Shown here one piece after another: positions 1-64,000 of a DNA stretch of 64,000 nt. A program made the translations under genes and the position numbers. Origin of the DNA: Polytrichum commune (lineage: Eukaryota; Streptophyta; Polytrichopsida; Polytrichales; Polytrichaceae); contig OX485803.1 in NCBI GenBank assembly GCA_950295325.1, forward strand, positions 33,728,001-33,792,000, written 5' to 3'. A model generated the notes under the pieces. That model was not told the origin of the DNA. It searched no databases and worked only from the letters and a program-made list of their open reading frames with translations. How positions within the stretch are numbered: position 1 is the stretch's first letter; every line of letters starts with the position of its first letter.

Positions 1-1150
1 ACACCTAGCCCACACCACACCCTACTGGCTAGCAAGTTGCCCAACAGCCACACACGACGGAGCCATTAGGAATTTACACACATTTATTACAAAAGGACAC
101 GACAACAGAGAAGTAAGGATGGCCCAAATCAATTTCTCATACGTCGATAAATGGCTATCCAATGAACAAATAAACCAGAAACTCTCCAACCACTTTGGAA
201 AAACAATAAAATACCAAACGTCCAAATTACCCAAACCTTAAAATCCAGATATGCCCAATATATGGGCTACCATAGAAAAAACATATTTTGGCCACTCAAA
301 TTCCAAAACCCCAACTGCACACTATGCCACCGTAACGACAGAGACACGTGGCCCCACCTACTATCCATGTGCGAACACCCATACCTAAAGGGACTCAGAA
401 TTGCTCACCACAATAAATCGGTACACCTTATCACTCAAACATTACAAGCCAACAAACATACCCGATTCTACACACTAACAAATGCAGGCACCCTCAATAA
501 CCGGACCCAAGAACAAACTGTCTCATAAATGCACATGCCCACATCCAATATGCCAATGCCAAGCCAAATTAAGACCAAACATCCTAAATATATTAGGGGC
601 CCCAAACCACACATCAACACCTGTATTACCATCCCCCCCCACATACAATACAATTCATAGAATTCACATATTGCCATGATAGATTCCCATAACAAGCCCT
701 AACGCACAAACACGCCAAATATGACCCACTAATTAATAACATACAAAATCAAGGGTGGAAAACGAACCCCCTTATCACTATCACAGCTGGTGTCCAAGGA
801 GCTATACACGAACACTATATTATCAAACTAAACAACCTTAAAATCCCAAAACACAACATCAAAACCCTCATGAAAAATATACACCAAAACGCCATTAAAT
901 ACCTCACTTACCTCGTCTTCAACAAGAGAAAACTCGAAAACAAACAATCCACTATTTCACCCCTTTAAAAACTAGGGGACTAAAAACAAAATATCAGAAC
1001 CCACCTCTCAAAGAGGCATAAACCCTCATACTACAACACGGTCCGCCATGTTAAGTATTTGGATAACGGGCTTGCATTCATGCCGGTACCTTGTACGGGT
1101 GTTTTTTTTATTATTATTTTTTCTTTTTTCTTTTTTCTTTCAAGAATCGC
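1..1150 (+). mobile_element. Decayed 3' end of a non-LTR (LINE) retrotransposon
   Basis: This is the 3' end of a LINE polyprotein, cut by the window edge and broken over three frames. Frame 2 (26-238) gives a hydrophilic stretch that fits the region just downstream of a reverse transcriptase. Frame 1 (262-528) holds a zinc-knuckle-like pattern, CTLC followed by H and C (CEHP) and a HHNKSVHLI motif. Frame 2 (482-679) holds a Cys-rich segment followed by a RPNILNILG motif. Frame 0 (about 630-968) reads TIQFIEFTYCHDRF, one in-frame stop at 690-692, then NPLITITAGVQGAIH and ends at a TAA at 966-968. A T-rich low-complexity tail follows at 1104-1141. Several frameshifts and stops show that it is dead. 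Assignment to LINEs is from remembered family motifs; the clade is not determined. Confidence 0.75.
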
Positions 1151-1250
1151 CTTTGGGGTACTTCCATGTTGGAGGTGCATTGACGTGCATTTGAAGCATT
1201 GGTTGGTGTTTGGAAGTTTGATTATTTAAAATATTGTAAGTGTATATTTG

Positions 1251-1440
1251 AGTTAAAGAGGGATTGATTTGAGTGGTGTGAGGGTGCAACCACTCATTTG
1301 AATTGAAAAGGGATTGGTTTGAGTTGTTCGAGGGTGCAATGACACATTTGATAGGATTTGGTTTGAGTGGACTTAGGGTGCAAATATATATATTAAAGAG
1401 TGAGAGGGTTTATTTGAGTTCAAAGAAAGTGATGACTACA
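1251..1440. repeat. Degenerate tandem repeat between the LINE and copia relics
   Basis: Units built around 'gattgatttgagtgg..gagggtgcaa' recur about every 60-70 bp, for example from 1251, 1305 and 1350. They are too diverged for a clean consensus. No coding sequence is seen here. Confidence 0.5.
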
Positions 1441-2149
1441 TATTTGTAACGCAACATGAAACATGTTAGGAGACCAAAGTGTAAGAGGATCATGGTTTGG
1501 GAGCAAAGAAACGCATGAATTCTATAGGGCCACATTTGATACATACGAGATAATTGCTCCATGCAATGTCCATTTGGGTGATGATCACGTCGTAGAAGTA
1601 ATTAGAATGGGTTTCAATGTTGTTGAGGTGATGGTGAAAGATAAATTCAAGAGAATTTGTATCAAGGATGTCCTCCATATACCCAGGTTGCATGCAAATT
1701 TGTTCTTAGTGAGCTATTTGTTTTCTCAAACGGGTTTGAATGTGCAATCAATCTAAATAACTGCATCATGGAGACTCATAATAGAGTAATAATTACAATG
1801 AACCTACAATAAATAAATTTGTCCCAAATGAATTTCAGTGTGGTGCATAGATCGAATACAACCGATTAAGTATAATTATTGCAGAAAAACGGTGCACTAA
1901 AGTTTGACATTGTTAATTTAGGCATTTTAATGTAAAGAATATTCTTGCATTTAAAAGCACGGTGAATAGCATGAACCTTGGTAAAAAATAAAATAAAATA
2001 AAAATCTCACGTTTTTGTTTTTTTGTAAAGCATGCATTGAAAATAGACAACATAGAGCATTGTATTTCAATGACAAGGGGGGCGACCAACTAAACATTTG
2101 GAGAAAACTGTGAGCCCAAAATGGTATCCACATGTGTTCTTAAGTCTTT

Positions 2150-3625
2150 TGAGACCATTAGAAGTGATGTTTTAATGTTTATTGATTATTCACAAAAATA
2201 TAAAAAGAGTGAAGCTTGAAGGAAGTTATGTTTAAGCATTAGGCTTGTGTGGAGTGGATTGATTAGAAAATTAGTAGTGTGAGGAAACTCTTTAGTTGAG
2301 GAGCGTAATAGGTGGAGAACCAAGGGTAGTTCCTTGAGTTAAAAGTTTGAATTAGAATCTAGGTTGTTCGTTTGAGGGACAAAAGCTTAGAAGATAAGAT
2401 GAGAGTCTACAAAGTAGGGGAGGATTACGAAGGCTTATCTTGAGGGTGCTCACCTTCTCCCTCTCAACTCACTATATAAGCCTTCATTCTTCCCTCTCTC
2501 TTCTTCTTTCTTTCGTGCTCCTTGGCACCCCACGTGTTATAAGTGTGGGTGTGTAGGAAGCAATATAGGAGCACGTATGTGTGCATGGTTTTAGGGTGAA
2601 AAGCCAAGACTAATTAGCCTTGAGGTGGGCTTGACTTCTTGTTAGGAGTAGCTTGGGTTGGAAGAATTTAGAGTGTGATTTATAGTCTTCAAATTATAGT
2701 ACTTGGATTCATGATATCGATACTTATAATTATTTAGACTTACAAGATTATGATTATGAAATATTGGAGCATTTAGTTTTGTTGCATTTAGAAATTACAT
2801 TTATGAAGTATTGGAGCATTTAGTATTGTTGGGAATTGCAAGTTTACATTTATATTTAAGAATGATTGTTGGGATGTAGCATTTGACTTAATGCACTTAG
2901 AGAGAAGTGTTTAGCTCATAGTGTTCAATCTATAGTATTTAGATTTCTAGTGTTTAAGTTTGTTGGATTAGTGGTTAGGCCATAAGCTGGGTTTATATAG
3001 GTTGGGTTAGTGGTTAGGCCATAAGCTGAATTTATATAGGTTGGGTTAGTGGTTAGGCTATAAGCTGGGTTTATATAGGTTGGGTTAGTGGTTAGGCCAT
3101 AAGCTGGGTTTATATAAGCTGAGTTAGTAGCGGGGCTTAGTCTACTAAGTTAGACCATTTGGTTCAACTAATTGGTTGGTAACTCCATTAAAAGGTTGAA
3201 CTTGGGAGGAAGTTATGAAGGCTTGTGAAGAGGAGGCTACAATAAGTTAGACAAATATTTCTTAATACTTAAGCTTATGTGCTCATGAAATCAACACGCG
3301 AGGTGTCATGTACGAGTGAGGAATCAACGGCTAGGACTAGATTCGAACGAGGTAAATCTTTGAAGGCGTGTGTGACAAAGACGGCCGGGTGGATATTGGA
3401 GAAAGCTAAGGATGTAACCTTGCCCGAAATCAAAGATAATAAAATGACATGATATGGGTTAAGCTCATAACAAGTTGTGTGTTTTATATATATTCCAACG
3501 GTGTATTGGAATTGTACATTGAACTACCGAAGATGGAGTTATTATGTGTCAGTCCAACATTTCATACTCGAGCTAGGACGAAATCAAGGGTGAGGGACTT
3601 TGGGTGACAATAACTCATTCAAATA
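2150..3625. mobile_element. LTR-like insertion inside the copia relic
   Basis: This roughly 1.5 kb block separates the copia integrase zinc-binding segment from the integrase core, so it is a later insertion. It has no long ORF. It has promoter-like features: a TATA box (ctatataag) near 2471-2480, then a pyrimidine-rich run and a CACGTG at about 2531. It also holds a 39-bp tandem array. These fit a solo LTR or a terminal-repeat element, but I could not find clean TG..CA ends or a target-site duplication. Edges are estimated from where copia homology stops and resumes. Confidence 0.5.
2962..3132. repeat. 39-bp tandem repeat, four copies plus a partial copy
   Basis: Units begin at 2962, 3001, 3040, 3079 and 3118 with the core gttgggttagtggttaggc and end in tttatatag. 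The first four are nearly identical and the fifth decays. The array lies inside the LTR-like insertion. Confidence 0.9.
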
Positions 3626-4133
3626 TATATTTTCCCATAAGTACTACTTCCATAGATTGTGCAAGGTAAATTTGTTACCGTCATTGACAATTTTTCAAAG
3701 AATGTGTGAATGTGTACATTGAAGTCTTAAAAAAACTTGGAAAAGTTAAATATGTTTAAGGCACTTATAGAAATGTAAAAGAGTACAAGATGAAGGCATT
3801 TCAATCGAATAATAGTGGTGAATTCATTTTTGAATAATTATAATAGTTTTTTAATGAACATGACGTTGATAAGTAAAAATCCACCCCATATAGACTTGAA
3901 TAAAATGGAATGGCAAAGCATATAAATTGCACCATGATGGAAATGGTAAGGAGCATGCTTCATGCTCAAAAATTCAACAAACAATTTCAGACGAAAACGG
4001 TGGCAAATGTGATTTGTATACGTAATCAATGTCCAACAAGAGTCTTGCAAACCTTGTACAACTGCTAGCCCACAGACTTTTTGGGCTAGCGGCTAACCTA
4101 ATAGCTAACAGTTATGGCTGAAAACGGTTCTCG

Positions 4134-4290
4134 AAAAAAATGGGCTAGCCCAGCTATGGCTAGATCGCGGCTTGAAAAATTATGGGCTAGCCTAGTTATG
4201 GCTAGATCGAGGCCTCAAAAAATATGAGCTAGTCCAGCTATGGCTAGATCGAGGCCTCAGATAATATGGGCTAGCCCAACTAGTTATTAG
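4134..4290 (+). repeat. 42-bp subterminal repeat array, left side
   Basis: About 3.5 units with core atgggctagcccagctatgg and period 42 precede the transposase fragment. The unit contains the palindrome GGGCTAGCCC. Confidence 0.85.
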
Positions 4291-4376
4291 CTAGCTAAAG
4301 ATAAGTCATATAACTCAATTGGCTCAAGCTAAGGCCCAGCCATGTCATCCCTACCACTACCATAAAATTTTTAGGG

Positions 4377-5114
4377 TTGAGATCATCTGTCCATATCCAA
4401 GTGCTTCCAAGTGCAACCGGTTACATGTTTACATCTTTTGATATGTCTTTACTCAAAGTGGGTAGAATGCCGTGTTTGGCGGAAGGAGCCGCCGCATTAC
4501 TAGCCTCCAAGCCCGGATCGGGTGGGCTAGAATGTGACTTTGGCAGTCTAAATGATATCATTAAGGTAGAGGGGCACATTCCCGCTCGAATTTTAGATTG
4601 GCATGTTCATTGGGGAGTTATTAAGGGGGGATCAATCTTGGAAGATGTGCAAAGTACATTGGAAATTGGACCAATTAGAATAATTAATTTTGGATTAATA
4701 TTGAATTAGTTATGAATTTTGGAAGGAGAACTCATAGGGGTACCCAAAACCACTCACCCCAAAAATGTACACCATGATTACATAGAAATTTGAGGTACGA
4801 AGCTATAATGTACCTCTTGTTTGGATAGGTCTAGTGAGCGGTTTAAGGACCCGAGCGGGAATGTGCCCCTCTACCTTACTCCAAAGAGATCATCGCTTGG
4901 GGGAGAATTTGCAGAGGCATCAACGATGTTGAAGTTGAACAAACATCTAATGCCATACGATCCTGAAAAGTTGATCTTGTTGGATAATTCCGATTAGAAG
5001 AATCACATTCCCAAACGCCCTATTTTCGATGAGGAGTTGCAGATAGAGGATGATGACAATTTGTTGGTAGAGAATGATGAGCAACATGTTTTAGATATTG
5101 ATGACGATGAGTGA
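4377..5114 (+). pseudogene. hAT transposase C-terminal fragment, split by a MITE
   Basis: Only the C-terminal dimerisation region is left. The upstream part (to 4563) ends in GGLECDFGSLND. The downstream part (from 4877) continues with a PKRSSLGGEF stretch and MLKLNKHLMPYDPEKL, and ends in an acidic tail before a TGA at 5112-5114. The pattern fits the hAT C-terminal domain, in which a conserved residue cluster is followed by a K-R-x-S-L stretch and a leucine-rich helix. A 313-bp MITE separates the two parts. An in-frame TAG at 4995-4997 also breaks it. No catalytic region is present. Confidence 0.6.
4564..4876. mobile_element. MITE with 25-bp perfect TIRs and TA duplication
   Basis: The ends are perfect 25-bp inverted repeats (4564-4588 and 4852-4876) starting AGGTAGAGGGGCACATTCCC. 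They are flanked by TA on both sides (4562-4563 and 4877-4878), as in Tc1/mariner-type elements. The interior has no long ORF. Deleting the element plus one TA rejoins the hAT reading frame exactly, which confirms the borders. Confidence 0.9.
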
Positions 5115-5227
5115 TTTTGACTGATATGAAATATAATTGTATTGATGAGACAATGTCTCCTTTAATTCATTATATGAGCTACATGAATTAATTTATTAGG
5201 TCAGCTAGTCCAGCTATATGGCTAAAA

Positions 5228-5390
5228 ACGGTACCCGGAAAAAATGGGCTAGCCCAGCTATGGCTAGATCGAGGCCTTAGAAAATATGGGCTAGCCTAGC
5301 TATGGCTAGATTGAGGCCTCAAAAAATATGGGCTAGCCTAGCTATGGCAAGATTAAGGCCACAAAAATATGGGCTAGCCCAGCTAGCTAA
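5228..5390 (+). repeat. 42-bp subterminal repeat array, right side
   Basis: About 3.5 units of the same 42-bp repeat as the left array, in the same orientation. The lead-in sequence is also shared (ggctaaaaacggtac here, ggctgaaaacggttc on the left). Confidence 0.85.
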
Positions 5391-5450
5391 TGGGCTATAA
5401 AAGGTGTGGAGTCTTGCCCTCTATACATATGAGGAAGCATAGAATGGAAT

Positions 5451-7600
5451 GAGGCCTTTGTGTATGTGTATATGCTTGGACAATTTGATTTGTGGTTTTA
5501 TTGTACTTCAATATAGTACATGAAACTAGTTCTAGTATGAAGAGTTCCAAAATTTGGTCAAATGAGTACAGTATTGATATTCAACTGTAAAGATCATATA
5601 TGATATAGGCTAAGTATGAGTACTAAAAATTCCAAGACTAGATATAAGTATGGTATTGGTATTAAGATTTTGTCACTTGGTATTGGAGGAGTATGTACCT
5701 CACCCAATGTATGGGTATTGCAAACCTTTCAATTTATTATTATCATCTCGACCATTTCGCGTAATCTAAAATGAATTCATGTGATTACGTCCACTTACAT
5801 CTTCATCACAATAACCGATATTGTGTGCACCTACCCACACATCAACCTAATGTCTTAGAGAGCATTAATCATTGCAATTATTTTTTCCCTATTTATCATA
5901 GGTTGTCAAACCTTAAATATACCTACCTAGGCAATTCCCAAGACATGTTGTCCATAAGAATGGTTTCAACCTCAAGGACATACTATGCTAGGTATGTTAT
6001 GGACCCAAGTACATGGCAAGTATGTTCTTTGGCAAGGTTATATGTCTGAACATACCATATGGGTAGGTTACTAAATACTAAAGCTCATACAATGGGCTAG
6101 ACCCACGCCAACTAAATGCTCTTCCAAAAGGGCTGGGTACCTAAGCTTATTTTGATCCACTTTCATATGCATGGCGCATACTAGGCATTAGAGTGAAGTG
6201 CAAGAAACATTTTCAACTAATGAGAGTTGATGTATGAAGGATTGTAAGTTGCAAATTTTCATTTCAAGTGAAGCTATGCATTTGGTGTCGTGCCTTTTGT
6301 CTTCCTAGCAACCTCATTGTGCCCATCCTCATCCCTTGCGGCTTTGACTATGCCTATCTTTATACCTAGCCATAATTGGAGGTCATATTTTATCTATGTT
6401 CTTTGTACCCATGAGTCAAGAATACATGTCATTTTTGAATTAAGACTATAAGTCTTTTACTTGGTTATTTTCCCAATCATAATTGGTTCATTGCACGAAG
6501 TTGAACCTTTGTACCTAGTCTCATCATGTGACACTCTCTTTAGTTTATCCATTCACCAAGGTCCACACTTCCTCAAAAGTTTGATCGGTGCGTCATGAAC
6601 ATAACTTAATTTGACCTACTTATAAAAAAACAATGAGATCCACAAAAAGAAAATGATGGAGATGGAGGTTATTTATGTTGCATATACATTGTGTTGTTTG
6701 TGAAAGTTATACATTTTGACTGGATACCCACCTTCTCATAGTGAGTACAATCAAGGATGCCATGGTATGCTTTTACTTCTTGTCCCTCAGTCAATTTGGT
6801 TTCCAATGTGCATAGATTGACACACACAAACATATTTTACCTATTATTTATGAAACATTTTTCTTTCTTCATATCAACCTAAAATCTAGTTTTGTAGTAT
6901 GACATCACATTTGCACCCCATTTTGCTTAAGCATTCAACTGGAAAAGGTGTTTTTCTTCATAACTAAATTTAGAATCATGTATTACAAATGTAACATACT
7001 ATTTTTGCTTATCTTGTTAGGCACTTTAGTGCTAGGATAATAATATTTTTTTAATTCAAAACATAAAGCGCTTTGCTTTTTTTTTGGCAATACTCCTTTG
7101 TTAGATTTGAGGCGAATTGAGAAAAAAAATTCTTTAAATCTTCAAAATATTATGAGAATATTTGAAATCTTATTGAAATTGATATGCAACCACAACATAA
7201 TCGCCACATAAGTAAGAACATTGTCCACTTCAAGAACAAAAACAAAAACAAAAACAAATTCTATAACAGACCCGAGTCTAGAGAGAGAGAGAGAGATTAG
7301 CCCCCAAAAGCATGAATACCAGATAAGATTATCATTTTACATTGGTTGTTGGTTCTTTAGGTTGAGCCATGGAAATAGATTCTGGCAAATTCGAAAATCT
7401 TTGAATTCCCAAAACTTTCCGTGTACCGTTTGAAACACTAATTCTGTCAATTTTTTTTCTCCCCTGAGTCTAAAGTGCCACATGGAACATAATTATGGAA
7501 GAAACCTGTAGTAAAGCTGATGTGGCAAAAAAAAAGAAAAAGTTACAACTGGATATGCAAAAGTCTTGGACTTCCTTGCCGTGGGTGGTGGTACGCAAAA
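5451..7600. other. Intergenic DNA, no gene seen
   Basis: AT-rich sequence with no recognisable protein similarity in any frame. It has short A/C-rich runs (7236-7258) and a GA run (about 7278-7295). The upstream region of eL34 begins at its right end. Confidence 0.6.
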
Positions 7601-7613
7601 TAAGAAACCCGCA

Positions 7614-7725
7614 TGTAGCGGGTCAGATGACGGGTGTCAGTGGATTTGGAAACCGGAGGCAAGAGGAAAACGTTGTGTAGCGGGTCAATGCAGCCGCTCA
7701 GTGGGGATACAGACCAGAGGCAACG
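7614..7725. repeat. Imperfect 62-bp tandem duplication upstream of eL34
   Basis: The block starting tgtagcgggtca at 7614 recurs at 7676 with moderate divergence. Both copies later carry 'ggaggcaag' or 'gaggcaac'. It lies in the promoter or 5' leader of the ribosomal protein gene. Confidence 0.6.
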
Positions 7726-7863
7726 GTATCCGAAGACCTAAGTCGGGAAGTCGAGGGTTACAATGTGGGAAGCTCAAGCCCAAGGAGCTCTTTTGCATCA
7801 TCTTCATCGCCATCGCAGCAGCAGCCGGGCGCAGTAGCTTCGCTTCGCTTCTCGCCTGTCACC

Positions 7864-8858
7864 ATGGTGCAGCGACTCACCTACCGCAGGCGCCACTGCT
7901 ACGCCACCAAGTCTAACCAGACCCGAGTCGTCAAGACTCCAGGTATCATCAACACCCGAAAACCTAGTTCTGTTTTCGCTCATTAGGGTTTGGCGTAGAG
8001 AAGAGCATTTCCGTTGTTCTTCTGTTCTGGTTCTTCGTTGTCGCGATGGCAGTTGATTGATTGCTGTGTTTCTCGTTTGCAGGTGGTAAGCTTGTGTTCC
8101 AGACCGCGAAGAAGCGGGCGAATGGTCCCAAGTGCCCTATCACCGGGAAGCGGATTGCTGGGGTGAGTGCCAGTTTATCCGTCCTCTCTTGTGTGCCTTG
8201 CCTTACTATTTGATCATCGTCTGTGTGGTTCTTACTACATTTCACGAGTGGCTGCATTGAGCTGGATACAAGCTTTTGGACCGTGTGTGCAAATTATTAG
8301 GGTTGACCCCACACCGTGAATTATTAGGGACTGAATATTAGGGTTAGGGTTGACCCCACACCGTGAATTGATGTTCATATCTTCTTCTCTTAGTGAGAGT
8401 GTTTCTGAATTGAAGGAGGTTCTTGCAACAGATTCCACACCTGAGGCCCACCGAGTACAGGACCTCCCGCCTTCACAGGCACAGAAAGACAGTCAACCGC
8501 GCCTACGGAGGCAACATGGCCGGGTCTGCTGTGCGTGAGCGGTATGTTTTAACTGCTCCCCAATGTGAATAATGGCATGTGCCAGCTTTCTTTTCATTCT
8601 GGTTTCAGGAAGTGCATATTCTTGACGTTAGTAATCCCTTATTGAATGCAGAACAGCGATGGAACTTATTTCTAGGGGCCAATATGTTTCTGCTAGGTTC
8701 TTTGTTGGCAGTAGAATCCGAGAATAATTCAGTTGTCCCTACCCATTTTTTTGTGCAGGATCATCAGGGCCTTCCTTGTTGAGGAACAAAAGATTGTGAA
8801 GAAGGTGCTGAAGATCCAAAAGTCCAAGGAGAAATTGGCCGCCAAGACTCAGTCATAG
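7864..8858 (+). CDS. RPL34: 60S ribosomal protein eL34 (L34e)
   Basis: This is a structural protein of the cytosolic large ribosomal subunit. Four exons (7864-7942, 8083-8162, 8432-8541, 8759-8858) join in phase to a 122-residue protein, close to the usual length of about 120. It starts [18 protein letters not shown]. Exon 2 holds [11 protein letters not shown], exon 3 begins IPHLRPTEY and holds TVNRAYGG, and exon 4 encodes [16 protein letters not shown] followed by a lysine-rich tail. All introns are GT-AG with good consensus (GTGAGT, GTATGT). The start lies in the context ACCATGG. No frameshift or stop is seen, so it should be functional. A telo-box sits in intron 1, as is common in plant ribosomal protein genes. 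Confidence 0.97.
7983..7991 (-). promoter_or_regulatory. Telo-box (AAACCCTAA on the minus strand)
   Basis: TTAGGGTTT in the first intron of eL34, 41 bp after the exon 1 donor. Telo-boxes are enriched near the 5' ends of plant ribosomal protein genes. Function here is inferred. Confidence 0.55.
8297..8369 (+). repeat. 26-bp direct repeat in eL34 intron 2
   Basis: The sequence starting ttagggttgaccccacac occurs at 8297-8322 and again, identically, at 8344-8369, with a telomere-like TTAGGGTTAGGG at the start of the second copy. Confidence 0.85.
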
Positions 8859-10092
8859 ACATCCTGTAGCTTTGTACTGCTTGTCATCGGTGGCTGGGTT
8901 GAGTTGGCTACAAGCTTTTGGACCTTATGTGTACTGCCTTGATTATTTGCAATGTTCATATGAGGATTACCATTCTTTTCAATGCACTTATGGGTTGATG
9001 TTTTTCCAAAGGCATGATTTGAAGGCTACTTCTAAGATCTCCTATAATGTATGCAAGAAAAATCCAGAATGTGGTTGTTGGGATGTGGTAGCAGATGTCC
9101 ATCTTGGACTAGACTCATTTGCCCATGTTTGAGTTTAGCTGACAATGCAATATGGTTTGCCTTCTTTGTCAAATGGTATGCTGGTCATGTCTGCTCTCAA
9201 TGTCCTGTTCCTCTGGGTAATATTTCTACATTAGTTTATGTTTTGATAGAACTGATGGATTTAAATAGATGAACCTTGGGCATTAGTTTGTCCTCTGTGG
9301 AATCATGAATGTGGATTGCAGCATGACTAGTCCTTGAGTGTAATAGAAAAGAATGGTCTCTTCATGTCGAAATTGGCATTGAGCAGCTATCCAGCTGTTG
9401 TGCTTAGCAATCAATATGAAGAGGAGCTTGTAAACCTTTATTAGCTTGCGAAGTGTTGTCTATGAGCTAATATACTGTCAGTTCATGCACATCAGTTCCT
9501 AGAGTTCATACAACATTCAAAAAATTACTTTGACGCGTGATTGCATGTGCAAATATGAAGTTTTTCATGGGTCCTGTACTCCTTTGTCCCATCATTGTGA
9601 TCAGTTGGGGGGGTTGGGGGGTTGTTGTGCGTTCACCTACTCACATGCTGTAGACATTGAAGTAGTAAGCAAGGGATAGTAGCACCTTTGTGGATGCAAG
9701 GGATTTCTGCCGAAGGCTCTGGTTGTCCCACAAGTGGGGCGGGGGAGGGAGGGCCTTTCTCTTCTTGCCTTCCACAATGAACGGCTTGGATGCACGCATT
9801 ACTATAGCAAGATTTGCGTGCTTGCTTTTGACAATATCTGTTGGTTGAGCTTCTCTTTGAATTTTTAATTTCTCTCTGTTAAGAAGAACACAGTAAATTC
9901 TTTTCCATCGCTGCTCAAGTCACATGAACTGGACTTTTGATTTTGACTTCGAGATTCAGGTCTTTTGGGAAGACAAATTCTATGAAAAAGGATAGAATTC
10001 TCCAAGAATCTTCGCAGAGAACTGTGTGACTGAGGTGATCAACGCCCAAGAATCTTGACATGTGATTGCTCGAGTCTTCAAATGTAGTCCAG
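8859..10092. other. eL34 3' UTR and intergenic DNA
   Basis: The 3' UTR of eL34 probably covers the first few hundred bases. Positions 8890-8924 repeat a piece of intron 2. A G-run lies at about 9606-9621. No further gene is seen. Confidence 0.6.
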
Positions 10093-10430
10093 ACCAGTGT
10101 TATCGTCATTTTTGGATACCATTCGGGTTTTTACAATAAGGATCCCACATTTTTTGGTACTCTGTAAGGTATGGGTTTTTGATGGTATTCTTGTTTGTAT
10201 ACCGTTTGGGTCTACATACCATGCAAGAACCTTAATGCCTAAGGCAAAATTGCCCTAGTATCAATATGGTTTAGAATTGTAGACCCAAATAGGATGTACA
10301 AAGATCCTCTCACCTTGGGATACCACCAAATATGAATATTTGACTGGTACTCAATTTTGATGCCCATGGGTAAGTTCTTTGACACCATTCTTGATGTTGA
10401 TTGTGGATACCATGCATTCACCTATATCCC
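10093..10430. repeat. Dispersed non-coding repeat, copy 1
   Basis: The whole block is similar to the reverse complement of 31714-32078. Shared blocks include ataccattcggg, the run around tttgggtctacataccatg, and ctagtatcaatatggtt. It has no ORF. It lies just downstream of the 3' end of the first receptor kinase gene. It looks like a MITE or other short transposon, but clear terminal repeats were not found. Confidence 0.75.
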
Positions 10431-10663
10431 GGTGACTGATCCAAAATTGGTCCCCCCCCCACCCCCAATTTCTCATTTGAACAAAAACACCTTATGAGCT
10501 TCTCAGGAATAAGGCACATCAAGTCTACACATGATGCACATATCCGCAGAATTTAAACCCAAGCTAATGTCATCTCCATTTGGCTTCATGGCAACAAATT
10601 TGTCTCACAATTGTCTCACAAATCAAGCTTGCAACTCTTACTTTACAAGTGCTTCAAATGCAT

Positions 10664-13600
10664 TCAAGCAATCTCTTCTGTACTAGTTGTGGCAGAAAAC
10701 TGGTCTGTTCCATCTTCTAATTCTTTTGCTTTTATCAGACCATCAAGGACTTCGTTTATTTTAAGCCTCTGTTTGCGTTCTAGCTGAACACATCTTGCAG
10801 CAATTTCCATGACCTTTTTCACACTAGCAATATTTTTCCTTGTAGACATTACTGTGGCATCCAAAATTTCAACAGAAATGGCCTCTCCTTTTTCCATCAT
10901 TGAGACCTGTAAACATGCACGAAATATTATCATGTGCAAGCTCCAATATCCACTTGAGAAAGAACTTGTTTACACCCAATCTTCGTATATACATTCAAAT
11001 ATCAAGAGCATGCTACTCTACTACACAAATCACTCATGACAATCTGGGATGTAGAAACATCTTACCGCTCCTTTACCAATTAGGAGTTCATATAGTACCA
11101 CACCAAAGCTGTACACGTCCATCGATGTAGACAATTGATTTGGGTTTTTTTTATAGCTGCAAGACACAAGGTATGACTTGAGTTCACAAGATTGCAATGA
11201 TTTGTTCAATTAGTGTGTCACATTTAATTTCAAATTCTTTTAGCACACATGGCAATTATCTGAAGAAAAAAAAGTAATGACATCAGACATACAAATTTGT
11301 CACACACTTCATATTTCTAGGTAGGCGATTGAAGATTACATGTACATATCCTTAGGAGGTGATTAATGACATGGTGACCATTTCTCATTTTCCTTGAAAT
11401 TTGGCAACCATCTCCTAATTGTGAGGTCATGGCGACTTCAACAAACTCTATTTCATGTTAAAAATTGTGAACACATTTACTAAAATTGTGTACCTAGTTC
11501 TCATAATCTAAAGGTTACAAATTGACACAATTTATTTTCTAAAACATTAATCTACCTTATGCACTGAAAATTCCAACCTTTACTCCCATACTACATCTAA
11601 TGGAGTTGTCGATGCAACTGGATAAGGAAATTATGATCTACAATCCATAATATGGCAATGCTAGAACACATGTGAAAGTAAGACTCAAAGATGACATCTA
11701 AATTGTGGCATCACAACTTGAAACTTTGAAACTTACACAGGGTCCATATATCCTGGCGTTCCAACTGTGTTTGTTTGAGTGTTTGAAGACTGTGTACGTG
11801 TATAATCTGGCCTTAATTTTGTTATTCCAAAGTCTGAAACTTTGGCGTGATCAATTTTCTTGGCCAGTAGTATGTTTGCACTTTTGATGTCACAATGGAT
11901 TAAACTTGGAAAACAATAGAAATGTAGGTACTTCAAACCTGCAAGGTTTTAATACTTCACTATGTCAAATGTACATTCAAAATCACAAGGCATGTATATG
12001 ATGGACAATGACATAAAACCATGTGCTTGGATTCCAAAGATATTCAAGAAGACTTAAATCATAAGGAGTTGTCCAACGGGAGAAGGTAATGTAAAACACT
12101 AATACTGATGAAATGATAATACTATTGTTAATAATAGTAATACTACTACTAATACTACTAATAATAACACTAATTAAATGATACTAATAGTACCAATATT
12201 AATGAAAATTATGATGATAATGATAGTGATAATAATAATAATAAGTTTAGTTACCTTGTGCAACACCAATAGCAATATTTAGGCGGGCCTTCCAGTCAAG
12301 TTTGACACTATGCTCTGTCACATGATGCCCAATCATTTGTCGTTAATATCTTCTTGATGGGTTTTCAAACACACACACACACACACACACACTCTGATGC
12401 CTGAAATTAATACATGTTAGTTGCCTAGGTACACAACTCCCATATTATATGTAGGGGCATTGGGCTTTTGTAAAACTTATATCAAATTATACAAAAATAA
12501 AGGGACCAAAAATTTGGGTGAAGACCAAAATAAATAAAATGAGATGTAGAAAAAGTTGGGTTGCATATTTATTAAAAAAAAAGGTCCACAATTTATATAA
12601 AGAATTGAAACACCTGTTTTCTTTTAACCTATGCCTATGCATAATTCTAAAATATCCACGTGAGTAGTTGCCTCCAATCAAAATTAAAAGTCATTGGCAA
12701 TGAATTATTTATATTGCAAATATTAAAACATTATAATTAAAAAGCCAAGAAAATGGGTAGTTTGCCCTATGGGACCTGCAAAAAAAAAGCTCATATAATT
12801 ACTTTCTAATGCAATTATATGCTTCAAGAAATATTCATTTCCTATGTACAATCACAGTTTTGAATTCCTTGTTAGAAGGGCTACAAAAGTTTCCTACATT
12901 AATACAAATTATATCACTCGAGATTGGACTAAAATATATTATAAGTGATTATAATCAAGGCCACATATCACGGGAGTTGCGTACCCGGGGTTAGCTGATG
13001 CTTCAATGAGTTGTTGTGCATGTACTCATACACAAGGATGAGCCTTGTTTCATCATCGCAATGTCCCACCAAGGAAACCAAATTTTTGTGGCGTATTTCC
13101 GATAGAATATTTACCTACATTGAACCAACATGTTTTTAAGCGTAGGAACATAATTCCTATACACTATCATAGCAATTCCCCTTCAACACGTTGATATCAT
13201 GTAGCAAGTTGCAAGAAACTCATGGAAAAAAAAAAGTGTTTGTGGAGTGAATCTAGATTATGCCTATATTATGATTATTTTGTACAAAAAATACAAGCCT
13301 GAGGGTCTCTAGTGTTAACCTCATTTTTGAATTCATCACTAGAATTATTTGACATCTCTGATTTAAAACATTTGACTGCTACTTCTTGTCCATCCAACTT
13401 CCCATGATATACTTCTGCACTTTGTCCTTCACCAATCTTCCTTGCAAAATTATTTGTGGCCTTTTGGATCACTTTGTAGGAGTAAAGTGTTGCACCTATC
13501 ACAAGAGAATAACACCAAACCAACAATTTACGAACCTTTGTGTTCTTGATAGAGCCAAAATCTTAATAATTCAATGGGAGGTGAGTTAAGCAACCCTAAA

Positions 13601-16600
13601 ATGATCACCAAGATAACCCTGAGTAATCCCCCAAAGTTGTGTTTTTCTTAAATGTGTCATATCTATAAAATGTACATAGCTGGGTAGTGGCTAGATCAAA
13701 TAGTTGTAAGAAATCAATCATTAAATTTTTTTTTTCACATGTTCTGGTTTTCAACCCGTCATGTATTTTTGATCCAATAAACATAGTATGTGATTATAAA
13801 ATCGTTTGTCTCCAACAACCTAATTTGATGTGATTTTCCAGTATGTGGTCTCATTCAAAGACTTCACATTGATACTACATACATACTCACACACTTCCAA
13901 TTTAAGCCCCTAAATCAATAGAATCACCAGATGTCTATCAACACAATGTTATTTCAAGCCTAAGCTTGTGTAAAACTTCAAAAAAAGAAAAAGAATGCAA
14001 AATCATGGGGTATCCGTTGGCTTAAGGGGGTGGGGTTGGGGGTTAAAAAATGGGCCAAGCGTAACTTTCTTCAACTGTACATTCTTCACAATTCACAATT
14101 CATATGCACGGGTGGGAAACATGGGTCCAAGCTAGTTACTTATAGAACACAAAATGTGAGATGTAAGTTAACAGGTTTACCAGGGGCAATGGTGTATTCC
14201 TCTCCAAGAAGAACGTGCCAACGATAGAGCTCAAAAATGGTGAAAGATCCTGTGAGAAGCACACATCCAAACAATATTCCAAGAATGGAGAACAATGGCA
14301 CTCCCCATTTGTTGTGTGGTGGACCTCCAATGATGGGGAGGGCTGTGTATTGCAACAAGGGATTCCCAGGATAGAACCTTGCAAATAACAGAACACAACA
14401 CGGGAAGTTAATGTAGACTTTGTGTGTGTGATTTATGTAGTTTAGAATTTTAGAAGTTGTAATTGACCCATTTTGCATACCAATATGATCAATGTAAGGT
14501 ATGTAGGTATGTAAGGTTATTTAGTTCCTCTTCTTAAGCCCTAAACAATCAATCCTTCACATTCCATTTTCGGGCACTTCCAACACCAATGTTGCAAATC
14601 TCTGCTTTATAGAGAAATAGACTCTGTTTCCTTCAAATCCAACTGTATGAATGTGAACTAGACTACCATATATTTTTGCTTCAAGATGTTCAAATCAATC
14701 GGAATGCAATTTCTAGGTCAGATTGACATGTGAACATGGCCTTCATCCCGTGCGCGCGCTTGCACTGGGGGGGGGAAGAGCAACTAGAGAAAACTCTGAA
14801 TTTTTTCGTTTCATGACCATTTCGGCCATGTCACAACTTTTAGAAAGTTGGCAACCTTGCCATAATATGTTATGTGGATGGCAAATGAGCTACTCCCAAA
14901 AATTTGAGTCTTTTTCAACAAATTTAGATGAAGTCCGTCACCCTCAAAGTTGGAGGGGCCACATGAGGTTATTTTGGGAGATTTCCCCTTTTTCATGGAG
15001 CAAGTAACATATTCACCAAGCTTTTCCAAATCAATCTAGTCAAGTTGTACATAACCGGTACCTTGTCCTAAGGAAAAAAAAAACCCCACCAAAATTGGGC
15101 ATCACAAGTGAAAGAGATTTGGCTCCTAAAACTGGCTCCTAAATTTGGCTCCTACATTTGAGTAGCACATGGAACCGCCTCCGAAATCAAGCAATGCCAA
15201 CCTAACAAAAGAGTCCTACATGCTTGGAGTATGATGATTTTATATGTAAATTTGGTCCACTAGGTAGTGGGCACCACCCTACACTAGTAGATACCTTTCC
15301 ATCCACGTAGATTTTCATCTAGTGGATTACGAACCCCAGTAGAATATTAGGTGATGACTCATTTCGTGTTGCTTGAGGATTTAAAGATTGATTGGACCCA
15401 TACATTTGATTGGTATGTGGTTAAGTGAGAATCAAAGAGAAAACACCATAAAGACACATGCTTAAAAGAAATTGGACAATGCCTCCCAATTGAACTGTGT
15501 ACCCTAAGTCTCCTCATCTAATATCCTCACAAGCTTCATGTGATAAAATTCTGGATGTAGTTCACCAAGAGGACAAGTACCTGAAATTGATTGAGTTTTT
15601 GGAGCGTATTGCGGCAGGGATGACACCTGAAAATTGGTTGTTTTCGATAAATCTGTGCAATCCAGATTTGAAAACCCATTGCTCTCATGGCCAAATCAAT
15701 AACTTTATCAGTCAACCTCAAAAACCCAGTAGTCTACACAAATTGATGTATTTAGATTAACCTAAATGTAGCATTACAGAAGGCACTCATCAAAAGGATT
15801 GGGTTAGTTAACACTCACAACTCCTCTAAGCCTAATGTCGTAGCCAACCAATCCGGGAGAGCACCTGAGAGTACGTTATCTTGCAAATGCCTGCCGATCA
15901 CAATCACAAACAATTTCAGTTAGTGATGCATAGAATTAGCTCACATTTAATAATAAGTTAAGAAACTTTTAATTGTATCAATACTTTGGCATTTTTAAGG
16001 AAACCAATCTAAGATTCAAGGGAATCAACACATTTGGCGCATCCTTGACCTAGTGGGAATTCCACAAAAAGATAATCAGTCTTGAGGAGATTTGTTGGAA
16101 AACCTGTTGAGCTTACATTGCATGTTCATCTACTTCTCCAAATGCCACTTTCTGCTTGACGGTACTAAAACTATCAATTGTTTGATTTAGAAGGCTAATT
16201 AGGGTTCAGATTCTAGTTTCTACCACAATTGAAAATTGAGACGAAAAATCAAAAGGCAACCTGGTTGGGACTCTCCAACTTACAATCTCTTCAAGTTTGC
16301 CAGACTACTTAGATTGGGTAATGATCCCAATAATGCATTGTTGTCCAATAGCCTGCACGTTAAAGGGGCAAATGGAATTCCATGCGATTCATGACATCAA
16401 TTAAGATAACATTAGTATCAGGCTAATCATGTAGACTACATAGAACCAATGTTATGTACATGTCTTCATTATATCTCAATTACATGGACTGTATCATTTC
16501 AAGGTGCACAAAAGCGGGTACGAGAACTTTACAATCACATTCATTGTGCGTGTTTAGGACTAAGATCTTACAAGTCTGTGATACTCCAAAGGTCAGCAAA

Positions 16601-19600
16601 GTTGGGAGAAATAGTTCCAATCAGATTGTATCCTGATAGGTTCCTAATGATGGGCACCATTAAAAAAAACAGCATCAGTTCAATCACAGTACGTGGAGAA
16701 ATATAGAATTTACATTGACACAATACCAGCTGAGATATTTGATAACGTTATGAATATGTAATTCACACTGATAAGGTGATGCAACAAGTGTCATCCAGAT
16801 TGAAGGTAAATTAGTAGTTGAAAGAAAACCTACACTGCAGTAATTTCGGGTGGTTTATTCACATCTATTGGAGTACATGTGACCCATGCATGAGGCACCG
16901 GAACGCACGGATCCCCAGTCCACTCATTCAAGTTCATATGGGATTTGATGGCATCAATTGCGTATGCTGCAAAGATCAGTGTTTACAAAATTGTATCAAA
17001 TATTAGGCCCATGTTAGGTGCAACACTGTCAGAATTCATGCACAAAGAAAGTAATTTAAAAGAATCTGTAAGCACATGGATAGAAAACGACGAGTGCATA
17101 TTACTATCATGTTTTGCATTAATTTACAACTTGTATGTCTTCTTGATGTGCGCTTAAGCTCCTGTATATACATCACTGATAATCAAGCAAAACCTATGCT
17201 TAGAAGTTAGAATATGTACCATCCCGATCGATTGTCTTCAAATTTGAAGTCCATGTGAACTCAAGGAACTCCAGTGCATTCAGCGAGGGACCCAGTGTAG
17301 AATTCTGGCCCCGGTAGAGAGGAATGGGCTCCCACAATTGAAAGACAAAAGGGTTAGAAATGAGGCGAGATGCGACAAATGGTTGACTAGTATTCGTATC
17401 GTTCAAAGGATTTATGTATTGATCGAAGGAAGAGGGCAACTGGATATAGAATTCTCGTGAGGTCGTATTCGCATTTGGATCCAATTCCGCAAAGTATAAA
17501 ATTATGTATGCAGTTATCCAGTTAGTCTGTTGCGATGAAATGAATGGATCGATTGTGCCAAACATACTTTGGATCGTCATATTGCCACTAGTGGTGAGAG
17601 CGTTTTGCAACATCACAGTTGGGATGGTCACGTCACTCAAATTGTTAACAACCGTTTGGGTTGCAGACAGAAGTGTTAACGGCGAAGTGGCTGACAAATA
17701 GGTGGTATTCAACCCTTCAGTTGACCACAATCGGTTGTATGGATCTATAGGTAGTCTGCAAATTATCCAACATGCAATAGATTAGAGCTCCCTAGGGGGG
17801 CAACTCCCTTGTAGGGAGGGATATGAATCACGTGCAATCAAGAGATACAAAATAATGGGCATATGAATGGGATATTCCATAAATTTGATGAAATTTCCCC
17901 GCATATATTTATTAGATTCTCAAAAAAAAGTTTTAACACCCTATATCAATAGATTTTATTTCTTTGGTTTTTAGTCCACCGTATATTTTTTTGCACATAG
18001 TTCCAAAAATCTTACAAAGAGTGACCTCCTTGGATTGGAGCTAAATGAAAGGGAAAAGACAACTGGTTAAGAGTATGGACATCTGCACAAATTTGTATTC
18101 GTTGACAAAAAATTGATTTTGTGAAGTGGATAATAACCTTCCAAACGACACGAGTACCTTTACACTGGAGAATGTGATGCACGTACCTTCCAGTGCTGGT
18201 TCCACCAAAATTCAGTCTGTGTCTCACGCGTATCATCTGCCTGCTACTAATTTGATGAAAGAGGGCATACACTGGTCCAGGGCGCAAATATATTGCAGAA
18301 ATGAATGGGGTGCCCAATTGCAAAGGCAATTGTGTAAGGCAGACATAAGTGAAGTTATTTGGAGGCTGAATGGAGAATTCAAGTTGATCAAATGTTGCGC
18401 CGGTAGCGTCAGAGGTGACACTGGCCAGTATGGTTCCATCTATGGCCAATCCGAAGCTTGGAGGTGATGCAGTGTTATCATAGGACGCCCATAAGAAACT
18501 TGCTGTCAGAAGGTATGTGACATTTATTGTCACCGGCAGCGTGTAGCAATTCTTTGCACGGGTATCGTTGAAAAACCTCAGGGTGCTCAATTCAGGGAAG
18601 TCTTGCCACAAAGTTTTGGCCGTTGGGATGTTTGCAACATTCTCCCCGGTAGATATAAACCCAGAATCAGGGACCCAAGTTACCCCAGTAATTGGGTCCA
18701 CGTAACTTGCCATGGCACCACAATCAATGTAAAGAGATCCTGCCAAGAAAGATAGCAGCAAAACATAAGGACACTTTTCAGCTCTAGGGCACTTGTGCCT
18801 AAATTGAACACAACAATAAGCTAATTTGAACACCCATGTTTGAGCGGTATGTGGTTAGGTGTGGTTTTAAGACCTGGCACTGAGAAGGCATCATGTACTC
18901 AATATTGGTCCATGTGCTCAATATATTTTAACCATTCTAGGCTCAATAGTCAACTTGATTGGAGAACTGATATGGCCACTTAATGAGCAGGAGAATCTTC
19001 ATTTTGATGATCAATAAATTACCCATGTGAACTTCAAAAATCATAAGGCAAATGGCCACAAGCATGGTTTGGATTTGTAATCGCCTTGCAGTAATTGTGC
19101 GTTTCATATCCCACAAGGGCATGTCTACCTTACACCCACTTCTCTCAGGATATTAAACAGGCAATTAGTACGACAAGATGGCCAGCAAAATCAAATAGAG
19201 GCTGTATCCATTTCCTCACAATCTGTGAAGTTCAATTGTCTATACCTTCATGGTCACAAAAAGAAAATTTTCTTTCTTTGTAAGTGATCATCCAGGTCCT
19301 CTCAATTATGTTGAATGTTGAAACTGGAATATTTAACAAATGCTGAGCACATAATCCAATCTCTTGTACATAAGAACACATGTTTCTGGTGTCTGTTCTT
19401 AGATCTATGCCTAATCACACATCACTCAAATGATCTTTTAGGTGGCTGATTAAGATAAGTAGGTAAACGAATTAGGCTGACCTTATTGAGTGTTTGTGTT
19501 GGACATTCTGCTGTGGAAGTTGACATACTTTATCAAGTGTACAACCATAACATTCATGAATACGTATGCTGCAAAAAGATATATTCTGAATCCAATTGAC

Positions 19601-19703
19601 GGGCTTATAAGAGTGTTAAATGGGACACACCTTTGACTGGAACACTGAGACTCCACAGCATACACAGTGCTGTGAGAAAGTGAATTGATGTCAAGAAGTC
19701 CAT
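10664..19703 (-). CDS. Malectin-like LRR receptor kinase 1
   Basis: A predicted plasma-membrane receptor kinase of 892 residues. Its 15 exons, in transcript order, are 19703-19631, 18739-18187, 17755-17220, 16966-16834, 16643-16572, 16352-16284, 15890-15819, 15652-15581, 14377-14181, 13495-13320, 13114-12985, 12314-12255, 11938-11737, 11156-11066 and 10906-10664. All phases close without a stop. Order: signal peptide (MDFLTSIHFLTALCML), malectin-like domain about 25-385 starting LYIDCG, GDPC motif (WTGDPCVP), four LRRs on exons of 72, 69, 72 and 72 nt, membrane segment about 551-573 (LFSILGILFGCVLLTG), then kinase. The kinase has GEGQSAEV, VAVK, the helix C Glu (KNEV), HCDIKSANILL, DFG and DVYSFG. 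HRD reads HCD, so it is non-RD, as in many immune receptor kinases. The architecture is as in SYMRK and LRR-I kinases; the ligand is unknown. Confidence 0.93.
12369..12392. repeat. (AC)n microsatellite in receptor kinase 1 intron
   Basis: About 12 AC units in the intron between the two exons 13114-12985 and 12314-12255. Confidence 0.9.
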
Positions 19704-20640
19704 GACTCTTCCCACCAGTTTCGTAGCATAAAAAGTGCGGAATCTGTGTTTTCCAAAAAGTGACCCCTTCCAATGCAATTTCCTGCCATTTAAAATAAAA
19801 TAGATCACATAATGAAATGTCCACTCTGGCTGGAACCACACTCTTCACAAAACAATAGATATTGATCTTCTGTGATGACCATAATGTCAAAGCAAGGGAT
19901 CCACAAAGAGAATAACAGAAGCAGAAGCAGAACCATCAATCTCAGATCTGTTGCACATCTACCTATGTTTATGTAACTAGGATACTTGCTCAGAAGTAGT
20001 TAGTGTTAAAATATATTCTCATTAAGTGAGCAAATCAGGCAGGCACTAACTTACAGAATCAGACCATGAAGACTAGAATGTGGTCGCAGCAATATTGTTG
20101 TCTTTGTGGTAAACCAGTGGTGTAATATGGATTTGGATATCGTTTACGAATTCATCAAGACTACTCTTTAATATCACTGGTTCTCACTGCAGCATACAAG
20201 ACTTTGGAATGAAATATTTGTGTGGCAACCTACATAACAATTGCTGTCTTCAATGAGAGGAATGGGATACAAGTTAGGTGGTTCTCCATGCCCTAGTTAG
20301 ATAGCACAGGCGGCAAATTTGCTAACTGGAGCATCAAGGAACTGATCCCATGGGGTCCAGTCGTAATTGAAATTAGAGTGAGCAGCTGCTTACAGACACA
20401 TTGGGTCCACTCCTTACAGTCGGCCAGGACTTGGGAGGTAGTATCCCTAACTAGTTGGGTATTATGTTTCAAAAAAAGCTTATTCTTTCAAAACTCGTTC
20501 AACTTGTTTAAAGGAGCACCTCCTAAGTAGCTGCAGGGGATAATTGTTATTTATAGATCTAAACTCTTCAAGCACGACTTCTTAGATGCTTTAACACGGC
20601 GAAGTCTAGGCAGTATTTGGGAGAGTTTTGGGCATAATCG
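19704..20640. other. Upstream region of receptor kinase 1
   Basis: Presumed promoter and 5' leader of the minus-strand receptor gene. No protein similarity is seen. A hydrophobic ATG-led stretch at 19936 on the minus strand was rejected as the first exon. Confidence 0.5.
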
Positions 20641-20649
20641 GTCGAGGTC

Positions 20650-20712
20650 CTAAGTATGTAGTGTTTCAAAGTCCAACCGGTTACATATTGACATCTTTCA
20701 GTTTTTCCGTGT
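20650..20712 (+). mobile_element. Fragment related to the hAT transposase region at 4.4 kb
   Basis: The stretch around caaccggttacat is about 80% identical over some 38 bp to 4401-4438, and both encode GY..TSF. It is too short to call coding. It is the target of the fold-back insertion that follows. Confidence 0.4.
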
Positions 20713-20720
20713 ATCAAGGT

Positions 20721-20949
20721 GCCCTGGGCTATAGCACATCTTCATTTGGCTGGGCCCCGCCCCTCCCACGCCTCCTTCACTGCCTGATCTTCATGCCCGC
20801 ACTTACGTGGGAACTCTTCCTCGTTGGGAACCAATGTGACAATACCCGGTCAAAGAGTTCCCACGTAGGTGCGGGCAAGAAGACCGGGCAATGAAGGAGG
20901 CATGGGAGGGCAGGGCCCTGCCTAATGAAGATGTAATCTAGCCCAGGGC
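20721..20949. mobile_element. Fold-back MITE, possibly Mutator-like
   Basis: Two arms of about 97 bp (20721-20818 and 20853-20949) are inverted copies at roughly 85% identity around a 34-bp loop, starting GCCCTGGGC. The flanks read TATCAAGGT (20712-20720) and TATTAAGGT (20950-20958), a 9-bp duplication with one mismatch. A 9-bp duplication and long arms fit Mutator-like elements. There is no coding capacity. Confidence 0.8.
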
Positions 20950-20958
20950 TATTAAGGT

Positions 20959-22105
20959 ATGTTGCCCTATGTTCGACATCTACACGTTGAGCAACTTTAT
21001 CTATTTATGTACATTGGCATTTGGCATTTTTTTTCCCCATGTAGAGGTAGTGAACAAAAATCTACCCTAATGTTTTTGAATGTAATTTGTCATTTTTGAG
21101 TTAGTTATATATTTTTAAAGTGTTTGCTAGAGTGTGCTATGTTAGATTTCAAATGATCTCATTTTAGAATTGAACAACTCCTATCAAAGAAGCAAATACT
21201 CTCTACTAATTACATCTAAGTTTATTTTTACACACTCATCATGTGTCTTAGAACCAAAACCTAATGGGCTAATTACACACTAACTTGGCTCTAATTAGAT
21301 CGTGAGAGGGAAGAATCCTGATCAGCATACGGTGAAGGTGGAAGGAACGGTAAACTTACAGGAATTGTGGGAACAGTGAAGGTGGTGAAAGAATTTAATT
21401 TTGAAACCATGAATATTGACTTCGGGTTGTGTTGTGCAGGAACCCGTATTGAACAAAAGGGAAGGTGCAAGGTTTGTAGAATTCGTCAGGTGAAGTTTTT
21501 TTTTGTTTTGGAGATTAGTATTTAGGAGGAATGCAAGTGTACTGTAATGTTTCGCACACGATATATCATGTTATTCAATAATGTGAATGATTATTTCCCC
21601 GAAAATCATTCGAAATGAATATGTAATCCAATTTCTGGATGAGTGAAAAAGTGACGCTTATGAAACATCGTATAGCTCTCCGGATCTGGTACAACATATC
21701 AAAAAATGTGTACATCGCTTATGTCGGTCATGTTAATTTTCATAAGAATGCATTGACTCGAGATAACTGTTTAAAAGTATTGTGCAGGTGATATGCGATA
21801 GTTCCCAACACAAGACTATTTCAGAGGAGTGGAAATGGTCCGGGAAAACCATGAAGACTGAACGAAGGATAGACGATGCTGAAGAAGAAAGTATCTCGGC
21901 ATTGAATGTAGAAATGCAACAGGAAATAGCATGGATGAGGTGCATTAAGGTATATATGAAGTGAACATGTAGGATGTTGTAAAAGGAGTTTGGCAAATGT
22001 AATTCTTCATTCATATGGGCAACAAATTGCTCTGCAGCTCTTCCATGATTGGCCAGTGTAAATCTTACGTCAACAATTAGTATGATTGGGCAAGTACATG
22101 TATCC
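20959..22105. other. Intergenic DNA, no gene seen
   Basis: Short open frames on both strands at 21733-22122 show no known family and have no splice support. I see no reliable gene here. Confidence 0.5.
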
Positions 22106-22110
22106 CACCT

Positions 22111-22870
22111 GGGGCCATTCACGGTTGGGGTACTACTTTTGGCCGTCTAACGGAAAACGGACTTTTTTGGATAACTTCACATGCTTGGTATGCTTAGATT
22201 TGTATTGTGAAGCATATTTTGGATCATACCTACATTTCATACTCCATATCGAGTACACTGACAAAGTTAATTTAGAAGGAATAGGGTCATCTAAGATATC
22301 CTTTTGATTCCTTAAAGGACATTCAGGAGTGTTGTCTTAATTGTTCACCTTAGGATCAAGGAATGAAAAGGACAACAAGAATCAATCGAAACGATCCCAA
22401 ATTTTTTCCTCACGCTCATCGTTCAAGTGTGTACCAATAGAACCAAATATGTATTGAATAGCAATTGCCCAACTTTACATGTGGCACCAAACATGTCCAA
22501 ATATACATATACTCACGGCCACACGTAAAAGAAACGTCTAGTATTAGAATTGGACAAAAAAATTTATATGAATGGACACATGACACTTTTACCAAGGTAC
22601 CAAGATACATAATAGGAAATAATTGACCACCAATGCACACCTAAATAGCAAAAAAATGCCACTGATGTGGCCTAGGGTTTAGGGTTTAGGGTTTAGGGTG
22701 ATTATTAAATAATAATAAAAATATTTCTTGATAAAGCTTATGAACTATCTACTTATTTATGTAAAATTTATTGATCAAATAATAGTAAATCATGATAAAA
22801 ACCAAGATCAATGCGACAAAGTCCTTAAGTCCTTTGTCCCAAAAGTAGTACCCCAACCGTGAATGGCCCC
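22111..22870. mobile_element. 760-bp non-autonomous DNA transposon
   Basis: Perfect inverted repeats of about 32 bp lie at 22111-22142 and 22839-22870, starting GGGGCCATTCACGGTTGGGG. CACCTG stands at both edges (22106-22111 and 22870-22875), a possible 6-bp duplication that overlaps the terminal G/C by one base; a 4-bp reading (ACCT) is also possible. The interior is AT-rich and without a convincing ORF. The superfamily cannot be assigned from this. Confidence 0.75.
22673..22699 (+). repeat. Interstitial plant telomere-type repeat
   Basis: Nearly four perfect TTTAGGG units lie inside the 760-bp transposon. This is the plant-type telomere unit. Confidence 0.9.
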
Positions 22871-22875
22871 ACCTG

Positions 22876-24499
22876 AACATGTTAGACACAAAATGCATTA
22901 GGATGCATTTATGTACGACCAACCAAACCTTCACATGTGGCATATCAATAGGTAAAAAAAAGCATATGGTAATTGACAAATGTCACAGCAGGTGAAAAAA
23001 ATAAGGTGCTTCACTGAAGCACAAACAACAGAATTGAAACTAATCCAGGTATAGGCTAATATAAGAAAATGTAGTAAAACCGTGCAGTAAACATTTTCAC
23101 AGCTAATTTATGAAATTCAACATAGAGAGAAATTATTGGACAAGATTCAGTAGAATTGGTAACAAATATAACATACAAAATAGGATGAAATGCACTACAT
23201 ACCGTGGCATTCAACTTGACACGTCATTGCCCGCTAATGACGTGGCAGTTAAAGTCAAAGGGGAAAACAATGTTGAGATGGCCAAATCAACAGAATTGTA
23301 TTAACAACCGTTTGTTACATATTGTCTAGGTCAACGCATCCTAAGTAACAACCGCGACCAACGTTTTTCTGTTGAATTTTTGTTGATATGGATGCAGAAT
23401 TTCTACTAGTGCAAATACACTCACCAAGTTGTCCTATATCCGACACCCTAGTTAACTAATCATAGCAAAGGAATAGGAAGGCATTCTCATGTCCTTGAAA
23501 TCATGCTCACCTTGTCATATTTAGAGAGATTATGTTCTTTATTTTCGATGCTTGCCTCTCCCATGCAAGTGCTTCTCAGTTTCCATCATCAAGGTGGGAT
23601 TTGCCTGATTCCATCACCTCCCCTCCCTCATTAGTTCACTTCATTAAGAACTTTGTGAACCCTAACACCCTGGTTTTTGAATATCTTCCCTAGAGCACAG
23701 AAAGAGGACACCCTAACGGTATAAGGGCAATTTATCTTAGTAAGTGTGCTTATTATATCTTGGCATGAATATGTTCAATAATGTTAGGAGATGTACGCTT
23801 ATGTTACATAATGACTTATAATTTGACTAAAATGTACATAAATGACACTTGACATTAGGATGTTCGAGAATACCTTCCTCTTACATACTAAATTGTAAAC
23901 ACATGAAACTTGCCATTTTCATGCTCAATGATATCTTTTCCTTGCATACTAATACGCAAAACTAGTATCTCAAGTATCCCCATGTGCTACGCTAAATACC
24001 TTATGTTGACAAATAGTATCATTTGGCAATTAGTAGACGAGACGCTTTGAGATGTCTAGGCATCTAGTTTAGGCCTTTGGAGATAACAGTATGGAGCCCT
24101 CTAACTTATGCACAAAACAGTACCTAGACCATGGTAGAGCTATTCTTTTCCTATAATATTTGAATTTTCAATAAACCATTTCAGCAAATTTGAAGACCTC
24201 CACAACAATCAACTCTTACTAGTATAGCAGAATTTCTGTCAATATGAAGGTAATCTTGCAAATCTCAGCACATGGGCTACAATAATTTCTTATATATCTA
24301 TCTATAGATAGATAGACAGATAGATAGATGTGCATTGTAGAAATGGTGATTGGTTCGAGACCCAAGAAGTTTGATTTGAGAAAAGTTCTCCACATGTCAT
24401 ATCCACAGCGGTAGGGACTTTGTTGAATCCCATGTGGACATCATTTTCTGGCATTCGTAGTGTTGGACCAAATAAGATAGTCCTGTTTTCTTCAATTTC
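22876..24499. other. Intergenic DNA between the two receptor genes
   Basis: No gene is seen. It holds a hairpin at 23220-23244 (CACGTCATT, 7-base loop, AATGACGTG) with ACGT cores of the kind bound by bZIP factors, and a GATA-type microsatellite at about 24296-24330. Confidence 0.5.
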
Positions 24500-27400
24500 T
24501 CATTCTTCATTGTCAGAAACTATTTCACATGAAGCACGGTTAATACGAGAACTACTAGCCATATCAGGGGACGGACGATGAGTTGACAAAGAAGCGATGC
24601 CCAAGGATATAGGAGATGCAGTTGACTCTTCTCCATCAGCAACCAGTTTTGCAAATTCGAGTTGCTTAATCACTTCGGTCATTTCTGGCCGATCCTTGCG
24701 CTCATTCTGTACACATTGGATAGCTATTCCCAACACTATCTTTACACTTTCAGCAGGTGGCCGTGATTTTGCAAGCGTCGGATCCAGAATGGCTTCATCT
24801 AAATTCTCTTCCCAAAGAGCCTCGCGAACCTGTGTACATGTAATATGAGATAGACAAGCTTAGTACCTTTAAGGTATGTGGGCCTTGCATGGTCGCTCAA
24901 GTTCTTAATTGAGGGGACGCACACACACACGAGTGGAAGGTATATATACGAGTGGATGTTCTATGACAAGGATTCTAATCAGGAATGAACATGACACAAA
25001 CATGTTCTACAATGAGATTGGACAATGTGCTCAAAATATAATGCACCATTCTAGGTTTAATAGTCAACACAATTGGGACAGTCTATGTGATTATTTAAAG
25101 AGAAAGTATTCTTCAATTTGAACTTTTGTAATCTTGCATTTCTCCTCAAACTTGGAAACTTGAAATGACGAGTTATTTGTGATTCATAACTAATATTCAA
25201 TTAAGGAAAATATTGATCCAATCAAATCAGATCTAACCTGATCCAAACAATCAAAATTGTTTGTGGAGTTGAAAGTGCCCACAATGCACCCACATACCTT
25301 AGTTGTTAGATGTTGGGATTATTCTCTCTCATTGATCTACATGTATCTAATATATAAAGCTTGAAACTCCCATGATTTTATAAGATACACACCAAACTTT
25401 TTCAAACACCTACTTTTGGGTATAATACGATTGATATTGACATATAACAAACACTAGCAACATTATTTTGAGGCTCAATGAGACTGCTCATTGGTTGGGA
25501 TAGCCAAAAAGTCAAAGCTCAACTGGTACTCAACACTACCCGCTTTGTGCACACCTATTTAATAAGAAGCTTGCATATTTGCTATTTGAATATTTCTCAA
25601 AAGTTGTCATGTGGATCTCATTCTTTAAGAATTGGATTCGTACAAGACTTTCTAATCACTGCATAATTTCCAGAATTTATTGCACATCAGAAGAGACCAA
25701 ACCTCCTGGAAGTAACTGTAGTAGGCTCGTCCATCTTAAGACTGTTAACATATACATTGACATTTGATGAGTCATTATAGGTCAGGATCTGTGAAAAAAG
25801 TGTGAAAATGAAACAGAACTGGAAAGGGGAATCTTACTGTTTCACGTAGTATCCAGTTCCTGAGATCATATTGTTGGTGTCCAAAATCTTTTGGCTGTTT
25901 ACCGGTTATCAGTTCTAGAAGGACAAGGCCAAAGCCAAAGACATCACCCTCTTTCGACCATCTGGAATCCCTTGCATGCCTGCATAATTCCAAAGCTTAG
26001 AGGTATTAGAGTTGACAGATCAATCAATGTAAGTCAATTTTATGTTCATTCTAGGTGAGGTATAACATATGACCTAATTTGCACATAAAGTGGGTTCGTA
26101 GATTTGGGTTCATGATGGTTTGGATGATAAGGAATCAGGATTTACACAATGTGAATCATACTTTTAAGGAATCTTGATCTTGAATCAAATAACGGCCTAG
26201 GGGAAGACATACGCTGGGTCAAGATATTGAGTTGTATCTTCGCCATAAGGATGCGCTGCACCTCCACCAACATCCTGAATAGAATGTGGATTTTCTTCTG
26301 TGATTTCTCTTGATAACTCAAAGTTGGTTACTTTGGCAATTTCATTCGCAGTGATGTTTTTGGTTGCCTCTTGAGCCGAAAGATCGCTGACTAAGATGTT
26401 GGCACTTCTCACATCACAGTGGATTATGGGGAGTTTGCATTGTGTATGAAGGTAGTTCAAACCTGCTAGATATCAATTCACTTCTTAGCAAATAACAAAT
26501 TTATATAGCCACAATCCATCCACCCACCCAATGTTAGAATTTACAGTGAGAAAATGCTATGTATATCATGATGAGCTTAAACCAAAAAGTCTAGATCACA
26601 TCACTATAGCTGGAAACTGAAGTGGTCAGCTCAGTTTACCTTGTGATGTATTAAGAGCAATTTGAAGTCGCGTTAGCCAATTTAGATTTGGATTTTTCTC
26701 TGTTGATAGAAAGACCACCAAGAGTATAAAAAAAATGACTGGACTGGGAATACACTACACTAAATATGATATTTAGTGTGACTTACTATTTGGAATTACG
26801 CAATGCTATATCTATTTACTGTACATCTCATATTTTATCAACAAATTGATAGTTTGAACATTATAGAACATTGACAACGTTACTTGGTAAAAAAAAGTTT
26901 CTAATAGTAAAAAGATGTAGCACCGTGTAAATCCAAATAGTAAGTCACACTAAATATCATATTTGGTATATAAAATTAGTGGATTTAATGTCATATCCAT
27001 TAGAAAACTTTGCGACATTCTAAGTTTCCACTAAATGATATTCGTGACATTAATGTGCTCAAAACACAGTCAAAACGCATGAGTGCTAGGCATTGAAGTG
27101 AAGACTTGAAACTACTTATCACTGTAGTCTTAGGGGTCATTCACACCAACTTGACCAATACACTACTTTACTTTTATATTTATTGTCCAAGAGTTATTGC
27201 AAATCTGCTCAAAGTGTCAAAGCAATACCTTTGAGATAGTAGTCAAGAGAGCGGTTTTGGAAAAACTCCTCATAAATCAGTACAAGCATTCCATTTCCAT
27301 CATAGGAATAGCCTTTTAAGGAGACCAAACTTTTGTGATGCACCCTTGAATATATAGAAACCTACCACATCAAGCACATTAAGTGAATGAGCATCCCTCA

Positions 27401-30400
27401 ACCTCAACACTTCCAATTGTATATCTACATCACAGTCAAAAATCTTGTTGAAGTGTACTTTTATTGCTAAGCTCCTTATTGAACCACCTCTAGACGAGGA
27501 ATCAAAAGCCATTGCAACAAGAATCATGGGCGGATACCATACTCCTCAATGTTGAATCAAAGTCATCCCAGTAATTACTCTATATGTGCTAGGTTGTCTA
27601 GTATGCCCATTTAGACAAATAGGTTAACATATCCCAAGAGGGGGGGGGGACATTTCATTGGAAACCTAAATGACATGCGTGGGTATGAATCAAAAACCCA
27701 TGTATATGAGATATTTATAGAGAAAACAAATGTGTACATCCTAATGGTAGGCTTTAAAATAGGCTCAAGCATTTATTCTAAGATTTTTAATTTAATTTGA
27801 TAAATGCCTCCACTACATACACAAAATTTAAATCACAAAATAAATGACCCTTTACAACATATACAGAACCCTACAAGAATGGATGGGGTAGTCATTGGGG
27901 ACCATTGCCATATGACAATAAGGCATGAAAACATACATATTAATGAAACTAGAACATCTATTGTCAATTTTCCTAAACCTTAAAGCCCCTTTTGTACATC
28001 TACCTTTAGTTCGAAATTCTGAATATCCTTTTTTAATGTATGCACTAAAGAAAAACAACACCTCTCCCTTATGTATACTATGTACACTAATGCCTCAAAT
28101 GCTACCCCTTTCCACACTCACATCAATTCATACATGTTATAAAGAGTCAACCCCCCTAGATTTCATAAAGACTCATGTTTGACGCAATATTACCAATTAA
28201 AAATAAAAAATCATCAATCAAATGCGATGACAATATCTATAAGTATACCAAGTCTTTATTTTAAACCTATGGAGAGCTAAAAATAAAAGCATGATAACTA
28301 TTGAAAGGAGTGTCAAAGATTGTCGAAAAGTGTAACACGTGACACTACTTGGGTCCACCTTATCGTGGTTGGACTCTTGTCTCTCCCCCGCCGCCCCCCC
28401 CCCCCCCCCCCCCAAAAAAAAAAAAAACAAAAAAAAAACAACAACAATGTTACGGTAAGTCCTCTTGAACTAGGAAAATCATGGACATTGCCAAAAAAAC
28501 TCTTAATGAAGGTTGCATGAAGTACCCACGACATGATGGAATTGGACAAACATTATCATGTATACCAACAAAACGAGGGTCCACGATTGCATGGGAAAAA
28601 TCACCTCATTTTTGAGCTTCTGGTTGTGAACTGGGTCATTGGCAGATTGCCTTCGGACAATCACTTTGGTTCCACAAACTTGTGCTTCTTCCAGGTTTTC
28701 AGTTCTGTTTATTTCTTCAGTATGCCCTCGGGCGGTGGTCTTCTCAGGCTCCATGGTTCCTATATAGACTTGTTCAAATTGACCCACTTCCTTCAAATCT
28801 GCATTTCTAATTATCTCTTCGACTTTTTGGAATCTCCATTCTTTTGTGCCTACAATGAACACATGGCTCACTCAGTTAATAATTTATAACATACATATGT
28901 CACAGTGCTCAAGTGGCCGACTTACTGATTGAAAAATCATTTTGCAAATCAATTACAGACACATTATTTTGACAACGCAAAGATCTTTCTGACTTACAGC
29001 ATGTAGTATTTGGGAAAGCAGCAATTTTATTGATATATTTTGGACAAGGCTGGAACCTCGTGATTCTAGTGACTTCCGTTGCCAACATTTATAGATATCC
29101 TGGAGTATATATGTATACAATATTTTTCATCACCTTTTCTGAGTTGAGGTTGTTGATGTACTTTCCAATAAAGGATGCTCAAGTAACTGACTTCTAGAAC
29201 CAACACCACACCTAGTAAAACTAGGATGCCACCCAATATGATGTTCATAACTGTAGCTGTTGTTGGTGGTGGCTTGAGTGTAATATTTCTCAATAATGTG
29301 TTCCCTGGAGAATACCTAAGGCCAGTCCAACATCCTAGTTTTAGAATCCGGATCAAGTGGTGCACTGTTTAGAGACGTCAGTGACCTACGAAAACTTACA
29401 ATTCATGAACATGTTTTAAGTTAACAAACAAAACAATGTCGTAGAATTTTGGAAATAACTGTTTTGGTAATTTGGAGAGGGTTAAAACCAATTCTGTACC
29501 TGATGTTCATGTCGGTTCTTGCAAGAAGATTTTCAGGAATATCTCCACTGAAATTATTGTTCTCCATAAATCTGTTTGAAAATCATAAGTTGTCCATGCA
29601 AATGGTGAGTTACTCATGACCTCATTGTCCAAATTTTTGAATCAAACAGATTGAAATGTAACTAGTATATTAATGAGGATCAACAGAAATCACCAATAAG
29701 TTTATGAGTTGTCAATCGCCAAGTTGCTCTAATGTTGAACATATATATTTAGGTTACAAAACGTAAGACTCTGGAAGAGTATGTTTGTGATCTCAAGCAC
29801 TAAGAAGAGTATGTAGTTAGAGGAGAAACATTATGTTGTCACATGATTGCTCACAGTTCAGTCAAGTGCGTCAGTGTTGCCAACCAATCCGGTAGAGGCC
29901 CACTCAGCATGTTGTCTTGCAAATGCCTGAATATTTACAAAATATTAGAATTAAGCTGCTCAACTATCACCATGAAGACATGCATTGTAATAATTGACAT
30001 TTCTACCACAATGTAGTAGCAGACTGACCACTGCCTACTCAAGTATATTTCAAACAAGTTAATTTGAATCTCTCCAACACCTTAATTAACGTGAACCAAT
30101 GGCACTAATAGAACAGTTTGTGATTCGATAACTCACAATACTTTCAGTTTTGTTAGCACACTCAGATCAGGCATTGATCCAGTCAATGAATTGTTGTCAA
30201 GAAATCTGCACATCATATCAAATATCATTGCACCTCATTTAATCATCCACTTTCTTTAGTACACACATTTTAATCAATCTTTTGAATACCCACACGTAGT
30301 GTGCATCATGTTTCATGATTATATTCATTTTTTGGACCATGAACCTGAACTTTGATGTGGAATAACTAAAAAAGACATCAGAAAGGTTCCATAAATTACA

Positions 30401-33294
30401 AGCTTGTGAGATCCAGAAGGTTAGCAAAGCTGGAGGAGATTGTGCCACCAACTTGGTACCCTGACAAGTCCCTGCCAAGAGTCAGCATAAGTATTAGGGT
30501 TCAATATATAGTATACTTATTAAGGAAAGATCATCGCTTTAAGGATACTTGTATGGGCTTTGTATTCAACTCATGATGAATCTCACAAAGACATTCAGTT
30601 CCTGGGCAAAACTTTTGAAGAACTCTATCTGTTCTGAGGTAAACTACCAATCGTTTTACAACAATAAATTGATCAAATTTTCACTGCAATTAAAAATGGC
30701 TCAAGGCAGTTGGAACCCACACAGCAACAATCACAGGGTGACTTGATATATCTGACGTGCCACAAGTCACCCAAGGATGTGGGCTTGGAAGACACGGATC
30801 ACCAGTCCATACAGACAGACTCGATGTGTTAACCTTGATTGCATCAATGGCAAGCCCTGCAGTAATTAGAAAACAATCCATAGCTAAGTTACATATAGAT
30901 TTCAAGTGACCTCTATACAAATATTAGGTCACCACAACTTCCTGCTGCTCCAAAATTCAGACTATCATAGGTCACGCTGTTCATGAGACATAAAGGATCG
31001 AATTTGAAATGGTGAATGTGAACTCACCATCCCTGTCTAAAGTTTTGACAGCTGTAGGGGCTGTGATTGCATAAATCTCCAGGGCATTTACAAGGGGACC
31101 CAGCTGAGAAGTCAAACTTGGGTACAAATTTATGGTACTCGAAACCGGAAATCCAAAACCAGCCCATGTGGAATTAGTAGCAGAGAATAGCCCACCAGCT
31201 AAGATATAAATATCAACATAGAAATCTATATAGCCTGGCACATGTACGTAGAATCCTCGGGAGCCTATATTCGTTAATGTTGGATCCAGCTCTGCAAAGT
31301 AGAGAACCATGTATGCAAGGATGCCATTGGGTCCATCATTCAAAAACCTAATTGTCATGTTGCCATTTGTGGTGAAGGCAGTTTGAAATAGCCCCTCAGG
31401 AGTGTGAGCCGCATAGCTCCAAAGGTTGATTGTTTGGTTTGCAGTCAATTTTTGTAAAGGAGCAGTACAAAGCAAATAAGAGGTATTCAACCCTTCATTT
31501 GACCACCATCTGTCATACGTATCACGGTTGGGATTTCTGCAAACATAAGTAAGCAAAGATCAATTTAGCATGAATCAACAATATTGCTCCATCCAATGTT
31601 TTCACATAGGTAGGTCCCTAGCTACTACAGAGGCTCCAGCTCAGGGCCACTGGATGCTTACAATCTAGAACTGACCTATCTGAATGCAAAGTACACTTTA
31701 CTATGGTGTGATTTGGATATCTAAGTGAATGCATGGTCAATAATCAACACAAATTAGGGTATCAAAGAACCTACCCGTGGGTATCAATATTGTAATATCA
31801 GTCAAATATTGATCTTTGGTGGGTATATCAAGCTGAGAGAATCTCTGTATATCTGAGTTGTTATTTTGTCAATACTGTTCTTAACCATATTGATACTAAG
31901 GTGATTTCATCCAGGTATGCAGGTTCTTACATGGTATATAGACCCAAATGAGATCAAAACCCTAAAACACTGTCCAATACCCATATCCTGCTGGACCTGT
32001 CAAAAAATGTGAAATACTCATAATAGATACCCGAATGGTATGAAACAAAAGACGATTTTAGTGATGTAACACTGGTGTGTACTTATTTGAAATTTGTTTT
32101 ATTAAACTTACCTTTGAGTAGTGTTTCCACCAAAACTTAGCCTGTGTTGCAGCATCATAAATTGTCCTGCGCTCAAGTAGTCACTGAACGAAGGATACTC
32201 AGGTCCGGGCCGCAAGGATATAGCAGAAATGAAAGGGTTCCCATACTCAGATAAAGATGCATTTTGTGTGAGACATAGAAAAATAATACTGTTTTGTGAT
32301 CTCACTGTGAATTCAGGCTTGTCAAATGTTGATCCAGTGGGGTCAACAGTAATGTTGGCAACTATGGTTCCATCTATGGCCATCGAGAACCTTGGGGGAC
32401 TTGGAGCATTGTCGTAGGATGCATCATACAAGAAAGAGGCCCGAAGAAGGTACGTTTGGTTTGGCATCACAGGCAAACTATAGCAGTTCTTTGCTTGACT
32501 ATCATTGAAGAATCTCAAGGTTCTAAGCTCAGGATAATTATCCAAAATTGTTGTCTGTGGACTAGAAATATTTGCATAATTTACCCCAGTGGTTATGAAT
32601 GCTGCATCAGGAAGCCATGTCACTCCTGTGTAGTTGTCACTCCTATTGGCTGTTGCACCACAATCAATGTAAATCCATCCTGGCAAATAATCTGGCAGAT
32701 GAGATCACACACGGTTGAAAAATCATTTTCTTGTCAGTCGAGGCAATTAATTTCCTTCTCCAACAAGTGGAAGCTCTCAACATTAGAGAAAAATTGGACT
32801 CAACACAGATATACAAAAGAAAGATCATCGTCATCATCATCATGTGATTTTCTACATCTGTTTCACCAACAAATTAAAGGATTCCACTTCAAGTAGGCAA
32901 GCATCTTGAACCTCTGGTGCATGTAGTTCTCAAATGCAGGTAAAACAATAATTCTGAATATCTAATTGAATCTTTCAATACTAATACATAAACCTCTTGA
33001 ATTAACTATGATCATATGGTCCATAACCAAGACGTGACTTTGATCTTATAAATAATGTAGTGCAAACCAAGAGTTGCACTGAGTATGAGTCTCATCTATA
33101 GTCCTTGTAAATAGATGTAGTCTTGAAAAGTGATTCATGGAGACTCTTGCAACTCTACAGATTTATCATAATTTATGCAAAGTGAAGTGATCATAACCTG
33201 GCACCGCCCACACTCCTGGAACAATGCAGAGAGTGTACAGGTGACTCAGAAATGCAATAAAGATCACTCCTGCAACTCCCACACATCTTTCCAT
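24500..33294 (-). CDS. Malectin-like LRR receptor (pseudo)kinase 2
   Basis: A 978-residue paralogue of the neighbouring receptor with the same 15-exon plan: 33294-33198, 32679-32112, 31536-31028, 30856-30721, 30471-30400, 30205-30137, 29926-29855, 29571-29500, 29315-29134, 28849-28605, 27361-27229, 26699-26640, 26462-26213, 25979-25838 and 24829-24500. Every phase closes with no stop. Order: signal peptide (VIFIAFLSHLYTLCIVPG), malectin-like domain starting WIYIDCG, WTGDPCLP, four LRR exons (72, 69, 72, 72 nt), membrane segment (ILGGILVLLGVVLVL), kinase-like domain. The glycine loop is degenerate (EVGQFEQV), the VAIK lysine is replaced (VIVRR, about residue 658), the catalytic loop reads HCDVRSAN and DFG reads NFE (about 785). 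So it probably cannot catalyse phosphotransfer and may act as a scaffold or co-receptor (inference). The C-terminal tail is longer than in paralogue 1. Confidence 0.92.
26757..26968. mobile_element. MITE with palindromic ends, copy A (in receptor 2 intron)
   Basis: Each end carries ACTAAATATGATATTTAGT or a close variant, itself a near-palindrome. The roughly 210-bp element is AT-rich and lies in the intron between exons 27361-27229 and 26699-26640. Other copies are at 36624, 50872 and 51547. Confidence 0.8.
28382..28442. repeat. Poly(C)/poly(A) run in receptor 2 intron
   Basis: A run of some 20 C followed by A-rich sequence, inside the intron between exons 28849-28605 and 27361-27229. Exact lengths may reflect sequencing limits. 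Confidence 0.8.
31714..32078. repeat. Dispersed non-coding repeat, copy 2
   Basis: Inverted copy of the 10093-10430 repeat. It fills over half of the intron between exons 32679-32112 and 31536-31028 of receptor 2. The matching intron of receptor 1 (17756-18186) lacks it. Confidence 0.75.
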
Positions 33295-36200
33295 TGTTTA
33301 ATCTTATCTCCTCCTCTCAAACCATGTCACCAACATCGATCAACCATCAAGCTACACTCCTGTAGGTTACAAATCGGAAAGTTTTGATTTTCAATGTGTG
33401 AAGGATCAGAATCCAGATAACAGGTTCATGACACAAATCCTCAGTGCAGCAGCCGTCAGTTGGATGCATATATTGATCCCAGGTAGATCCTCGATCACCA
33501 CCTAGGGAGATTCAAGAGCCAAATGCACAAATCAACTTAGAAAATCTAATTGAAATTCTTTGCACCCACAGGCCATTTTCCTGGGATCAAGGAGATCGAT
33601 CATTATTCGACTGAATTTCCTGACATCCATAAATGCAACTGCAAGAAATTACATACTGACTCAACAGCATCTCATGAGTGAACTTGACACTTTGGTAATT
33701 AATTTCCTGCCTCTACATTGAAGGCATTGAAGGACATTGATAATTTCAACTATTGTATTAACCTCAGTACATTCTGGTCTCAAATTGGGTGAAATGTCAC
33801 TTGCCTAAGAACATTGCTATAACAAGCATAGTCATGAGGTCCTGACTTGCGGAATACGGCAACACATATTTTTATCACATTCCTCAGGATATTAGCCTGG
33901 AACGGCCAACTAGTATTCGAGTTCCAGGATCGTTTTGCAGGAATAGAGATAGGTACTTACTTCCAATATCTCTCCTGCTGAAACTCTATTATGGTCAATA
34001 TTAGCATGAAAGTTGCAAGAACTTGATTTCTGGGGAACTTACCCCATTAACCATGAATATTCATCCCATAATTATGGAAATATCATTTCGCATCAAAGCT
34101 TGCAATAAGGGTGCCGAGAAATTGCAGGAAGGATTTGCAAGGCACTCTCAAAGAATACTATTTCTAAATACACTAAATATACCAATTGATGAGTGTGGGA
34201 AATTAGTGAGGGTGGGAAATTAGTGAAGGTGATACTAAATTCCTTTACACTATGAATTTGTGCCACCAAAAGATCTTAGGTCTAAGACTAGGAAGCATTG
34301 TTAATCTTGGCACTGGGCATTATTCACTTAAAGTACCGGCACTTGGCACTAATCATTAAATATATCATCACTTGGCATTATTCACTGACAAGCATGTGGC
34401 ATGCACTAATCACAAGCACGCACTAATTTTCTTAAAATCTTTGATAATTGAGCATAGAATTTATCATAGCCATGAATATAGTGTCACTTAGTAGAAACTT
34501 CAGCCTTCAGTGACTTTGAGATTTGGCTAGATTGTGCGTGTGACTTGAATTAGAATTACCCTCACTAATTAGTATATTTAGTGTAGCATTTGCAAGTTGC
34601 AGTGAGTTGACCAGATTTGACCAGTCCAACCTTATAATCTCTAAGTTTTTTAGTTCCAAATAAGTCTTTCTATTTCCTAAGGATTGGCTTTTCGATAATA
34701 CCAAAGTGCCCTTCATTCCACCAATTTATACTAACTAAGATATATTTATCCATGTCACATTTGCAAAGAGTTAAATAATCTAGAAAATTCACACTGAAAT
34801 GTTTCTAATCATTTTTATGATGGCATTTGCTATGCAATGCATACCATTGCTAAGCCTCTTGTTCCCTCACCCATCCTAGGTCATGGTCTATGGGGACCTT
34901 GCCATAGCACTACGACTTTGGTCGTTGTTTTCTGGAGGATCAAAACATGCTTATTTTCAATTCTTGGTTGTTTTATTCTCATGCCTAGGATAAGTGGCAA
35001 GTGGAGCTTAGTAATGTTATGAATATGCATACAATATTTGAATTAGTGAAGTTGAGTTCTTCATTGAGGTTACAATATCATTTGGATGATGAGATGAGCC
35101 TATTCCTTGAGAGAGAAGGGGTTAAAGAGATGTAGTCTTGCTAATTAAAGCATGAACTTGGAGGTGATTCCAAGTTCAAGAACTAAATTTTACTACTGAC
35201 ATATGTGACAACATACATGGTTGGGACACTTCTAACAATCCGCATTGATAATAACACTCAAAAGAGGCCCGTCATATGAAACACTTATGGAGCTCCCAAA
35301 AGAATATTCTATGGCAATTTAGTCAAAGTGGCAAGAAGTGTCAAGAAACGATTTAGTCTAAAAAGCAGTATTTAAGTTGAGATGGCATTGTAGTACATGG
35401 GCTCCATAGATATCTAAGGGTAAAGGGGGTGGGAACTATAAATAAGTTGGACCATAATGACATGAGTATGAGAAGAGAGTAATAATTTATTTTGAACAAC
35501 CCCAAGCAATGTAAGAAGTGAGTGCGGTACCTAGATGATTTTGCAACTTATTGTCATACAACAAATCAAGTCAATTTTTTCTATGGTCCTCGCTAGGGAC
35601 ATGCCCCCAACTCCCCCACAAGCTACTATTATCACTCACTACATTGTTTTGTCCATTTAGTGTGGGTGGGAAATTTATCTAGGTTGAAAATTAGCATGGC
35701 CCACATTAATTTATTTAGTACTTGCATTGGTCAATGAATGTATGGACAGTTGCAAAATACAATTGAATGAAATTTTGAATTTTACATCCAAATATGTAAA
35801 GGAAAATTCCTGCACTCATTTTTCACACAAGAAATTATAGTGGGCCACTTTAAATTATAAAAACAAATATTGTGGATAATTGTTGGGAATTACTGTGGTC
35901 CACACTAATTAGACAAAAAAAATGTAGTCTCGGAACCCTTATTTGGAGTTTGGGCCATGTTCTTAATGGTGCGGGTGCTAAGGATGCCAAATGCCTCCAT
36001 CAAGACCAGGTGAGGCAACCCAAAGCCACATTTAATTCAAAGTTGTGTAACAATGATGACCATGCATGAGACTCAATGGATTCGTAATGCCACTAACTAT
36101 GCACAAAGGTCCAAGGCCACACACAAGTTAGACTAAGATGTATTTAATATCATTGTTTCAAAAATCAAACCTCCAATTTTTCACATAAAGAATAAAAGTG

Positions 36201-36623
36201 AGATTGTGTTTGTAATTATATGGTGTGAAGAAATCCTCCAAAGTTTTGGTATCATTAAGGTGTTTGTGAGATTCAGAGTGTTCAACTTGAGTGTTTGTGA
36301 GACCAACTAGACTTCACACTCCATAATCTAAAAATCGAGGTATTGGGGGGGAGGGGTGGGGGAAGGAAAAAAAGAAGGAAAAGATAACCTCAATGAAAAA
36401 AGAAATGATTGCCGAAAAGAAAATTTTATGGTTTGAACAAATAAGTTGTACTGCACGAAATGAAGTTCATCATATATATAGAGGTAAATGAGTGTCATGT
36501 GCTTTGCATAGGATGCTTATCCTTGAACATAGGTGCCCTATGCTAGAGCATATTGTATGTAATCTCATGGTTTAGGATGTGTCCTATGCTTTGGTAAAGT
36601 AGTATTCTTTAATTAAACATAGG
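33295..36623. other. Long intergenic stretch, no gene seen
   Basis: The left end is the presumed promoter of receptor 2. A loosely repeated 'cacttggcatta' motif lies at 34312-34390, and a G-rich run at 36345-36362. Small open frames show no recognisable family. Decayed transposons are likely but not identifiable by eye. Confidence 0.5.
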
Positions 36624-36843
36624 TACACTAAATATGATATTTAGTGTTACTCAATATTTGGAGCTACACAGTCCAATATCTTTTTATTATTAATCTTAGT
36701 TTTTACCAAGTAAAAATGTTAATGTTCCATAATGTCCAAACAACCAATTCGACCTTTGTTGGTTAAAAAAAAGGTGTACAACAAATAATTATAACATTGC
36801 ATAATTTCAAATAGTAAATATCACTAAATATCATATTTAGTGT
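36624..36843. mobile_element. MITE with palindromic ends, copy B
   Basis: A 220-bp element with the ACTAAATATGATATTTAGT-type ends at both sides and an AT-rich interior like copy A, including a 'ggtaaaaa'-type run and the cgcaat/gcataat motif near an end. Confidence 0.8.
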
Positions 36844-38050
36844 AGTTTATGCTTTACCATAGGTATCTTATGGTTTAGCACATGTGACCTTGTGGTGAAG
36901 CATGTGCAACTTGCAAAGTGTGCACTTATTGTATATTAAAAACACCTCTAACAAGCATGGGCCGATAAGTATGGTATGGTGGAGGCTCAAAAGCGAAAGC
37001 TTTAGTTCAGCAAAAGCTACTTTAATATATAGGTGTTCATATGGATCGTTTGTTGAAGCATGCCCCGTGCATAGCATTATAACATTTCTCATTAATTGGA
37101 CAACAACTTGATGTCATTTATGTGTACTATTCTAATCCCCAACCTAACTCTTGGCACAATGGATGAGCTCATTAGCTAGATTCAGTGAATTAGAGTTGCA
37201 ATTAACAAAGTGCACTATAGGAGCCTTCACAAATAGGTTGTCTCTTTACCCATGCAAATTACGTTGGGTCAAACTAAAGATCACAAACACTTATAACTTT
37301 GTTTATTCATCCGCATAGCAACCACATTAACACAATTATCACTGTATATTCTTACTGTCGAAGTAAATACTCATAATAATGTGGAATGTCATAAATTAGC
37401 GTGGGGCTACCCAAGTGCACATGTCTGTACCTATGAAGGAAGACTCTTAACTCAACCTGTGACAGGGCGTCCTTGATGGGTTCACTAGCCTTCTGGGCCA
37501 ATGCAAAAGGCCATTGTGTTTCATACACACAGGTAGCCTGAGCAAATCTTCTAGACCTCAGAAACTATAGAATCTGTTCAATTTACTCCAAACTGCCAGG
37601 TTAGAAACGAACACACAAGCAAAATACCTACTCAGCTTAGTCTATCTGCAACTAATATAGCTGAGGCAACAACATATAGCTGAGGCAACAACATCAAGCT
37701 ATACGCAATTTAATTTGCATGTTAAAAGCCTGCAAAACATACAAACACTTACACAATCCTCGTGCTTCTAGGCATACACAGACATGGGTGGAACTGTATA
37801 CTACGGACTCGGGCAAAGAAAAACAGTCCTGTGGCCCATCTGGCCTTTCTTTCACTTGGCATGATTTTCTAGATACTCGCCTTCTGAAATATGCCATAGC
37901 TTCTGAGGTGCAACTCGACTTGGTGAACCTAGCTCAGACTCAGATGTGAAGTTACGCGAGGCTACAGAATTATTTTTTCTATCCCAAAGTAGCACTTCCT
38001 CTTTTTGTGGCACGTAGCAATGTGCCCAAAATGTACCATAACAAATGGAG
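36844..38050. other. Intergenic and 3' flank of the TIR-NBS-LRR gene
   Basis: No gene seen. The right end should hold the 3' UTR of the minus-strand immune receptor gene. A short duplication 'tatagctgaggcaacaaca' is at 37656-37692. Confidence 0.5.
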
Positions 38051-41000
38051 TCAATTCGTCGAGGAGTTCTGGTTGTGTAGCTGCTCATAGAGGGAGTTCG
38101 TCACGTTTACCTCGGTGAAGGATTGAAGGTTGGGTAGTTTGTCCATGCTCCCACAACTGATAGCCTCAAGCTTTCTCAAATTTCTCAAGGTTCCCACTTT
38201 GTCTAAGTTAGACACTGGTGTGTAAGATACATCTAAATGCTCTAATGCTGTTACCAACTTCAAATCCGGGAGGCTTTTCAAATTCGAATGGCGACACCTC
38301 AGTTGCTGCAGGTTCACCAAGTGTTCAATACCGGGGATTTGTTCAATTGGGAGCGCGTCAAGGCACAAATGCATCAAATTTGTGAGATTCTGCAAAATTG
38401 GAATTTTTCGGACTTTGATGCAATTCGTGATATTCAAATGCTTCAAGGCTATCAGCTCACCCAAGCCTGGAAGTTCTTCCAAAGATTCAAAATTGGAGAG
38501 GTATAGGTGTTCCAAGCTTGTCAATTTGGTCAAGTCACCAAGAGATCGAACCTTGGGGCAAGATGCTGCTTCCAACTTCACCAAATGCCTCAAATGACCA
38601 AGATGAGGGAACTCCAGCAGATCTTGTAGGAAACTCAAATGCAGCACTTGAAGATACACACAGTCCCTCAGATTAGGCGGATGCTCCATCTTTGCGACTG
38701 AAATCTTCGACCATGGAAGGCAGCCTGGCAGTTCTGGCAGTCTTCCCATGCTTGGCGAATTCGAAGCAACTCCCTGAATGATCAACAACGTCAAGCTTGT
38801 CATCTTCTTCAAGCTTGGAAATTTGACAGCACACCCTTCCCAAAGTAAGCAAGCAAGCCGTGCCAAATGATGCACATTGACCTCCCTCAAGTTGGGACAA
38901 TGTCTGATCTCCAAGCTGCGAAGGTCATCCAGGCCCTTCAAATCCAGTTTGGTTATCTTAGAGCAGCTCACCACCCTCATGATCTTAGCTTCAGAGGAGC
39001 AATTACACAAGTTCTTCTTCGCCAAGCTTGGGAGTTTGGCGTTGTTTTGGACATTGATCCTGCTTTTCTGGTAACATAGACAATGGCCTGTCTCATACAG
39101 GCGACAGTTGTCAGAGTGGTTCTCCCTTTTTGCAATGAGAGTTGCAACCCCACGATAAAGATCGTGAATGAGGAACCTGTGGCAGGGATGGTTGCCCATC
39201 CCCCAATAGTTCCCGCAATCTTCAATTACAAGGAGAGCTTGACTTCTCATTTCCTCTATCTGCATGGGGCAAATAATAGGTGAGATACAATTAAAGTCCA
39301 CGAAAGTGCCTTCAAACTGTTTGGTGAAGTTTACCACTATGGCATTCCACATATCTACTTTGAAAACATAGGTAGATTTGGTAAAGATCCCAGAAGATTT
39401 AATTGGAAGATAAATTTGTTTCAGAATTTACATGTCTCTAGTTTGCATCTGTTTGCAATCAAAGTCATCATAAGTGTTGATCAACTACATCAGACACTTA
39501 AACTGGTCAAAATTTGGTGGACGCACAGCAAAACTTACCGCCGCTGCAATGATTCCTTCAGCCTGGGGAAAAGTGAAAGCATACCATTCGCAGAAGTCTT
39601 CTTGTGTGCGTAGTATTCTTGATTGAGAACTTGTATCTCGAGGGAGGGTTAGGATAATGTCAAAATAAATCGTTTTATTGAAGCCGGTAACGTCCCCTAC
39701 AGAAGAAATGGAATTTGAACCCAGGATTTGATCGAGTAACTTGTCGAACTGCTCTTGCAACGCGCAAAACAAAAGTTTTTCTTCCTGTTGACAGATGGCA
39801 TTCCAATTAACCCACTCTTCTTGGCGTCCGCCAATGTATGTGCCTAAAAATTTAAGAGCACGTGGATGGTACTGGCGATCGGCTTTTTTGAAACCAAGAT
39901 AACATCGTTCGACAAACTTGGTTACGTACATTTTTTCCTTGGAGCCTAATTCAGACAAATTGTAACCAGCACTTTGGGCAAGCAAACATGCAGCTTCCTC
40001 CTTTTCCAAAGTAGGCACGGGGAAAACCTTCTCCCATTTAATATAGTGAAATGCGCGCAAGAGCATTTCATGAGAACATGCACTAGTAATGAGCACCACG
40101 CTTCCTGCCTTGAACGTCTTGAGTTTCAAGCAAAGTTCCACAAACGCCCGGGAGACACTTGTGACACTGGTCTGAACATTGTCTAACACCAAGAGCAACC
40201 TATGTTTAGGTATTTCTTCCCTCAACAGTGTGTCTGCATCCTGTCGTACACATTCACGATCACAATTCAGGAAAGTTGTGTAGGTGCATTTGAATTTAGA
40301 CTTTCATTGATAATCAGTATTTTGTATATTTTCCAACGCAAATGTGTTACAAGTAGTGATCACATAGAACATTCTCAATACTAAATAATTGTAAAATTAT
40401 TCTCTTGAAAACACGGAATGTAAGTCTTCTTCATTCTTTCATTTGTATGGGAGATAAAATTTGACAACGACTTGAGACATTCTATGAATTTATGATGCTA
40501 CTTCTCAGCTCAAGACGTTTTACAATGATTTCACGAGTAGTATTGTCACCCCAATGAACATCATGTTGAATAAGGATTGAGATTCTTGAATACAAAGAGC
40601 TCACGCTACTTTCAACAACAGATATGTAAATATCATCTTGACATCCAATTTGAGCAGCCTTCAAAGTCCTCCGATTTCTCTCCGAAGTGTGAGATGGTAA
40701 TACCTTGCCAGCCTGTGGTGTGGACTTGCCTGTGCTCCAGGTACAAAGACATTCCACCAGTTTGCTTCGCCAGTTCATTTGTGGGTCATTGTCGAGCTCA
40801 ACATGGTACACCTTCCCCGAAAATTCTTTGGACATCTGATTGCATAACAACTGGCTCATTGTGGTCTTTCCCGTGCCAGAGATCCCATACATGCCAAAAA
40901 AACTGACAGATTTCTTTGGATCCAAGCACTTAAATTTCTGAACATCACCATCAGAACACTTAGACACGTTAGTGTGTGAAATGAATCCGCAATACCGGTG

Positions 41001-42163
41001 CAGATTCATCTTCGTCTTTAATTACCTGTTGTTCATCCATCTCATAACTCAAAATAATAGAATCTCTGTAGATTCTTTGCATCCAAAACAGCTTGTTAAT
41101 TACGTGGTCGAGGAGGGTGAATGAGTCACCACTTCGGAGGCTCCTAATCCACATTCCGTCAACATATATCTAGTACATAGGGTGCACATGCTCATTGCCA
41201 TCATGTCAGCAGCGTGGCACCAACATGAAGACTGTCATTTTTGTTGAGCGAGCCATCCCACCTTATTGCATATTGAGCAATAAAGGAGCACAATGGTTGT
41301 TCAGATTTTATATCCCTCTCCTTTACAATAGTACAGACTTTTCTATGCAATGTACAAAGAGATTGATAGGGACGTAACCATCTACAGTAGGTATTTACAA
41401 ACTCAGCAAAAAGGTCTATACAATTTGAAACCTACATGGAGATTTTCAAGCCAGAACCTAGTAGACTAAGCAGCCCATGGCATGTCCACAAACCTGTCGA
41501 CACTCTTACCTCTTTCAACTCGGCTTCAAGGCGTTTCAAGCCTTGCACACAAGTGTATGGGGGGCTTGGAGCCACCAATTTGCATGCTTGGTTCACAATA
41601 TCCTCAATATATTCCTCTTCGCTTTTGCCAAGAAACTCACATCCATTCAGAGTTGGGCTCAAGGTCTTGAGTGTCTCTTCCCAACACTCCAGCGTTTTGT
41701 CATTAAAATGATTGGATTTCTTCTTAGTTATCTTCTTCCAAGCTTCGCGCCATTCATTTCTCTCTTCTTCTTTTCGGAAAGCCTTTACTGTGAGCTTGTA
41801 ATAGAGAGGAACTATGAGCGGCTTTTTCGGGCTCTTTTCGGGCTCTTTTTGGGATTTTTGGGCCTCAACAATCGCGGCTAGTTCTACCATGGGCCATTTG
41901 TTTCTAAAGTACTCAGGTGACATCACTACAATTGCCAACTCGCATTGTTCTATAGCCTGGAAAATTTCTTTTTCGAAATTCACACCCTTTTTCATATCCA
42001 TGTCAAAGAAAATACAATCGGACGTATAGACGATGCTCAAACGTCTATACAATCGCTCCACAAAGCCCTTCTGAGCCCCGGAATGGCTTAAGAAGATCCT
42101 CCTCGTGGAAGCCTGGTAAGAACAGCTCGGACCGCCATCATGCACATTGCTCCCAGACTCCAT
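38051..42163 (-). CDS. TIR-NBS-LRR immune receptor
   Basis: An intracellular receptor of the TNL class. Proposed exons: 42163-41510, 41169-41026, 40958-40502, 40233-39539 and about 39316-38051, together about 1,070 residues. Exon 1 is a TIR domain (RRIFLSHSG; SPEYFRNKWPMVEL, where the Glu matches the NADase glutamate of TIR enzymes). Exon 3 has the P-loop (GMYGISGTGKTT). Exon 4 has kinase-2 (LLLVLDNVQ), RNBS-B (GSVVLITSA) and a GLPL-like HPRALKFLGTYIGG. Exon 5 has an MHD-like FLIHDLYRGVA and about nine LRRs ending at the stop at 38051. The start is the first ATG before TIR. Exon 2 and the 67-bp intron after it are tentative. The exon 3 donor could instead be at 40524 with acceptor 40240. The acceptor before exon 5 is uncertain because two stops lie in frame there. 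A functional gene is likely but not proven. Confidence 0.8.
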
Positions 42164-43370
42164 TACTAGAAGAGGATTAATGAAGCTTTAAGGACTTCAG
42201 CGCAGATTCTATTGAAATCCTTGCTCTTGCAAATTTGGCTGGGACGGGTTAAAGAAAATGTCGTTGTAGATCTAAATTGCTATTGATCCTACCACTGCGC
42301 ATATAGGTCTAAGGTTGAGGTGGCTAAAGCACGCCTAATTGTTGTCCCTGATGTGACAGGCTTTGCACTACCGTCATGCCCAACAGGTAAAGAAGAACGC
42401 AAACACAAGGCTTCATTCTTTACGTAATGTCACACATTCGCCGGTACAAATTTGACGGATGTGGATGCAGTTAACTGTCCCTCAGTTCTGAGCACTCACC
42501 AGACAACTAAGGACTTTCATTCACCAACACTTGTTGAGATGGTTACTGTACAGCTGTTGCTTATAGCGAAACCCAATGGCCCAGACACAACCATTTCTAC
42601 AAAAGTGCAAATTCAGAACCTAATTTACATCCACGTTGCTCTTGCGCTCTACACATGATCCCTCCACTAAGAAATTCACCAGAAAATTGCATACACAAGT
42701 CAATGAGCTCTAACTTACGACCAATCCAATTCGCTCCCAGCTACAAATTCCAATATATTGCTGCACCACTCAGGACTTAAGCTAGGATGAGAAGGACGCT
42801 GTACAGCTCTTGAGAAGAACATGACAGACCCGTGATATATAGTGACCCATTGAGTAGAGGAACCCCAAGAAAGCAGTGAGCAGATAACAGTCGGTAATAC
42901 AACACATAGAAGTGTCCTACCTAGAGTCGCACCTAGCGGATCCAGCTTTTTGGCACTGCAAGGATGGTGCCTCCGACTGGTCGAATTGATTCCTGCCTTA
43001 ATACCCGAGGAAATGTTGTGGCGTTCCAGAATAAGTTCATGAAATCAATCGATATTCGTGCAGACGTCTATCACTGTGGATTCGCCTCTACCCTCGCTTA
43101 TAATAGAGTTTGTACTCTAACTCGACGGGACGAGTCGGGAGTTAATGATCGTCTATGATCTTTCATTGGTTTGTTTTGCATGCAATAATAACCCGCAAAC
43201 ATTTATAGAACGAAAATTCTATAAGTTACTAAGGTATTCTTTGGAATTCTTTCCTCTTCTCTACCCTCCATAGTCTGACGAATTTCGCAACTAGCAGCTC
43301 AGGAGATACGTACTTCTACTTCCGTCCCACAGGAGAGCTTCATCCATGGTGTCGTGGTTGGCGGATTTGT
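42164..43370. other. Upstream region of the TIR-NBS-LRR gene
   Basis: Presumed promoter and 5' leader of the minus-strand gene. No coding sequence is recognised. Confidence 0.5.
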
Positions 43371-43374
43371 ATGG

Positions 43375-43700
43375 CAATTCATCCGCAGCATCCACCACCA
43401 TCACTAACGCAGCCAACTTGCAAGGAGGAATTCTTGCAACCTGGGCATGTGGAAAACTCAGTTTCTGGGCTCACTCAGGTCAACAGTCTTGAGAGAAACC
43501 CCCTGCAAATTGCGAGCCCTGCTCAGACAACTTCAAAAAATGCATCTAAGCTGGCATAGCGATCCATCACCACATTACGTACCCATCATCTGCGGTATCC
43601 ACCAGCACTAGGCCAGCCGAGGAGAAAGTCCGTGCAAGGAGGAGTTCCTGCAACCTGGCATTTCCGGAAACCAGCTTCTGAGCTCGGGTCAGCAAAGAAT
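43375..43700. repeat. Diverged tandem duplication upstream of the TNL gene
   Basis: Two units of roughly 190 bp spacing share blocks such as gcaaggaggaattcttgcaa (about 43420) and gcaaggaggagttcctgcaa (about 43635), followed by acctggcat and gctca/gctcg blocks. GC content is higher than in the surroundings. Confidence 0.6.
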
Positions 43701-46572
43701 GAAGATGGCTACTTATCTTTTAATCTCTCGCTCCTGGGAAACAAAATGACATCATTCAGCAGTTTGGCGATACAGCACTATTTAATGCGGTAAACGCACA
43801 CTGCCTGTAACAGCTGGGCCATGTAATATACAGTCCACCCTCGATATTTATTAACATTTGTGGAGCAAGCAAACTCACTACACTTATGTGGTGTTAACAT
43901 TTTAACACCTATTGAGGTAGCATAGACAATTTGTAACACTTACATGAATAACATTTTTGTGATTTTGGAATTTAAAACAGAACACTTAATATAAAATAAA
44001 GTGAAAATCACATAAGTTATGAATAGCATTATACATCCAAACGCAATGAAAGAACAAGTCTAAGTTATAATGGTTTGGTGAGATTCTTTTGCATGCCAAG
44101 ATCCTACTTCCTTTTGAAGTGTTTGAATGCTCTGGATGAGAAGTGTAACATTAATAGGTCTTTGTTCCAAAAAGTGTTTCAAGGTCACTAATGCATTTTA
44201 TTTTTTTTAGTATTCTTGAATCCTACTCTATCTACCACCACATCACTAATTTGCACACTGTCAACTTCTTTAATCATGGGTTCATTGCAAAACAGGAAAA
44301 CATGTCCAAATCAACCCTACAGGGTTGCAGGAATCACAATGGAAACGGTCACCGGTGACCGGTGGTAGCAATTAGTTAGTGCATTCTTGATGGCCTAGTC
44401 GAAAGTTGGGTGGTGTTCCCAATATTGTTGTTTCAGACCCGTTGGGTATTATATGGGTTACAATCAAATTTGTTAGGATGAGGCATACCCTTTGCCCATT
44501 TTACCATAGTGGGTGGCATGGTTAGGTTTAGGGAGGCATTCTTTCAATGCCCTCTTGGTAACATGCATTAGATTTGGTGTAATGTATGAATTGCAACACC
44601 AACCTGCCTGGTATTCCCTTACCACTATTCCCAATGGGTTCATTGCACAATTGTCAGTTGCATTATCTCTTTCATCAAGCATACCTATAATTTCTTCAAT
44701 AAGTGTGTAAGGATTGTTTAGATCAAATTCTAGTTCATAATTGATGAACTCAAGTGCAATCATAATGGGTCCACTCTCTAGATACCAATGCCAATTGTTC
44801 TAGTAAGGTAGCATGGTTTAGGGTACAGGGTTAGCGATTCTATCAATTCCATTCAAGCTAAAAAAATTCATAGCCTCACTTTCATTCAAATTAACACTTA
44901 TCAAGGTGAATGCATTAAAAAGGGGAGCATGAGTTTTATAAATTATTTTAACAATTTACAATTTACACTTACTAGTGTATTTTTTGGGATTTCTTTGGGG
45001 AGCGCAATTTTCTTGGGGAACACATGTGATTTGAACACTTATCGGGGTAACACATATCCAGGATGGAATGTAAAACACAAAATTAAAGCAAGTAAACCAA
45101 GTATCTACAAAAGATAGGTGTAAGTTTTATCTTGATTCAGATAATTGTTGTAAACAATTTATCAATTAAAGTGCAATATGACATAAAAGAAAGCAAACAA
45201 ATAAGCTACCATTCAACTCAAATAACCATTAATACCAACAACCCTAGACAATTTTGATGTGTACATCAATGTGAATACCACCAGAGTAGGAAATGCCCAA
45301 AAATGTAAATAGGGTGCTCTGTAATGCGATTGCAACTTTCCTCATAATATGGAACAAACATGTACGTTCCTACCTCTTTAATATAACACTTGATAATGCA
45401 AAAACCTCGATATAATGACACAAAACTTTGTAAACCGAACTCAATATTAAGTCTGGAGAAAGCCTTACGTGTATATTATAGAGGTAATAAATGCATATAT
45501 GGCAAGTCCACACATGTATAAGTACATAGTTAATATCAAATTTATGTAACTCCAAGTTTATGTCAAATGTGGATAAAATAAATTTTAATGTGAAAATGAT
45601 GTTAAAACATGGGAACTAAGAAAACTAGATTCTCTATCTCAAAATTTAATCAGAAGACTCATTAGATTTTGTCTCTTTCACAATAATTTTTCATCTAAAC
45701 CCTAAACCAAGGTGCAATCTGTCTTCAAGCATATTTCTACCTTTTTATTGCACAAGTGTGATGCAACCATTTCACCATGGTACAATTGCTGCTCTCAATT
45801 TGAAATGCAGGTTCAAGTTGCTCGAGTGGATTTGAAGCCATTTTATTCAAATCATTAATATTTGAAAAAGGTTGTACTCCAATATTAAACAAGCAATTCT
45901 CTGGAGCTGTAAGGTTTGGATATGTGTGCATCTTCAGATTATGAGACTGTGGGAGAAAACCAAGACTTATGCCACCTAATTGGAGTGCAAACTTTGTTAT
46001 TGAGGATAGGCAAGTAAAATCAAGACGGATCGAGGAATACAAAGATTTTGCACTCATATCAAAATTGCAGGTTGGACAAGATGAGAAGCCATTTGAAGTT
46101 CATCTGATAATGAAGTACCTCATTATTATGACAAAGAGGTCCAATGTGTCATATTATTGAATGTGTGACACCTCGATAATACAACAGTTTGTTTCCAAAA
46201 CATGTCATATCAAAGAGGTAGGACTATAGTACAGGAAGTCACAAAACTTTTATGGTGTCCATCATAAGCGAGAACGTTGAGTCATTAGAACAAATTAACA
46301 AAGGAATAAACCCTTCGCACAAATGGCTCGAGGCACAAATAGTCCTTGGCATTAGCCTCTCCTCAGAGTCATGCGGACCACAGCCTCTGGGATCCTTGGT
46401 CCTACATTTCACAATAAGAAGCATCTGCTACACGAACTTCAGCTCGAAGAAAATTGTATGAAGTAAAAAATGATTGCTCCTCCAATAGACAGCCCATGTC
46501 CATGAGTTCCACAAATTAGGTATGCCCGGATCCTCCAGGAACTATAAAGTCAATGCCTCTGAACAGCCTCCT
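43701..46572. other. Intergenic DNA, no gene seen
   Basis: AT-rich with several short open frames that match no family I recognise. A palindrome GGTCACCGGTGACC lies at about 44348. The right end probably contains the 3' UTR of the glycolipid transfer protein gene. Confidence 0.5.
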
Positions 46573-49083
46573 TTATGAAGCCTTAAGATCATCCAGACCA
46601 ACAGATTTCTGCACCATATATCAATTAATTCAGTAAAATGGCACTCGACTCAATACCATGACCTTCTCCATATAACAACATCGCGGGAGACCAATGTGAA
46701 CATTGTTGCAATACAATATTTACTTACCAAGTATTTGTGATTCTCCTCCAAAATTGGTGAAAATTCTGCGACAAATCGCTCCATATCCTCACTTGAATTT
46801 CCCAATGCCAGGGTCTCATAGAATTTAGCCCTCTCAGGAACCAACTTCATGGCAACCTGAAATTATCAACAAAATTCCCAATGTCAATCCCTAGAACATC
46901 CTTGCGCATTTGAAGCTACCCGAATCTATAATGTTAAAAAACATGTGAAATCAAGACATTCAAGTTCTTGTCTGTACCATAAACGCAGCACTTGCGATCC
47001 ACCCATGAAACTTCTTCAAGGTCGATGTGTATGCTGCAGTAGCACATTGAGTCATGGTCCACTCGGGATGAGCTGTCAGGTTCCGGAAGAGCTCCACCAA
47101 GAAATCCATAGCCCTGACATATTTTGAATATAGTTATGACACAATGAAATTACCATATGCAGTCAAATAGCGTTCTGGCAATGTTTCAAATCACATGTTA
47201 AAACGTAAACCCAATCTGTTGCATCTCCCACTGTTTCAAGGAACTTCCAGTAAGCTAGCTGGTCCTAAGGAATATTAAAATACCAGCAACACTAACTACT
47301 TCGCGTAGATATACAGAGGCTTGTGATTTTTCACTAATTAGTCTTCTACTCTAGTAATTAAGGTTACAATTCTGCCTGATGACAGTATCAAACAAAGTAA
47401 ACATTAGTTAAGGGAATACTAAGCTCCCGGCCATGTAAACTGTCGTAATTCGAATATTCTTGGCTCAAAATTATACTAAAAGAGACACTTGACCTAGAAG
47501 AACCTTATGATCTCCTCGTTCAACTTACCGAATGACGGATATTCAGAAGCACTTTGAACAATACAAGAATCACACCAAATACAACCGACATAAACACATG
47601 GATCCTCTGTGAAAGGCCTCGGTATATCCTTCAACAGAATCGTCATGTAGCAAAGCTACTCGGTTATACACTCGTATATATGGTTTTTGGCATCATCGAC
47701 ATTCACAATTCTTGACCTACGCCCACACTGGAATTATTCAACATGACAAGATCTCAGCTCGCCCTAGTCTAATGGTTGTCATCGTTTGGTCACCACTGGC
47801 ATTGACATCTTCTCACAACGCACGCAATAGAGAATTTAAAACATTCTGGTGCATCGCAGTTTACCATGAGCTCTCACTAATCTAAGAGTCCAGCTGACAT
47901 CGAAGCAAGATCATTCCACGAAGGGAACACCCACGACCTTCAAAGCGTATTCAGACGCCATTCATCACTTCATTAATATCAAAATTCAGTAGAACAATAT
48001 TTTGCTAGAGAGCGAATCCTGGATCCAACTGACGGAAAAAAGGATTATAACCCTGCATTGCTCTGCGAGCACTAAATGTCACCAACCTTATTAGATTCAC
48101 AATGGTTGGCGAAGTAAGAAGCACTCGATGTACAAACTTGGAAGGATGTGACGATTTATAACTAGGTCACAACAAAATATACCAAGCATTATAAATCGCT
48201 TTAACGTCCATATACGAGTGTCTTCTGGCGATATACAAATTGGACTATTGGCATCGTAAATGTCACTCCATTGGAGCATGTAACCCAACGCTGTAGAGAA
48301 TACATATTCAAAACATAAATAAAATCCCACCTAATAGGCTCGAATCAACAGATGCAAAAACACTGAACAGAGGATGCGAATGTCTATGTAAGCTGCAATG
48401 AAAATATTCACCTTGTCAACCATAACAAGCCGTTGCTGCAACTTGACGAGTCTTTGGCGGTCTTGTTTGCAACTTCTTGACGAGACATCTCATACAGAAG
48501 GGTATACGCAGTTGGATCTGTTTCGTACTTGGCATCCAGCCTCTGCAAGAAGGAATAAAGAAAAATGAATGAAAGGCATCATCACATCACATTCCACTAC
48601 ATTGGATCACATCACATGGCACCACATGAGAAAACAGGGGAAATTCACTCAGCACATAGAAATTCCTCATCAATCGAGCATGGTGCTGATAGCCAGGGAC
48701 AGTTACCGAAATGTTTCCACCGACATCTGACTTCACCAACGTCATAGAGCTTCCAAATTTCTCTGCACCGCATAATCACGGACATACAATCAAATCCACG
48801 TCATCACAACAACACTCTCAAGGACAATTGCGAAGCTGGATATAACAAACCAAGCACCCATTGGGTTCTTTACTCGAATCGGAGACCTAGAGAACGAGCT
48901 GAGCAACGGTAGGATCAAATTGGCATAAGTGAACACTCCGGGAGCATACATACCTATCACTGGAAGGACATTACGGCACACATCAAGAAATGGCTTTGTG
49001 AGCATCTCCCCTTCTGGTGACTTGACACTCTTCATCAACTCTAATGCGGGGCCGAACACGGTGACGGTAGCCATCTCAGCCAT
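46573..49083 (-). CDS. GLTP: Glycolipid transfer protein (GLTP domain)
   Basis: A small cytosolic protein predicted to carry glycolipids or sphingolipids between membranes. Six exons (49083-48954, 48762-48707, 48542-48412, 47113-46978, 46856-46728, 46608-46573) join in phase to 205 residues, the usual size of the family. The order of motifs fits: PFLDVCRNVLPVI, KSDVGGNIS (Asp and Asn of the headgroup site), SCSNGLLWLTRA (Trp), KKFHGWIA (His), ENHKYL and the conserved end SVGLDDLKAS. The KSDVGGNI form is of the GLTP type rather than the ceramide-1-phosphate (ACD11) type. The start at 49083 is the first in-frame ATG; a second, MATV, lies three codons on. No defect is seen. Confidence 0.95.
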
Positions 49084-49466
49084 CTGAATCCTGGCGATCT
49101 GCAGTGAAGAGAAGAGAAGCGAAGCGATGAGAGCTCCGGAAGGCTTGAAGTGAGATCGAAGAAGAAGAAGTAAGTTAGGGATCTGGTATGCCAATCATCA
49201 TCTGTGGGCGAGGGCCTTTGTAGCGAGCACTCGGGCAACCCGAGCCCTAATTTGCGCAACAGGGCTGAAATTTCGGAGGCAACGTAGAGGGTGGAGCTGT
49301 GACTGTGAGCTCCAAGTGGGGGAGGTAACTCAACGTAACTAAACACATGCCATACCACACAACGCCACCTCAAGTGTAAGCTAACTTCCCACCCTCTTCT
49401 CCATGCCTAGCTTTCCTCAAAGCTTGGCTTAAGTTAAGTTACCCGAGTGTACCAACTACTAACTTA
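49084..49466. other. GLTP promoter and 5' leader
   Basis: The upstream flank of the minus-strand GLTP gene; purine-rich (minus strand pyrimidine-rich) next to the start. No other gene seen. A MITE follows directly. Confidence 0.5.
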
Positions 49467-49999
49467 GGGCCGCTTTACACCTAGAGGCCGGGCCAATTTC
49501 CCTTGAGGCCGATTGCACAAAATTTCAGCCTTTTTTGGGTTGGAGGCCGGCCTCTACTACACATTATAATAAGATTATACCGGGGGCCAATTTTCTCATA
49601 TGTAAAGGCCCTCGGGCCAAGAAGCCAAGCTGATTCAAAAAAATTAGCCTAATCCAACGGATGTAGCATAATCTAAGATAGAGCCTTTAGATTCCACATA
49701 ATCCAATGGATCTAGTTCACTTTAAAAAATTATACTTTATTTAAGAAGATTTTTTTAGTGGAATATGACATTGGCCTCTAGGCCAAGAATTGGCCTTCCA
49801 TTTTGGGTGCACCCAATTCAACGAGCTCGGGCCGTGTCATAACATACATTTTTTAATTTAAAAAATCATACCACCAAATCGGCCCGGCCTCTAGATGTAA
49901 AGGGGTTGGGGCCGATTTGAACCTTTTGACCAATCACAAATGAGGATTTCAAGCCTCTTACACAACGAATTGGCCCGGCCTCTAAGTGTAAAGCGGCCC
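49467..49999. mobile_element. Tourist-like (PIF/Harbinger) MITE
   Basis: Inverted repeats of about 32 bp with one mismatch (49467-49498 and 49968-49999) start GGGCCGCTTTACAC. TTA flanks both sides (49464-49466 and 50000-50002), the duplication typical of PIF/Harbinger. Further internal copies of the GGCCGGCCTCTA-type motif occur at about 49550 and 49890. No ORF. It lies under 400 bp upstream of the GLTP start. Confidence 0.9.
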
Positions 50000-50002
50000 T
50001 TA

Positions 50003-50760
50003 CACTCGGTATACACGAGTGCATTTGGTTTAGTGTGGCCCATACTATTTATTGGCTCTGTCTATAGGACAGAGACCATGCATCAACTTCTTCGTTTCAA
50101 GAGCAAATTTCCTAACCACTTTGTGTTCACACTTGGACGTTACTTGTTCTTGTTATTTTTGGTCCACTTTATGTAATGTGGATGTTAACTATAGTTTATA
50201 TATGTAAGTGTTCCCTAAAATGCATTGAAAGAAATCTAGTTAATTATAGTTATTTCAGTAGTTCTTGATTATTTATTTTAAAAATTTTGGGTGATAAATG
50301 AGTAGCTTCAATCCTTGACATGTATTCGAGAAGAAGGTGCACAAAATCCAAGAAAGGTTTGGTATAGTGAATAGCCATGAATTGGCATGAGCAAAGTGGA
50401 CAACTACAATTATAGTCTTTCATAATAAAGCACAGAGCCTCACGGTTCTACCGTTTTCTTGTTTATCATTGACCCACCCGTGATGTTCTTGCAATCGTTG
50501 AGCCAGGCAACCAAAGGAGGTGGCATGACACACTTGTTGAGGAGGAGGCTTATGGGCCTTTCCCGAAATGCAGGCCTGTGAGGCGGCCACGTCACTTTCT
50601 CTAGGGTTAGGGTTTCGGTTATGTCTCCTCCATTGTCGCATAATGATAAGTCATGGATGTCACTTGATTAACATGGTGAATTATTGATGCACTTGTTATT
50701 TTTCCATGCAAGGGGGTCTGACAAGCAATTTCTTAGCCTACAAAAGCTCTCCTTCATGAT
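50003..50760. other. Intergenic DNA, no gene seen
   Basis: No family recognised. A minus-strand open frame at 50420-50641 is richer in GC but has no similarity I know. Confidence 0.5.
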
Positions 50761-50763
50761 TGT

Positions 50764-50790
50764 TCACACTATATATGATATTTAGTGTCA
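50764..50790. repeat. Isolated end of the palindromic-end MITE family
   Basis: cactatatatgatatttagt followed by gtcacttgcc matches one end of the MITE family, with no partner end close by. Confidence 0.6.
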
Positions 50791-50871
50791 CTTGCCTATA
50801 GGGAGTCCAACTCCCAAAAGGATATGGGGTTCTTTTTCAAAGGGGGGGATTAACCATGTGAGAGGAAGCAC

Positions 50872-51306
50872 TACACTAAATATTGTGTTTAATGTCACTT
50901 CCTATTTGAATTACGCAATGCTACACTCTAACTTTGTAGTATCATGCTTGTGTCATAGGGTATTTTATATCACTATGGTAGCTTTCCATATGACACTTCT
51001 TATGAATAAGTGAACAAAGATTGTCATTGATGATGGATGAGTTCATCGATTGGCCATAACCCTGCCTTTTCTTGTTAGAAACTTGTGATGAAATATTGTC
51101 ATGGATGAGTGCAATTTGGATGAAAAATCACTTGGTAAGTGATAGTAATTGCAACATTGTAAATCTACAATCCCTGAATTTTTTTTACAAGGACAGACAA
51201 ATAATGTTGGGTTAACATTTTGTGTTTGTAACACTACACCACTGTTCACAGTTGGTAATGAGCAAGACAATTACAATTGGTGACACTAAATATCATATTT
51301 AGTGTA
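50872..51306. mobile_element. MITE with palindromic ends, copy C
   Basis: The left end carries tacactaaatattgtgttt and then cctatttgaattacgcaatg as in copy A. The right end at 51283-51306 has ACTAAATATCATATTTAGT. At about 435 bp it is twice the size of the others and may contain another insertion or be a composite. Confidence 0.65.
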
Positions 51307-51546
51307 GTATACCATGTGACATTATGGAATAACACAAAGTTTATATTGCAATAATGATAATAGATACAATGATGACAATGTGATGCATGCGAGCATATGG
51401 TTTGCACTCTTTGGTGGTATATTTTAATGTCAAAACTAATGATATGCGGGAGGTAGACATGATAATAAGGAGTGAGATTTAAATTGAGAACATCCGTTCC
51501 CTAAAGTTTTGGGATGTAAGAAAGGGAGTGACATTAAGGAGGTTTA

Positions 51547-51738
51547 GAGTGTACTTTTATTAACTGTATATGTCATATGTTATCAACAAATGTCAATTTG
51601 GTTGTTTGAACATTATAGAACACTAGCAACTTTAATTGGTAAAAAAATGCATCAATGATAAATTCTAAAAAATGAAAAAAGGATATAGCATTGTGTAAAT
51701 TTGAATAGTAAGTAACTTTTAATATCATATTTAGTGTA
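51547..51738. mobile_element. MITE with palindromic ends, copy D
   Basis: The interior (ttgaacattatagaaca; ggtaaaaaaa; gcattgtgtaaattt) matches copy A closely. The right end retains aatatcatatttagtgta, while the left palindromic end is eroded. Confidence 0.75.
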
Positions 51739-52304
51739 CTTGCAAATGGATTTGAACTAACATGTGGATATTGACTAGCAAGGATGCACCTACATGCTTG
51801 AAAATAGAATGTCACTTCCGAGTAGAATACTTTAGTCATAGCAACACTTAGATGCTTCATAAATGAAAGGATGTTGTGTGCACACATAAGAGAGCAACCA
51901 TCCTCTAGAGGACTTCTCCTTGCCACTAACTACAATCACAAGTTCGCATATAACTGGGATATACACTACATTTTTTTCTTTCTATCGAGGATATGGATCC
52001 CTTGAGCTTTGTGATATTTCTTGGATTTTTCGCTCCATACAATAAATGTCATCATGTAATTTCAAATTTTTATTTCAAAAATTACTTTTAAAGCATTCAA
52101 TGTTTAAATTAATGGATGTGGCATTTTTCATATATGTATACAATTTAGTGTTATTTTTCACACATAATGTGCATGACATTCAATTCTATAAACAATGTCA
52201 GTCTATGCATATTGGCCATCCAAGGCATTACAATACTTATTTGATGTATTTAAGAGTAGACATCATAAAGTCATGTGACGTAATGGTGGGTCAAGTCATA
52301 TCTT

Positions 52305-52308
<4 letters not shown>

Positions 52309-52340
<32 letters not shown>

Positions 52341-52368
52341 TATATATATATATATAGATATATATTTT
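52309..52368. repeat. (TA)n microsatellite
   Basis: Nearly uninterrupted TA repeats with two GA interruptions. Confidence 0.95.
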
Positions 52369-54513
52369 AGGCATAATTGACAACCACAAGTTTGAATGGA
52401 AAGGGTCAAGATATGGGTGCTTTTTGGGTTTGACACGAGAGAGAGAGGTTTCTTGTTGTGTAGCATCATTGTGAATTCTCATGTTTGGAATTTATCATAT
52501 ATATTTGTTTTTTTAATGTTTTTGTGAGTCTAAGTTGAGTGGAATTACATTTCCAAAATGATAATTCCGCTACAATATGATATTCACAAAAAAAATTCGA
52601 TATGTAGAATATTTGTGTGAGAGATTAGTTATCTTCCTTTTGACCTACAATAAGAAATATTTCATATGTTTATCTATAAGCTCCATTTGTAAAGGGTTTT
52701 GCTTTTGACCTTGAAAATACTATATGGGCGTTATAGGTTGAATGGTAAATTTTGGCACGGGGGGGTCACACCCCCTTACATTTTGTAACCACGTGCGATA
52801 ATGGGGTATATTTAATGGGGGGTAGTTATGCACCTCTCGGTATTTTTTCCCTCCCTATTTGTAGATATAAAGTTGCTTTGACATATTTTTAAGCACCCTA
52901 TGTTTATTTGTAATTTTTTAGAGAGACCAATTTTTGGCATCATATTTTTTTTTATAAATCGTACAAGTACACAAATAGTGAACGGAATACTATAGCATTG
53001 CAAAATCAACTATGTGGGCAACAAACGTTCCACACCATCCATCTTATCATTTAATCGGTTTCAATTAGTTATACCAATGCTAAAGCATTCAAAATGCCAT
53101 TCAAAACACAACCAATAACACTTGGAGTTTAGTTAAAAGATTACCAATGAACATGAAGATAACAAAATGTACAAGCTAACATAGACAAGTTGTAAACACG
53201 GATAGAACAAAACAAGAATTATAATCAATTGTCATAAGACATGAAATTTTGCATAATTATCTACTCCAAAACAAAAGATTGCATTCAATTGAAAAAACCA
53301 AATACAAAAATTGAAAACATTTACTTTAATTGTGTTCACAAACACATTCAACCTTGTACCAAATATTTACAATGTGAAGGGTTAGGATATAACTATGCAC
53401 CCTCCAATACATGTCAAGGTACATATCGATATCCTCTATAATGTCATGATAAGACAAAATGTTTTGGAGAGGTTTAACACCAATGATGACAAATAACTAA
53501 AACTAATTGTTGGCATGAGGCGGGCAACCTTTGAAGTCTCCAACCACTCCATCACGTATCCTCCAAGGCAAAGCGCAATCCTCTGAGTCTACCATGGTGA
53601 GGTGCCAAATGTTGTAGCGCATCATCGATCATCTACAAAAGGTTGTTGTAGCAAAAAGGCAATGAATAGAATGTTGGCATATTAGACACTACTAGCAAGA
53701 CAAGTAAAACTAATAACAAAAATTTATGAAGAATGAACTACATTCCAATCTTAATTCTCATAATTTCATGGCTTGAAAACTAGGTTTTTTGAGTGAAACA
53801 CCTGTGTGAATGTTGTGAATGCTATGGAGCAATGAAAAAAGCTCCAAAAAATGTGTCTTACCTACCGCCTTTGTGCCACGCTTCACTACTTCACCCCTTC
53901 ACGCTTCACCAACGCAAGACCTCCTACCCAAACGCTTCACCGCCTTCACGCCACTATGCTTGTCCAAACCCTAAGCCAACCCAAGGGCCGTTGAGAAGTC
54001 ACAATGTTCCTTCCCCCAAAAAAATCCACAACATTTTTCCTCCATACTAACACTTTTCATTCAAATTTGGACAGAATTTACACAATTCTTCATCCAAGTA
54101 ATCAAACCCATAATTATTCTATTGATTCTACTACCCACATTTGGGGGGATCCAATATCTATAATCCTATTTTTTTTCTACTGATTACTAAAATGGAGGAA
54201 TTATTCACCGCCCTATTTTATATGTAATCATGTATGGGACATATTTCCAAAGCTATGGTAGATCTAACGAAGTTATAAATTTTACCCTCAATGAATTAAA
54301 TTGACCCTATTTTTTATCTCACGTGGTTTCTAAAATTCCGATAGTCACCCCCCCGTGAATTTTGGAAGGGTGGACATGGATGCAAACAAATTTCTTTTGT
54401 TTGAAAATTGTGTGTGATGAAGAATGCCACATGTAGCTTCTTTTGAGTACACTATGAATATTTTCTTAAAACATTTTTTTAATTCCATTGCCGACTTTAA
54501 GTTGGAGATTGCT

Positions 54514-54790
54514 TATGTCCCTTGTGATGAACTTTGAAGTGTTCAATGATTAAAGCTTTAACTACCGTTTCAAAGCATGTTCTATACACATAAATTTTAA
54601 ATTTTAGATTTTGACACTAGGACATGTTCTTCACATTTGTAATAGTTGTGGCGGAATAGGTAGTAGGAAATCAAACTACTTGTTTGCACATCCTTATGCC
54701 CTTGTGATGAACTCCAAAGTGCTCAACAATCAAAATCTTAACCACCAGTTTGGGCATGTTCTATACACGTAGATTTCAAATTTTAGAATA
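54514..54790. repeat. Direct duplication of about 100 bp
   Basis: The segment from cccttgtgatgaact (54518) to the 'atgttctatacac..' and 'aaattttaga' blocks recurs from 54699 with about 80% identity, spaced about 180 bp apart. It is non-coding. Confidence 0.7.
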
Positions 54791-55758
54791 ACTAAATTAC
54801 ATTATATATATTGCATCTTCGATTTGACTTGGAACCCCAATGCTTTCAGATGGTCGTTTTAGCACTAAATTCTTTGATTTAGGTTCACATGGAATAATAT
54901 CATGAAACATTTTTATTTCATTAAAATTATGAAATGATTCTTCAAAGTAAATATAAGTACATTTCAATATTCAAATTAATAACTTAAACAATCTCAATGT
55001 CCAAATATAAATTAATACATGTTTGAGATCTCTCTCTCTCTCCACATATATATATATATTAATTTTTTTTAATTTTTTTTTTGTGCTACCTAAGTCATAT
55101 GTCATTGTCAATGGTGGGTAGAGCATTGCAGAACCTATAATTTTGTTTTAATAAGTAACTTCCTTAATCTACTTACAAACATTGAGATACAGATGTCACG
55201 TGATAAAATCACTCTGGAATGCATGGCAAACAAAAGAAGGTTAGTGGGCACCGACCATCTAACTTAGTACGGACTTTTCTTACTTAAAGAGTACGGCCAC
55301 ATCCTTGGAACGGAATTCCCCACGCAAGCCAACCTTTACCGTGATTACAGATGAGGCGATCGAGTTTGAGAAAAACCGGATCAAGTTCAAGATGTTAGGC
55401 AGATTGCCGATCATTCTAGAAAAATAACAAAATTTAATTGACGAAGAAAAACTGAAAGAAATGAACACTGTGAGCAGTTGGACATGGAACACACTTGGAT
55501 GTCTGCCGATTTTGCCCCATTTGGTCCAAATTCTGCATTCATGTGGAGAGCGATCCCACTTATTACATTCAAGGAACTCAGTTAGCTTATACTCATACAT
55601 TGGCCGTTGTCATGAGGGTCCTCGGAAAAGGAGGACACCAAATACCTAGGTAGCATGCCTAGTAAAAATAAAAAGCACATCATAAACCTGGACTCACATT
55701 GATCCCTCCTAGATGCCAGCGATGCGGTCTGACGCAGTGCAAGCCACTTATCACGCGC

Positions 55759-55777
55759 CACGTGTAATGCCACGTCA
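55759..55777. promoter_or_regulatory. G-box and UPR-like bZIP site upstream of SEC24
   Basis: CACGTG at 55759-55764 and CCACGTCA at 55770-55777 (TGACGTGG on the minus strand) lie about 225-240 bp before the SEC24 start codon. The second resembles the bZIP60/XBP1-type element of the unfolded protein response. Function is inferred from sequence only. Confidence 0.4.
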
Positions 55778-55827
55778 TGAGAAATGGGAATGGAGTCTAA
55801 CGCTCACAGGGGACTCAAGGTTTGGTG

Positions 55828-55836
55828 AAACCCTAA
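55828..55836 (+). promoter_or_regulatory. Telo-box near the SEC24 5' end
   Basis: AAACCCTAA, 164 bp before the start codon and probably in the 5' leader or core promoter. Confidence 0.45.
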
Positions 55837-55999
55837 TTCCTGTCGTGCGAACCTCGGAGACACGGAGTCTCTCTCTGCGCTCTGGAGCGAGAGCGAGGGT
55901 GCGACGGATCCACTACGAGTTTGGGGAGGAACTAGGATCGTAAGTCAGCTTTTGTATGTAGAATCATCGCAAGGAATCGGTGGGTGACAGAGTAGAAAG

Positions 56000-58900
56000 A
56001 TGCAGCAGCAGCAGCAAGGAGGGAACCCGGGGTCACCCCGGTTTCCGAACCCTAATACTCCCAATGCTCCGCCACAGTTTTCGTCTTATGGAACTCCCGG
56101 TAAGTTGTGTTTTGATGTGATCCTCGTGCACGAGGCTTGTGTACACATTACTAATGACGCTCTTCATCTTCCTAAAGCAATCGTGTCGGAGATAGTGTGA
56201 ATTTTGGCTCGTGTTTTGATTGTCTTAATAGTGTGTTGTTGAGCTGGTCATGGTGTTCATATGTTTAATGCAATCGTGCTGAATATATGTACTTATAGAG
56301 AGAATTCTGAAAGATTGAGGCCCTAGTGATGATGTACCTGTTTCTGAAATTCGAGGAGATTTATTTTTATTTTGTCATGTGAAGTTAACGTGTTTTAATT
56401 TTCAATGTGTTGTTCGATTTTTATTTTCTTCTTTCTTTCGGAAAGGTTCCATGCAGAGACCCGGACCACCACCATCATGGCAAGGCCGTCCACCAGGTGC
56501 TCAATTTCGACCACATGTTAATCCAGGTCAACCTCCTTCTGGAGGGGTTCCTGGAACTTTAGCAGATGCGCTGCAAAACCCAATTTCTCCACTTCCAGCT
56601 GGTCCTCCATCATCAAGTTCCTACTTCCGACCAGGTGTAAACAGACCATCAGCTCCCCCTAGTGGGTTTCAGCCTTCTCAATCTATGCCACCAATTTCCG
56701 CTCCTCCTCCATTATTTTCTCGTCCCCCACCTCCCATGGCAGGTCCCCCAGGGGGCGGCTTTCACCCTCAATCTTTCTCTACACCTAGTGCATCACCAAT
56801 GGGAATGGGGGCTCCTCCTCCTGCACAAACAATTCCTCACGGGAGTGTTCCGTTTGTTCCGTCAAGTGCACAACCTCCTCATGTAACAGGATCAATGCCT
56901 CCCCCTCAAGGTCCTGGTGGATATCCTCCCTCTGCCCGATACCCTGCTATGTCGGGTCCCCCTAGTTTTTCTGTGCCACCACTATCTGGACCTCCTCCTC
57001 AAAACACGAGGCCGTTGTTCAACAATCCCTCGCAGATTGCTCAATCTCAAGGTCCTCAATTTGGTGGCCCACCTCATCAACAGCAACATCAGTTTAATCC
57101 TGTACAGCAGCAATCAACATCTCCATATGATTTGTCAACTCCGTTATTGAGTTCTCAACCTCAACCTCCTCAGTTCTCGTCAGTGAATCCTCCTAAGTTT
57201 GGAGGCCCCCCATCAAGTCAAGGTTTCTATAGTGGACCTCCACCCTCGGCAATGCCTGGACAGTATGGAGATGGGCAGGGTGGAGCTTTTGCACCCCCAC
57301 CACCTCCCCTAGGTTCTTATGGTGCAACCTTTCAGCAACAAGCACAAGGACTGGTTGAAGATTTTCAATCTCTTTCACTGGTCCCATTACCTGGGTCAGT
57401 GGACAGTACTGTGGACCCAGGTACACTTCCAAGACCACGGGATGATGCAGAGGACATGAATGCAACAGGGAGCCAAAATTGTCATTCTCGATACCTGCGT
57501 CTTACAACTAATGCCATGCCAAATGCTCATTCATTAGTGGCCCGCTGGCATTTACCTCTGGGAGCTGTAGCTCACCCCCTTGCAGAAGCTCCTCCTGGGG
57601 TATGTTATCCAAATTTTAAGGACCTACATTGTGATCATTCACAAATTTTTAGAGCCAGTTCTATACTGACAATCTCTCTAAGTCAAGATTGTTCAGCTAG
57701 TGTTTCTGCACTCAGCTGAGCAGCAATTTTGACATGGGCAATAACCAATGCTGAACTTTTGATTTGATGTCAGTTAAAAGTTTATCACTGTGAATGTGGC
57801 TTTAGTTTGTGCACTGATGATAATAACCTTCTGTAGACCCTGGCTTCAACAATTTGAGATATACAGACAATTGAATTGTAAACCTTGGGCACGTGTGTAT
57901 TGCAGGAGGAGGTTCCAGTGGTTAACTTTGTGGGTACAAGTATCGTGAGGTGTCGACGGTGTCGCACTTATATCAATCCCTATGTCACATTTACTGACGG
58001 TGGACGGCGTTGGCGATGCAATGTGTGTGTTTTGTTGAATGAAGGTGGGTTCCACCCAAGTGAATACTACACACAGAATTGCATGCTTTCTTGCTTGTGG
58101 AATTGGTGAATGCTCTCCCCCTGCTCTAAATTTTGGAAATTGTTGTGCAGTTCCTGTGGAGTACTTCTGTCCTTTGGATGAGAATGGACGACGACGAGAT
58201 GCAGATGAGAGGCCAGAGCTTTCATGTGGAAGTGTTGAGTTTGTGGCTCCCACTGAGTACATGGTGCGGCCACCTATGCCGCCTGTCTACTTCTTTCTGA
58301 TCGATGTCTCCGTATCAGCTGTGAAGTCTGGGATGCTTAAGGTACATAATACTTCCCCCTGGGATTTGTCTCTTGAGATATTCATTATCGGCGCAACATA
58401 TAATGAATAGTAGGTTATGAATCGTGTTCCCTGGGATCTTGAATCAGGATCGGACTTAGGTTGGTTAATGCAGAAGATTTGGATTGGGAGAGGTGGGACT
58501 CAATGTGAATACATTTTGGATAGGATGGAGGTGAGAATAGTGGTTGATTTTTTTACATTCACCATTTGGACCAAAACCATGGGCACTGTGTACAAACAGT
58601 TGTAGTGCAGGATGCCTTGCTTTGGATTATTATGTCAAGGCTTGACTTGAACATGTTCTTCAATTGCAGCAGGCAGAGATTCCTTCGAGTTGTTCAGAGA
58701 ACTATAATGGTTTCTCTTTGGGGGTCATTGTTAGTAAAACTGTCTGCCTTGTCATTGCAGGTTGCTGTTGAAACCATCAAGGACACACTTGACAAGTTGC
58801 CTGGCTATCCTAGAACACAAATTGGATTTGTCACCTTTGACAGCACGCTGCACTTTTATAATCTTAAGGTTGGCTCCTTGCAATTAATCTTTCCTCTACA

Positions 58901-61900
58901 TTTTAGTTGTATTCTTTAGGTGGTACTGCCTCTTTATTTTGCACAGTGATATCTTGGAACTAAAGAGCTAAACGCTGAATAGTGGTCAGTGCATCAGTGA
59001 TTTATTTTTCAGTGATTGTTTCCTATGGTCAGTCTCTTATGGATGCTAAAATATTTTTGTGTTGATGTTGTTGACCTGATCTAATTTACTTCATCTTCTG
59101 CACTTGAATCACTTTCTTGCAAATTAGTTCAGGTGCATTATTGGTATAATTGAACCATGTCTCACCTCGAAATCAAGTTTTGGTCTGACAAAGACTTAAA
59201 TGTTGTCCAAATGACAATGGCATAATATGACCTATTTGAAAGGTATGCACATCCATTACATCTGGAATATATATATATTAATGTACTTCAGTGCAAATCT
59301 CAAGGCTAAGGAGTTGTTTGCCATCGTACGGTGGGTGTTTCAGTCTTCCTTGACGCAACCTCAAATGATGGTGGTTGCGGACCTTGAAGACCCATTTTTA
59401 CCACTACCGGATGATTTGTTGGTGAATTTGTCGGAGTCGAGGGCTGTTGTGGAAGCGCTACTTGACAGCCTTCCTTCTATGTTTGAGAATAATCTCAATA
59501 TCGAATCTGCTCTTGGACCTGCCCTGAAGGCCACTTTCATGATAATGGTATGAATCAAATCTTCCTTCCAATCAGTTGAATAGGTTTTTGAGCAACTTTC
59601 TCTATATACACACATTGCCATCAATTGCTTTGCATATTGAATAATAACATTGTTGTGGAATACGTTGGCATGATCATGCAGAGTCAACTTGGAGGAAAAT
59701 TGCTTGTGTTTCAAAGTACCTTGCCTTCTCTAGGTATTGGACGGCTGAAGCTACGAGGTGATGACCCTCGCATTTATGGGACTGAAAAAGAGCACCAGCT
59801 TCGTGTTACAGAAGAACAATTCTACAAACACATGGCTGCTGATTTTTCCAAGTATCAAATTGGTGTCAACATCTATGCCTTCGCTGAAAGATACACTGAT
59901 CTTGCTTCCCTAGGTAAGCCTTTAGGTTGGGCAGTCCTTTATTATATTCATTCTCTCAAGGTACTCAGGTGAAGGGTCGGCATAGGGTTTGTTTTGTTTT
60001 GGAGGCTGTACAAATTTGGTGCTGGTATATTGACATATTTGTTGTTCTGATCACATGCTATCGTTCATGGTATTTGGAAACAAATTATAGGAGTACTTTA
60101 ATGTATACTGAAGTAGACTAAACAATATCTAATTACCGACCTCCCCTTGACAGGCACCCTAGCAAAATATACAGGAGGGCAGGTGCTTTATTATCCTGCT
60201 TTCCAGGCGCACCTGCATGGGGAAAAGTTTAGCTATGAACTTGCACGTGACCTCTCTAGAGAAACAGCATGGGAGGCTGTCATGCGGATACGTTGTGGAA
60301 AAGGTACTGTGCTATGTGAATGAGCTTACTTTCATATTGGTTATAATAACACTTCTATGGAAGGACCTCTGGTAGATGCAGAAATTTCTTGAGAATGTAG
60401 TGCCTCAATGCTCATTTCATACATTCTAGTTCCTTGAGAATGCCATTTCATTAATTTGTGTGGCAGCTACCTCATCAGCAGAAATATATGCTTTTGACAT
60501 GAAAGTTCTATTAGCTCGTCAATCTCTAATGTTGACCATTTTTTGGTTCAAGGTTATTCATGCAGTGAATGTACTCCACTTGTATTGTCTGCTTTTCAAG
60601 TAGTTTGTTAGAATCTTGTCTGAGATGAGTGTAGTGTTGGCTTCCAGGAATCCGATTTTCATCATTTCATGGACATTTCATGTTACGAAGTTCAGACCTC
60701 ATGGGCCTGCCAGCAGTTGACTGTGACAAGTCCTTTGCTATGCAGCTAGTCCTTGAAGACACTCTGTTGACCACACAGACTGTCTATTTCCAAGTTGCTC
60801 TCCTGTATCCATCTTTCTTGATTTTTATTGGTTTATTGTTTGATTTTAACTATTTAAAATGTATATCTGTTTGTTGTAGCTATATGAGTCAATGAAAGGT
60901 GTTGTGCCTTGTACGTTGTCTAGCATATCCTACAAGTGTTTCACGTCTCTTCAGGGGTAGACATTGCTGTGATTGCTTGTTGAGGTAGTCTATAGTGTGG
61001 AATAGACCTAGTATATTCTATTATAGACTTACTATGACCCCTCCCACTCACTATTGCACCCTTGTGGTTGTGGAGTCTTACACCATCACACACCAACCTT
61101 TGCAGGAATTCTACTTCCTACCTGAAAGGTTGGAAGGTGTGTAGTAGCTAAGGAAATTTCCTTCGAACCTGTTGTGATAGGATGGGTGCGCATTTTATGC
61201 AGTGAAACCCCTGGGAAGCAGGCACTAGAGGTAGACCACTTTTGGACATTGAGGCCCATTCAATATGACACAATTAACTATGCTGCCTGATTTTTGGATC
61301 TGAATGGGTTTCCAGTGAAGGTCCTTGAGGAAGAGACTGTTAGTATAGATAGATTCTCTTCAGTAGCAAAGCAGTGTCAATTTGTTTTCTCCTTTACCAT
61401 TTGTTCCTTTGACTTGGATTCACAGATACACATCATCGACGGGTGAGCGTCGGATAAGAGTCCATACAATGGCCACTCCTGTGGTGACTGATCTTTCAGA
61501 AATGTATAGGTCAGCTGATGTAGGTGCCATTGTTAGTCTCATGAGCAGGCTTGGTAAGTTCTCTCTTCAATCCCATTTACATGTTCTGAAGCACTAGTTT
61601 GGCCTGAGCACAGCCACTGAACTGGTAGACATTCTGAGTCATGTGCTTGAAAAGTCTTCGGGGTTTCATATCTTAATTATCTGCCTCCAAAAGTGTTAAT
61701 GTATCAAAAACACCTGAATCCTTGAGCTTTTGCCACTGATGTGGATATTAATGTCGGGCATTCACAAATACTTTTCACCATTGTTGCAAATAGCTGTTGA
61801 GAAGACTCTGCAGTCTAAGCTGGAAGACGCTCGTCAAGCCACTCAACAAAGGTTGATTCGGAGTTTGCGGGAGTACCGTAACATGTTTGCGGTTCAACAT

Positions 61901-63016
61901 CGAACCTCCAACAGACTAATATTCCCTGGGAGTTTGGAGCTCCTTCCACTCTACACTCTTGCCATCAATAAGAATCTGGCATTGCGAGGTGGCTATGGAG
62001 ATTGCACAGCTGATGACAGGTCTGCAATGGGATTTGAAATCATGACAATGTCTGTGTCACGATTACTCAAGCTACTGTACCCTGCCCTAGTGCGACTAGA
62101 TGAGTACCTCATTCAGGTTTGGCTCTTTTCTTGCAACCTCTTCTACCAGGTGTAATGGTTGAAGGAACACTTTTGTGACATGGTTTGATATTATTCCTAC
62201 ATGCTAGCTCCACAGCACACCCTTCGGGCTTATTATTTACATTTTGGTTCTTTTAAGCTCAACGACCAGGTGTAAGGTTTTTTCTTGATCTCTCAGATGC
62301 AGCATATTTGCTAGCTTGTGGTTCATTGCATTTTCTGGTGGATATTGTTGTTTACAGGGAAGGAAAGCAGATGGCCCAGCAGGATTGCCAGCACCCCTGG
62401 CACTGACATCAGAGAAACTGGACCCACGGGGAGCTTATATGTTGAATGATGGCTTGCGATTTATTTTGTGGCTGGGGAAAGTTCTACCGGCAGATTTTGT
62501 GAAGCAAGTACTTGGGCCTGAGGCTGCATACAATGCTGATTCCTCCAAGGTAGGTCAATATTTCACTAGACTTTATTTGCTTTTAGACCATAGAAATGTT
62601 TAAGCATTAGTGCAGATCTAAAAGGATATTGTAAGTGAGAATGTTGTTAGCAATGCCCAACCAGTCCTAGTCAACATATGGATAGTCAGCTGTTAAGACT
62701 TGCTACATTGACATAGTATCTTCATGCTATGCTTTAGTAAGTGTTCATGCCTGAATTTTGTTGTCTGGCTTTTCCACAGATTGCTATAGTTGAACATGAT
62801 AATGAAGTCTCAAGGCGCTTGATGTCAGCCTTACAAATCCTCAGGGAACGTAATCCAGCTGTGTATCAGCTCTGTACAGCAGTGAGACAGGGAGAGCAAC
62901 CCAGGGAAGGAAATCTTGTGCTCCTCCATTTACTTGAGGACCGAATTGCAGGACAAAGTGGCTATGCTGACTTTGTAGTCCAGACTTATCGACAGGTTTC
63001 ACAGAAAACGTCATAG
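56000..63016 (+). CDS. SEC24: COPII coat protein SEC24
   Basis: The cargo-binding subunit of the COPII inner coat, which works with SEC23 and SAR1 at ER exit sites. Thirteen exons (56000-56099, 56446-57599, 57906-58044, 58151-58341, 58761-58868, 59344-59547, 59682-59913, 60154-60303, 60648-60804, 61426-61553, 61794-62116, 62358-62549, 62780-63016) join in phase to 1,104 residues. Residues 1 to about 360 are a Pro/Gln/Gly-rich disordered tail. Then come the zinc finger (VRCRRC and RCNVC), the trunk ([25 protein letters not shown]), the beta-barrel and helical parts, and a gelsolin-like domain ([18 protein letters not shown]). It ends [15 protein letters not shown] plus a short tail. Introns are all GT-AG. 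The order and motifs match plant SEC24A-type proteins, and no defect is seen. Confidence 0.96.
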
Positions 63017-64000
63017 ATTGCAAGGTGTAGCTATGTTTGTTGCCAGAATCCAGCACATATGTTCTTCCCCTATGACTAGGTACATTTTATCCTCCAAATT
63101 GGCTTTCAGAAACGATGTATGTTTAGTTGTCAATCATGAGATGGGAAATTGTGAGCTTATGAGGTAGAGGTGCACAGTAGTAGTTCTTGTGTCTGAGCAT
63201 GTTCTTGTAGTTGGCTCTGGACATGGTAGTATCCAATAATTACATATACGGGTGCCTTTACAATGCAACCTGTCATCTCTATGTAGAAGAATCAGTCACA
63301 AAGCAACAGGTCAATTCACTGCTTTGGAGCTGTAGGTGTATGTAGTAGCCAATTGAATTGGGAAGATCTTGATCAGTCGAGGGAGATATTCCTTGGCCTT
63401 TTACTGCAGTTCTTAGTCATTTCGTACATATTTTTTACCCCATTGAGTAAGGTACCTCTTGTAGTGGCTGAGGTGTCAATAAACTATCAGCTTGTGAAGA
63501 TATTTTGATGATGAAAGATCCCTCTCTTGTGAGGACAGAACACGATGTTGCTTCTATGTATAACTCGTAATTTTTTCTATGCATTGCTGTACCAACTCTA
63601 TTTTAGTAAGAATATGCAGCACTTTCCTGTATTTCCAGAGTTGTTGTTTTGGATGTTTTCTGGAGTGTTGTAAGTGAAAACATATTATTTTTCCCCCAAA
63701 TTTTCTGCGGACACATGTTATTTCACGCATCTGAGGTGCAGGATAAACTTATCACAGTTATCGCAATTGCACAGGGAAGCACTTTTTTCATTGATTGTGA
63801 AGCTGGGTACTCAGTGCAATGTTGTGTCTGTCTGTGATTGTAACTGGAGCTCTTTCTTACTGAGATTAGACCCCAATGTTTTTATGTGCTCTAACTTTCG
63901 AACTCATTATGTAGTTTTAGATCAATTGTTTGTAGCAGTGGGTCCCGGCATTAATGCTATCCCAATTGTGAAACCTAGATAATGTTCTGCCACCACCCCT
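63017..64000. other. SEC24 3' UTR and flanking DNA
   Basis: Probably the 3' UTR over the first few hundred bases (an aataaac-type signal occurs at about 63479). No gene is recognised to the window end. Confidence 0.5.

Follow-up and report, generated by a model that had tools for sequence, protein, structure and literature searches.

The 64,000-nucleotide stretch of the Polytrichum commune genome analysed here, called the window below (assembly GCA_950295325.1, contig OX485803.1, positions 33,728,001-33,792,000 of the forward strand), carries two neighbouring paralogous receptor kinase genes on its minus strand. Independent re-derivation of the second, gene 2 (receptor kinase 2), returned the same model and coordinates as the initial annotation, which had described 15 exons in phase without a stop: the gene runs from an ATG at 33294 to a TGA ending at 24500 (33294..24500) and encodes 982 amino acids with no internal stops, and its introns are GT-AG in 14 of 14 cases with phases that close. 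The features, in window coordinates, are as follows.

33198..33294, minus: gene 2 exon 1, signal peptide (hydrophobic windows start at aa 4-13)
32112..32691, minus: exon 2, malectin-like domain, first part (PF12819, 156.5 bits, aa 41-382)
31028..31536, minus: exon 3, malectin-like domain, second part (gene model and Pfam)
30721..30856, minus: exon 4, end of the malectin region and GDPC motif (30803..30792), described as the cleavage motif of SYMRK (PMC5380761)
30400..30471, minus: exon 5, leucine-rich repeat (gene model and Pfam)
30137..30205, minus: exon 6, leucine-rich repeat (gene model and Pfam)
29855..29926, minus: exon 7, leucine-rich repeat (gene model and Pfam)
29500..29571, minus: exon 8, leucine-rich repeat (gene model and Pfam)
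29134..29315, minus: exon 9, transmembrane helix (about 29254..29165) and juxtamembrane region (gene model)
28605..28849, minus: exon 10, kinase N-lobe (gene model and alignments), with the degenerate glycine loop within 28790..28758, a 24-aa insert at 28745..28674, VIVR for VAIK at 28664..28653 and the kept alphaC Glu at 28607..28605
27229..27361, minus: exon 11, end of alphaC to the hinge region (gene model and alignments)
26640..26699, minus: exon 12, start of alphaE (gene model and alignments)
26213..26462, minus: exon 13, subdomain VIa Tyr (26454..26452), HCDVRSAN (26421..26398), NFE for DFG (26325..26317) and YLDPA
25838..25979, minus: exon 14, alphaF (GDVFGFG) and KDFGHQQ (the letters DFG, not the DFG motif)
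24500..24829, minus: exon 15, end of the C-lobe (DRPEM), C-terminal tail and stop
10664..18739, minus: gene 1, the neighbouring paralogue, 14 exons modelled without the first exon, with VAVK, HCDIKSAN and SDFG

The gene 2 protein consists, in order, of a signal peptide (aa 4-31), a malectin-like domain (aa 41-382), a GDPC motif at the end of that domain (aa 414-417), leucine-rich repeats (LRRs; Pfam matches within aa 438-524), one transmembrane helix and a kinase-like domain. Both the motif and the order of domains are those of SYMRK and LRR-RLK subgroup I (e.g., IOS1), and SymRK gives the highest-scoring PDB sequence match for each of the two kinases (108.3 bits for gene 2, 169.6 bits for gene 1). 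The SymRK chains have the HRD arginine, where genes 1 and 2 both read HCD; gene 2 also lacks the lysine and DFG aspartate. FERONIA, which has a malectin-like ectodomain (PMC10868138), is the second-best protein match to the gene 2 kinase. With the gene 2 ectodomain as query, the best 60 of 129 PDB matches all peak in the LRR part (aa 394-545), with FERONIA absent from those 60. Relatives of the malectin exons were not found in bacterial, archaeal or viral sequence collections. The ectodomain of EFR consists of LRRs only, and that of BIR2-type receptors is not known to include a malectin-like domain either; gene 2, with its large malectin-like ectodomain, has neither the LRR-only arrangement of the former nor the short ectodomain of the latter.

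The kinase-like region matches both Pfam profiles against which the initial annotation had proposed to align it, PF07714 (91.8 bits, cut-off 23.1) and PF00069 (77.2 bits, cut-off 31.7), in keeping with a protein kinase fold. The motif losses that it had described are also borne out by alignment with the SymRK and FERONIA kinases. The first arginine of VIVRR aligns with the VAIK lysine, NFE aligns with DFG, and the glycine loop reads EVGQFE against GVGGFG in FERONIA, keeping one of three glycines and the phenylalanine. The catalytic loop HCDVRSAN does retain the aspartate and asparagine as reported, but not only these, as the histidine is kept too. The real loss in this loop is that of lysine to arginine; cysteine in place of arginine is common to both genes, and because HCD also occurs in the catalytically canonical gene 1 (HCDIKSAN), it marks a non-RD lineage and not decay. 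Further changes in gene 2 include VAIK Ala to Ile, DFG Gly to Glu beside Asp to Asn, an insert of 24 aa between strands 2 and 3, two inserts of 8 aa around the DFG region, DTTQY where gene 1 has GTPGY, and APE Glu to Ala (Val in gene 1). Kept are the alphaC Glu, the HRD His and Asp, the catalytic-loop Asn, the DFG Phe, the subdomain VIa Tyr, the alphaF Asp and the subdomain XI Arg.

If a pseudokinase is defined by loss of at least one of the VAIK Lys, HRD Asp and DFG Asp, gene 2 is predicted to encode one, having Arg and Asn at the first and last of these positions while keeping the HRD Asp. CGA now stands in place of the lysine codon, two or more base changes away from both Lys codons, and ATT in place of the alanine codon, two from any Ala codon, so a single base error cannot explain the motif losses. 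The same R and N occupy these positions in the PDB chains of FERONIA (7xdv) and SYMRK (8peh), which we take to be engineered kinase-dead forms; FERONIA chain 9ubi has the lysine and DFG, of which gene 2 has neither. We also looked in the unspliced sense frames of gene 2 for a splice form restoring both the lysine and DFG, which the initial annotation had named as evidence against its reading, and saw none there, the only DFG letters being those in exon 14, off the motif position. An open gene model combined with the absence of the ATP-binding lysine, the Mg-binding aspartate and two of three loop glycines upholds the description of an intact gene for a predicted pseudokinase. From its sequence, gene 2 is best classed as a SYMRK-like malectin-LRR receptor and a predicted pseudokinase, its kinase domain probably being catalytically dead.

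Comparison with gene 1 suggests that constraint on this domain has been uneven. The malectin-like scores of the two genes are nearly equal (156.5 bits for gene 2, 158.6 bits for gene 1) but the PF07714 score of gene 2 is well below the 146.3 bits of gene 1, which indicates that the kinase region has drifted and the ectodomain has not. Omega between the genes is 0.24 (0.18-0.32) in the ectodomain and 0.33 over the whole kinase (MAFFT alignment; bootstrap 0.20-0.47; LRT against 1, 32.8), rough values because synonymous sites are saturated at a dS of about 2, and ones that average the gene 1 and gene 2 branches. Within the kinase, exons 11-15 (omega 0.30, or 0.304 to three places; LRT against 1, 32.8) lie close to the ectodomain, and exon 10, which encodes the ATP-binding strands, has an omega of about 0.47 (profile 0.33-0.70; LRT against 1, 9.6) when it takes its synonymous scale from exons 11-15. 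A model with two omegas gives an LRT of 4.37, exon 10 being more relaxed and still below 1. Only 14 of 57 aligned exon 10 residues are identical to gene 1 (the 24-aa insert excluded), and at columns shared by gene 1, SymRK and FERONIA, gene 2 departs at 9 of 15 in exon 10 versus 20 of 67 elsewhere. A small kinase profile of gene 1, SymRK and FERONIA detected each of exons 11-15; exon 10 alone gave no match to it at E up to 5. The claim that selection maintains the gene is thus partly supported: averaged since the split from gene 1, these sequence comparisons favour purifying selection on the pair, with exon 10 more relaxed.

On balance, we favour the reading of gene 2 as a non-catalytic, maintained receptor. 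Because the residues for using ATP are lost, the protein probably acts in signalling by tethering or directing the proteins with which it partners. It would reside in the plasma membrane, where the malectin-LRR ectodomain would bind a ligand or partner receptor, while the kinase-like domain, which would be unable to phosphorylate, may persist as a surface on which an active partner kinase docks or is allosterically regulated; that kinase would be a cytoplasmic receptor-like kinase or a co-receptor similar to SERK/BAK1. This surface would consist mainly of the C-lobe and the still-present core of alphaC, VIa Tyr and regulatory spine. A parallel for such a mode would be the non-RD receptor EFR (LRR-XIIa), which signals independently of its kinase activity and shares with gene 2 the VIa Tyr and an HCD loop, the latter read from a published D849N primer; kinase activity is described as dispensable for EFR signalling, kinase-dead EFR as still activating BAK1, and the VIa Tyr as required (PMC11259431). 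EFR is itself an active kinase, whereas in gene 2 the residues for using ATP are missing altogether, and since kinase-dead FLS2 gave a diminished burst in the same study (PMC11259431), kinase independence is not general. Among malectin receptors, IOS1 (malectin-LRR) is described as promoting FLS2/BAK1 complex formation, and FERONIA is named as a putative scaffold for the same complex (PMC10317173). If gene 2 is non-catalytic, positive allosteric or scaffold action seems somewhat more likely than inhibition. The relaxation and departures of exon 10 suggest that the domain may be slowly relaxing and not acting as an ordered switch, and the lack of stops in the exons before exon 15 could merely reflect a need for downstream or tail sequence.

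Inhibition would make gene 2 a negative regulator or decoy, in which the dead kinase domain occupies a co-receptor, or forms a heteromer with the gene 1 product, and blocks signalling. BIR2, a plant receptor pseudokinase with an altered P-loop, is described as competing for BAK1 in this way (PMC10868138; PMC10317173), and the related ectodomain of gene 1 (identity 0.50 in the malectin region, 0.58 in the LRRs) could bind similar ligands. We nonetheless consider this unlikely, as BIR proteins are described as having short ectodomains (PMC10317173) and gene 2 has a large malectin-LRR one. BIR2, DRIK1, CRN, GHR1, PAN1/2 and MDIS1 all resemble gene 2 as membrane receptors whose kinase domain is predicted to be inactive or has been shown to be so, BIR2 and DRIK1 also in their altered P-loop; compared by description and not by sequence, none is presented as a malectin-LRR receptor in the accounts drawn on.

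A somewhat weaker candidate is a gene on its way to decay, in which kinase function was recently lost and the ectodomain alone, if anything, is in use. The lowered kinase score beside equal ectodomain scores and the relaxed exon 10 agree with this, as does an excess of gene-unique changes in gene 2 over gene 1 (44 versus 28 against SymRK, p 0.076; 46 versus 30 against FERONIA, p 0.085). However, all six kinase exons are without a stop or frameshift, omega is below 1 in both exon 10 and exons 11-15, and length differences between the two aligned proteins are of whole codons, as both frames stay open. With 0.06 neutral substitutions per site, 386 kinase codons would stay free of stops with a probability of 0.0575, and with 0.10 this falls to 0.012, so neutral drift is unlikely to have gone further than about 0.06-0.10 substitutions per site.

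That gene 2 is an atypical kinase, catalytically competent or ATP-binding despite its losses, appears highly improbable: the lysine and DFG Asp are both gone, as are two of three loop glycines, and the VAIK Ala, which lines the adenine site, is Ile, even though the HRD Asp, Asn and alphaC Glu persist and ILK1 is described as a plant pseudokinase with confirmed activity (PMC9403797). Least credible of all is an alternative exon from intron 10 restoring the catalytic lysine through a beta3-alphaC-like stretch, LAIK...E...G (27482..27354, the final 8 bases of which lie in exon 11), which has the Lys-Glu-Gly spacing of FERONIA and SymRK, scores 9.5 (rank 2 of 14512 windows in six frames; reached by 0 of 400 dinucleotide shuffles of intron 10 plus 62 bases of exon 11) and raises PF07714 by 3.9 bits when joined to exon 11 (11.1 to 15.0), but was chosen post hoc, is outscored by an unrelated stretch elsewhere in the window (12.0) and by the native gene 2 stretch (61, +9.1 bits), has no Pfam kinase match, no PDB match for a 47-aa piece at E up to 10 and only histone H5 and NBR1 chains for an 81-aa piece, has no acceptor adding both the lysine and a glycine loop that we could find in a non-exhaustive inspection by eye, and would leave DFG as NFE.

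Pseudokinases are common in plants, making up 168 of 1005 Arabidopsis kinases (PMC6907349), and gene 2 adds one case to the plant receptor pseudokinases already known. In a limited search of the open literature we found no malectin-LRR pseudokinase described, though kinome tables may well record such status. Gene 1 keeps the catalytic residues, and gene 2 has a full, constrained C-lobe with a relaxed, non-catalytic ATP-binding half; from the alphaF region to the ILD motif, the modelled C-lobe of gene 1 is about 18 residues shorter than that of gene 2. It is very doubtful that the tandem genes form a complementary pair, a heteromer with one working kinase face and one docking face, which if true would amount to a division of labour between kinase halves in neighbouring receptors. 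Gene 2 offers a malectin-LRR (SYMRK-like) pseudokinase case in a non-RD pair with a canonical tandem paralogue adjoining, and if its kinase domain is held while the ATP-binding exon relaxes, the pair would be a natural comparison of what a kinase domain must keep without catalysis.

The kinase-like domain of gene 2, the receptor under study, departs from canonical protein kinases at several of the positions expected to handle ATP. Two tandem paralogues are compared here:

33294 to 24500, minus strand: gene 2, a malectin-like/GDPC/LRR receptor with a kinase-like domain, 15 exons
18739 to 10664, minus strand: gene 1, the neighbouring comparison receptor, 14 exons modelled in the same layout, with the first exon outside the model

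Motifs were placed by phmmer alignments to the SymRK and FERONIA chains and by a four-sequence alignment that also included gene 1. Both approaches put VIVR at the VAIK position, HCDVRSAN at the catalytic loop, and NFE at the DFG position of gene 2, and the glycine loop is EVGQFE compared with GVGGFG in FERONIA, so that the lysine and aspartate losses and degenerate glycine loop first proposed from the sequence are borne out. The initial annotation also held that the catalytic loop keeps only its Asp and Asn; these are indeed kept, but so is the His, and HCD is common to gene 1. The domain carries a 24-residue insert between strands 2 and 3, two 8-residue inserts flanking the DFG region, and DTTQYLDPA in the P+1/APE stretch. 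The codons at the VAIK lysine (CGA) and at the Ala-to-Ile replacement (ATT) are each at least 2 base changes from a canonical codon, and thus the motif loss was not one single error. Intact residues include the alphaC Glu, the HRD His and Asp, the catalytic-loop Asn, the DFG Phe, the subdomain VIa Tyr, the alphaF Asp, and the subdomain XI Arg. R and N occupy the same two positions (VAIK Lys and DFG Asp) in the FERONIA chain 7xdv and the SYMRK chain 8peh, which are presumably engineered inactive forms.

The most likely reading of this domain, each functional step of which we infer, is that the receptor acts without catalysis and that its kinase region would serve as a docking or allosteric surface. 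Related behavior is described for other plant receptors. Kinase-dead EFR still raises BAK1 activity, and EFR needs its VIa Tyr to function; kinase-dead FLS2 performed less well in that study (PMC11259431). A published primer for EFR D849N also reads H-C followed by the mutated D codon, giving EFR, gene 1, and gene 2 the same HCD-type catalytic loop. IOS1, like gene 2 a malectin-LRR receptor, associates with both FLS2 and BAK1 and favors formation of the complex between them (PMC10317173). SYMRK, which is cut at GDPC, a motif also found in gene 2, has been discussed as SERK-like (PMC5380761). The main rival is that gene 2 encodes a BIR2-like inhibitor.

A non-catalytic receptor would also be called into question by a splice form restoring the Lys and DFG, and no such form was found in a sequence-level search of the sense frames of gene 2. 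In the 3 unspliced sense frames, where an intron-split DFG would escape detection, the sole DFG letters are at 25888 in exon 14, and these were rejected as a kinase motif because the alignment puts them outside the motif position. One [VIL]A[VIL]K match in the sense frames, IAVK at 30690, sits in intron 4 at a long distance from the exons of the kinase. Another belongs to an open, LAIK-bearing, beta3-alphaC-like stretch of intron 10 (SIRSLAIKVHF...LNVLDVVGFY, 27482 to 27354, minus strand, its last 8 bases in exon 11), which could be an alternative exon restoring the Lys. Its spacing is kinase-like, it ranks 2nd of 14,512 windows and above all 400 shuffles, and its addition to exon 11 raises the match by 3.9 bits. 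Its own score is nevertheless 9.5, compared with 61 for the native gene 2 stretch, and neither Pfam nor the PDB gave a kinase match for the intronic stretch. We regard this exon as a weak lead, probably due to chance and very unlikely to be real. The resemblance of an 81-aa version to linker histone H5 (E 0.17) was treated as chance. Intron 10 also contains, at 28390-28440, a long tract of C and after it one of A.

The gene model, rebuilt from the minus strand, reproduced the annotated coordinates and exon count exactly. The joined exons encode a 982-aa protein with a single terminal stop; the possibility of a wrong model was rejected given canonical GT-AG splice sites and phases throughout and matching domains in gene 1 with the same exon layout. 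Pfam recovers a malectin-like domain (156.5 bits), LRRs, and a protein kinase domain (PF07714, 91.8 bits; PF00069, 77.2 bits). The signal peptide was assigned from the hydrophobic N-terminus and the single transmembrane helix from one further hydrophobic stretch (aa 552-588), and GDPC is at aa 414-417. NCBIfam returned 6 matches, each to a generic model for kinases or LRRs and each falling far short of its cut-off. Apart from the exons of genes 1 and 2 themselves, tblastn (E up to 0.01) found no third receptor copy within the window. Alignment of the malectin exons confirmed no relatives among 21 stretches from genome contigs and 11 from viral contigs, all pattern matches only, in a search that covered bacterial, archaeal, and viral collections and is uninformative on plants. 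Other features of the window are as follows:

42187-38054, minus strand: putative TIR-NBS-LRR resistance-type gene beside the receptors, with a TIR domain (TIR_2, 58.2 bits), LRRs (LRR_4, 53.4 bits), and a P-loop-like GISGTGKTT stretch in a piece without a Pfam match
56319-57716: proline-rich open frame without a Pfam match
61718-62152, plus strand: Sec23/Sec24 helical domain (74.7 bits), which together with the preceding frame looks like a SEC24 gene extending past the window edge
1460-1753, plus strand: part of a Copia-type retroelement (Pol_BBD, 41.8 bits)

Codon models comparing genes 1 and 2 as a pair, which leave out inserts and unalignable stretches, gave omega values of 0.247 for the malectin region (dS 1.76), 0.228 for the LRRs (dS 1.67), 0.233 for the transmembrane/juxtamembrane exon (dS 4.08), and 0.331 for the kinase (dS 2.03). 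The ectodomain value is 0.241 (bootstrap 0.175-0.323, 60 replicates). For the kinase we relied on the MAFFT alignment (279 of 386 kinase-to-end codons; omega 0.326, bootstrap 0.203-0.470) over a hand-anchored one (255 of 386; omega 0.331) with an unneeded two-residue gap in the glycine loop that MAFFT does not introduce, and the 2 estimates are nearly equal. Within the kinase, exons 11-15 have an omega of 0.30 and exon 10, the N-lobe with the ATP-binding strands, 0.46-0.47 (profile 0.33-0.70; LRT against 1, 9.6) on a shared synonymous scale, the 0.47 assuming equal synonymous rates across exons and a fixed transition ratio of 1.5. A model with separate omegas for exon 10 and exons 11-15 is preferred to one with a single omega (LRT 4.37). 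Fitted alone, exon 10 is unstable (1.54 by hand alignment, 0.00 by MAFFT), with useless or wide bootstrap limits. Judging from these comparisons, the ATP-binding exon appears more relaxed than the rest, and on average no part appears to be evolving freely. With dS about 2, these ratios are approximate, and each is an average over the branches of both genes.

Gene 2 departs at 29 of the 82 columns common to gene 1, SymRK, and FERONIA, more often in exon 10 (9/15) than in the other exons (20/67; Fisher p 0.038). For gene 1, the reverse comparison gives 14/67, a difference from gene 2 short of the 5% level (p 0.069). Unique changes in gene 2 versus gene 1 number 44:28 with SymRK (p 0.076) and 46:30 with FERONIA (p 0.085), both also missing that level; they divide into 14:5 and 14:6 in exon 10 and 30:23 and 32:24 in exons 11-15, respectively, and the N at the DFG Asp of chain 8peh means that one change in the SymRK comparison is counted against gene 1. 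When neutral substitution was simulated over the 386 codons from the start of exon 10 onwards, stop-free runs fell from 5.75% at 0.06 per site to 1.2% at 0.10 and 0 of 2,000 at 0.20. If gene 2 is decaying along its whole length, the decay began recently on the scale of a dS near 2; the stop-free frame is no proof of the importance of each upstream residue.

The motifs of gene 1 are canonical (VAVK, HCDIKSAN, and SDFG). The HCD common to both genes indicates a non-RD lineage, and the absence of the arginine from the gene 2 loop is therefore no sign of decay. Between GKGA and ILD, where its model is uncertain, an alignment count leaves gene 1 about 18 residues short of gene 2 and 14 short of SymRK, the missing C-lobe residues falling at 11066-10906 (minus strand). 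The intron at this site contains NKFFLKWILELA out of frame (about 10985-10930, minus strand), a stretch similar to YDLRNWILRET of gene 2 and perhaps a relic. At 19936 on the minus strand, about 1.1 kb upstream of the first modelled exon, MVLLLLLLFSLWIPCF could be the signal-peptide exon of gene 1.

Pseudokinases are common in plants, with 168 of 1,005 predicted Arabidopsis kinases in one published count (PMC6907349), and structures reported as solved include those of DRIK1 and BIR2 (PMC7158045). The gene 2 receptor of Polytrichum commune is a predicted further member of this known group.
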